Positions 1 through 64,000 of a stretch of 64,000 bases of DNA are shown here, piece after piece. Numbering within the stretch: the stretch's first letter is position 1; each line of letters begins with the position of its first letter. The notes under the pieces are model-generated. The model was not told the DNA's origin, ran no database searches, and saw only the letters and a program-made list of their open reading frames with translations. The DNA comes from Saccoglossus kowalevskii (taxonomy: Eukaryota; Hemichordata; Enteropneusta; Harrimaniidae), in the NCBI RefSeq assembly GCF_000003605.2, contig NW_003109103.1, positions 118,284 through 182,283 on the forward strand. Direction: 5' to 3'. A program made the position numbers and the translations under genes.

Positions 1-3000
1 TGTTTACAGTTAACCACGCGTTTGAAATATTTTAGACCCCGTATTATGAAACCAGTAGACCCTGACTGTACAATATTTAATAAACTGGATACCAAAATAG
101 TAAAAACCGCTTGGGACGCCATTCACGCATGCGCCTGTGTAGGTTTGCTCCGACTTCCGGTACGTGATGGAAGTATCTCACGCAATGACCTCATTAATAG
201 AATTACTACAATTGTATTACTTCGGATTGAGACATTGCATCTGTTTGCATTGAAACTCTATGACATGTCGTTCGTGAGCATCTTGACGCGATCTCCCAAA
301 AAACACTTTCCACCGTTAATATTAATCAAGACGGCAATGCGTACAGCCTAGGATGAAAACATTATCGCTAAGTTTCACCGACTCGGTAGCGTCCCGGCCA
401 GAGGAAGCCATCAACCCATACCCCACACGGATATCATTGATTCTCGGCATTTATTATATTAACATTCTCAACATTCGGCTCATTACTGAGTGTAAATCTC
501 CAGTGATTGGTTTCAATACGGAACTTTGATATATTGGAGACTTGAAATAAAAATACGAGTTGAAGTCTCTGGGAGATCTGTGTTAATCGTGGACACAATT
601 GCGCACGCGTGAACTGTTATAGGGTTTTCCACGTTACTAGTAATCGGCGTGTACGGTACCGAAATAAAGTGACTGCCTTTATATAGTAGTATCAGGAAAT
701 CTGACCGTTCCTCTACAAACCGGTTTAATTCAATACATTTCTTCCGCTCTTGGGCATGGTTCACTGCCACCTGAGATCTAGCCGCTTTCTTGTATATATA
801 TCGGGTCGATGTGATAAGCAAAAATGTGAAAATCGAGAAGGTGCGGGTATTTTTTTTCCTTTGAAATCTTACGCGGCCCGCTTTAATCGTCAATGATGTC
901 ACCTATACGGATTTTCTATTGTGTCTGATTTCTATTGTTAGACTCAGTATGTATAGAGCGCCTCGGATGCGCGCGCAGATCAGATCAAATCATTAGATTC
1001 TTGTAATTTTTGTAATTGTGGTTTAATTAGTATTATTTACGTGCTCTTCAAAGAAGGGCGGTGTCATCGCAAACTCTCATCGCCTCAATTTATAATTAAT
1101 ACGTGATCATATTAATAATTATCATATTAATTATACATTTCAAGAGCATTTTATGATTTTCTTTGCCGATCATCAATGGCGGCTGCCATAAAATAATTTT
1201 TAACATTCCGAAAACAATGACATGTTTTATTATACAAAATTCCGTATTATATGACAAACCGCGCAATGTTTTGCAGAAAGGGGGTATATAGCGGATGGGG
1301 GCAACTATGTCCAGGGCCCTATAGTACAACACACACTTCTGTTTCAGTTAGACTGGGTCGATAAAACAGTCAGTTCTTTGTCTACATTATTTGAAATATA
1401 ACAGCCATCCCTATTGTTTTGCTACTCCAATTATCAAGTGTTTATGGTATACCAGCGACCACCTAGAATCCTCGTTGACGAGAATAAATAAACAAAATGC
1501 AACACTAAACGTTTCAACCCAATGGGAGAAGCTGAACGCCATGCACCGCGAGGTTCGAGGGGTAGATTGGTCATCTTGTCACATTTAGTCACGTGACACT
1601 CATTGTTTCCCCCTTTTCATCTAAAAAAAATATGATGAATATATTGTGTACCTGCCGTACATAGGTTCGTTATCCGCGCTACCCAAAACCGCCGCGAGAA
1701 GCCCACGTGACATGAGAACAAATGTAATTTTCCCATTGCACCTAGCTTTATAGGTGCCGAAACAGGTCTTCTATCAGATAGCGGGATAACGGGATTCTCC
1801 CATCGCCTCTGAGTAGTAAAAGTGAATATTGGAGTTGACGTGACCAATTATGTCAACATCGCTGTAGTACATGTAACCGCTAGATGGTAGTATTTAGACG
1901 TCAATTATATTAACTTGCTGTGTGATTTGAATCAGTCACTTTAGGCTACGTAAAAATAACAAAAATCCTGTTTCTTTCTCTCTGTTTAGGCGTGTTGTTT
2001 GCGCTTTCCGCTTAGCTTTTAGAAGCAACGAGTGTACATATAGCTCCGTGGTATGAATGAGAAAAATTGCGCTGGCTTTGCTACACAACACAAACATAAA
2101 TTCCGCAAATATTACGTATAAGTGAAATCCCAACTCAGAGAAAGAAGGCTTTGTTCTATGTGAAATGCGTTACATCACATAAATGAACCTTGCCAGTTGT
2201 GGCGTAGTAGGCCGTGGGAGAGAGCGCACCGAAATCCAGACTGATCAGAGCGGGTACTGGGTCACTGTTATATGGTATGTTTGGTCTAGTACTATAAGTT
2301 ATGCAAACGCGGAACTGCTCATTTCCCATAACGGGCGCCATTTAGGTATTGGTGCAATATAATATATAACGTAAACTAATTAGCATTTAATAAGTTGTGA
2401 GTCGACTCTCAGTTCAAAGTTTTCGATGGCTTACTGTTTATTTTATTGTTTCCATATGTTGCATGATTCCCGGCCCAGGGTCACGTTATGACCCGACTAG
2501 AACTTGGACTGAGAAATCAGTAGTGGCTTGTATGTTCGGTAACAAATAATCAATTAGTGCATGTGCCGGTGAACTGAATTGCGAAGGAAATGCCTTTTTA
2601 TAAACAAACACAACTTTTCTCTAATTAATATCCAAACAACCTATGCAAACCTATAACATCACCACGGGACGTATGGGGAATTTCTGTCTCCGTTGGTGTA
2701 TCCGATCCATGTTTTGTTTTAGTATTGCATTTCTGTTATTCTTCGCAAAGTAAAGCTCGTAGTAGCATTGTACAGCTATCCACGGTATACGACGACCATT
2801 GACATAGTTGCAATACTCTATTGATCAAACTGGAGTGGTCCTCGAGATAAATCGGAAGAAGGCAGGACTGAGCAATTGTGTGCCATCATCATGCAATCGT
2901 ATCATTTTACCTGTGTGTCGACGTAATCAGATCGCTATGCACGTGTATAGTGTATCTGAGAGGTTACATATCAGGGGTGTTACGTTTTTTTTTTTCTTTT

Positions 3001-3868
3001 TTCAGATATGTGGACTAGTGAGTAAGTGATTCTGGCCTTACGCCAACAGTCGTGAAGCATTCATTCATAGATGTTACATATACTGCGACATTGAGTCCTC
3101 TGTTCCGCTGTTCTACTACTATCGCTCCGTTTGAAACCATTATGATCCCGCCTGCTGTGTTTGCGCAGCGCGCTGGTACGCATACAATTACGCCAGGCCC
3201 AAATACTGAACGCAGTCAAAGTACCGCCTCCATTAAAACTACCATATTACTATTCCCACTACTTAAACGTGCGGCCTAGATTTTGTTGTACACGCAGTCA
3301 CATACACTTTCACAATTAGTAATAAGATCGTGTGTTTTTTCGCGGATAAGTCACGTCCGAACCTCGCACTTTTTTTGTTTCTGTTATTCACAGTTTGAAT
3401 CAATTATAGAAAGTAACCTATGCCAGTGTAAACTAAACCACGGGTAATTCGAGGGTTAATGGAGCAGTTGTAACAAAATGGAAAAATACAGTAGGTTTAA
3501 CATTACTAAAGAATGGAAATGAATACTAAAATTGAACACACCATATTAGTAAACAATCAAGATAAAACAGAGAATGTTGCATTACGGGTCTGGATTGCCT
3601 TTGATAATGGTTATTGACAGTGTATGGAGGCGATTCGTGACAAACACAGCGTCGTTTACTAACACATCATCATGCATATGCGAACTATTAAATCCAATTT
3701 GATGGGCTATTTGACAGTCCCCAACTGTTTTGGCGAACTGTAAGCTTCGTGTCTGAGTGGGTACGCTGTACTTCAAAAACAGCTAAGCTGTCGTGCTGGC
3801 TGTCTCCGTGGTCTAGCTATTTGAAATGACTGTGTGTTTTCTGTCTACCCATGGCGCTAGTAAAATTG

Positions 3869-3911
<43 letters not shown>

Positions 3912-5390
3912 GGTAACTTGTGAGAGAATGAGAGCGCTCTAGCGATAAATGTATTATATTGAATCATGTTTTTCTTTGTCTTGATAACTCCCATATGAGA
4001 TATTGGGTAGAAACCTCCATAAATCACAATAACTGCGTACTAAGCAAATACCATTATCAAACAAGCCCACGATCACATGGATGACGGTACATTAGCCGCA
4101 CTACTCCAACCCACCGCTGACATACATTCAATGCAGTATTTGTTCTATTTGCAGTCCCACCAAATGTGTAAAGTGTGTGCGTGTGTTTTGTTTTTTTAAT
4201 CGCCACATAGCGATATATTTTTACCAGTTTTGTTCAATGAGACCCAATTCGCACGTAGAATTGAAGAGTGTGTTGTTGATACGCCATTAGCTTTGCTTGC
4301 TTTAAAATTCAAGCGTAACTGGATAATGATATAATCGTGATTTCATCTTGCCAACACTGTTTGACTTAGCTCCGATCTCCACCACGACACCACAGTCTCC
4401 CAAATGCTTGAATCGAGTGGCCACTCCATACGCTGATTGGCTGTGCTAGCGATGTGCGCATAGACACAGCGGCTAAATACCACAAACGGCACGATCGATT
4501 TGAATCATCTCATAAATTGCCTTCTGACATAAATTGGAAAATATTGTAATTACAGTTTAAATATGAACTTCTGATAGGATCGATGCATCATTTTGGCTCG
4601 TTAGATGCATTTCGAATTAAGGAGACTGTACTATAACCTGACTCAACGTATAACAGCTTTTGGCCCATTTATTCATTTTCCACGGTATTTACCCCGTCTG
4701 GCTCATTGTTGACGATGTATTTGGTCGAAGGTTGTGCCCTTTCTTTCCTTGCTGGCGACCCGCGATGTTTAGTTTAGCATCAATAACACTGATAAAGTAG
4801 GCACCCTTGAGCCTGTCGCAGCCAACGTGTATACAGGTGAGATCTGTGGGTAGCCACCTCCCTTATACCAGTCTGTTTGGGACGAACTACTAATTATATT
4901 ATGACAAAGGCAATGCGTTTTGGTGATTGTTGTAATATTGCATCGAGATATCGGGACTTTATATCACCTGGGGTAGACACTTTTGTTGGCAACATAGGTA
5001 TGTAAATACAGCGAGCGGAAGGTACAAAGGCGTGTACAGAACACACGTGAAATTCATTGCAGCAAGTGCTAAGGTCCACTTCGTTTGAGAAGTCGAGCCG
5101 ACAGCTAAAATTGAGGACCCGCAGAAGACGATCCATCACTATTACTGTCTTAGATGAACGGACTTCACTGGACGCCGATGTCATTGCATTGAATGACTGT
5201 TCTGCTATTTCTATATGTTTGAGTGTGCCGCTGCAGAAAGTGGTGGATAAATATTGACTGAAATATCAAGATATATTCTGAACCCTAACTGTTACTAGCA
5301 AAAGCCTCGGCTGGAGGTCAACGTTCACAGTGCTAGACGCCGGCAATTATACTGAAGCTGTGGAATCGGCAGGGTCGTAAATGGCGTCCA
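1..5390. other. Noncoding, CpG-normal DNA upstream of KIF26
   Basis: No exon, RNA gene or transposon was recognised on either strand apart from the TA tract at 3.87 kb. Open frames are at most about 130 codons, show no family resemblance, and overlap on both strands as expected by chance. I counted 30 CpG in the first 600 bases. Confidence 0.6.
3870..3909. repeat. TA dinucleotide microsatellite
   Basis: Twenty uninterrupted TA units lie in CpG-normal noncoding DNA. Confidence 0.95.
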
Positions 5391-5529
5391 NNNNNNNNNN
5401 NNNNNNNNNNNNNNNNNNNNNNNNNNNNNNNNNNNNNNNNNNNNNNNNNNNNNNNNNNNNNNNNNNNNNNNNNNNNNNNNNNNNNNNNNNNNNNNNNNNN
5501 NNNNNNNNNNNNNNNNNNNNNNNNNNNNN
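5391..5529. other. Assembly gap (139 N)
   Basis: The sequence is unknown. Flanks are non-repetitive, and reading frames across it are artefacts. Confidence 1.
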
Positions 5530-8500
5530 ATTTTTAGAAGAGCACATTTATTTCTGTTATTTCGACAGAAAATTTATCAGGATTCAATTTGTTTGACCTT
5601 TGGAAGTCTGCGTTATTGATTTGTTTGCTCAACGGACTGGGACGGCACGTTGTTGAACTCTTCCGTATGCACCGAGATGTTGCTGTGAGAGCTCGCCGAT
5701 TGTTCGTCTTGATCGTCGATTATCCCAAGCAGTAGCTCCAGCGCAGTGTGCACCATAATGCACCAATGGTTAACAGATGAAGCCCCAACCTGTTGTCACC
5801 TTATCGACATTCCATTCGGTAACTAAGTGGCGCTATCGCTGAGTGCAAACATACATATTTTGGATACCCACCAAGGACGATTGAGTAGCTATCCAGCTTC
5901 ATCAGCGGAGACAAATTTTTTTTTCTTCAAAATTATTAATAGAGACTGTATTGGACAAACGTACCTGAAGTTTATTCGCCACTATTGCAGAGAAATAGGT
6001 CTACGTCTCGCGTTCCATATTAAATATAACCTTGTTTGTTCTGAACACCACGAATATAAATAATGCGACTATTGTGGAAATTCATATTTCGCAGTATGGT
6101 ATCCGACTGATTCATATTTTTCCTGGCTGTATATCAAATTTCCCTTTAAATACTTAATACGAAGAAAATATTCTTGAAGTATATGGTAAACTGTGCAATA
6201 TACCACCGTGATTGACTTCTTTAGGGAGTTGTGCATGTTACACTGCGTTTTTCAGAAGGAGACAGGAAGAGAAATATCCGATTGCCTTCACGCGTTTGTT
6301 AGGATCGCACACGTCGAAAAGGCACGACCACAGGCATTCACAGGTAAACCTTACAAGTTTCTTCTTTTATTATGTCGATAGCCCGTTTAATAAATTAGAC
6401 AAAGGACTGTTCTCGTCTAACCAGGCCGTGTTCTCATGTTTGTGGTTTCGGATGTTGGCACACGACACCACGGTAGTAGGTTGGGGATCTATGCCTGATG
6501 TCATTGTTGCCTTGTACAGACACTTTGTGGTAGGTCTGTGTAACGTAGCACCTACGTTTTGTGCCAACATCAGTTTTTTTTTCTTATTTTTTTGTATTGG
6601 TGTAACGTGTTTTAGTTACGTTGGTATGGCTGCGCCTAACGCGAACTTATGCAGGGTATGGGCTTAAAGGGACCTACACGTAAAGACTGTTGGCTAGCAG
6701 GTGTGTGACAGTTATTGGCACGTAATGGACGATTGAGTATTGAGTCCCGCTCTAGGTTGTCAAGCAGAACAGCATGGTGTTAAAATGCCCTTTACTTCCA
6801 CTATACGTATTAAGTGCTGTAATATCATCGCAAATTCACAACCTAGTACTGCCATAGAACACATCATTCCTAAGACTACACTCATTTCAGAGGGGAGGGG
6901 GGGTCTACGGGTAATTACAAATCGACGGACGCCCTGACGATTGGTGGATGCGGATGGACAATTAACATGTACGATTATTTCTATGGCAACAGATGTTCAA
7001 CTCTTTGCATCCGGCGAACTGACACATGTTTTAGTGGGTACGTATCCCTTGATTGCTACGTATTCTATTTTACATACGGCAACTCACAGTGTAGTTTACC
7101 GTGGTAGCTTCCCAATATGAGCAGGCATCGAAGAATCAACTGCTATCCACGTCATATATCATACTGTGACTCATTTATGGACCAAAGGTATGCGAAAACA
7201 TTACTTTGGTTGCTCATTGACTATGAGGGTCAAGCCGTAGTGAGTTTTATGTATCGAACTGATCGGTTCATGGTCAAGTAACTTTCATTTCAAGGATGAC
7301 ACTCAGTCCAAAAATCACGGAGTTTCCCCTTAACGTGGAACGTCATTGCTATTACGTCTTGGAGTTTTTTCGTGAAGAATATTAGCACGCCGTTGACGGT
7401 CGTACAATGTCGTAAATTCCTAAAATTCCAGGTAACTGATCTATGAGTTTTTCAAGTTGTTTTTGTGTTTAAATACCTGGGGAAAAGATATGTGTAAAAT
7501 TACAGAGGGGGCCGCCCACCATATATATTGTTCACGTGGTTACTTGAACGTCTCGTTCGCACCAATCGAAAGTTCATTGAAACATTGCGCATGCGCGGGA
7601 GTAATAACTTGTGAACTCAGTATACTGTCGTCATACGTAATAGCAAAAAAGCCACAGAAAAGAGATGAATGCTACAAACGCGCAGGTCTGATGTTGTGAT
7701 GTGTGAATGCCCTTCTCTAGTGTGTTCGTGATTCTATAACTTAGCTTATCATATGTATTCTCTTCAAAGACACTTCACACGCTTGCACGTTTACAAGACA
7801 AACAACTTAGAAACCGCAAAAATGTCCAAGGATGGAAATATTGTGCCTGTTTATATGGACAAAAGAACCAAAGTGGACTGACATTGACAATTCGTCTGAA
7901 AGCGGTTTAAATCGCTGTCTAGCTGGTTCTACTAAAAGTGGGCGACACTATGGAATGGTTTTCATATTCCTACTACGGCCTATTTCAGCCCAGAAACACC
8001 CCAGCGCCTTTATTATTGTTGCTGTATTAATCATTGCTCTTATTATTTTTTTTTGGAAAATTCCCCATGATCCTTTATTTTCAGCTGTCCACATGCGCGT
8101 GTCTCAGAAATGAGTGTGAATGTCAGTCATCTCCGTAAAATTGAAAATCACCTTTTTGTAGCCGATTGGGCGACAGTATGATATAGAAACACAGCCTGCA
8201 AAATAAAATTGAATCGGATTTTCGGTGGTTATTAAATGAGTTTTACAAAAAATAAATAGTATAAATTCCTTTAGGACGGAGTACTAACACTGAAAAAATG
8301 GAATATTATAGTTAATCTGGCGACTTTCCCTGCCATTTGTCAGATTTGTTTTACAGTTGGGCATTCCAATAACCGTTCAATTTTATGAAATCCCATCGAG
8401 AATTGGAACATGCGCAACCACTATGGGGTGTCATTAATAATAAAATACTTAAAATGTGTCGGATTTCTTTGTATTTTCCCCAGTTACTCAGACATACACT

Positions 8501-8671
8501 TCCTGTGCCAGCGAACCTTAGACAGCTGTTTGAGAGTACAGACGTGGATTTGTTTTCTTGAAGTGTCGTGGATCTGTATTTATAGGTGGTTTATTATAAA
8601 GCCACAAATCGTACGTGACTAGTTGCTGAATGTATACTGTTCACAGTATGTTCACATTCAGTAGGCGAGTT

Positions 8672-8685
8672 GTCGCCATGGCAAC
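8672..8685 (+). promoter_or_regulatory. RFX X-box candidate
   Basis: GTCGCCATGGCAAC fits the RFX X-box consensus GTNRCC-AT-RGYAAC at every position. RFX factors drive cilium genes in animals. It is followed at once by an ATG in an excellent context (CAACCATGGCG, ATG at 8687), and a GTACGT that could act as a donor starts at 8694. No ciliary gene is recognisable nearby. Confidence 0.4.
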
Positions 8686-10040
8686 CATGGCGGGTACGTT
8701 TAAAGCGAGTCACCGTTGTACTGAGAATATTGAGTGGAGAGATGAAAGTTATTAGATTTATATTTCGTTTTGCAGGTTTCGAAAGGTCAAAACTATTGCG
8801 CTCAAATTGAGAAGTAAATCCACAAGGGAATATGTCTTTGCTGCAGATTATATATGTCTTTTAATTCTAACCACTCACCTTGATCCGGTCTGAGTGACTG
8901 CTATTTCTAAGACGCCACTGCCGTGCTCCTAACCGTCTGCTCCCACGTATCACAGCGTCTTTGTCAACACCTTTGGGAATGTTGGATAGAAAACAGTGTC
9001 GTTTCCAATCACAATAAATTGCGACTGTAAATTAGAAAAACAAATTGATAATCAAAGTCAGCGAAGAATGAGAGTAACGCGAAGATAAGACGATGTAATC
9101 CCCTGGCGCCGTCGCCATGTTTTTTTTTTTCGGTTGGGTTGCCAATGGCGTCGCTAGTAACTTTAATAGGGATTGTTTTTTTTTAGGTCGTGTGAATTTT
9201 GAAAACCATCACCAATGGTATCAACACCCATACTCGCTTTTCGGGTGCGAAGGATGTATTTTTGTTGAAGTTGAATTTTAATCTGATGCCAAGCATTGTC
9301 CTGCTAAATGTGTAGACATAGACATTGGCACTACAAGGAATCAGTCTTGTGTCATATTTGAGATGATGAGACACCGCCTGGCCTATCAACGTACGTTTTT
9401 CACTTGTCAGTCCAGGACAACTTTCACCCTACTTTTCACCATATTGAGTCTGCCTGCCTGTGAAATACCATTTGAATCGCAGAATTACTAGTAGTAACCA
9501 TAAAGACTGTACTTCATAATACGATTCCTGGTTGTACCTTTCTTTAAACAAATTTCCAATGTTGTCACCCAAACCTAAACTATTTTCTTCAATTCTTCAA
9601 CAATGCTAGCTTATCGAATTTGTAATCCATTTGCAACTTGCCTTTATTGGATTTCGAATCAATATTGTAGGTAATAATAAGGGTAGATATGGTCATAACT
9701 CCTGATACATCAGCGATTATATTATATTTCCTCTGTACATTCCTTGTTATTGTATTTAACCCTGGTCTGACCTGCGTGGGTCATTCCGTTGCTCGTCACA
9801 TTACCCGGCACAGACATGCACGCTTGCTACGTCGCAAAAGAAATCAGTGTTATGAAAAGGGCCTTATCATTGTGTACAATAGCATATAGCTAATTTTTAT
9901 ACTATGCTGAATGGTGTCTGTTATTGGTTATCATGAATGGATTTGCGAACATCCCGCCGTAATGTTCGCTATGATCACACGATTTCAGTCACTCAACAAA
10001 TCCCACGCTAAACTCTAGCCGTTACACTAGCCCGTCCATT

Positions 10041-10066
10041 TATCCACCCATCCATCCATCCATCCA
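10041..10066. repeat. ATCC tetranucleotide microsatellite
   Basis: About five CATC/ATCC units (CCATCCATCCATCC) flanked by degenerate copies. Confidence 0.8.
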
Positions 10067-11952
10067 CTCACTGGCAGCAATCGCCGATCCACCCTCGGCG
10101 CTAAACTTGTCATCCGCCGGGTATCAAAGTTTCTCCTGTAGTTTATCCGATTGGTAATTATAGCATAGAATTGATAAATTTCTTCAATCAGCCTCGTTTT
10201 CATAAAGTTCAGCGGAACTTCAGCGGAATTGTTAGTGGGTAAATATATGCACGTCTTTTGTTTTGATTTTACAATCGTATAGCTAGCAGGCAGCGATATG
10301 TAGTTCGCTGGGAAACATGAGGATGACATGTTTGTAAAGTGGTAAAGCGTGTAAATACATACTCTTAGCTCTGGGCGAAATGTGTATCATTCGAATTGGA
10401 AATACACTAGTGTATGCGGTCGCGTTTCTTGTATCGATATGTTGTACTTATTGTCAAGTTGAAATTTTTCTAATATTAGTCCGGGTGGCATGGATATTCG
10501 CGACGGCTTTGTAATTGTCTAGAAGGACCATGCATTGATAGATAAGCACGCGAGGGAACTCGAACCTACAAATATGTCAACACCGTGATCCTACTAATGG
10601 CAACGGTAAAGTTCAACACAGTGTACGTACAAAATATTGCCGTAAAGTTTGGGTCGGGTCATAGTTCCAGAAGGACTGTAGTCGGGTGGACCACTAACTC
10701 CTCTCCCGAAAGTGGTAATTAGTACTGCGCATGTGCAGCGGCGTGATGTTGTGTTTTACTTCGTTTCTGTCGCATTTATACCATTTAGAGTTGTGCCCGA
10801 CTGTGAAGTAATAAATTGGCGGTTACTGCCTTTGAAAACCAGCACACTTTGATCGCCACGCCCTGGGGGCTCTGCTAGCGAGTGACCAACACCAGCTTTT
10901 TGTCGCGGCATTGCCTTTGAAGTGATAACCCTTGTTTTATACATTTTTTCCCTTATAGTTTTGACAATTGTCACGGTCTGCACATGCGCTGTTGTTGACC
11001 CCGAGGCGATCAATTTGACTGCGTGTCAGTTAAAATCAGGCGTATGACACGGCAAAACTGAAAAGATCATCGCTGTAATATACTAAGGTTAGCCATAATA
11101 AAACGAGATGACTGAGAAATTTGATCGTAGATGACGTTCCATTTACGATGAAAATAGAAAGGAGGAGCGGAGATGAATAATGGTCCCTGCAGAGAATCTG
11201 CTCAATTCGCGGACTCCAGTTACAGGGGTTATAACAAAGATTTTAACAGCGCCCCCAAACCTTTCTGGATGTCAGGCCTGTCTTTGATTTTTTTGAAGCT
11301 AAAGTTGTAGCAAAAGCCATAATGCGTTGTCTGCCGATGCAGTTTCATGAACGTATATAAATAGAATTCGTTTCTTGTTTTACCTGAGACGAGTTCACTG
11401 CATTAAATTTACTTCCACACAAACACTCGCTTCCGCCTGAGAGATTAGTCAGGTGAGACGCTGTGATCGAGTATCCTGTTTTGCGCAGTGCACGGGAGAT
11501 CGTTGAAACCATATATTTCACATCTTAAACATTGCGTATCGAGTTCCTTGCAAGCTGAGCGAACCGAGTCAATCAGATTGCCAAAGCACTGAAATATTAA
11601 TAATGATCACATATCGCGTTTCCTCTTCTTGGAATGACTTATTGCGCAGGTCTGTATCATATTGGAATTGTCAGTCGCCGCCATCACGGTCTTACTGTTG
11701 TTTGAATTTTATGGTGATTATTTTAGCAAACTCGTAACTTGTTTGTTTTGGGGTCTCGCAAATGTTTCTTGCTGTGTCGTTAATATTTTAGCATTGAGTC
11801 GTATTATTGACAATATCCATACCTACCGTACATTTATCATTAATATATTTACTGCCGTAAGAACACATCGGCTTATTCCCATGGTATTATTTCTCAAAAC
11901 ACATCATGGTTTCATTTATAAAGTCACGGGACAAGAAAGTGGGAACAGTCGA

Positions 11953-11990
11953 CCCCCCCACCACCACCACCACCACCAACACCACCACCA
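11953..11990. repeat. CAC/CCA trinucleotide repeat
   Basis: A run of C followed by about ten CCA units with one CAA interruption. It produces a His-rich run in a chance reading frame, which I do not call as a gene. Confidence 0.85.
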
Positions 11991-14900
11991 AAAAAACAGT
12001 TCTACAAAAAAACAGTTCTATCCGTCGCTGAAGTACGCTATGTTGTTAGATCAGGTGCAGAGAGCAAACACACAGGCCGGGACAATTGCAAGATACTACG
12101 ATAGTAACCTGGTATAATTACTGCCTACTATAGAATATATATTCGTTGAAAGTCCAAGAACTCATAATAAATGAATACAAAAAAAAGTAAATTCAGTGTG
12201 TTTCGATGTCCGCCATACACATATGTTGCTTTTATTAAATACTTTTCATATTTATAAGACAATTTATTCTATTGTTTACGCACTACGACGGCACTGGCTC
12301 AGTACACATAGCTTTCGCATAGAGCTGGAGAAGGCGCAACAATCCGACATGTAGCGAGTGAAAATCATCAATGAGACTATATTATACAGTAATCGGCCTT
12401 GATAGGATATTTCCGCCTCGAAGTTGCGTAGACTTTGAATACCCTAATTATTATTGGTGATGGAAATTGACGTAGAAATACAAAATCAATGAGTCACGTA
12501 GTCGTACTGTATACAGTATCCAAATACCTCCCGAGAATAGATTTCCGATTTATGAAAAATCCATATCACCCATTGAGCACGAAATTACCTTAACCCCTCA
12601 GACGACATAGGAAAAAGGAAAGGTCGACCCAATCACTGACTCTGGTAGGGGGAATACATTTCCGCCTGGGTATCATACTGAGATAAATACCAAATCAGAC
12701 ATGGCAACCTAATGGAATAGTCATGCTGAGATTTAAAAAAAAAAGAAGTTAAAAATCGACCTGCTCGCAAATGAAATTTACACGCGAAATGTAACAAAGC
12801 AACGTGGGAATATACATCATATTATGATCTAACCCAATTTGAAATTACACTGAAGAAATCTATTTAGATAACTTGAAAAAAAAAAAAACCGAGTAAAATA
12901 TGCATCGTGTCATAATGGCCGGGCAAAATTTTAGAAAGTTGTAAATTTCCACACAAAGAAATACGTTGTAATTACATTTGCAGTTGCGGCGAACTTTAAC
13001 ATGCATTGTTATTAACGATGTTTTTTTTGGCTCTCTCCAAGTTCGTGCGTTATTATTGGTCCGATTACACCAAAGTCATCGTGTGGCAGACACGTTTTCA
13101 CTTTTATAGCTTGAAGCCAAATAGGCCATTTCTTTGTTACAGCGAAATGGAGTGAAATGCGAGTACATATAAATGCTTTCTTCTTCTCCAGTCATCACTT
13201 ATGCCGGTGAATACCGTCGACGACTTTTTTCGAAGCGCAATTAAATTAACATTTCCCAGAATTAGCATGAAATTAAGCGAACTGATGCCGCGATTCACAC
13301 GAGCGACCCACACATCCAAGTCAGTCAGAATAATCAAAAGGTTAGCCCGACAACTTGGATTTCATCATGCGTTCACGTTTTAAATCTTCGTTAAAATAAA
13401 ACAAATTGAACGCATCTTTTCTGTCATTGTTGTTTCTGGACTGAAAGTAAGCGATGTTTGCATGCAATGTAGTGCAGTAGTTAAAAGGTCGTTATTAGCA
13501 AACCAGACACCCTAACTCCAGATAAAAAAAAATCACCGTTTTAGTAATGAATTAAGAGCGCGCACATAAGCACTACTGTCGAGTCAATGAACAAACTCGC
13601 CATGGCGTATAAGTACAATACAAATTGTTGGAACGCCATTGTCAGTAAAGTAACCAGACTAACTCGCCAATCAAAGCGATTTCCTCTTGGAGTATGCGAC
13701 AAAAAATCATTCTTTTGTCACAGCGATATTGTTTTATTGTAATCGTTTCATCGGAGCGACAAGAAAATTCTACTCTCGGAGTACACATCCATCATCTCTA
13801 TAATCCGTCAATCTCCCTGGGTCAGGTACGTATATCTACTAGTATATATCACGTATATGCGCTTTCTGGTTCAACATTCAAATTAAAAGAAAACCTGCGC
13901 ACGCATTATTATTTCGCCTATAAAAAAATATATATATTAAAAGTTATAAAAATCGAGGTGTAAGTCGGTAAACAAACGAAAGTTTCTGCATATAGTACGG
14001 TGACCTATTTTTGATAAGGCCAGTATCATGATTTAATAATTTTTATGTGATACGTGATATATCGTACGCGCGCGGTCGACTGTGCATTTTCCATTCATGC
14101 TTTCTATATAGCAAAGCAGCGTTACTTGTCCGCCGCACTGATATTGGTTAGTTTTAACAGTTAGTCGCAGTTTCCATGAAATCTCACGAAATATGAAATG
14201 AGTTTATAAATTGCAACAGCTTGATATAACCGTCTTTTGTTCGTTTATTTCTTCAATTTTAAACGCGTTGTTCATGCATCGGCGGCAAACGTCTCCGCTG
14301 TTCCGAGTATTACGCATACACTGGGATAATTCAATATTTATTCCTATTTAAGTAGCACAAGACAGTAAAGTGTGAGTTTTCGAGCAGCGCTGTCGCCATA
14401 TCATATATGGTTTTTTTTGCGTAAGTTGATGCGCAAATAAGGGGAACGGTTGAATGTACTATAAAAGTTTCCATCATTATTGTCGGGGAGGATGGGTGGT
14501 AGGCACCTGGGAGTCAATGCACGGAACGCAGATAATATTTCACTCGCTCGGTGGCAACGTTTAGATCCTAATTTGGGGATCGTATTTCCATGTTTCAAAT
14601 CAGATAAAGTGAGCATGTCTAGGTAATGTACGTTGTGTTGCAGTGCATTAGTAACACCGCAGAAAATGAGGATAAAAGCTACCAGAGCTTTTAGTTGTTC
14701 TAGTGTTACATTACGATATTTAAACTGTGGTCCTTGCGGTGTGCCAAATAAGTGTGCATTCTATAGTTCTTCGTTATAGTTTGTCTTCTTAGTATTCTGG
14801 AAACCGTCGTAAATTAATTATTATTTTTACATAATTATTTGTTAATTTTATCCTAGTTACGAAGATATTGCAGCGCCTGTTTTTTATAACTGAAACCATA

Positions 14901-16690
14901 CAGTACTCACACCAACAATCGTCGGGGAAAACAACAAATGCATAGCGCTGAGTACTGTGATGTTTAGATTCAGTGGATTAACAGTAACAACGATTGTATA
15001 TTTTGGCGTGTAATAATTACATATGTCAATATCACTGTGTACCTGGAAAGTGCCTGGTACAAATACGCCCTCCCTCCCGTAACACGGTAAATAATATACG
15101 TACGATTTTTCTGATTGGATATTGTGATATCCAGTTTATAACAATGTCGTACCTTTTCCACTTTGTACAACTCGTTTTCCTCGCAAACATTGCGCTGATA
15201 GTGATCGAGCCAACAGCCAATCAAAAATGGTTTTACCGTGACCATTTTACGGGTAGCAACAGTATAGCCATAAACCAACAATTAAGATTTAGAATGATTC
15301 ACTTAATTATTGGTGTCCTGTTCAATGTGTTCACGAAGTTATGAACGATTGTTCTCATACTATGGCGTCACCGTTTCTTACGCATATAATTTGGTCAGTT
15401 GGACGCCTCTCTAAATGTTTCCTAAGCAAATATGTATAATCCATAGAGGGCAAGTGTGTCAACTGGGTGTTTCTACATTTCGAATTTGATCGAAAGTCCT
15501 CTCATCAGTATCATGTTTGCAATCAAAACTCTTTTATAATGGTGACTAATCGATTGAAGTGCCATATTGGGCGCATCAGTTATGGGGTTTTTTGCAAAAA
15601 GATTCATTTTACATTTTTTTTTTCACTTCGACATTTTCTATTCTTTTTTCACCGCTTCGCCATGTACATCCAAAAGGTAGCTTGTAGACATTAATCATTT
15701 ACTTGTCTAGGTGCTCCAATCAGCATCGCCGCGAGGGCATCCACAATCTTTATGATTTTGCCGCCGCTATGCGCATTGTTCCCTGTCAATAGCTTTATAA
15801 TGAGTGCTGAATGAGCACGCAGTTCAGCTTTTCAAGTCTCTATTTTTCTTCGGTGTCATTGTCGTGCTTTTCATATGTCCGTTTGATGTTCCCTTTCCGA
15901 CGGTCTTTTGTACTGTGCTGTGGTGACCTGCGCAAGTGAGACCTTGAGCCTAGCTGCCGCGATTTATCAAAATCTTTCAGAAGTTACGCCGGTCTTCACT
16001 AGTATATCCGAAACTTTATTTATAATCTCATCTGTGGCGTACGTAACCTTTGCTATATTATAGACTGTACTTTTTCTACGATGTCGTCGGTGCGGTACCC
16101 GGAAGTAGATCATTTATGACCAACTGTCCAAGCACAGATACGGAGTACATTTTTACGTATGAGGTTCACGCGCACGTTGGATACCAGAATCCTTGAAAGC
16201 GCAACTGGTGACGGGGATATTTATGGTATGTATTGAACCATCGATTTGTCCGCATGATTTATGTATATATAAATGAATGTACTACATTGTTGGTGCAATA
16301 CTCAACAAGTGGGATATATACCTAAATGCTGAAAAATAACATCAGTGACAACGTTCAGCAGGCATAGTCAATAACTTAAACGCCATAAAAAGCCCCTGGT
16401 TGTATGATCACATCGCGTCTTTACACATCGCAGTTGTGCTTTATGTAAAACAGTTCGAAGCATATCGTCGTGTTGGCACTTATACGTATAGGCACTACGG
16501 TGTCCGGCAATGACTCGCACTCTCTCTCGAACAGGTCCGCGTCTGAGCTCTAATTCGCGTGTTATCCGTATCGAATTTATATTTAATGTAATATGGCATG
16601 CTGAAATAATGTATTCGAAGGTCTGATCCATTACAGTTAAAATCGATTACCATTGACTGTGCGTACGATTTTGGATGGAGCCTCTAATAT

Positions 16691-16704
16691 ATTACCATGG
16701 CGAC
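16691..16704 (-). promoter_or_regulatory. Second, weaker X-box-like site
   Basis: The reverse complement GTCGCCATGGTAAT matches the RFX consensus at all but the last position. There is no gene context. Confidence 0.2.
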
Positions 16705-19700
16705 TCATGAGTATATGATTGATTGTGGAGTCCTTGGCATGGTTTTCACTTGTGATATGTAATGAGGCATGGAGTTTTGGGCGATAGATTGGTTCCCACG
16801 AGTGTGTGGCCCTACCGAGAGAAGGGTGGCACATTGACAGTCGCTGTTTCAAGTTGTCCATCGAGAAATAGCAAACACACCCGGGGTTCATATATACACT
16901 GATTGTCACGGCGAAGCTTTAAAATCCATCCAGGTTCAGTGTTGTCCTTATTTGTGTTGTTCTTAATTGTTAAGCATCCACTTCAGACCCTATTAGTTGT
17001 TTGGATAAAAAACGACTTATTCTGCACCAGCAGATTCTTTCTTTGGCGTTCTTATACGATGCGTTACTTATTCAATACACGCCCGTCCACGCAAAGAAAA
17101 AAAAAGTCACTCGCTAAGCGTTCACAATTCATACACATATTTGTAATAAGGACAACATTCGTTAAGGAATAGTACATTTTCCGTTATTAACATGACTTAT
17201 TGCTTATAATAGTCTTTATGCGGTTGCTAGAATCATAACCTGTCTTGAAAACTCTTATGATAGCAACATAGAATTGTATCTAGAAGTCGCCTTTATGCAC
17301 TGGTTGATGTACCATCCCCAAAGCCCCGTTCATCGAACCCCCAAATCCCCGCACCTATTTAATGCCTTCACGGGCGATTACACCACTTGGTTATCAGCGT
17401 CGAATCACTCGCCATTCATTAGCACAATCCCCCCCAATAATCATTGCAAAATACCTGATCAGGGTATTTTCTTCTTCAGTGGTTGTTTTAAGGATAGCTA
17501 ATTGAATTATTTGTATCCACCTTTCAGAGATGGGATCTTAAGTTTAATGTTTGTGACCGTCTTTGTTCCAAGCTATGACACAAACCGTGAGTAGTTAATT
17601 GGGTTCCTTTTTTTGACAATTTCCATTGTGGATGTTTCTGTGTTGATTTCTTGTGGTAGACCTGTCGATTATCTTCAATTCAATTGACATCTATAAAAAC
17701 GCTATCGAGGGTTGCGTTTTTCGTCGTTTTGAGATTGCATTGTTCAATGTATCGATCTCTTCTTGGATACGTGTATGTCCAGTACACGTGTTCGCTGAAA
17801 CAACTGAGTTGTGTCCGCGATATATACTGGCAACGATAGACCGTATCCCAAGTGAAAGCCGATATATCATCACAGTTGTCGAACAAGACTATACTTATTT
17901 AAGAGCTCGCAGGCTTTCTCAGGTGTGTCGGAGCAGCCTTTAGGCGTAGGGTTTGACATGGTTCCGATCATTCATGTGGTTTGTTTTTTTGAAACAAGAT
18001 ATCTGTTTACTCGTGTAACTCCTTTCTGCCTGACCAGTACTGAGTGTAGGGATCAGTATGTTACAATGTTGTCACGTGTAGTCGTCGCGGATTGGTTCGT
18101 TTTACGGTGCCCCTCCCAGGGCCACGAAAGGCGCACTGTGTGATTCGCAGTCCAAGTGCGGGCCATTCTTCTGGTTTGATATACCGTGATGCCGATTCAA
18201 TTCTACCGAGAGAGGCTTTTGTCTTCATCGACATTGAAGTATCTTGTTTTGTCTGTATTGACTGTGATGAAAGCTCGTCACAACGGGAAAAGTTCAGAGT
18301 ATAAACCGCCCAATTCTTAAGAGTGTCAATTAAAACCAACAATGTGTAACTTTAGTGTGTTCCCAATCGCACATGAAACCTTTGTTTTAAAACTCTATCA
18401 TACGTTTAATTAGATATCGTCTCTGATGTCACTTCCTGTTTATTTACTTCTGTTATCAGCAATTATGTAGCTACTATATACAGCATAGAACAAAATATTT
18501 TCCCATGCATTGACCGTAAAATAAACGTACTTCCCGGTGGCGTTTTTAAGTGGTGGAATATCCAGAACGTGACTTGTTCAAGTTCGTTGATAAACGGAAA
18601 CACGGTGTTAATAATTTCTGATACTGAAGCAATTACTCTTTGGATGTTTTACGGACAGTCATCGTTTTTTGATAAGATACTAATAATGAAGTAGACCTCC
18701 GCATCATAGACGATGATAGTAGTTCATTGCCATGGAGATAACGCTAACTATAGTGGAGACTGTTTTTCAGCGCCACTCGGTGCTTTGCTTCATTAACTGT
18801 GTCCTTGCAACCTGACTATCCTTACGGGCAACATACACGCATTTCTACGTCAAATTACGTTGGGTTGGTATATTTATTGGTTTCTCTTGTCTCGCGAACT
18901 TTCTTTTGTGAATTCGCTGTCATTTACTCCCCGTGTGACACACCAGTTGTAACAGTCAATGCCATCCAGTTGGATTGTGTACAAACACGTTATCAAAGCG
19001 AAGTGGAATGCTGCTTGATGCCGACGTCCACGTCTGTGTTGTATCACTTGTCCCGCCGTGGTGAACCAAGGATAAAGCAGCCCTGTAAGAATAGCATAGC
19101 ACTATAGTAGCCATACGCAGGTGAGACCATGAGTGTACTGTGTTGTGATTTATTGCACGCGGGTTTAGATGTGAACGTATCGGTAATGTGTGCCCAAGGC
19201 CAGGATAAAGTTAGAAGAAGTCAACTTCTGAATAGTCTAATTTAATACTATTGGTGATCGGTGGGCCGTTCCAATTTGTACAATTCACCACCGTGGGAAA
19301 TCAACACTCTTATTAGTTTGTCTGCCGGGTATCATCAACGTGAACTTGGATATTGAAATCCCAAAAATGTTAATTTCCCATGAGTGTTTTTCGAATGTAA
19401 AATAATATATATCAGGAAAGGACTTGTATATTATCCATACATGTTCGGGTCTTGGTTCATGTTCTGGTCACATTCTCCTGTGACGATTTAGGGCATGTCA
19501 TTTTAAGAGGGGAAATAACAAGTACACGCTATTTGATACCACATAATCTTTGCATACACGGGCAGATTTACGAGTTGTCATCTTTCCGGTAGTCTTGTAA
19601 ATCAACCTAATAAACGTACACCAACAAGTGCAAGTTAGTGCCCTTTTTTCTCTAAATCACTCACTTTGGTCTTGACTGGTTCAAAACTGTCACGGTGTTT

Positions 19701-22700
19701 ATCACGTGGTTGTCGAGAGGTGGAAGTGAAAGATCTCTCAGTTGAATTGGGATTACCTTAAAATTGCACTTGCCGTAAAAGTGTTCGTGTTCGTTTGCTG
19801 GTTTTAAAAAGACCAATTGTGGGTATCCATAGTATCGCTCGCTTGTACTGTACCCCCTGTGGATAGACTTATTTCATTCACTTATACAGGCACAGGTGCA
19901 GCTGTACAGTGACCTCATCTGAACCCCGCCCCACGAACGTTTCTTTAAGAGTTCAAACAAACAAACAATATATAATACATTTTTCACTCGCTGCAACTAT
20001 GAAGTTCCTCTGTTATTGGTTGAAGAACCCTGTGTTAATTTTTGTTTTGCTTTCTTCTAGATTTGTTCCCTCACTTTGGTTAGTGTAAAACTTAGTTTCA
20101 CGCATGCGCGATCTGTTTCACGCTCAGTCGAAACATTTTGCATAGGCGGACGCAAAGTAGTATTTCATGCCATATCATAAAATGATATATCGAGACCGCG
20201 GGTATTTTCATATTTCATATTATTTTTCAGTTTAAGTAGTTGTCGGCTGGGTGATACGAGGGTATCAGCTTTCGCCAACCATCAAGATAAAACTCGTAGA
20301 GACATCATTCTGGTGCCTTGATACGGCGGATATTCGATAGTTGTGAGTCGGTAAAACGGCCCGGATCGTCAATACCCACAACGACCCGTCTAGTTAGTGG
20401 ATGGTGAATGTAAGGTGTGGTAGGGTAGGTTCACTTGGCAATGACCTATTGGATTCCGCCGTGAATTCGCGATTTCGCGTCACACTGTTTATCATAGATG
20501 CATTCCTATCATTGTAACGTCTCTTTGCACCAACTTGTCATCGACTTAGAACAACTGGTCCAAACTCTATATGTGTGTCGTGACATTACTTGTAACAACA
20601 TACGAGCCTTACCCCCACGGCCTCACCCGAGCCACGCATAGCTAAACTTGAGGGGTGTACAGCGCCCTCGTTTTTAATTGCATTGCGTAAGCCATATGTG
20701 CGTGCACCAATAGTGAAATCGCGTTATGATGATTTTGTTAGAATGTCAACCCGGCGCTTCGGAATTAAAAAGACTGGGATGAAGCACAGTTCCTCGACAT
20801 TGGACTGTAGATATAGAGAGGAACTTGGAGACGTCTGCACGGCACATGTTGGTTATTTACACGTATGCTGTCCAAAGACATACGTTCATATCAGTGGCTT
20901 TTATCTTTACGACGTGTTTCGGAATAGGATAATACCTAGTGTTTACTGTTATAACAGGGGTATTGTGCCAGCGATGCATTGTATTATAAACTACCACCGC
21001 GCCTCGGAACACTGCGAGCGACGCGAAATGCGTTGCAGAGGCTAGAAGCGACGACTGGCGTCCGTTAGGCAGTTTCATTCTATTATCAACGCTTGATTAC
21101 ATCTCAAGTGCCGAAATGATGTGACTGCTCACAACGGTTGTTCACTGAGTACTGAGTACTGATTACCAGGAGTGCTTGTTACGTTATATACGTATCGGGA
21201 CCTCGCCCTTGCGTCAACAATACGTGTTCGTGCGCACAAGGACCCGTCAGTTGAACTGTAATGACGATTTAACTTTCGGGGGTGTCATGATGATTTTGCT
21301 GAATCTGTTGCTTTCCTGTGTTACAGTTGTGTTTATGTAAGGTCTCACCGGTGTACCGTATCAACAGAGCACATTAATTCAGGTATGCACGTTTGTCTAA
21401 TATGCGCCATCTCGTTTATCTACCGTTGTTGTTGTTTTTTATTATTTATTTCGCCGGTAACTCTCGCATGAGTTACGCTGACCATAAATTTGAAACAAAA
21501 CTTCGGTATCCGTGTGCGGCCGACATATCACCTCGTTAGCCTTTGACCTCAGTAATTGGTGCATGCTTGAATCAGCATGACCGACGCGTGCGTGTTGCGA
21601 GCAATATGCGGCCAGTCTAAACAACGGGTGCATTATGGATTCCATGTCAATTTTTCACGCTGTGAATGTTTATATAGCTGACGGGTACCGTAACTCATAT
21701 ATTTTAACAAGTCAGTGTGGTCTCTGTTATATAGCAACTATATGATACCAGCGAATATTACAAATTGAAATTTTATTCAGTAACTCCCTGTCTCCGCCTG
21801 TCTGCATCGATGCTGTTTTTTGCGATTGTTGTTACGTATTCATCATAATACGTGAATGCATTACCGTGCACCCATGAATGGGAGTCCACTGGCGAGGAAA
21901 TAATCACCCGCTTTTCAAACACGAACTGTTGTATTTATTATATGTTCTGTCTCAGTTGAAAGCGGTTGTTCCATTTCAACACCTGCCAGTCTGTAGTTTC
22001 AAATTATCTGTGTTTTGTTATCATCCACGATCAGGGTACTGATGCAATTTATATATGGTATGTGTATAAAAGCGTTGACGTTCGTTATCGGCGCGGTGCC
22101 ACGGCGACGGCTGGGCAGCATTGGAAGAGCATTGTTTAGCCTATATATAGCGTGCAAATAAGACAAGCTGCAGTACACTCGACATTTCATGTTTCACTAC
22201 ACATGACATAGATTTTCATCACATGCACACTGGCCGCCGCTCGTCTATTTATTAAATTTGTCTCATTTATCCTCGTATTAGAATGGAAATTTACAACGAT
22301 CTACATAGCGGATTACGTGTTCATTTCAAAGCGCGGGGTATTAATGACGTCACGCTTTGAAGTTGTTTGTTTGTTCATCCCGCGCTCCGCTACTATTACA
22401 TCCAATTGGTGATAATCTCTTACTATAATCTCATCGATTTAAAGGCACATTTGACTAAGAAGCTTACCCTAGATGCCAATCATGCTGAACCAACAGGAAG
22501 GTTAAATAAAGGATTACTTTATTTTGTTTTTACCATGGACGTAAACTACTGAAATATCTCAACAAACGCTGGCAATGGATATGCATATATACTATGCCAT
22601 CCGTGCTTGGTTCAACGTTTTAATTTGAAAACATCTACCCATTACCCAGTTAGTTGGTTTGATTTTACCTCCATGGCCATGATCACGTTGCCCATGTGCT

Positions 22701-25344
22701 TTTTGGCATTTTTGCCTGCTCCTTCCACTCCGCGGCCGTTTGAAAAGTAAACAACAGTGCCGCTTTGCATTTTCTTCAGATAAAGTTCCGACAGATTGGT
22801 ATTCAAATGAAGTATCTCCTCTCGCTACAGTGCCCCTGAACAAGAAATTCTCTCATCGAGAAATCCCATAGAAGCGAATCGTACGTGCGCGAGCGTTTGC
22901 GAGACACTCGAACACGCACTGAACTTGTGCTGTAAATTGGGTTCCAGATGGTACTTCTTTTTCTTTTCTTTTTTTTTTTTTTCGTTAAACGAATGGGGAA
23001 AATGTTCTTCACAATGTGGTTAAACGCCCCAATTTTCGTTAACATTTGATATTGGTATGTACTCTGTTTTCAATTTGTGCATTAATCGGGAGCATTTTTT
23101 GAGCTCAGCAACGGATTCAACAGATCAAAGGTCACGCAATCAGTGTATTACACATTCTACGTTTTTGAAGTAGTTCCCATCGTCTCGACTTGATTCGAAA
23201 TCAATCTTGTTTCGATGAAAGTCACAAATGCGTTTTTTTCCGAGTGTATTTAGCGTTATTGTTGTATAGATTCACCTTGAAGTTCGAAATCACGGATAAA
23301 TACAATATGCCCGCTCAATTCCTAAGGAATGACGCGGCTAACTAGACAAACTAGAAACACTATAAAAACACTACAGATTCTTGGTGTTTTGTCAGTAACA
23401 AAAACAAAATTAAAAAAATGGTGGTACTCGAAATTGTTTCCAAGGAAACAACGACTTTGTGGCTTTTCCGTATAGCGTTTGCAACCATTTGAAATCACAA
23501 TGAATAATTGCGTTTCAGAAAATTCCTGTCTGAAAAGTGTGTTAGTCGCGACCATTCTTTAAACTGCCGAACATTTACCCGTTCACCAGACCGTGACGTT
23601 AACAAATAAGATTATTGTTAATACGGACGTAATTTGTGGAGCGACGAAGTCTCTGTATTATTCTTCGCTTCGCGTGTTTCTTTTAGTCTAAAACGTCCAC
23701 AATGAAACGTATTGGCTATGATATGGGTGTGTGTAATACTTATGTTTATAGCATAAATAAAAGAGCGCTGGGTTCCAGCACTAATGTCCGATAAACACGA
23801 CGGAAATGATGGACAAAGTATGCCCTCTACATATGTTCTCTTCAGTGAAGTCTGACCCCCTCCCCCCATACCCAGTTGTAAACCTGACTTGGTATCATCC
23901 TTGAGACGCCGACAAAGGGAAAATTAAAGTTAATTGGGGAGAGATCCTACAGAGTCTGGTTGCGTTTCGTAGTTCAGAAATGTCCCTCGCCACAGTCATG
24001 AATATTCTACACTGTTTATGTAAAGGGAATCAAATGACTATATCCTCGGTGAGTGCCGTATAAATGGGACCGGCGAAATTGCATAAAGTATGTAAATTGT
24101 GTTAATCGGTAAAAAGCATTTCACTGATTGTCAGGAATTGATGGCTCACTTGGAATACCTCACCTAAACCATAGAGCGCTATTGAAGATATAATATTCTT
24201 ACTTTGCACGAACTTTTGAAAATTAGGTGAAATGATGTACATGTACCTTGGGCGGCGTTTCAATCTTTACACAAGGATCTCAGAGGGTATATAACGTTAT
24301 CGTAGCAGATTTTGTTTTTGTAGTGCGTCCTCTATACATTGTTTACTATTTACAATTCCAATATATAACACCTTTGTGGCGGCAGAATGCCTGACGCACC
24401 CCAACTTGAGTGTTGCCTGGCCCTATCTAGTGTACCACGACGGCTAATTACAAACTGAGTGATATAGACTTTCAACCCCGCATGGAGACCAGTGAAGCGG
24501 GCAGGCAACCTACAACACAAACCTCCAAAAAAAGTATGGCTTGCGAATTCATCATTCCGCGAAACGTTCTCTAAACGTAAAATATTGTTTTTCTCATTTG
24601 TAATAATAGTTTATACTACACTTCGCTAATAGGGCCACTCTATGGCTGCGATCTCAGCAACCCATATATAACATATATTACCTACCCGACACTGTAAATA
24701 CGTTTAAATGAAGATTTGACGAGACCATGAGAATTAACAATATACTCAGTCGCATCAAACCATTTATTTGATTAATAAATAAATATAACGAGCCTCCATT
24801 TATTTTTTAGAGGCGAAGGCAAGCGGGTTTTCCACAGGGCTTCCTTCCGCCCAATGTATATTGCTGGTAACGAGGTTACTAGAGGCGAGACGCCGTACTG
24901 GCATGTGTAGTATTCTTTTTCTTTCACGCAGAGGGTGTGTATGTATTATTGGAACAGCCCATTCAAATATTTGGAGTGATTAATTGAATATACCATATAC
25001 GCATATGTTTAAGTTCAACGTATAGATCACAATGTATATATGCACATTCGCACAGTGACGGGGTCTGATGGTACAGCGGCCGTGAATAGATGAACTTGAC
25101 CGATTCATTGAATACCGGTTCCGTATTGTAGTGGTTCCACTACACCAGGGATAGCTCCGATAACCATGGTGTAATAAACGCGCTGTTGTGTACCACAGCC
25201 CCATGACCAGTATAGCCGAACCTCAATCCACTGTACGCTAGTAAGCCCCGTTTAAAAGTGTACGTAAACATTTTGTTTTGGATTGTGTAAAAGTATCATG
25301 TATATATTTATAAGAACTATTTTTACTTTTGTTTTTTGTCGCAG

Positions 25345-25434
25345 GAATCTGCAGATTACACCCAAACCATAAGTATGAATTCAGTGGCCAAAGATAGTAG
25401 AGGTGGATTTATGAACGAGGCTAGGAGAAACATG
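25345..25434 (+). CDS. KIF26: KIF26 first coding exon, upstream isoform (short 5'UTR plus 20 codons)
   Basis: The ATG at 25375 has A at -3 and opens MNSVAKDSRGGFMNEARRNM, ending exactly at a consensus donor (ATG then GTAAGC, phase 0). I recall that vertebrate KIF26B also begins MNSVA followed by a basic, glycine-bearing stretch, which fixes the start. A pyrimidine-rich tract ending TTTTTTGTCGCAG lies at 25330-25344. This exon therefore probably begins at 25345 with 30 bases of 5'UTR and is preceded by a noncoding exon that I could not locate. The frame stays open upstream through this UTR, so a longer N-terminus cannot be ruled out. The exon lies in CpG-normal DNA, unlike the exons from 43.8 kb onward. 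Confidence 0.75.
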
Positions 25435-25639
25435 GTAAGCTTATATTTTTTCTTAAAATGACCAAGACCACAGCACACAGCCATCCTTATTCCGCATTGA
25501 TATTCAAATTAATTCACAACTTTTAAATAATGGACTTGAACTACAAATATCACGCGTCTCCAGGACAACTTTAAGTCGTCGACCTTGGATCAGCTTATTT
25601 TCTTTATTCTTCTTGGTTTTAAGCAGGCAGTTGAACCAG

Positions 25640-25982
25640 CACAACTTACCCTGCTCTACCCACACGGATATATGAGGCGGCTTTTAGAAAAGCCCAGCAA
25701 CAAGGCGTCGTGTCGCACCTTCCTACACCGGTTGGAAATGTCATAGCGGAGAGAGAACGGGAACGAGCAAAGGCTGGTCGTCAGCAACACCTGGATGCTA
25801 GTGCAAATACTGTGTCATCGGCAACAATGCCAAGGTCTTCGTCACCGAGTACCGGCTGTGGACAAAACAGCAACGTAGCCGGGGTTTGGTGTGAACATTG
25901 CAATACCAGACTCATCGAAATGAAACGCCAAGCTCTACGATTGATGTCGCCGAAGATATTGAATGGGACGTTACCAGCAAAG
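25640..25982 (+). CDS. KIF26: KIF26 exon 2: basic N-terminal segment and first CxxC knuckle
   Basis: The open frame reads [20 protein letters not shown], then a charged ERERERAK run, a Ser/Thr/Asn-rich linker, and [19 protein letters not shown] near the end. The last block matches the WCxxC...ELKRQALRL block of KIF26B as I recall it, and the FRKA stretch resembles WYRKA of KIF26B. The 3' border is a consensus donor (CAAAG then GTAAGC at 25983), phase 0, followed in the protein by exon 3 (DNELSATLHEKL). The 5' border is uncertain. The best-looking acceptor (pyrimidine-rich, AAGCAG, ending 25626) leads into an in-frame TGA at 25632-25634. Usable alternatives are an AG ending at 25639 (would need a phase-2 donor) and one ending at 25676 (phase 0, with the pyrimidine-rich CTTACCCTGCTCTACCC upstream). 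An in-frame ATG at 25827 with A at -3 could start a shorter protein. The knuckle cysteines suggest Zn binding. Confidence 0.85.
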
Positions 25983-27525
25983 GTAAGCTATGCAACATAT
26001 GTTTGCCTAATATATATGCTTTAGTGTTTTATTTATGGCGTGGAGGTAATCTAATTGTTGAAAAGTGGCCAGCCGCATTGCCAATGTCAGCTACAATCGA
26101 AGCCATACAACTACTATACTGTTTATAATATGAGCAGATCGCAGTGACAGAACTGTCATAGCTATATATCGACCGCTAACGCCAACATCCATATGTGTGT
26201 AGATCCATGCTCTGACGTTGTGGCAAAGCATATCGCAATGTGTGTAAAATGCCTGCCAGCTTGGCAAACAAACTTCTTGCACGTTGAATGTCAATACAGG
26301 CGATTCCGGTCAAAAGCCGGCCACATGTGACATAATGTTAGTCTTACCATTTACATACAGTGTGCTAGTATTTACTTAATCTCAACTCGTACTAATACTT
26401 TGCCATTTCAAAGCCAAACAGAAACGTGTTAAATGTTTGGGTTCGACTGACTTATTTCTAAAAAAAAAAAGGTCTTAGCGGATGTATGTGGAGTCAAACA
26501 GGTCACATCGACGCTACTAGAAGATTGCTCAGCTATACATTGATCTAAGGTCTTACACCTCCCAAGGGCCATACTTCCAATTGACCTGCTTGTTTAACAC
26601 CAAGGTGTTGCATTCCACGGTAACTCGCTAAAAGTTTTGTTTTCTATCAATATTAATTTACTGGCAAGTTACAATGAATGTGATCTACAACGCCATAAAT
26701 AAATATTTTGATTCGAAGTTTTTTTTAAGATAGATGGCATACCAATTTCCAGCCATGCAGACCCCCCCTCCCTAGATATTTGCTGGAAGAAAGCGTCTTG
26801 ATAGTGGACCATTAGAGATAAAGGCTTCAAACAAGTCTTAGTGTGTTCTAATGATTCGCTATCTGTCCAATTTTGAACAGACGAACTCTTATTCAATGAG
26901 GGCATTTTACGGGATTAGCTAAAAGGCACTCAGGGAAAATCCTCCAAGTGCGATTCAGCACAAAATACATATCAAAGTCTTAGTTTTCACATGGAAGGTA
27001 TTAGTTGTCATAAACTATGACCATCGACCGTCCTTTGATCGTCCAGGAAACGAGGATCATAAATGCATTCATTGGATGGCTATTTTGTACTGCATGGGTT
27101 TCTGCATGAATGACCGTCATGTGGTTTTCCCGAAGATGGTATTTGAATACGTTTATCAATATTTATCTCATGATCGTAAGCTGGAGTTTATAAAACAACA
27201 AAAAACTCCGCTGGCGAACAGATGCATTCCACCGACTCCAGAATCTTTTGGAGGTTCGATGGAACTGTGCCATTATTGTGTGCTAGATTGGCGGGGGCGG
27301 GGGATGCTGGACAAATATTATGTAAAGGTTACGTGCCCCTACCATTATCAGGCAGCTTTTAAATCTGTAACTCAACCCACCTCATTAAATAGCTATATAG
27401 CCTAGATTATTCAATTTGTTTGATAATTGGCCTGGCGTCTCAGGTTTCCTTTTTTATTTAGTAACATTGAACAAAAGAATAGTTCATACTATCCCCTAGT
27501 GTTCAGACGTTCATTCGAAGGTAAA

Positions 27526-27570
<45 letters not shown>
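27526..27570. repeat. AAT trinucleotide microsatellite
   Basis: Fifteen perfect AAT units within the long KIF26 intron, upstream of the CpG step. Confidence 0.95.
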
Positions 27571-27571
<1 letters not shown>

Positions 27572-29493
27572 TAGCACACTGTTGATGGATACATAATCGA
27601 GTTCGTGTCGCTACTATTCTTTGCAATGTACAATATGCATGGACGATCGCAACATTTGAATAGCAGGAATGTACAACCGGTCCTAATTAGCACTCATAAC
27701 CTTGCAGACTTATGCTTCGGTATAATGTAAACTTTTCCGTTCCTGTGTTTATCGCGGGTCAATTAGTGTTTGATTAGTGTAGGAGTTAGATCTTGACTTC
27801 CAGCAATACATCATGAAACGCACCAAGCAGGAGTATTTTAATTGGTACAACGTTCCTTCGGGTGAAATCACCCGAGCATTTAATAACATAACTAGAATCG
27901 AAATTTCGTCACTTCCCCCCTCGAACGTTTATGTTGCAGACTTGCTGTCCTTGTACAAGACACATGCTTCGAACATGGAACATGCTTTGAACTGCTGAAT
28001 ACGACAAATACCGTTATAAAATTCCCCTCCCCAGGGTTGCTAGTTTATGTTGTTGTTGGAGGAAGGGGTTGGTTACGTGAAAAGAAAATAGATAAAGCAG
28101 TCATAGAGGGTGGTGTATTTTATCAGGAGTCTAATGGCTGATGTCTTTTAGTTCTAGGCGCACAAGCGAAATGCAAATGTAGCTTCATGTTAGCATTAGA
28201 AATGACGCTATGTAGTCATATTACATCTGCTAGAAACTATTTCCCCGGATATAGGTGTTTTAACACTATACTATATACAGTAACTCTGCCATGTTCTCAT
28301 TTTAAATCCACGATGCGGATCCGGAGTGCGTTCCATCATTTGACTTCCATGACGTGTCTCAGCGTCGCCTCACATACAACTTTGCGTACATATTAATAAC
28401 TGTATTTAATTTAATACTTCTTTCAACCTCCCGATAACAAATAGTCTCGAAATGTATCTTACTATAATACCCGACAGTGTACCGTGCATTATACAGTACG
28501 ATGATTAGCCAGCTTGGGTAGCTAACCTTGGATAGTTCAAACAGGATATAGCCACAAATTGATGCATGCAGACATCAGCAGGGGTGCATACCAGGCTTCC
28601 TTTGAAGTTAATATGATTATCGCTAATTGAAGTATCTCTAACACGACTGCGCACCGACACACGTGTTCTTTTTTACCGCATCAAAGTGTTGGAAAAAAGA
28701 AACTCCAATTATTTGCATAAGAATAATATTGAAATAATTGGGAGAAATGATGTCAAGGTGCCAATATGGTTTCAGAGAACAGTGGACATGACGTTTTATT
28801 AGCGAAAGAGAAGCGCTCAGAAGAAACTGAACGGCACCCTTCGTGTTAAGGCATAAGCGCACGCAAAGAAAAACGAAAAAAAAAATATACAAACTGAGGG
28901 AAAGAGTTTTCCATAACAAATTCGAAATTAGCTCCGCTCAGATTCGTCCAATTACAACAAACATTCAATCTGACTGTTATACTATTCTCAAGCGCATCCT
29001 CCTAAATGACCCCCTAACCTTTGATGAATGTTAATGCGATCGTGAAAACTCTTTCCTGAGTTTGCTTGTCAATACAGCGACACTGTCAAATTTCATTGTG
29101 CTATATCGACGATGTCTGTTTTGTACACCTCTCATATTTCATTACCTAGGCGGTATTTATTCTAATAGAAAAAAAATACTTGTGCGGTAATATTGAATGA
29201 AACACCTGAGACGGAGGGGAAGAGTAACTTAGACTGACATCGCAAATGAAATAAACATCAAATTACCTATTTCTATTATAACCTTCGACCCCGTGTAACT
29301 TTCCAATCTCAAGCAATTACTAAATATGTCCTGTCTGTGACTAACATGCCAGATAGTTTACAAGTTTACCATTACAATCTCATAAGATTCATTAATTTCT
29401 GTGCAGATGGATATCCAGTCGGCGCAGTATCAAACCGAGTTATAGATGTTAGGCTAAAATATCATCTCCGTAGTTCACTGAAACGAGCGGTTT

Positions 29494-29567
29494 GTACACA
29501 CACGTATATATATATATATGTACACACACTCATACACATATATATATATGTATATATATATATATTT
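29494..29567. repeat. Compound CA/TA/TG microsatellite
   Basis: Alternating blocks of ACACAC and TATATA with GT interruptions, intronic. Confidence 0.85.
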
Positions 29568-32500
29568 AATGTGAATATTTTGCGGAGAGGTTTCTGTGAA
29601 GGAAATAATTTATTAGTTTTTGCATAAAACTTTCGAATGTTAAATTTAAATTGATACTAGTGTTAACAAACACGAGTAACTCCAATCTTGTATTTTGATC
29701 ATGAAACTATTTGCAATTACTATATACTGTTTGCAATACGACACTGACCCCCGAAGAAAAAATAACCAGGTGGGCGTGGCAGTGTTATCCCTCTTCCATG
29801 AATGCACGTCTCTCAACGGGCTGAGAAAGATGGAAATGTAGCAGTGTATCAAAATATAGTAGATATGCAGCGACCTCTTTCCAAGTGAAAAAAAAAAGAA
29901 TCTGCCAATTTAACACGATGCTGTATTTTTCCCATTAGTGTACTTTTTTTTACAAAATTTATAGTTGTAGTTGCAGCTGTTTTTTTAACCTCTCTGCCCT
30001 TTCTTTACATGGAGTGAGTCTCGTGTTACCCCACCTCAGTGTAAGCATCTTGCAAGTTGGATTTGTCGATTTCCTGCAGAAAGTGTTACATTCCCGCGTT
30101 TTGTGTCTGTATGAGCTCTTTTCGTGAGCGTCTATTGACTTAAAAGGCTTTTCGTAAAAAAACATAGATAGTATGATTCAGTCTAGCAGCTTCCCATTAT
30201 CTCAGACAGTCCACTGTGTCTAAGTACCCATATTCGAAGCTTATTAGCAATGACAGGGGACATAGCTCTCTAGAGAAATGCCTATACTTTGTTACAGAAC
30301 CTCACTTGAGAATAGTTCTCTTTAGTCGTAAACTGTCAATGGTGTATCGAAAATAGCCATGCAAAAAAGTCTCACAAAATTTTTCTTTTAATTCTGGGGG
30401 TGTTCATGACGTAGCATGGTATCACCGTGCATGTGTGCGCGTACCCCATTGCCATACGGCGGTGAAACACGAGAAGCCAGTGAATGCTGTAATGCTGAAG
30501 CTCAAATCTTTAATTACGTGCATGCGTGGATGAAAAGAGAGCGATGCCGTTATCTTTTTTTTTTTTTGAGTAGACCGCTAGTGTTTCAAGTGGGCGCACT
30601 AAAACATAGTAATTACAGCGAAGGAAAGTCTGGTACTAATTTAATTACCAGTGACGTCGACAAAGTCGTTATTGAGTTTCCCCCATAACATTGTGGATAA
30701 ACCATTACAAATCAGGTGATGGCATGCAAATACTATTTTGGAAACATTTGTTGTGTATGCATTGTGTGATGTATACTGAATTTATATACACCTCTGAAAT
30801 GTTGACGTTTTTAATATGTGCAGACATTCCATATCATAACCCCCCTCTCAGTTTATAAATGGTTGCTTCCATTATAAGAACAAAAAAAGGTAGGATTTCT
30901 CAGAGGACTGCATATGCGGCACTTGTTATGACTGCCACTTCAGCCTGAGTTCGCTGTAAAATCACACCCAAGTTTTATCGTATTTAGTCTGGTGAGATTT
31001 CAGTAAATGGTATGTCCAAGTCAAGTGATTTAGTCATTTTGATATAATAGCTTCGTCATACCGTGTGTTCAACAACACAGACACAGGATGGACAGCTTGT
31101 TTCCATCAGATAATGCAATGCCCAACGGCAATGTTTTTCTTTGTGGATACTCCAAATACTTACGTTGACTAGGTCCATCATCGTCAACAAAAAATACACA
31201 TAAATCATGTTTGAACTTTAAGTTTATAGTCATCGCAAACATGGTTGAAGCTGTAGTTTAGTGTCCCCCCAAAAATTCAGACTCTAACGGGGCGTGGCTT
31301 GCCATGTTACGCGTGAGGTATGTTTCAGCGTGGAATGTTACATAATAATCCTGGGTTCATATGGTTACAGATAACAAATTATGTGAAATACTTCTGATAA
31401 TTCGCGAACATGCCATTTGAATTAAACTAAGAGCTACCCTGGGAATCGACGATGAAGTATACAGGTTGTCAAACTTTAATATATGCCTGCATAGGATGTT
31501 AGTTTTCACCAGTACGCTTCGACCTGGTTTCAGTCCAGCGTATCCACGCTTGGAAAGAAAAACACGAAAACAAACAAAATGTGCCCATCGGTGTTTGCAT
31601 TCTTTGGAAGTAAAAGCATACATGGCAGTTCCACGCTCCCGGACAATTTATTTTTTTAACTTCGCTCTCCGTTTGAATTTTGCCAATGAAACGCTCTTTA
31701 ATCAAAAAATGTGTCAAGTACCCCCATCACCACCATGCCACATGTTTGTCAGCTTCTCTGCCACATGGCAAATATAACGCACTGGATGATCTCGTGCCTG
31801 GAACAGGTGCATCCATTTTATGTGGAATGTACACCCCTGAGCGTATACCAATCAATTGACAGTTTTTGCATGTTACGTTTCTATTCACAAATGTGTTATT
31901 TAATATTTTGTACGAAGAAGCCAGCCATTTGAAGTGGAAAGAGAGGGGAAGTGAAAAGATGCATTAGTAATTGTCAACCAATGGAATACGGTTTCAAAAT
32001 ACACACATTTTACATAAAATAGACTGAAACTATGTCTGAAACTATTGCCTGGCACAAAAAGTATAAAATGAAATAACGACTAATGCACGTGGTATGTGGT
32101 TCTTACAGGGAGTAGTTAGGTGAAAATGTTGGCAAGTGTTACGCCATGTTAAATTCTTCTTCCCTCCCATCCGCAATATTGAATGTACCAAGTACTCTGT
32201 ATCAATTATGGCCAGAGTACGTACCTGCGATATTTTCAATTCGTATCCACGCATTTTCGAAATTAAGTACACGAGATTAGTACCAGTGTCAAATACTATA
32301 AATATCGCCGCAAATGTGAGCTTGTAGGAGGAGCGTATTTAACAGCCTGCCTCGTGTCATGTGCAAATGTTTACTTAGTATAAAACCGAGTGAAAATGAT
32401 GTAAAGAAACACTAACGTATCCTCATAAAAACAAAATATTTAGCTGAATTTTTCCTTCCAGCATTTTTCGCCAGCTGAGAATTTTACAATCCATTAGAAA

Positions 32501-33190
32501 CCAGTATTTCCGGTAGACTAATAAATCTCCCCTCAGATGTTTATTTATAAAAATCAAATGAGGCAAGTCGTGGGAATATTAATTGGCTTACATTATTGAC
32601 AATGAAAACAAAATGCCTGAGCAATGTCCCTCTATCTATAGAGGGATTGTGGCCTGAGCTTGATCTTTGAGTGAGTTTGTGTATACTGCCCTCACAGTTA
32701 AAACGACAAAATGAACTGCGTTTACGGGTTGGAGCGATGGATGTTCCCCGGGTGTTTTGTGAGCCATTCTATAGACATCAGCAATGTGAATTTTTCCTAC
32801 CATTTATTTAATGAACAATTTTAAAACTAATTTAAATAACTAATGTCCCGCATAAATCTTAAATCAGCACACATTTTTCGCTGTTCAATACAGTGGATAT
32901 TCGAAAGTATATTTAACTTGCCCCGCGTCGAAATGGTATAGTCGGACGTTTAATTGTTTGCACCTCTCACCTCCTGGGAACACTTCCGGTGGTCTGATCT
33001 GGAAACAATAACTTCAGTAGTTGTGTCGAAATGTTGACAAATACTCACAAAATGTAAGTTAGTGCGCATTTTCTCGTGTAATTATGGTCACTTAGGTTTA
33101 TATAACTTCAAATATTTGTTATTTGGACGACTGTTACACACATTATTTTTTTTCGACGGCGCTTCCTCAATCTGCTACAAGATGGGGAGT

Positions 33191-33202
33191 GGGGGGGGGG
33201 GG
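33191..33202. repeat. G12 homopolymer
   Basis: Twelve consecutive G after GATGGGGAGT, intronic. Confidence 0.9.
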
Positions 33203-33310
33203 ATAGAGCAGATACGTATTTGGTGTGGTAGCAACTTCTACGTTATTTTAGGTTTTCTATAAAAAAAAAAAACATTACCTGTGAGCCATAATGCATTGCA
33301 GTTTTATTAA

Positions 33311-33317
33311 GTATTAT
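33311..33317. repeat. Left target-site duplication of the 400-bp element (GTATTAT)
   Basis: The seven bases directly precede the CAGAGG end of the element and are identical to 33718-33724. Confidence 0.75.
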
Positions 33318-33717
33318 CAGAGGTACATAACTTGGGGTTTGCAACTACGGTGACATGATACCAAGATCCCGTTACAATCTCGCTCTCGCATAAGCGTTCC
33401 AACTCAGAAAAATGCGAATGCGCATGCCCGAGGTAACTAGGATACTGGGATGTCCAGGTGGATCAAAAAAGCTGCCCACGATATGACGGATTACGAGAAT
33501 TATATTTTCTGTACATTTTCGATGTATTACATTTTTCACTACGATAGTGGCAAGAAAAGTTTTATTTTTTCATTACAAACCTTGAACATTGATATGTGTC
33601 ATGTCAGAAGGTCGTAGCCTCAGTCTCGCTATCTAGAGATGAGACTTCAATGGGATCTTGACATGATGTCACCATACAGTACTATGCGAGTTGCAAACCC
33701 CAAGTAATGTACCTCTG
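33318..33717. mobile_element. 400-bp nonautonomous DNA transposon relic (hAT-like MITE)
   Basis: The element has long imperfect terminal inverted repeats that begin CAGAGGTACAT on the left and end AATGTACCTCTG on the right. The arms continue as inverted copies through CTTGGGGTTTGCAACT and, after a roughly 15-base insertion in the right arm, through GGTGACAT and CAAGATCCC. Immediate flanks are a perfect 7-bp direct repeat GTATTAT (33311-33317 and 33718-33724). The interior has no coding potential. CAGAGG-type ends are usual for hAT elements, whose duplications are typically 8 bp, so either one base has been lost or another superfamily is involved. It lies inside the long KIF26 intron at the CpG step. 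Confidence 0.8.
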
Positions 33718-33724
33718 GTATTAT
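33718..33724. repeat. Right target-site duplication of the 400-bp element (GTATTAT)
   Basis: The seven bases directly follow the CCTCTG end of the element and are identical to 33311-33317. Confidence 0.75.
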
Positions 33725-33748
33725 GTAGATCACTGATGCTTTATGCAA

Positions 33749-33933
33749 CCTTTTCACCACCAGTTTCCTCTTTTCATCACAAAAAAAGTCCCGACAAAAA
33801 ATAGGCAAATGTTTGAGTAAAAACTGAAAATTGACTCAAATTTTGTCTGTTGGCTCCAAAATTAGGGTTCATTTACAGAAATATTGAAGAATATAAGAAA
33901 AAATTTGGGTGAGAAACTCTTGTGGTGAAAAGG
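33749..33933. mobile_element. 185-bp MITE-like relic with CCTTTTCACCAC ends
   Basis: The left end CCTTTTCACCAC and right end GTGGTGAAAAGG are perfect 12-bp inverted repeats, and the next bases also pair loosely (AGTTTCCTC against GAGAAACTC). The right flank is TTAA (33934-33937). The left flank is GCAA, which could be a decayed TTAA, so a TTAA-targeting superfamily (piggyBac- or Kolobok-like) is possible. The interior is A/T-rich and noncoding. It lies only 24 bp from the right duplication of the neighbouring 400-bp element. Confidence 0.55.
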
Positions 33934-34038
33934 TTAACTTAGTTTATTGTTGATCACCTACCACTCCTTTTCAAATATTATATAGTCGTTATCCGTCATG
34001 AGATACAATGTGGTAAAATTCATCCTTGAGTCACTGTC

Positions 34039-34175
34039 NNNNNNNNNNNNNNNNNNNNNNNNNNNNNNNNNNNNNNNNNNNNNNNNNNNNNNNNNNNNNN
34101 NNNNNNNNNNNNNNNNNNNNNNNNNNNNNNNNNNNNNNNNNNNNNNNNNNNNNNNNNNNNNNNNNNNNNNNNNNN
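34039..34175. other. Assembly gap (137 N)
   Basis: The sequence is unknown. The right edge enters a TA repeat. Apparent reading frames across it are artefacts. Confidence 1.

Positions 34176-34226
<51 letters not shown>
34176..34226. repeat. TA dinucleotide microsatellite bordering an assembly gap
   Basis: About 25 TA units run directly out of the gap at 34039-34175, so the gap is probably filled by more TA repeat that the assembler could not resolve. Confidence 0.95.
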
Positions 34227-34230
<4 letters not shown>

Positions 34231-35697
34231 TATGCAACTGTCAACCTCATTAATATAGATGTTGATGTTGTCAACTTGCGATAGCAATATTAAATTTAAC
34301 TTACAAGTGGATGTTTTATACCCAATCTCACTAAATAATCAAGTAGTACGGTATATGTTTATTGATCAATACAATTACAACAAATTGATACTTCATAAGC
34401 AACAAACATTCTAGACACCAGATTGGTTCATGCAAGGCACGCACCCCTCGATTCCGTAACAGGATTTCTATGATGTTATTTTTTGAGTTTTGGTGCAAAT
34501 TGCAAGTGCACATGTGAGTGAGATTCCCCACTCTGATATCTAGTGGTGTACAGCGCCCTCAGTGTTGAGTCTTGCATTCTATCCTGAAGGCATATTATGC
34601 ATCACAGTCTTGTATTAAAACAAATAAGATCCTATTCCTTATTTCCCTTAGTCTATTTACAACACTAGATTTAATTTCTAACAATTCTATAAATATTTTG
34701 CTATTGCAGCAAATCAATAAGCACATTGCAGTGATTCCATTTTGCATTTCAGTTGATGCAGTAGACTGGATTTAATTAAACTTTTGCATTCTGTCTATCC
34801 TGCAACTATTAATGTTATTTCAGTATTTTCAAATTAAATAGTTTCAAAGTTGACGTATTTACAAATTCAGTATAGTCGACTGAGCATGGTGATTTAAAAT
34901 TGTCAGAATAATGTATATGAATCCAGCTGGTTTGTATCTTTCTTTTTTTTTCTTTGCGTTTCTCTGTTGTACTGATTATTGATAGGGTGGTTGTTTCACT
35001 GCAAATTCCAAAAGCCATAGAATTGTTGACTCTGTATTCGATTTCATGTAACTGGCAGGTACTAGCTTAGTGTAATCACTTTGACCAAGTAAAGGACCTA
35101 GAATGATTTTAGGTGGCATACAAAATGTTTTGTGTTCGCCATGAAAGCAAAATGTAATTACCAGTACTCATTTTTCATTATTGATATTTGATATGATCAT
35201 GGCTACTTGGATGCCTTGTGTAAGTGTGATAAATATGGCCTTCCAATTGCATAATGGCAGGATGGAATGCCTTTTACTTGAAGTTTATTATATTAGATCT
35301 ATCACTTTAGATTGCAGGTAATATACCAACAACTGGTTTTGATTCTTAGCGATAATAGAAATATTTCTTTTCATATCTAATTTACTTATTTTTGTGTGTG
35401 CCAGTAAATATAGCTCTGCTTGCTGAACCGTCCAATGTTCAAGGGCAGATATCTTTGCTGTATGTCCTTACCCCACAAATTTGCACATTACTGAAGTCCT
35501 GTGTCAACAAGTCTCAATAACTTTGATGGCATTTCAAGAGCCCCATGGTGCCTAGTGTCACTTGCAGGTTTAGTTGCAGGTCCTATTTGTATACACATCA
35601 ATCATTACATTTGATGTAGTTGAATGCACCTTGCAACTTGCATACTTCTGACTGGATGAACTGTTCGGGATATTTCCGCTGCGATTCCATTTGTTTT
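34227..35697 (+). other. Start of the CpG-poor domain, upstream of the alternative first exon
   Basis: CpG falls to 7 in 34321-34920 and about 4 in 35001-35600. No exon was recognised. A promoter for the 35.8 kb exon would be expected toward the right end. Confidence 0.55.
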
Positions 35698-35746
35698 TAT
35701 ATATATAAAAAAAAACGCAGTATGATGGATATAACCCGTATGTGCC
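35698..35746 (+). promoter_or_regulatory. TATA-like core promoter candidate for the 35.8 kb first exon
   Basis: An A/T-only tract TATATATATAAAA covers 35698-35710. A start site about 30 bases downstream would fall near 35730-35746, where a CCAGTCCT stretch resembles an initiator. This would give a 5'UTR of roughly 65-80 bases before the ATG at 35809. A 10-codon upstream ORF (35740-35772, MCQSSVACLW then TAA) would lie within or just at the start of that UTR. TA-rich sequence is common here, so this is suggestive only. Confidence 0.35.
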
Positions 35747-35808
35747 AGTCCTCTGTTGCTTGTCTTTGGTAAAATTGGAAGTTCTTTGCGCCATTTGGAA
35801 ATACTGTC

Positions 35809-36000
35809 ATGGAAGATCTTGATGTATCATGTTGTGTGGATGACAAAGAGTTCAGTTTTTACAGGGGTATTTTGGAGAACATACCCTATCTTTGGGATGA
35901 TCCAACTACCAGGGAGTTTCTGCGTCAAAAGTTTTCACCATACTCTGCTGTACCTACCTATAACTCGTGGCCTCTGACAGCAAAAGCAGTCAAATCACGG
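35809..36000 (+). CDS. KIF26: Candidate alternative first exon of KIF26 (64 codons)
   Basis: The ATG at 35809 lies in a strong start context (GTCATGG). The 192-base reading frame ends exactly at a consensus donor (CACGG then GTAAGA at 36001), phase 0, so it joins exon 3 at 43845 in frame. It encodes an acidic start (MEDLDVSCCVDDKEF), an aromatic-rich middle (FYRGILENIPYLWDDPTT) and a basic end (TAKAVKSR). I do not recognise this sequence in vertebrate KIF26. The ENIPYLWD stretch faintly resembles the start of MADF-type domains, too weak to claim. The isoform would lack the MNSVA start and the first CxxC knuckle. The exon is GC-richer than its surroundings and sits just inside the CpG-poor domain. 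Alternatives are an internal cassette using an AG at 35780-35781, which gives a 219-base phase 0/0 exon (35782-36000), or the first exon of another gene. There is no homology support, only ORF and splice-site evidence. Confidence 0.55.
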
Positions 36001-36068
36001 GTAAGATCTCATGTTTAATACTGGTAGAAATCTTGCATGTTTAATACCGGTACTGGTAGAAATCTTAC
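36001..36068 (+). other. Tandem-like duplication and potential hairpin over the 35.8 kb exon donor
   Basis: CATGTTTAATACTGGTAGAAATCTT (written in parts: CATGTTTAATAC, TGGTAGAAATCTT) is followed at once by a second copy with a short CGGTAC insertion. The donor GTAAGAT (36001-36007) is perfectly complementary to ATCTTAC at 36062-36068, so the splice site could pair with the end of the second copy. Confidence 0.6.
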
Positions 36069-39000
36069 GCGGCCATGAATATTATTTTACACCATTGAAT
36101 CTTGTTATGTATTCTGTATATAGCATGATAAACAACTTGTCCTTCATTTCCTATCTCTAACTGAAGTATTCATTGTCAATCATTTTAGATTTATTTAGAC
36201 CTAGGAAGTTACTCAGTAACTTGTTTGTTTTGAAACTTGGAAAACACTAGCCCCCAATGAGAACTGTTCATATTTTAATTTTGCAATCTAGCTAATACGT
36301 AAATATGTTAATACATTCTACTGAGATTTTGCTGTTGCAAAGTTATATAATTATTTAATTGCTGATTTTTAACAATATCCTTGGCTTTTTTTAATTTCTA
36401 TCCATGTGCTGTGCCAAGGTTTCAGCCTGTTATTGAACATGGGGTTTCGGCTAAGATAGCATAATTATTTTAATACTTTTGTAAAGCAGAACAGTGTAGG
36501 ATTATAATAATTTTGGTCTGATGTGAATCGGAAAGTACAACAACCACCTGAGTGGTGTTGGGGTTTGCCTTTTAACTAAGTATGATCATGAATAGATATG
36601 CTGTGTGGCTGTGTATATTCATGCATCTCTTACTTATTATTACATATGTAATGTGATATTTAGCGAGGTGTTTATTGAACTGAAATCTGATCAGAAACAA
36701 ATAATGGTAAACTTTACAAGTATGATGAAAGGCTTCAGCATGTTGGGTGAAGCACTCCTTCAGATTCAGCCCTGATATGTAATGAATATTCAGCGCCTGG
36801 TGTCAACTTCTGCCATAGAGACTTGCCTGTGTGTGCAAATCTGTACTTTTAGTGGCATCTACCGTTCTGATTTTCAGGTATTTTACTTTAAATGGTAGAC
36901 CTATTCAGCAAATGCAAAAAATGCTCTTAAATTGAAATAGAGCCTGTCACTGCATGAGGCAAGTGTAACCTGAAATAACTGCAGAAATTCAACCGTTTCT
37001 GCCTTTTCTTTACAACATCGCACCTTGCCATGCAATCCCTTTCATAGCACAATAAGCCAGGTACAAACTTAGCCTTAAGAAAGAATAACAGCTATTGAGA
37101 GTACATGTCATGGGAAATTTGATGTAATAGCTCGGAGAGCTTTAGCTAGTAACAGGGAATGCTCGTCTTAGAGTGTGGTCGCTTTGGTAGGCCATTCTCC
37201 TGTTACATGAACCAGTTGTAAAGGAGTTGTTAATTACATTTAACTTGAATAGCCCTACAAGTTATTGTACTAGCTAAAGTGTGGTATTCATATCAACTTT
37301 TTAACTACATGTACATGTACATTAGATTAATTTGAAACAAGTTTTGTCAGTTAGAGCAGCAACCGGTGGATCAAAATGTCTTTAAACTTGCAGCGCCAGA
37401 TCAGTCACTGTGCAGCTTCTCGATTCATAGTGAGTAAAGTATTGTTTCCTTCTTCTAATAAACCGTAGGGGAGATTTTTTGTACCAGAAATAGTGGTTGA
37501 ATGGTAATCTGACTGACATTTCACTTTACTGAATTGACTGGTTATAGTATTCATCCAATCATTCATTTATATGGTAGGGATTAATCATCACCTACTCATT
37601 GTTGTTTGTTGAAATGCTCCTCCCTATTCATTAACACCATACTGTGATGAATGAAAACTCAGATAACCAGCAAGGCAATTCAATCAGTGCGGCATATATT
37701 GCTCTTTTCATTAGCATCCAGAGTTGTACAGTACAAAGTGAACTCAGTTCCCATGTCTGAGAAGGTTTCTATTTTAGGAATCCCGTATGTTTACTCTTAG
37801 AGTTTTCACAGTGTATCCTAACAGATGATTGTAAACATTTGCCAAGCGATGTCCACTGACCCCCATATCCAGGTAAGTATGGTTGTCATACATGGCAACC
37901 ATTGTACTCTGCGCTGTTCTCCACCAACACGAGAGCCGCATGCGCCGGGTACTAATGTCAACTGTGGGTTGTTTTAAATCATTCAAAACTGTTTTCAGCA
38001 TCATCGGAGATATAAATAACTACAGGTTTTGGTGTAAGGCTCATGAATTCTTAATTGTCGACTAATGGAGAATGAAATGTCAGAGGCTAAGCACACCTGT
38101 AAGGCATATACAGCTGTTTACTTGCAGAAATTTATGGCTTGTCTCAAATTCTTAAACTTTCCCATACAGTAACTATGGAAGGACCCAGTAAACCATGCAA
38201 TGGTTGAAAGTAACAGATGCCATAAAGTTGTACCCGTATATCATATCAAGTTCAATGGGAATTTTAGTTGATGCTTTCAATTTTTGAAATGACTGTTGCC
38301 TTTTAACTCCAAGGTTGAGGCAACTAAAGAGGTGATACTGGCCTGATTTATATTCCCCCATAGTATTATTTAAGGGCTGACTGGCTTGCTAATCTTTCTT
38401 TGCATTGTAACTGTTTTTGAAAATTAACATCTGTGGGAATTACATGATGCATCTGATAGGTTGAGACTGTTTTATTGCTGAGCAAGTTTTTCTGGTGATT
38501 ATCTCCTAAAGTATACGCCATCTAAATATTTTATGTGTTACATTGAATTTTTTTTTCGCCCACAAATCTGATTTCATCTTTAAATTTAGCTGAATTATAA
38601 TAGACAGATGTGGGAAACTGATATGTTTTTGCTTTTGGTACCATTGTTTTGTCAAGAGTTGCATAATTTCCTTTGATATACATATACTTAGATACTATTC
38701 CATTAGTTAGACGCTAATGCCCCTTCCCCTATAAGTACAATAGATTTGTACAATACATTTATATAAGAGATTTTTTCATGATAAGTGTTGTGCGTCATGA
38801 TCATTGTATACACTACATGACTAGTTAGTTTGTTAATGAATGAATTTCTCCAATTCACCAAACTGAATGTTGAACAGACATGCTGAGTGTATATTTATTA
38901 ACAACTTAGTGACCGTTACATGTACCTGTGGATAAGTAGCTGACTTCATACCTACACGCCCTGGATACAAGTCATTTTATTTTGAAATTAGTCTGGTTTG

Positions 39001-41715
39001 TTTTCTCTTCTCAGGTTGCTCGGTACATATCTGTTTTATTGTTGATTGGCAATACTTAGTAACACCCCCCTCATCTTATACAAATCTGAAATAAAAATAT
39101 TTTCAATTTAATGATGAGTGAGCAGCAACTTTAACGATTGGTGCTGTTAATTTGTTTGTCTTTGCATGGGAAAGACTTGGACCATGTTAAACTGTCTGGA
39201 GAGGGACTTTAAAATTGAAAAGTCATAGAAATCATGTCATGTTTCCATGGTGAGATAATACCTACAATAAGAAGGTGCTTTAAATCTAAACTTAGGTTTA
39301 AGAGTTCAGTTTCAGTCTATTGTGTTGTAGTAATGCTTCCTTGCCATGTATTCATGTAGTAAATACTTTACCAGATAGCAAAGTACATACTAACCCTGGA
39401 ATGCAAGTATTTTTCCTTTTTGCTCAGCCGGCGGAAAGTGCCGAAAAAATAGAATAATGCTTTTGGTATGTTCAGTGAACGTGAGATCACGCTCCAGCCC
39501 TGGTGTCTAGAATTGTAGAACTGATTTTGTCCAACTTATTTCTTATAACTGGCTTATTTCAAAGTGTGTAACATTTGATTAAAATATTTTTTGAAATTAG
39601 ATGTCTTTAAATTAAAAGTTGACATATCCATCTTCACCTAGGTTAGATAAAAGAAAATATAAATAAAATGGTTTGATTGACATTTTAATTTTAAAATAAT
39701 CATAGTGACTCCAACTTGTAATATGGGTTAAAGCGGGGGAGTCGTCACCTGCATACGTGTCAGATGGCCATAGCGTGTCAATGCTTACAAACAAGTGTCT
39801 ACCCATGAGCCTTTGCGTTTTTTGGCGCGTGTTGTTATCGTCGCTTGAGACTCGATTCCCGTGCGTGCGCAGGTGACCACCCTTCCACTTTTATGTTACT
39901 TGTTCCCATGTTCAGTGTTGGGGAAAATACCTAATTGTTAATTATTTGTGATGGATAGACTATGTAACATAGAAATTCAACTTATTAACATGCTCTTTGG
40001 CATAATTCTTAACTTCAGCTTTTCCAATGACTATTGGGCCAATTCTGTGTTAAGCATTAGTCAAACTTAACTGATATTGTTTTGTCATGGAGCTCATTTG
40101 CACGTAATTTTAAGTAAAATATATCCACTATTTGGCCCAATGTGATTGCTTTTACTTATTTGTTTCTTTTTACTGGCAGTTTAAATGAACTGAATATAAA
40201 CACAGTGAATATTCAAAATATAGAATGTATTGTTTCTGTCACAAACCAGTAAATTTAAAATTTAGTGAAAATCTCTACATCATTCAATCCCCTCATTTTA
40301 TGCTTGGGCATGCAGTGATCACATGCCATGTGCTGATCCAAGCATGACATCATAGTGGAGTATGCCAGCCGACATGAAGCTCATTTGAAATTAATGTGAG
40401 GTATTTTCATATCATATTCTCTTCATGTCCTCGCCCTACAATACCTTCAGCACCACATTGAAGCTTCTTCTTTGATCTTACTTCCTCTTCCTATTGTAGT
40501 GCATTGTATTTTTTATGGTAGCAACAGTAATACCGGTATTATAGTTTGTCACTGTCATTGATGCAGAGGAAGTTCAGATGAATAATCAGTATCCCACCCA
40601 TAATGGACCTTATTTTCTTTAAGTAATGGATAGTGAGAGATTTATGTCCATTATATGGTCTAGGTCTTGGTGTGGGTTTAGCCTGCTTGATTTATTTTGA
40701 CATGGCCTTCTCTCATGATTCTGAGTTCAAGGGCAAAACTCTTATGTGATTATAGTCCTGTCCTAATTTTCAAAACGCCTATCCTTCGATTTTTACTTCT
40801 TTGACCATCCCAACATTTTCTGAACTCTAACAATATTTTAATGTATATTTACATAATATTTTAAGGTTTTCATAAGCATAATGGCTGTGAATATTGATAA
40901 GGACATTAGTACACAGAAGGTAGAAGGTAACTGTAAGCAGCATTGCAAACATGGATATCAAATCCCTGTGAAAGTTTATATGAAAACTTTCTCTGAGTTG
41001 AGAGCCAGTGTTTTGTCTCCTTGACCCAACACATCTTAGAACAAACATAAATAGTAGCTAGGAGGAGCAGTGATTGACCTCCTGGGACTATAATGATACT
41101 AATGAATTGCAGGGTTTCCTGTGAATATCCTAAACCACTGGTAGGACGTAATAAATGATGCAAAAATATGGATACCACAATACGCATAATACTATGTAGT
41201 TCATTGTTCTGCGTGGCTACTAATACATATGACAAATAGATTCTGAGCTCTAGACAATTGAGAGGTTTCATCTTATTTTAGATAGACCCTCCCCTTTCCC
41301 CTCCCCTTCTCTCCTTTGAAATAAATCAGGTTGGTCCAACCCAAAGTGATTTTTGAAAACAAATGTTAATCCTTGTTACAGTATGAAAGTGGAATGTTCT
41401 AAAAATAATACACAGTTACTTAAAGTGTTAACTTAATATGCCATTGGTAATTGGGATCTCGTATAGGAACGCTGCCAGGAGCTCTTCTCCTGACTGGTTT
41501 ATCCTTCATTTAACAGCAGACAGTCTAGCTATTTTTAAATCAAATGTTGCAGTTTGTATTATAGTGCTTCCGAATTCTTGTGAATTCTTGTTTTGATATT
41601 TCCATGACCATCTCTCCAATTGATTTGCAAAATACATAATTTTTGGTAAACTTTAACTTTTAAAATTAATATGTTATGATTTTTATTATAAAAATTAATA
41701 TATCCATGATTATTT

Positions 41716-41730
41716 TTGATAGAGGGCGCC
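41716..41730 (+). promoter_or_regulatory. Partial CTCF-like core
   Basis: TAGAGGGCGCC matches the CTCF core at positions 5-15, but the first four positions do not. This is a weak candidate within KIF26 intron sequence. Confidence 0.15.
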
Positions 41731-43844
41731 ATTTTCAATTGGTTTAGTCCCAAAAAACACATAAAAATAGATCAGGCTTCTCATTGTAATCAATACCCAA
41801 CATATCAGTTTTAGATATTTTACATTTTTATTGACAAAGCTGTGCAGCATATCTGCCTTATTCACACATACTTGTTTGCAAACGTCATCAAATCAATATA
41901 TGGTCTTCCCTGATAATTGTACAAGCTCCAAATACCTGTTATTTCTCAATTAGTAATCCCTTATTACTTGAGAGTGTAGGAAGGAGAGCTTATTTGGCTT
42001 CCTCACAAACAAAATAATTTCCCTTGCATGTTATCATAAGGTTTGTTATTATTATTCTAAGTGATTATTGTGTGAGAGCCTGCCCACTGAAATGACCCTT
42101 ACGATAAACATGTAGAATTTCATGCCACCATCAGCAAACTGAGAATTACAATTTTGAAAACAATCCCTGATAACGATATAAGAGTTATTTTTAAATTTTT
42201 AAAAAGTAAATCTACCGATACAGATATTGATTGGCATACTCTGAATGAAAAATAACAGAACTCTAAATGAATTGGGTTTGGTGTATGCAATCAAAATGTT
42301 GTCATTAGAAATTAATTGCTATTTCCTTTGCTTTCAATTCAATACTCACTCATGCATGGCTTTTCTAGCTGTCATAGCATACTTTAATAATGTATGGCTA
42401 CAGTCCACATAGTAACAGTATTGGTCTGATATTTGTTTATGTGCTACTTGTTAGCTCAACATGTGCTTATGGGGTTGAGGGTATCCCAGCATGCGATTCA
42501 GTTACTTGTTTTCATACTCTTGTCCATACAATTTACATCCGTTTGTATGTGTCCCCATGTTGCGTATGGTAGCAATTAGTAGTCTGGCTGAATTTCAAAC
42601 TGTTGTTCATTAAGACTGTGTAGTTGATTTATGGTGATACCAGTACTTGAATAATTCACCAACTGATGAAGCTTTACTCATATTGTAATATTTAAAATCA
42701 TGTTGGTAAAATAATACGTCTCATGGAACTTGACATTTTCTTTTCACTTTCTGAGGAAGAGATTGGAAAAGACGGGGTTCTCAGAGCAATTTTCATGTAG
42801 CCTCATTAAAATGAATTCACATTAACCCTAATCTTGTCAGTCCCATGTACTTTCACTTGGTCTTGACCACGTAAGGGTTAAGCATCCAAGAGCACAGTGT
42901 AAGCAGTACCAAAAGATTGAAATAATATGATGTCCAGGACTACTTTTTTTTTTGCGAAAACATCACTGTGAACTGTTAACTGGATATTATTTCTTTTAAT
43001 TTATCACTTGAAAGTGTGTAATGAAAATAAATAAAAGTAGTCAGAATTTCAGCTGTCGGCCATCATGAGTGAGAGTGTTCATGACATTGTTGGGAAGTGT
43101 GTGATTTAATTAGCCATCTACTGAATAAGGCTATCACTGTTGCTTTTGGTTGACTCCCCTTTGTGTTATATGATGTCACTTACAAAGTTAATGGTGTCAA
43201 ATAACACCCTCACTTCTTCCACCCATGGAGCTCCATGTTCCACCTTATATTCACTGAGCTTGGTACACACTGCTATTCCAGCATGTGAAAGGAAAACTAT
43301 TGATAATTTGTCTTAATATAAAATTGCATCATTTCATTCTCAGCTATGTTTCTCATTAGTGTTATTGCATAAAGGTTAGCTTTCCTCCTCTCCAGGGACC
43401 CCCTCCCTGACTCCCCTTCCATATAATGGGATATCCCAGGCGTGTTTCTTTTGTTTGCCTGTTTGTTGCCAGTTCAGTTTTATCTGTACATCAGAGGGCA
43501 TGGATGACCGAATCATTGTGAATGATCACTTATGCCTGAAGTCATTGGTCCTATTAAGAAAATTGAGAATAGAAAAGTTGTAACAGATTCCAATTTGAAG
43601 ACAATAGAATATGCATGGATTCGACCTAACGTCCCAGTTGAATAAGCCAGAGGATTTAACTGTCAAGCTTTACTTGTGGGTGATTTTTTATCACCAACAA
43701 GACTATTCCAATGGAGGTTTACACATGTACTCATTCAACAACTACTATGGTGTGTTTCTGTTTTTGTTTTTCAACTTACTATGTATCTCATTTCAGTCAG
43801 TAACTGTGTTAACATATTGTCTTTTTTTCTTTATTCAATTGCAG

Positions 43845-44291
43845 GACAATGAACTATCAGCCACCTTGCATGAAAAACTTCAAGTGCCTGACACCTCTCA
43901 GAAATGGACGGACAACCGCTGCGAAGTCTGTGCAACACACCTTAACCAACTTAAACAAGAGGCAGTTGCCATGGTGCATTCCCTGGAGAAAGCGCATTCT
44001 AGTGGCGATACCTCTTCTCTGAATAATATCCCAGCATTAGTGGGATCTCGCAATCTCTCTTCCTTGCAGCGATGCCTTTATATGTATCATTCCCATGATA
44101 AATCATCCGCTGCTCACTCCCGCCCAAGGCAAACCAAAGGTGTTTTTGGCAATGCTATGTCTTCAATGAAACTAGCTGCACAAGCACAACAGTATCTTGA
44201 AGGTGATGGACACAGTGGCTTGCCAGTGCCAATGCAGCCTGCATCAGCTTGGAATAATCCACCTACAAGTGCCTTTCCACCTCACCATCCT
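43845..44291 (+). CDS. KIF26: KIF26 exon 3: second CxxC knuckle and QYLEG block
   Basis: The acceptor is pyrimidine-rich (TTTTTTTCTTTATTCAATTGCAG) and ends at 43844. The donor is GTAAGT at 44292. The exon is 447 bases, phase 0 at both ends, and encodes 149 residues. It opens with DNELSATLHEKLQVP, then NRCEVCATHLNQLKQEA, NNIPALVGSRNLSSLQR, and AAQAQQYLEG, and ends in a Pro/Ala/Ser-rich tail. These blocks match in order the KIF26B segments I recall around DKLQVP, RCDICATHLNQLKQEA, NIPTLVGSR and QAHQYLDG, so the call is secure. The second knuckle repeats the one in exon 2, and together they probably form a zinc-binding unit. Because the exon is symmetric in phase, skipping it would keep frame. 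The frame is also open for 78 codons upstream within the intron, which I regard as chance. Confidence 0.95.
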
Positions 44292-47200
44292 GTAAGTACT
44301 CTTTTCGCTTCTCTCAATTTTTGTTTTTCCTTGAAAAATATATGTGTGGGACAATAGTTTGTGTAGTTGGATTTGACTTTTTCTTATTTTTTCTTCGCTT
44401 TTCTCTTTTTAAAATATTGAGTTTGTTTTGCTGCATACTTGTTTGTTTTTTGGTCTGGTACCAATTTGTATTACCATTGATTTTTGTATTCACTTCTTGA
44501 TCAGCCTGGAGTGAAAATATTTGGTGCATACGCTATTTCATTCAGTCACAGTTAATAATAGCTATTTTAGCACCACTTAGCTTTTTAACCTCTTTTAGTA
44601 CATTTATCATACTTGCTGAGTTCATTCAAGTTTTTCCACATGGGTAATAGGCTTAGTTACATTATATATTGCAATGCATATTAATTTACTGTCATACTCA
44701 ATCAGTATATGAAACTTGAACACAACATCCTTAGACAGAAAGAGAGCAGGATTCTTAGATAATTATTATCAACATTAGCAAACTATAGCATCCTTGTAAC
44801 TAGCCATCTCGCAGTTAACCCTAGAAACATTGATTTAGAGAACACAACAAAACCATTGATTTCACAAACTGAGAAGTCACTTTATTAAACAGTACTTAGG
44901 CTCTCAAGTTGGAAACTAAGTAGTCTTATCAGGCAATGCAGTTGTTTGGTGTTAATTCCCAAGATACAGCATAGCTACTTTCTTTCCTGGTACACTGTTT
45001 AGACTGCCTGTATGGTTGACTGGGTGGTTTCAAGAGTGACTGACTGTTGGTTGTAGACAAAGTATAGAATTTCCAGTCCTCAAGTTTTTTGTTTAGGCAA
45101 GTGGCTGAGGTTCTAATAAGCCAACTTTGACTCAGGTGTACCGTCTGATTTGCCAGCATGTGGTTGTATTAATTTGGAAATGAAGCTGACCAGGCAAACA
45201 AGGATAGGCTGCACTTGCTACTATGTCATTATCTGGCACTTGTTAATATTGATAAGAATCATTTAGAAAGTGCATGTACTAGGTACTTAGCAAGTCTGTG
45301 CGAAGAGGACAGTTAAATTAGAAATGTGTTTGTTAACTGAAGGACACTTTCCGTACCAAATTATCTGAAATAATGATACTTCTGTGTTTCCGATGCGAGA
45401 TATACAGCCCATAAAAGTTTTCTTTCAGGGGCCATTAAGACCTCCCAGTTTGTTCAGTAAAAATAGCGAAGCCCCGCTTTTATCTGCAAGTGAATGGACT
45501 AATCAAGTCTGTTACCTTCATGGAGGACGGGGTGAATAGACTGTCCCTGAGTCTGAAAGATTTATGATTACTGTCAAGTTTATGAATGTTGACTTAATTT
45601 GGATTGGTTTTCTCTCCAACCTTATTCCTGACCCTGCCCATGTATCAACATCTTTTGAACAAATAATCTTGGCTAATGCAACTAATTAGGACGAGGGGTG
45701 GCATTTCTAATCAACATTGATGAAAGCATCATTTAGTTCTGTAATATTTCCTTGAAGATTCATATCACTGTATACTTTTGTAGATTTCTGTTTAAAGTAT
45801 CTAGATACTGAAGTGGGGATACTGTTGGGGTTTCATGGCTCTTCCCAACCTATAGGATAATGGTCTAGTCCATTTGTAATAAAACTGCCAATCATTCTAC
45901 TTTTCAAAAGAAGTTTGTTGGCTTACAATTCAACGAAAGACAACACACTGTCAGAAATCATCTTATGATATAGCAGCAATGGCCAGCACTGCTGCAACCG
46001 TTTCCCCTCTAGTCTGTGATCTCAAGACCTTTCTACCATGGCTAATTTCTGAGTTTGAACACTATTCTAGTAGATCGGTAGGTGTTTACAATTCACTATT
46101 GGTTTTAGCTAAACAGTATGAAAGGATTTGATGCACTTCTATTCACCCTGTAACATCTGCAGCATATAGATTGTATTTCCATTGGCTATTCTGGTTCCAG
46201 GTCAGTTTCCGTCAAATCGCTGGCTAACAATACTACTTATTTTTAAGTATTATTCAGTTAGAAATTTCATTGAGAACATCTGCTTGCTGAGCTGAGAACA
46301 GCTGTAGCTGGCTTTGTTTTTAATTTTATTGAGCTTCAAAACTCCCTTAATCCCCTGGGTTGAAATTCTGGGCTGGGATGCAAGTCTAGAAAAAAGAAAA
46401 AGTATACAAAAAAAAACACAATAGCAAAATCAAGTGTGTGCGTTTGTTGTGGTGTGCGTTTTATATGGAATTACAGGGCTTCTTTTTTCTTAAATTTACT
46501 AGTTACTGTTTTTCAGTAAAGTTCTTGAACCTTAATTCTATATACTGAATGTTGGGATTTTGATAGAGCCCATTACTAGATAAGCTAAGTCTACCATTGC
46601 TTTAATTTGAGAGTAAAAAAAAAAGAATTGAAATTCTCACATTATACCTAGCTACTTGTGGTTTTAATTGTGGTCATATGTCAACCTTCGTAACTTAATA
46701 GTCCACTAGAAAAATTGCCTTTCCAGGTGGGTGAAGCTGAATGTTCAGTAAAAAACACAGGAAAAAAATCTGGTGTATGATAAAGTATTATAGGAGGTAT
46801 TATAATACTATAATTGATGTTGATAATGTGTGAAAGAGGTTGGGATGTCGTCCTTCATCTTTATTGTTACTTAGTGGATTTGCTTTGTAAAGCTGTTCTG
46901 TGATGGGTTCTGCAACAGATGTCAATCATAAAAGAAAGATTTAATGGACATGCAATAAAATGCTGGCCCATGCAATAAAACTACTCAAACACAGTTCAAG
47001 TACAAGACTATAAATTTCGCACCTAATTTAGAAATTGATATTTCGCAACTTTGCTCATAAAACTTCAAATATTGGTTGATTGTGATATGACAATAATCGT
47101 GCTAATATTGATAAATGGTCAATTCGTCATTGTTATATATAAAAAATCTGTATTTCATATATATTTTCGTTGCATAGTGAATTGGCTATTATTGGCTCTG

Positions 47201-48512
47201 ATTAGAGATCTAAGCAGTATTAAATATAAAATATTTTTTCTACCCCATTCTACAGCTATGCATAAAACCCAGTCTTCTGTTCTCTTTTAACAAATTTGAT
47301 GGGATATTCAATTGACAGTCTGTGCAGTGAGAAAATTAAATTGTTTCTAGCCTACATATTATTCATGACATTATCTGTCACTTGCAATTCTTATCAAATT
47401 GTTGAACATTTTCCTTAATTAGGATCAATTAATTAAATCAATAAAGTAATTCACTGGAAATCATTTAAATTTTTCTGGCACCTGCATGAGTTTAAATAAA
47501 TATAGTTACAGGAAGTGGGATAAGGGAAAACTGTATTTTTGTAATTCTTGCTTCGCTTTTTCTCATCCATTTGGTTGTAAAACAGTTGATTAAATATGCA
47601 GTAAGAGAGTGTGAGATTAAATATTCATAGAATCCATGCTAGCCAATGGTTACATGTATTTGAATGGAATTTTATGAAATATTCATATATTGTCCTCGTG
47701 AAAAATGAATATTTCATTATAGTAAGATCACCTTTAAAGGCTTTAATGGAAGTGTATGGGCAGTTAGCAACCAACCAGCAGAATTTTACTCACTCCCACT
47801 GGTGTGCTTTCACATACACTAGAGTGGGCAATTTGTGATTTGATACATGGTTTAAAAATGCATGTGTGAATTCTTGTACTGGTAACAGTTGTCAAAACCG
47901 TCCCCTCAGTGACTGTCATCAGTGCACTGACCATTGTGAGGGACAATACACTGCATTCATGTCAGTATGTTAGGGAACAAGCAGGGAGGTTTACCAGTTG
48001 CCTCTCGTGAGGATTTTCATGAAGAATGCGTAAGTGACGTGCTTTTTCTTTTGTACTTACTCCAGCTTCACAAGCAGTTGGGAAATGATTTAAACACTGA
48101 TTTCAAGTTGATATACACTGTTTTGGTACAATACCTGTAATTCTGTTTTTTGGCACCAGTGTCCATTTTATTACTTTCTTCTGTATCTTGAGTAGTAAAA
48201 GTGACTAAATAGAGTTGACTGTTCATAAACTTGTTAACAGCTATCATTTAATCATGGTTTGTTTTCTTGTAGCACAGTAAATCAAGTGGGTGGAGTTGTT
48301 TTGGGCCATGTGTGAACATGTCATATTCAGAATTTCCATTTCACTACTGTTTTCATAGGATTTGAATTGTTGTGGAAATGTTGATGCGATATAAATGGCA
48401 TATTCTTTCCCTTGCCGAGTTATATAGTCAAAATACCATTTCTATTCAGTTGTTTTTGCATTTTTAAATAAACCATATTGAATTTGTTTTTGTGTTTTTT
48501 TTTTCATAACAG
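44292..48512 (+). other. KIF26 intron between exons 3 and 4
   Basis: A 4.2 kb CpG-poor intron with no recognisable exon. A short direct repeat (ATGCAATAAAA twice, near 46.95-46.98 kb) is the only structure I noticed. Confidence 0.7.
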
Positions 48513-48688
48513 GCTTCCCACAGTAGTGCAGGCAGTAGTAAATCTAGTGCTTTATCTGATGCATCTAGTAGCAGACCAAATCAACAGTATGGTATGCTGG
48601 CCTTAACCAATGTTAGTAAATCATCACCAATGAGTTCTAATGCTAGCACAGTTTCCAATACTTCTGCAGCTGCTTCATTCTTTGCAAG
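48513..48688 (+). CDS. KIF26: KIF26 exon 4: Ser/Ala-rich linker ending in SFFAR
   Basis: The acceptor TTTTTTTTCATAACAG ends at 48512 and the donor GTAAGT starts at 48689. The exon is 176 bases, entering at phase 0 and leaving at phase 2. It encodes a low-complexity Ser/Ala/Asn-rich linker (ASHSSAGSSKSSALSDASSS) and finishes with NTSAAASFFA plus two bases of an Arg codon that is completed by exon 5. The SAAASFFxRAAQKL junction is a hallmark of vertebrate KIF26A and KIF26B as I recall them. The linker itself is poorly conserved and is likely disordered, with many possible phosphorylation sites. Confidence 0.93.
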
Positions 48689-51600
48689 GTAAGTACCTGA
48701 TTATTTGCTGCGACATGTCTAAAAAACCATATTGGCTATTTTGACTATCCATTTTGTCCTGCTCTAAGTCATAATAATCAGTATTCCTGCAACCTACTGT
48801 ATATTACATACAGTGTGACACCATGTTGGGAAATATTGAAAATTAATTATGAATTTAGTTCAAATATTCTTTATGTTACTATTACACTGGAGAATACTTC
48901 ATATCGTGTATATGTATCTTTCTAATATGCTCGTTTCATAATTTATGACACTTTTTTTTATTTTATAAATGACTGGAAAGATCGCTGGTATATATCTCTA
49001 GAAAACATTTTTGCCAGTGTTCTGTTAGTCATTATGATAATTTAACTATTCAAACAAGTACCATAGTCTTTAATAAGTTTTGTCTCCAACTTCAAATAAT
49101 CAGAAAAGTATTCCTTTAGATGCTTTGTCTATCAAGGGACCTACGGTAATCTTCCTTTCACTTGATTAAAATTTTCCAAATAAATTAATATGTAATTTCC
49201 TGCAGATAAACTTTTTTTAATGAATTTTAGAAATTTAAGCTACCTGCAATTTGTGACTAGTTTAATTCTTGAGTTGAAATTAGACTCTTGCTTTTGTCTT
49301 TTACATTGTATGGTTAGACAATACATGTACTATAAATGGCAGACATTTTTTTAAAATTTAATACGAGCATGATGTTAATGATAAATTTGTTAATGAATAT
49401 TTGATGTCTATCTTACTGAGCAATTACAAGATCTATTTTACAGCTTATCAACATATGATATAGGTTAGATCAATGTCTCTGAGTCTTGTAATTTATCATT
49501 TTGAACCATGAAACTTTAAATGAATTAGTGTTGTTATTGAGGTTTTTGTCACGGTAATTTGACAGAACACTGAGTGATGTCTTTACGCTGTTGAACCAGA
49601 ATAATAAGATCGCTGGGTTGAAATCTTAACTACTTTGCCTTGCTGTTCTGGGGTTTGATAATATCCATAGTGATGGTTGGTAAACATATATTCAGACTGC
49701 ATTGTTTTTTTTTTTTCAAAGGCTATGTTGTGGCATTGTGTGTGTATCAATCTTTTATTTGTTAATTAGATCTAAATCATGTGTGTATTTTCATCGGAAA
49801 CCATGCAAGCATCACTAGATTGTATTTAGACAAAACCCTTGCCAGTGAATTTCCCCCTTTGCATATCATTTTATTTCTGAAATTAAAGATTACCAATTTA
49901 AGTGTGGTCACACAATAAGCAATTGGTCTGGCAGTGTAATATCACTCCCCAGATCTACTGCAAGTGGTTCTAGTGGAATTTAGTATGAATCTGGCAATAG
50001 ACAATAAGGGGCTGTGAATACATAGTCTCTTGCCCTTTACTCAGATGTAAATAATTGCTACGCCCACCAAATTGTATAACTACTTAAACCGCAGTACTAG
50101 TAAGAATGTTGAAATCTATGTTTTATTCATCCTTTTCAATACATCTATATATTTTCATTTTACTTTCATGATTGTGAAACAGTGCCAATATATTGCCCCA
50201 CCCAAGCACAAAAATCACACGGACTGTAATATTAACTGCTATTCCCAACAACGAAATTGCACTTTTCTGAAAAAAAACAATACCGAATGGTTATAACAAA
50301 CTATCTTTGTCAAAGGATATCATCAATTGTTAAACTCAAAAGGCTGACAACTTTTAATGTGGCCCGAGGGGCAACTTGTCATTGTGATATACATGCAATT
50401 ATGGTATCGTTGCACATAAACTAGGTTGTCTGAAAAAAATGTACGCTCTACCAGATGGGGAAAGTAATTAAAAACCAGTGTACTTTTGTTGGTTAGTTTA
50501 TGTTTAGAAGAAAAGGGAGAACTTGAAAGTCAGAATTGTGAATGTCCACAAAAGGTTTGTTGGAGCCTTCTATTCTTACATTACTGGGCAATGATAAAAG
50601 TAAACAGGTCTCCTTTTTTTCCTCACCATGCATTGGCCACCCACAGATTGTTTCCTCTCTGGAGAGTAACACAATAACCAACCATTGCTGGCCTCTGGTG
50701 ATTTTGTTCAGGCTGCTGTTGCATATTATTGTGACCGATTTGCACATTGTTGATGTAGACTCTAGGCAATGTACCTGCCAGCAGTCTTCTTTGTAGTAAT
50801 CTATTGTCATTGGTATCCGCAAACAAATATACATAGTATTATGGGGATCTCCAGCAATGCGTAAAATACACCAACATCTATATTACATGCACAACAGGTA
50901 GCTGGCTACCAACATTAGACATCTCATAGTCTTGTGTTTATATATAGTTAAGACTTTACTTTAGTTTAATTAAAGTGTATTTTGTCTTATCATTCTCATG
51001 TGTACTTCATAAGCATTTCAAATATTGGTAAACTGTACGTCATTGACTTGATCAACCTGTTATCTAGTGGGTTTTGAGGCAATGATTGCACCATGATTTA
51101 CCTGTTTTATCAGCCAAATAGTGGAGCTCAGATAGCAAAAAACTATTATCGAGGAACTTCAAAGAAACCCTGGGTGTGGACCCACAGTAAGCAAACTGAT
51201 AATTCATGTTTAAAATATGAGACAGTATAATATCAGTACACTGATCAGATAAAAATCTTATTATGTTTTTGAAAGTTGCTTGAAATTTTTTTTGCCCATA
51301 AAAAACAACATAAAAATTGTTTACATTTTTCATTATTTGGAAATAATTCCGCCAATGTGTTTTTGAATGTTTGTTTTTTATTTGGTTTATTCATAGTAGT
51401 TCATACACAAAAATGTTTTCATTTTTCCATCTAGGGAATAGTTCTGTCAACTCTTTTAATTAAAATATGTTTTAGTCAGTGAAAGCTATTATCATTTCTA
51501 TGCGATTCTGATTGTAGGAGACAATGTTTCACAAATGAAATAATTTTATTTATATGAGTAAAAGCAATGATAAATGGTGATAGTACATGTGGGAAATTAC

Positions 51601-54600
51601 ACCGTTGACAAATCCATGTCTGAGAACTGTCTAGTGAAATGTAATAATGCAATTCTTGATTTTTCCCCACTGTTGAATTTAATTCATTATTTAATTAGTC
51701 GGGTACATTGAACAGACATTAGCATGATGTAACTAAATTTCAAATAAAACATTCATACTACATGTACCTGAAGTAAATCAATCAAGAGTATTCCATTCTT
51801 GCGCAGACGTAGCTATAGCTATTGGTCTATTTTTAGCATTTTGAAGGGAGCCCTCACTGTTGTTAAGCTGTTAGTGTTAGTTAATAATTGTGATGGTTAT
51901 ATAGAAAAATAAAATAGGCATATATTTGAAATATATAAAAAAAATTATTGCAAGTTTTCAGTGTATTTTGAACACCACTGATTCAGCTCCTGCTTTTGGT
52001 CTATTTCAGTGAATTTGGGTTTCTGTAAATTTATCAACTTTATACATATTTGCTGAACACATTTATGCGTTATAATTGGTAGTGACAATTGTAACAGTAT
52101 GTAATAAGTCATCAAAAAAACAATTTGAGAGCACAAAATATTCGTACTACAGATGCAAATAAATGGTCATCTAATTTACTCTGGTATCTTATTCATGTTA
52201 ATTGAGTTGAAACAAGATTACAATTCTGCATATTATGAATACAAAAATATAGCCAGTCTTTTAAAAAGAAAATCCTGTGACCAGCAGATGTTGCTTGTTG
52301 TACCATTTATTGTACCTTTGTCTTCAAGCAAATTGTTTGATGGACAGTCTTGAATATAGAATGAAATCAAATGACTGACCTGTCTGTCTTAATTATGGCT
52401 ATTTACCTGTTATTCAGTTTACTCTAGAAGCTGACCACTCTAACAATGTCTTTGAGTGAAAACTTGAGAAAAGAACTAATGACCTACTTGCTGAATTTGC
52501 ATACATCTTTTTTTTTTATGTGAAATCGTAAAATGTTTTAGAGTTTACTACACCTATGCAGTGGATAAAGTAATAAGATTTTGAGCAGAATTGCTGCAGC
52601 AATTAAGTTAAATAGAAGGTCATGTGTTCATAAGTAGTCTTGGGTGCGATAGTAAAATTTCCCTTGTGTTTTATAGTGGTTTTATTCATCAGTCAGCAGT
52701 AAAAAAAAAAAATCGATCACTATCGCGGGGATATAAATGGCATTTATACTCAGTTATGCAGTGACTCAGAAAACAGACTCGTACTTCAAGAAATCACTAA
52801 TACAGTTGTTTATTTATCCTGCTTCTCAGGCCATCACTTTACATGTACTTTTAGTTTTGATTTACTTGGGATGTATTAAGTGTGCTGCCGAGTTGTCTCT
52901 AAATATTGCTTGCTGCGTTAAGAATATGAAAGAAGATAAAACCCTTGTTATTAAATTTCTTATCAACTTCTAACCGAGTAGCGAGACTGTCGCTATCAAT
53001 GCATGTGAGAATCTTAAAAAAGACTGATGAATTATTGATATCACTTATCGGTTTTCTACGATGCCATCTACCTTTTACCATAATGAAATGTAATGAATTG
53101 AAAATACTTTACACGGCAGAATACATACAATCCACTATTTCTGTTACAATCACACAAAAACAAAATTGTGTGCCTTTTTTAAAAGTATTTCGTACATTAT
53201 AATTTGAGCATGACTTTTTGATGTGGACCATTCCAATATCATTGGAGGGGTATGAATATCTAAAAAAACATGTACTTTGAAAGGGTTAATTATTTGCCTG
53301 TGTAATAGAATGGTAGTGTAACACAGCCAGCATTGAAAACATATTTTTTTGATTGAAATACATGCATGGGTTTAATTTAATTCCCTCACCCTGTCAGCTG
53401 GATGTTAGACCCTGTCAACTGCCGGAAATTTTAATTGATGTGTATGGACTATGTCTACCTTTACTGTGATTTATCATCAGCTGTTCCCAAGTATCCAGTA
53501 TTTGAAATTAAGTGATTGGGCATTTTCTAACTTTAAAATATCTGCTGTCTTTTCATCAGTCACTGGAGCCTGTCACTCACAGATTGTTTGTATTTAAGCT
53601 TTTAATTTCACAATTCTTTTCTCATTTTGACAGCTTCAATCCCTCATAAGTTAATGCCAGGGCGGATCTAGAGATAACAGGCTAACTATATTTTTTATCA
53701 ATAATTCATATTTCCACATTTTGCCGAATATTTCAAAATCAAGTATTTTTGAATTCTTATGACTCAAATCTTTGTTGTCTGAAAATGACATCTGATGCTA
53801 CAAATAAAATCTCAATAAATCTTGCTTTCATCATTCAGTAATCAGAAGAATTTTAATGCCCTAATAAATTTAATTTTGAGAGGAAAGTAGTGTCAGTTTT
53901 ATCATGAATGGAGCCATATATTTTCATTCAGCATCTTGTGAATTCTGAAATCCCAAGTGTTTGTGTGGTCTCGTAACTATTGCTTATAATCATTCTTATA
54001 TTGAGCCAATATGCAACCAATTTGTCGGCAGTATCACAAAACTCATACTCACAAATTAAGATATTACTGAAATGGTAGTATTCAATTTATGGCTGCGAGC
54101 CCTATTGTCTGCACTGCAGAGTAATTACCTCCCGTATTATCTGCCAGATTAATTTGCCAGTCTGCTAGTACTGTTGTAATGGATAAAAAAGCCACCTTAC
54201 ACTGCTGTTTTATCAATGAGATATTGCATTTTTTTTTTCTCTGTCATCTGTTTTACTCTACAGTCAGTATATGGCCTGTATGTAGACCCTGGTTAGATTG
54301 ATTCCATAGGGAATGCACCATATTGCACCATATACATTTAGAAGTGATGTCACCAGAGCAAAGGTGTCACATCCAATTTTCCAGTGATATAGACCACTAA
54401 CACATTATGTTTGTTATCTATAATACATGCACCTTATTGTGGCGTGCCCAGAAGAAAATTAAATCATAGTAAAAGCTGTAATACAATTGGCCTTGTCCAT
54501 ATTGTTTTGGCATGTTATCTATATCACAGGCAGGAACTCTGTGGATTACATAGATGAAGCTTTGGCTTAAAGCAGTTGGACAGTTCCCCATAATGAAACT

Positions 54601-54800
54601 GGTATGATTCAATTTATGTTTGATATACATTGTATGTACACTATTATTCAATAAATTAATATCTTAATTGAACGCTGTTTGGTGATAATAAAAGTAGGCG
54701 TGAGCAGTTTGATATATTTTAGGTATCTTCTTGTTGTGATTGTGGTATAGTGGGGAAAATTCATGTCCGCAATACATTTTGCCAATTCGCTTTTAGAAAG

Positions 54801-54815
54801 GGAGCCCTCTAGTGA
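54801..54815 (-). promoter_or_regulatory. CTCF-like motif candidate
   Basis: The reverse complement TCACTAGAGGGCTCC agrees with the bilaterian CTCF consensus CCASYAGRKGGCRSY at 13 of 15 positions. It is intronic in KIF26, and occupancy is unknown. Confidence 0.25.
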
Positions 54816-55013
54816 TGGTATTTTGTGAAGTGTGAATACAAAGGTTGTAGTTTGTTGAAATAGTGTTGCCAGTGTAGTGTTTTTTGTGTAAACATTTAAT
54901 TTGTAACATAAAACTACCAACTGACAGCATATGCATATAATTCCATATTAGCATTATTAGCTGCTAATTCCATATTCTAGAATCAATTCTAGTTCAATGG
55001 CCAAAGGAGATGA

Positions 55014-55039
55014 GGGGAGGGGAGGGGAGGGGAGGGGGG
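55014..55039 (+). repeat. GGGGA repeat with G-quadruplex potential
   Basis: Four runs of four G and a final run of six, each separated by a single A, on the sense strand of KIF26 intron 4. The geometry satisfies the usual G-quadruplex pattern. Confidence 0.85.
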
Positions 55040-58000
55040 TTATTTTACTAGTACTGTATTTAGTAAATTAAAGGTCCCTCGATGTCTTTCGTACAAATTT
55101 AATATAATATTTACTGGTTTCAGACTAAAGTAAGGCTATGGAGTTCTAATCCATTTGGTCATATTTTTTGATGAACGTTCATACATTAATCTGCTTAGGT
55201 AATCCTTACTACTAATGTGTCTCAAATTTCAGATGTGAATGCTACAATGTTTCTATGACTTCACAAAATGTCATCGTACCACAGTTTTACATATTATTTT
55301 GTCTAGTTGACATTAAACATTTCAAGCTCTGTGAGGCTAACATTGAACATACAATTTCGTGTGGTTGACATTGACAAACTAGAGTCGTGTGTATACAGTA
55401 TGAATGAACTGATTATATGGATAAACTAATCTCCTTGTCATGCTTTGTTTTATCTTTCAAGCATATCTTGAAAAAATATTTAAAATTACTGGTAGATTTC
55501 ATATTCGTTTATTGACCCTGTTTGATTCACTAATTAAAAAAAATATTATCTCCACATAATCCTTGAGCCTATGTAAATCAGTTGTAAATTTAATTAGTTT
55601 ATCAGTCATTTACAATTCACGTCATTCCAGGTCTTCTCAATTTTGAAGTTGACAAATTTGGTTAATTAATTTCACTCGTGATGAGCTTCATTATGCAGCA
55701 AAGTGTGTTGATTGACGATGCTGTATCATTTGCCGGTAAATGGGGTATTTGAAAGTACCCAACGGCAGTACTGGATTGTGATTGGCTGGGCAACTGCCAT
55801 TGATCACATACTTTGTCATATTTATAGTGATAGTGTTGTGCGATAGGGATTGTGTCAATGTATCCAATACAGCAAAGTCGTGTGGATTAGTCTGTGGAGC
55901 ACCTTAGCAATCTTGCAGTCTCCCTCAACCTTGATGAAACATTTTTAACACTGATGGCCGATGATTAGAAACAGCCTGATGAACCATGATTAAGGGGTAG
56001 GTAACTGTAACGTTGTTGGTAACTTTCCATTCTATTTCTCATTACCTTCTTGCCATGCTCGTCAGTTTGACTGACTGGGTCGTGATCATAGCTTGACTAA
56101 GGTTTATTGTTTTGTTTGGAATTTTCTATTGTCAATGGCTACAAAAGACGACAACATGCTTTTCAACATCACACTGCAGGCAACAAGACCACTAGAATGG
56201 TAACTTTTATATTCTTTCATTACTTTGATTGACAGCTTGCCAATCAAATTTGTATTTTCTCTCTTGTCTAAGCCTCATTACTAAAACAGACAGCAATAAA
56301 ATAAACACCACAACTATGATAGGTGATCTATTTATATAAACAGTGATGGTTGAAACGGATTCTTTGTTGTACTTTATATATAGTGTAAATGTATCTTTAT
56401 CATACCATGCATGTCAGAGGCCCTCCTAAGCAGTTGTTTCACCTGCTCAATTGTGACATATCAGTTTTATTTTTACTACATTGGCATCTTGAGGCATTTT
56501 ACCCATTTTGTTCTGCCAAGGACATTTTAAAGTTGCGTGCGAAGCCCATCAAGTGTCATTTTAAAGCAAATCTATCACTATTTCAGATAAATTAGTTAAA
56601 AATCAGTACTTAGAGTGAAATGTAATTTGTCATCTAATCTCTAGAGGGATTTGTTTTCTATTTGGAACGTCAAGGAGTTAGGACATTGCAATTGTTGTTC
56701 GGTTGATTCTATTCTTTTACTATTGAGAAAAATCTTTCGATGAATATGATGAAATTACTGAAAATTTTCATGCATACATGTAGCAATACAGATTTTCAAT
56801 GCAACCAAGTTGCGGTTATTTATATCCAGTTCAAATTACATTTTGTGTTTACACTTAAATATACTGATACTTACTTGTGAATCTGTATATTATACCTTGT
56901 GCAAATTGTTTTTGTTTTATCCATACTGAGAAGCAAAAACATTTTTGAAAATGCTTTTTCCTTTGAGATATTGGTTATCAGATAATGTGTGCAGTGTGCC
57001 ATAGATCATGGTTCTTGTTAAGTAAAAACAAACGCTATCATTCGATCCAGACTGAATGTCTACTAATGCTAAAATTGTATGAAGAAGTGAACAACTTTAT
57101 TCCGCCTGAGTGGTCAGCTTCAGTAGACATAGAGAAGTGTGGTTCGTAAGAAATACAATCATGAAATTCAATAAAAGTGAGAGTGGTTTTAAATAACATT
57201 GGTTGTGATTGCTCCAGCTTGTCCATATCAATTGTTCCAATGGACTCGATTAGCCAATTTTCGTGTGTACAATATGAAAAGCTACCAATTTGTGTTTTGA
57301 ATGACGCTGCTTTGTGAGTCGGCTCACTGTCGGTGGGGATTCTGCTGTTTTTCATACAGCGTATGCCGGCCTTTGTGTGGGGACAACAAAAAACTATTAC
57401 ACGCCACTGCATTGTTGGATTTATTCAGCAACTGCATGGACATCATTCAGTTCTGTCTTGCTAGCTGTCATGTGTATAACCAGATCACTATCTGCCGCGT
57501 TGAACTAAGTCACCCACACTTTTCACCACATTTTGGGATTGGTTACCGGGTTTCGACTGAATACCATGCTCCCAGTGGCACACCTCTCCTGCAGGTGGGA
57601 TACCTTCAATGTTTTCCTAAAATTTCCCTTTCCAATCAACTACTTTGTATCTCCCTAGTGAGCATCTCAGTTTTCAATAATTAAGTGTAAACACAATGTT
57701 TCTGTTTGGATCTTAATTGTATGAGTAGAAATAGTTCAGTAAGTTATCCTGAGAATCAAATGTAAAATTGTACAAGCAATTTTATGTAAGAATAATGGTT
57801 TCTACTTCAGAATTCGTGAAACGGACTGCAACGTTGCCACTTCACTACAGCTTATCCTGTCCATTTTGCAAATGGAAAAGTTAGTAATGGCATAACTACA
57901 GTATATTCTCTTACAAGCAATTCATAGTTTAGATGTCTTCTTGTCCACTTCAGTGTCCAAGAGGACCACCTAAGTTTGATTTCTATGTAAATGAGTGATT

Positions 58001-59913
58001 GACAGGCGTTAGGAATGCTCCATATATGAATGTACAGTATAGCATAAATATTTCTTTTAATTCAGTGCAGTGTGTAGTGTTGTTGTGTTGGTGATTTGGC
58101 AAGCATCAATGTTTTCCACTCTTTCAACTAGTGTATTTAAATTGTCACCCCCTGTCATTCACTATACTTGTTAATGGTATATCACAATAAAAAGTAGACC
58201 ATCAGAGCTTTATTCCCACACCCTGTAAAGCACTCTATTTTACTCCGTTTCCTGTTTTCGTATTTTTCGCTGCATAGATTGCTGTCAGGCATACATTTTT
58301 TTTAATCGTTACAACATGCAACATACAAAGTGCGACAGCATGCACGCAGCTGAATTAAATGTCTGTCCCTGTTACAACCGCTCAACGACTCCTTCCCAGA
58401 AGATTACCAAGGCATGTGGATACATTAGGATTTATCCCGGGTTATAGTACACTGATGAAGTCCACACTTGTTCAAAAGGCTTACACATTTTGTATTTATT
58501 GAAGGCTCACAACATTGTTGTACTTTGAACAGCATTAAAAGTAGGGATAATACTGGAAACAGTAATCCTCTATACTGAACTAAAACACACACAACCATTT
58601 GTGTACTTATCTGCTCACCTGGGTTGGTGTAGTGTGACTGGAATTCCAATGAAGGTGATTGAATTTACATATCGTTACTTTGCTCATGCAATTCTGCAAC
58701 GGATGGTGTCATGTATAGGTTGATTTTAAAAATCTAAAGCATACATATCATGTATGCACGAGCATTTCCTCATGTTTATTGTGTAAATTAAAAGAAAGAT
58801 GAAACTGGGAAATTAAAATTCTTGTACAGCTGTGGTGTTTTTTCTTTTTTTTTCTTTTTTTTAATAGACTGATATAAAATTACCTGTATCAAGTTAGCCA
58901 CGTTATGAAAAAGATTGGCAAATATAAACCTTGGTTTATTTATTTTTTTTTCCTCCTGTCAATCTCCATCTAGAAATGGTTGAGGGAAATTAGTTTTAAT
59001 TTGCATCCCAGAATAAACTGCAGTAGCAGAGGACATCTAGTATTTCTGTAAGAACAAACACTCCCATTTGGCGTCTCCTAGTCTGTTTGTTTTGTTTGCC
59101 ATTAAATGTTACATGGAAAAGAGCATTTCCTCAGTGACTATTCTTCTATTTACCTTGACTGTACTTGGTTTTTTTTTTTTGGTCAACACATCTGCTTTCC
59201 GTTAGCCCTGGTTATTCTTATTCTCATATTTATAACAAAGAGGAAGGAAGATCAATTAAAGTATTCACTATTTGTCCTTCTACTTACGTCTACAAGGGTA
59301 AATTTGTCAGCAGAGCAAAACAGCAATTGTTACATGACGAATGAAGGGTTGCGTACTATTTGAAACTAACCAACCTAGGTTGGCGTAACATGGTATTGTT
59401 ATAAATTATGTCCATAATAATGATAGTTTGTTTTCATTCCCCCTATTGTATCAAGTATTATGGAACAACCCACTCTTTAAAATGATAAGAAATTAACTGA
59501 TAATATAGGTTAAATTATTAAATAAATAGGTGTGTTGAAAATAATAATTTTGAGTTAAAATGATATTATTTTTATTCATGCAAAAGATAATTAAGTTTTT
59601 ATTTTTTTTTGTATATATGAGCTACTGGATTGTTACATTATTAGGCATTTGATATTGATACTAAAAATGTTATTGACAAGGTTTTTTTTTTCACTGAAAT
59701 TCAGCCAATCAACACTTTCATCACTTAATTAATGCAGTACTAACTTTTCATGTGTCATTGATGACAATATGTTGAATCAACATCCAATAACACTTTAAAT
59801 TTGTTTCTACTATAAATTAGTAAATAATAAAAATTTCACTCTTTCAAGCTGAAAATGTATTAAGGTTATTTAAACTTCATTATCATATTTTATTTAATTT
59901 GTTTTTTTTACAG

Positions 59914-60097
59914 GGCTGCACAAAAATTGAATTTGACTTCCAAAAAAAAGAAGAAACAGACATATCCCCAAGAACCTGTGAATCCAGAGCCCCCGGTTTT
60001 CCCAACTAACTTTGGAGATTGTCTCCTGAAAAATTCGCCACCGGCACCACCATGCCTGTTGAGAAGTGGCCGAAGGGAAAATCCAGGAATGGGAAAG
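59914..60097 (+). CDS. KIF26: KIF26 exon 5: AAQKLNL basic block and PPAPPCLLR, just before the motor domain
   Basis: The acceptor TTTTTTTACAG ends at 59913 and the donor GTAAGG starts at 60098. The exon is 184 bases, entering at phase 2 and leaving at phase 0. It completes Arg and continues AAQKLNLTSKKKKK, then PEPPVFPTNFGDCLLKNS, then PPAPPCLLRSGRRENPGMGK. This tracks KIF26B (AAQKLNLxSKKKKH, EPPLFATSFSGIL, PPAPPCLLR, GLGK) almost block for block, as I recall that protein. The lysine run could act in nuclear import or microtubule contact. In vertebrates GLGK runs straight into VKVMLRI, the first strand of the motor domain. No acceptor followed by such a sequence is visible before the window ends, so the protein is truncated here by the window and not by mutation. 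Confidence 0.95.
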
Positions 60098-63000
60098 GTA
60101 AGGCTACTACATCACTTATTTAATGCAATGTGTAATAAAAGAAGAATTGTGGAGGGCCATTATTGGACAAATGTGTCAATATTTTCAATATTAATATTTC
60201 ACGTTTCCTCACTTTATATTCACAATCGTGTTTCTTGTGTTGAAAATTTCTAAGGGACAAATTGCATTCTGGGATCTAACACATAAATACTACCTAAAGC
60301 TTGTTTAATAGGTGAGATCACATGACTTTTTTGGCCAATCATTGTTGTTTAAATGATCACTTCTTTTATCGCGGTGAACATATGAACTAATATGTTTGAT
60401 TCAGTTTAAAAGAAAACGATACAATAATATGTAAAAATTAATTTTTTTGCCCCCCCCCCCCCTCAATGTTTTGTGCGGCTATCTTTTGAGTGACAGTTTA
60501 TCAACTAGATATGGCATATACAGCATGGTAACAAGAATGAACTCTGTAATTTAGTTAACTTCTTGGAATTAATTTTGGAACCCATTGGAAAATAAAATTA
60601 ATAGCTGCAACCGTTTATTGCTCAACGTTTAATTAAATACGTTGCGAGCTAATCTCTTTATCATAGCTGAAATCCAGACAATAACATTGAAATAAAAATA
60701 TTAGCAAACCAAGGGTGAAACCTTTAGTGAGACTCACTTTCTGAATAATCACGCAACTAAAAGAAATCTTAAATTAAGTTTTTCATCACCGGTGAGATGA
60801 GTTGTCATGAATTTTATTGAAAAAATACCTTGGATGTTATTAAAACACTGTCTTGATCTGTAACACCCGCTTTCTCACACTATCTTGCTTCTAATGCATG
60901 ACTTTCTCTAAACATATTCAGTGTAACAATTAGTTGTTCATAAATGTAAAAAAAAAACACTGGCTTGGCTAGTGTAATAAGGATAAGATTGGGCAACTGA
61001 TTTGGGAGGTCGAGTTAGTATGAGAACACTGTATCGATAAGTAACTGATTTAGAAGGGCAAGTTCGTATCAGAACAGCAGTAAAATAAATGAGGGATTAC
61101 TTGTAAAGGAAAACTGACCATGACAACTGATGTCTTTGTGGGCTTGTCATTTTGTCTGTACAAATCTCTTAATCAGATTAACTTGCACAGGTTTTGTATT
61201 TGCAATGAGTCTGAGTAGAGCATAAGAACGTAAACGTCCATACACTGTCAACTAAATTGCTCACATAAAAATAAACTAATCTTTCCTTGACTTCCTCATT
61301 CAAGTGAATTCAGCGTTACATCATAGCCATGCACAACACAGTCTAACAGTGACATTCTTTCATCTCTTTAATAAATGTGTGTGACAGTCCTATTCATACA
61401 AGCGTTGCTTTGATTTACCACCCCTACAGATTCAGCTCAACTATTTTCCTCTAGAGAATTAACAACAACCAAAAAGCCAAAATTAGGCCTACCACAAATT
61501 TAAATTTTTCAAACCATGAGCCCCTCTCATAAAATTCTGGATTTGTACATTTCAGCAAGAGCTGCAAGTTTATCCAATACTACTGGTAATAATTAATTTG
61601 AAATCAGAGGAAACCCTCTAAATCATTAGAGAACGTGACTGGAAGATAATTCTGTATTTTCTCACTCTGCATAATTGTGTGCATTTCCAGAGCAACAGAG
61701 CAATAATTAGATTGCTAAAACTGTTATAGGAGTGATGGCCTCGATTAAATGTTGGAAATTTCACTAGCATGGAAAATAAATCTATCAGTATGAAAGAATT
61801 CTTTTTATTTTGTTATTTTTTCGCTTCAGGAGTAACTTGTTGCAATGAATTGGCTTGATCTGTTTTTCTTAACACAAGTACCAATAACCTATCTGTATGC
61901 AGGCTGAGAGAATTTTCCCCCTTTTCTGTTAGTGAATTGACTGACACCTTTATTCCATTCACTAGAAACTGATCAAGCTTTTGTCAGGCTTCAAAGATTA
62001 TCCGAGGAAAAGAAAAAGGTAGCATAAACAATGTTGCCTGCATTTATACCAACCATTTCATGTAACTTTCTTGCTTGACAAAATCCATAGCCGATCACAA
62101 ATTGAATTTCCACTGTCCCTTTCATGGGAATTTTCGTGGTGTACTATCCAAATCTCCAACCATGATGCATTGCAAGTGCCTAGGTAGAAGCACCCAGATT
62201 AATTGCCATTTCAAAAGCACTAAATTCATAACCACGTAGTAAATATTTTCACTGCAGTAGTTGCTAAAGGGGAATACCGGTGAACAGAGTCCTGTCACAT
62301 ATTGATGTCAGATCTGCCAATAAGCTTTTATGTGGATTAGTACCCCTCCCTATCCCTCCCCTAAAGCTTGATCTTTTTATGGCCTTTCTTTTAAATTTTC
62401 CACCCTTGTGTGCTTCAATGAGTGGCTGTAATTATGCTCAGTTTGTTTCTTTTCACACTTTCATTAGATGGAAAGTTGATTGCCCAGCTAAAGCATTTTA
62501 CCCTGTATCCATATGTCATTCATGAGTTGGGGCACGTGAAAGGTCCTATTATACTTGTTGTTCCAGATCAATTGAATCTGTTATAGAAACAGTTTCAAAG
62601 GCTCTAGAGGGAACCAGAGTGCAAAAAAAAAACCTAAACATTTCAGCTTCATCCCCTACTGGTATTTAGTTTCATACTGGTGGCTATGAATACATTCTTG
62701 CTAAGCCCCCAATGATTGACATTTACAATCTTGACCCACCTCCCATCTCCTACTGTTTACCCCTTGACACATTAAAGGTCTAATCGTTTTCTCTGCCTCA
62801 GCAGTAAAGCATTTTACTCCTTTGCTTAAAACAGATTGACATGCCTTAATTATTGAATGAAGGCAGAGTAGTAGATATATCTAAAAATATCAAAGTGTGA
62901 CCAAATCAAATTTATTGTGTGATTAAAAATGACATGTAAAAGGCAACTGTAAATTGATAGAGATAACCACATAAAAAGAAACAACATCACCTGTGAAGAG

Positions 63001-64000
63001 AATTTCAATGCCAGATAAAAAAAAAAAAAAAATACTGAGTACTTCAGAATTCCTGTAGATAGTGAAATCATCAGGCCAGGCATTCTTTCTTTTATTGGAT
63101 GTTCAAAGTGAATGTAAAAGCTTTTATTCCACGTACAATTCTGATAATTCAATTATTCAACGAAAAGAGAGGCTTAAAAGTCCACGAGCATGACAGAGCA
63201 TTATCAGTTGCAGTTGCAGCATCACTGTATGATTTTAACCACATTTCATTTCAGCAGCTAACACCTTTTTACCATCACCTTCCTGCATCCTTCAAGGACC
63301 CTAATTATCTTTAATTGGCGATAATTACCTATTCAAAAATCAATTACAGAAGTTTGAAAGGTTTAAGTTTACAGGAAATACATTTTACAAATAACTAAAC
63401 AAAATGTAGCATTCACAAGGCATTTGAAAAGGAATAGATTTTCTTGAGAAGTTTTCCCAATGACAATTTTGAGAAGTCAAGCTATGCTGCATACAAATTT
63501 TTCCAATTGCAAATTATAGCTAATGCAATCACCCAGGGTAGCTTGGATGGAGAAAATTGCTGAAATTGGTCAATCAACTCAATTTTCCGTAATTTCACTC
63601 TATTTGCTGAAACTGACATTTATATGTGCACGCCATTCTTAAACTACATTACTGTGATGTATACTTTAGAAGGCGCCAGTTTATACGAGTCGTCAAAAAA
63701 ACATTCACAGTCTTGATCTCTCCCGGCGTATCAATATAGGCAATTTAGTGAAAGCATTTCATTTTGTGGAACTACTCCATCATGAATTATATAAATCTAT
63801 GTAGAATGCCAGTTATAATTGTATTACAATGGACGAAGCAATTGACTCAGGCCTCAGAACTCTGCCACAGTTGATTCTGTATCACCTATTGTGTAAACAA
63901 ATGACACTTAGATATATAGGCACAGTAATATATACATAGTAAACAGTGGAAAATGAAAGTGGTTGGCTCCCCTTCATTTCTTGGATAAACACTGCAACAA
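60098..64000 (+). other. KIF26 intron after exon 5, running off the window
   Basis: I searched for an acceptor followed by a VKVMLRI-like motor-domain start and found none. A C13 run and A/T homopolymers are present. The motor exons must lie further downstream. Confidence 0.7.
60450..60462. repeat. C13 homopolymer
   Basis: Thirteen C directly after a T7 run, in the intron following exon 5. Confidence 0.9.

Follow-up and report, generated by a model that had tools for sequence, protein, structure and literature searches.

The window, the whole 64-kb stretch of DNA that was analysed, covers bases 118284-182283 of a 325-kb contig, and the genome searched amounts to 572 Mb; its gene content points to an animal host. 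The original prediction placed it in KIF26, and this assignment holds (Table 1). Tblastn with stretches of human KIF26 finds the N-terminal exons inside the window and the motor exons downstream of it. Pfam profiles give the same answer independently of these stretches: PF23081 (HTH_KIF26A_B_1st) matches exon 2 (E 1.9e-9, 38 bits against a cut-off of 27, positions 1-33) and exon 3 (E 1.7e-16, 60.6 bits, positions 32-83), and PF00225, the kinesin motor domain, is above its cut-off in the three downstream exons tested, all on the same strand (L004:806-1012, 2472-2705 and 2870-3037). The Pfam scan assigned no family to the MNSVA exon, exon 4 or exon 5. We take the MNSVA exon to resemble the start of human KIF26B, and the SFFA end of exon 4 presumably runs on into exon 5 as in KIF26B. 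Past the window end, at about 103400-111650 on the window scale, minus-strand tiles of coding character point to a neighbour gene downstream of KIF26; it presumably resembles CFAP61, and we suspect a cilia-associated gene. On the other side, at about -54600 to -53400 (L017), long open frames look by eye like a retrotransposon ORF1 protein.

Table 1. Features of the KIF26 locus, in window positions.
Feature	Position	Strand	Remarks
MNSVA-containing exon, presumed KIF26	25345..25434	+	30 codons, all open; both ends in phase 0; upstream acceptor 7.3
KIF26 exon 2	25627..25982	+	first CxxC; phase-0 donor; 5' end uncertain
TATA-like run	35698..35711	+	about 100 nt 5' of the leader ATG
Short upstream ORF	35722..35772	+	16 codons, then stop; same frame as leader
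Candidate alternative first coding exon of KIF26 (leader)	35809..36000	+	64 codons, MEDLDVSCC...TAKAVKSR
Splice donor GTAAGA	36001..36006	+	phase 0; 5.4 bits
KIF26 exon 3	43845..44291	+	second CxxC; presumably the exon to which the leader is spliced; acceptor in phase 0; donor 3.1
Exon 4, KIF26 by inference	48513..48688	+	3' end SFFA; phase 0 at 5' end
KIF26 exon 5 (AAQKLNLTSKKKKK...)	59914..60097	+	tblastn match to human KIF26B

An alternative first exon in intron 2 had been proposed to replace one of two duplicated knuckles of the protein. Both CxxC motifs are present, but they are not separate knuckles. The exon 2/3 junction cuts PF23081, so that the two motifs represent the two halves of a single tri-helical domain of 85 positions and may jointly bind one zinc. 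An isoform that begins with the leader would therefore lose part of a domain.

MNSVA, taken before to be the normal start of the long form, may not be that start. The exon is open throughout, a strong acceptor lies just upstream and its junction to exon 2 is out of frame in the assembly. With the best exon 2 acceptor (25627, score 4.2) as the junction, the MNSVA frame runs for 39 codons before a stop, and the frame of the knuckle has a stop just after the same acceptor. Since the exon is open in frame 5' of its ATG and follows an acceptor at 25345, translation could begin further 5'. Either a base error in the assembly or different exon boundaries would explain the frame clash, which makes any account of what the leader replaces provisional. 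About 4 kb before the window, on the KIF26 strand and about 29 kb upstream of the MNSVA exon, L008:5950-6063 is a phase-0 initial-exon candidate of 38 codons (MSDRRGEDTERHGQVA...MATQTEV) with a codon score of 7.8, a donor of 6.1 and a best Pfam match of only E 0.14. It could be a first exon of KIF26, because the MNSVA exon is in phase 0 and has an open frame on its upstream side.

The leader, in the intron between KIF26 exons 2 and 3, translates without a stop into 64 residues. Its predicted start context, 64-codon frame and phase-0 donor matched to the acceptor of exon 3 are all borne out by the sequence and the splice scores. The ATG has G at -3 and G at +4. On a splice-site scoring matrix the donor CGG/GTAAGA reaches 5.4 bits, compared with 6.9 for that of exon 2, and the 192 nt of the leader leave phase 0, in which the exon 3 acceptor (score 5.8) opens 170 codons. 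The genome search found a single copy of the leader in the 572 Mb, the window itself, and no repeat overlaps the exon between 35400 and 36400; an origin from a repeat was rejected on these two grounds. Just 3' of the donor, at 36010-36066, are two short direct repeats of 17 and 16 nt. The TATA-like run upstream is weak evidence for a promoter, because the 64-kb window contains TATATAAA 7 times on the same strand. The short upstream ORF, which counts against the leader as a first exon, would be part of the 5' UTR of any transcript that begins 5' of it. A bacterial promoter scan of the region was discarded as having no bearing on an animal gene.

We compared the codon usage of the leader with that of KIF26, using a full model built from 10 KIF26 exon segments and a background of 409 open 64-codon tiles outside those segments. 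The leader obtains a log-ratio of 2.5, a value reached by 8 of the 409 background tiles and, on cross-validation, by 25 of 28 KIF26 tiles. Several of the 8 look like true exons. Of the 8, two lie just past the KIF26 tail exon on the same strand, one is antisense to one of these, and two lie further down on the minus strand, at what we presume to be the cilia-associated gene. When one more exon is added to the training of the full model the leader drops to 1.5, and a model trained only on the N-terminal and motor exons gives it -3.9, with 50 of the 409 tiles as good. Its composition, measured against the average protein, is equalled by 31 of 399 tiles. Together these measures provide moderate support for a putatively coding leader.

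The leader also reads like a first exon, as the original prediction had it: an initial-exon score that combines start context, codon log-ratio, open length and donor gives it 15.4, compared with 15.9 for the MNSVA exon. The alternative that survives best, which we find doubtful and yet take seriously, is that the leader owes its open frame within a long intron to chance, happens to end at a good donor-like site and is never used. Simulated intron sequence speaks against it. Order-2 Markov sequence does not reach the leader score in 4 Mb, and order-4 sequence does so twice in 4 Mb, both times outside phase 0. Likewise, a simple criterion (an ATG, at least 64 codons and a phase-0 donor at least as good as that of the leader) is expected about 0.01 times per intron (0.013 per 17.9-kb intron in order-2 sequence, from 2 hits in 150 simulations). 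However, these simulations flatter the leader, because both strands of the real 204 kb contain 13 initial-exon candidates that score above it, 7 in KIF26 exons (one of them, at 92651, presumed so from where it lies and what it encodes) and 6 not identified as coding. If all 6 were false, chance would produce about 0.26 such candidates per 17.9-kb strand.

The real 64 kb, searched on both strands, hold one other phase-0 place that satisfies the simple criterion, 57301-57594, with a 98-codon ATG frame and a donor slightly better than that of the leader. The codon score of its scored part, 57360-57594, is -15.4, and its best Pfam match has an E of only 0.28. It is likely a decoy and an illustration of what chance yields in this DNA. 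The chance reading gains from this decoy, from a leader composition that is only moderately protein-like, from the negative score under the N-terminal and motor model, and from the failure to find a leader homologue in the databases covered. In contrast to the decoy, the leader has a codon score under the full model that lies within the range of KIF26 tiles.

The search for such a homologue covered Pfam, NCBIfam, PHROGs, the PDB, and viral and prokaryote contigs, and yielded none. No family of Pfam, NCBIfam or PHROGs is above cut-off, and no PDB sequence matches the leader. Viral contigs gave 3 pattern matches, none of them a relative, and prokaryote contigs gave 101, including one of 24 residues at 54% on an archaeal contig that we take as chance; a prokaryotic or viral origin, which would depend on this one pattern-selected match, was rejected. 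AlphaFold2 run on the single leader sequence predicts helices at residues 12-24, 26-29, 32-42 and 54-62 with a mean pLDDT of 60.8, rising to 70-75 over residues 11-40, and a fold search with this model returned one PDB match, at E 9.7, and none better. A resemblance to MADF/Myb-SANT-like domains, suggested by an LWD motif, was dropped, as Pfam does not list the family for the leader. The literature searched gave no report of the leader exon, which says little, since the sources contained no catalogue of KIF26 transcripts.

The best Pfam hint, PF20263 (LYRM2-like; E 0.048, residues 18-43), is not kinesin-like. It fits a second alternative, in our judgement improbable, that the leader belongs to a different gene lying within the intron, as its real first exon, as a short coding gene in itself or as what is left of one after decay. 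The hint carries little weight, because shuffled leaders also draw Pfam families (3 of 10, E 0.14-0.28), and at 14.6 bits it is far below the curated cut-off of 26.8; a LYR-motif protein was rejected for these reasons. The nested-gene reading also draws on the acceptors that lie between the leader and exon 3. On the plus strand from 36030 to 60000, 9 acceptors score at least 5.8, that of exon 3 included, and three of them, at 39015, 39428 and 43396, are both stronger than that of exon 3 and closer to the leader. These three, however, open only 14, 9 and 4 phase-0 codons, and the first strong acceptor 3' of the leader to lead into a coding exon is that of exon 3. Exon 4 (acceptor at 48513) opens 59 phase-0 codons, and splicing of the leader to it would also be in frame.

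Exon scans of the region bear on the same question. A strict scan of 25.4-60.2 kb recovers exons 3, 4 and 5 and one decoy (codon score -15.4) on the plus strand, misses exon 2, and finds nothing on the minus strand, with an insensitivity apparent from its yield of 2 of 7 KIF26 control exons and a fragment of a third. A looser scan finds all 7 controls with scores of 14.7 and up, although the same exons also trained the model. Its best internal-exon candidates on the plus strand score 9.6 in 36001-43844 and 9.9 in 26000-35808, and on the minus strand of 26000-43844 the best scores 11.3. Intron 2 thus holds no internal exon comparable to the weakest control in a scan that passes over terminal exons, so that a short two-exon gene would still fit. 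That a scan which detects every control finds no comparable internal exon makes exon 3 the likely partner. Should the leader be spliced to coding sequence at all, this would likely be KIF26 exon 3, or else exon 4.

Furthermore, the acceptors around the leader suggest that it is a first exon. From 35600 to the ATG no AG scores above -1.5, and the one within the leader that precedes 35865, with a score of 1.4, would break the reading frame; the leader is thus most likely a first exon or nothing. A cassette exon between exons 2 and 3, which would add some 73 residues inside the tri-helical domain, is hardly credible: the frame has no stop back to 35773, and an acceptor at the AG before 35782 would produce an in-frame exon of 219 nt with phase-0 junctions on both sides, but this AG scores -6.7, and use of the one before 35865 would give a length that is not a multiple of 3 and put exon 3 out of frame.

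On the present evidence from the DNA, the case for 35809-36000 as an alternative first coding exon of KIF26 is evenly balanced, though this is the most economical reading of a well-formed candidate. Such an exon would be driven by a putative promoter inside intron 2 (17.9 kb), and its donor would be spliced in phase 0 to exon 3. The product would start with MEDLDVSCC... and lack exons 1-2, and with them the first CxxC and about the first third to half of the tri-helical domain. It would retain the second CxxC together with the motor-like domain and tail. With a single remaining CxxC, the N-terminal domain would probably be unable to bind zinc or to fold as in the long form. The leader, helical in a low-confidence prediction, may offer a different binding surface or merely supply a translation start. 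KIF26 would then exist in two forms, each under a promoter of its own, whose N-terminal domains would function differently. More tentatively, a second promoter in intron 2 and a lineage-specific helical leader that replaces the first CxxC and the front of the tri-helical domain could alter the N-terminal partners of the protein and make it deployable independently of the long form.

Alternative first exons are a commonplace source of protein variants. The mechanism would be ordinary, and its consequence, if true, would be a KIF26 in which the leader takes the place of part of the N-terminal domain. An isoform built without part of this domain would provide a natural test of the domain's role. 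The KIF26 literature, in the portions consulted, describes roles in Wnt5a-Ror signalling, axon guidance and neuron migration. Human KIF26B has an N-terminally truncated isoform in database annotation, a likeness to the candidate in that both are KIF26 proteins without the N-terminal region; unlike the candidate, the truncated human form starts further downstream and has no added leader. An excerpt on the C. elegans KIF26 orthologue vab-8 describes long and short isoforms, either of which partly rescues neuron migration (PMC12533845). As would be the case here, one gene of the KIF26 family makes products of different N-terminal extent, but the short vab-8 form is without the motor domain, whereas in the candidate the motor would stay and only the front of the protein would differ (PMC12533845). 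Likewise, an intragenic promoter in intron 17 of ADGRB1/BAI1 is reported, in the part of that source available, to give novel isoforms, as proposed here for KIF26; in that gene active-chromatin marks and transcript variants were looked up, whereas the KIF26 candidate is known from sequence alone (PMC11711277).
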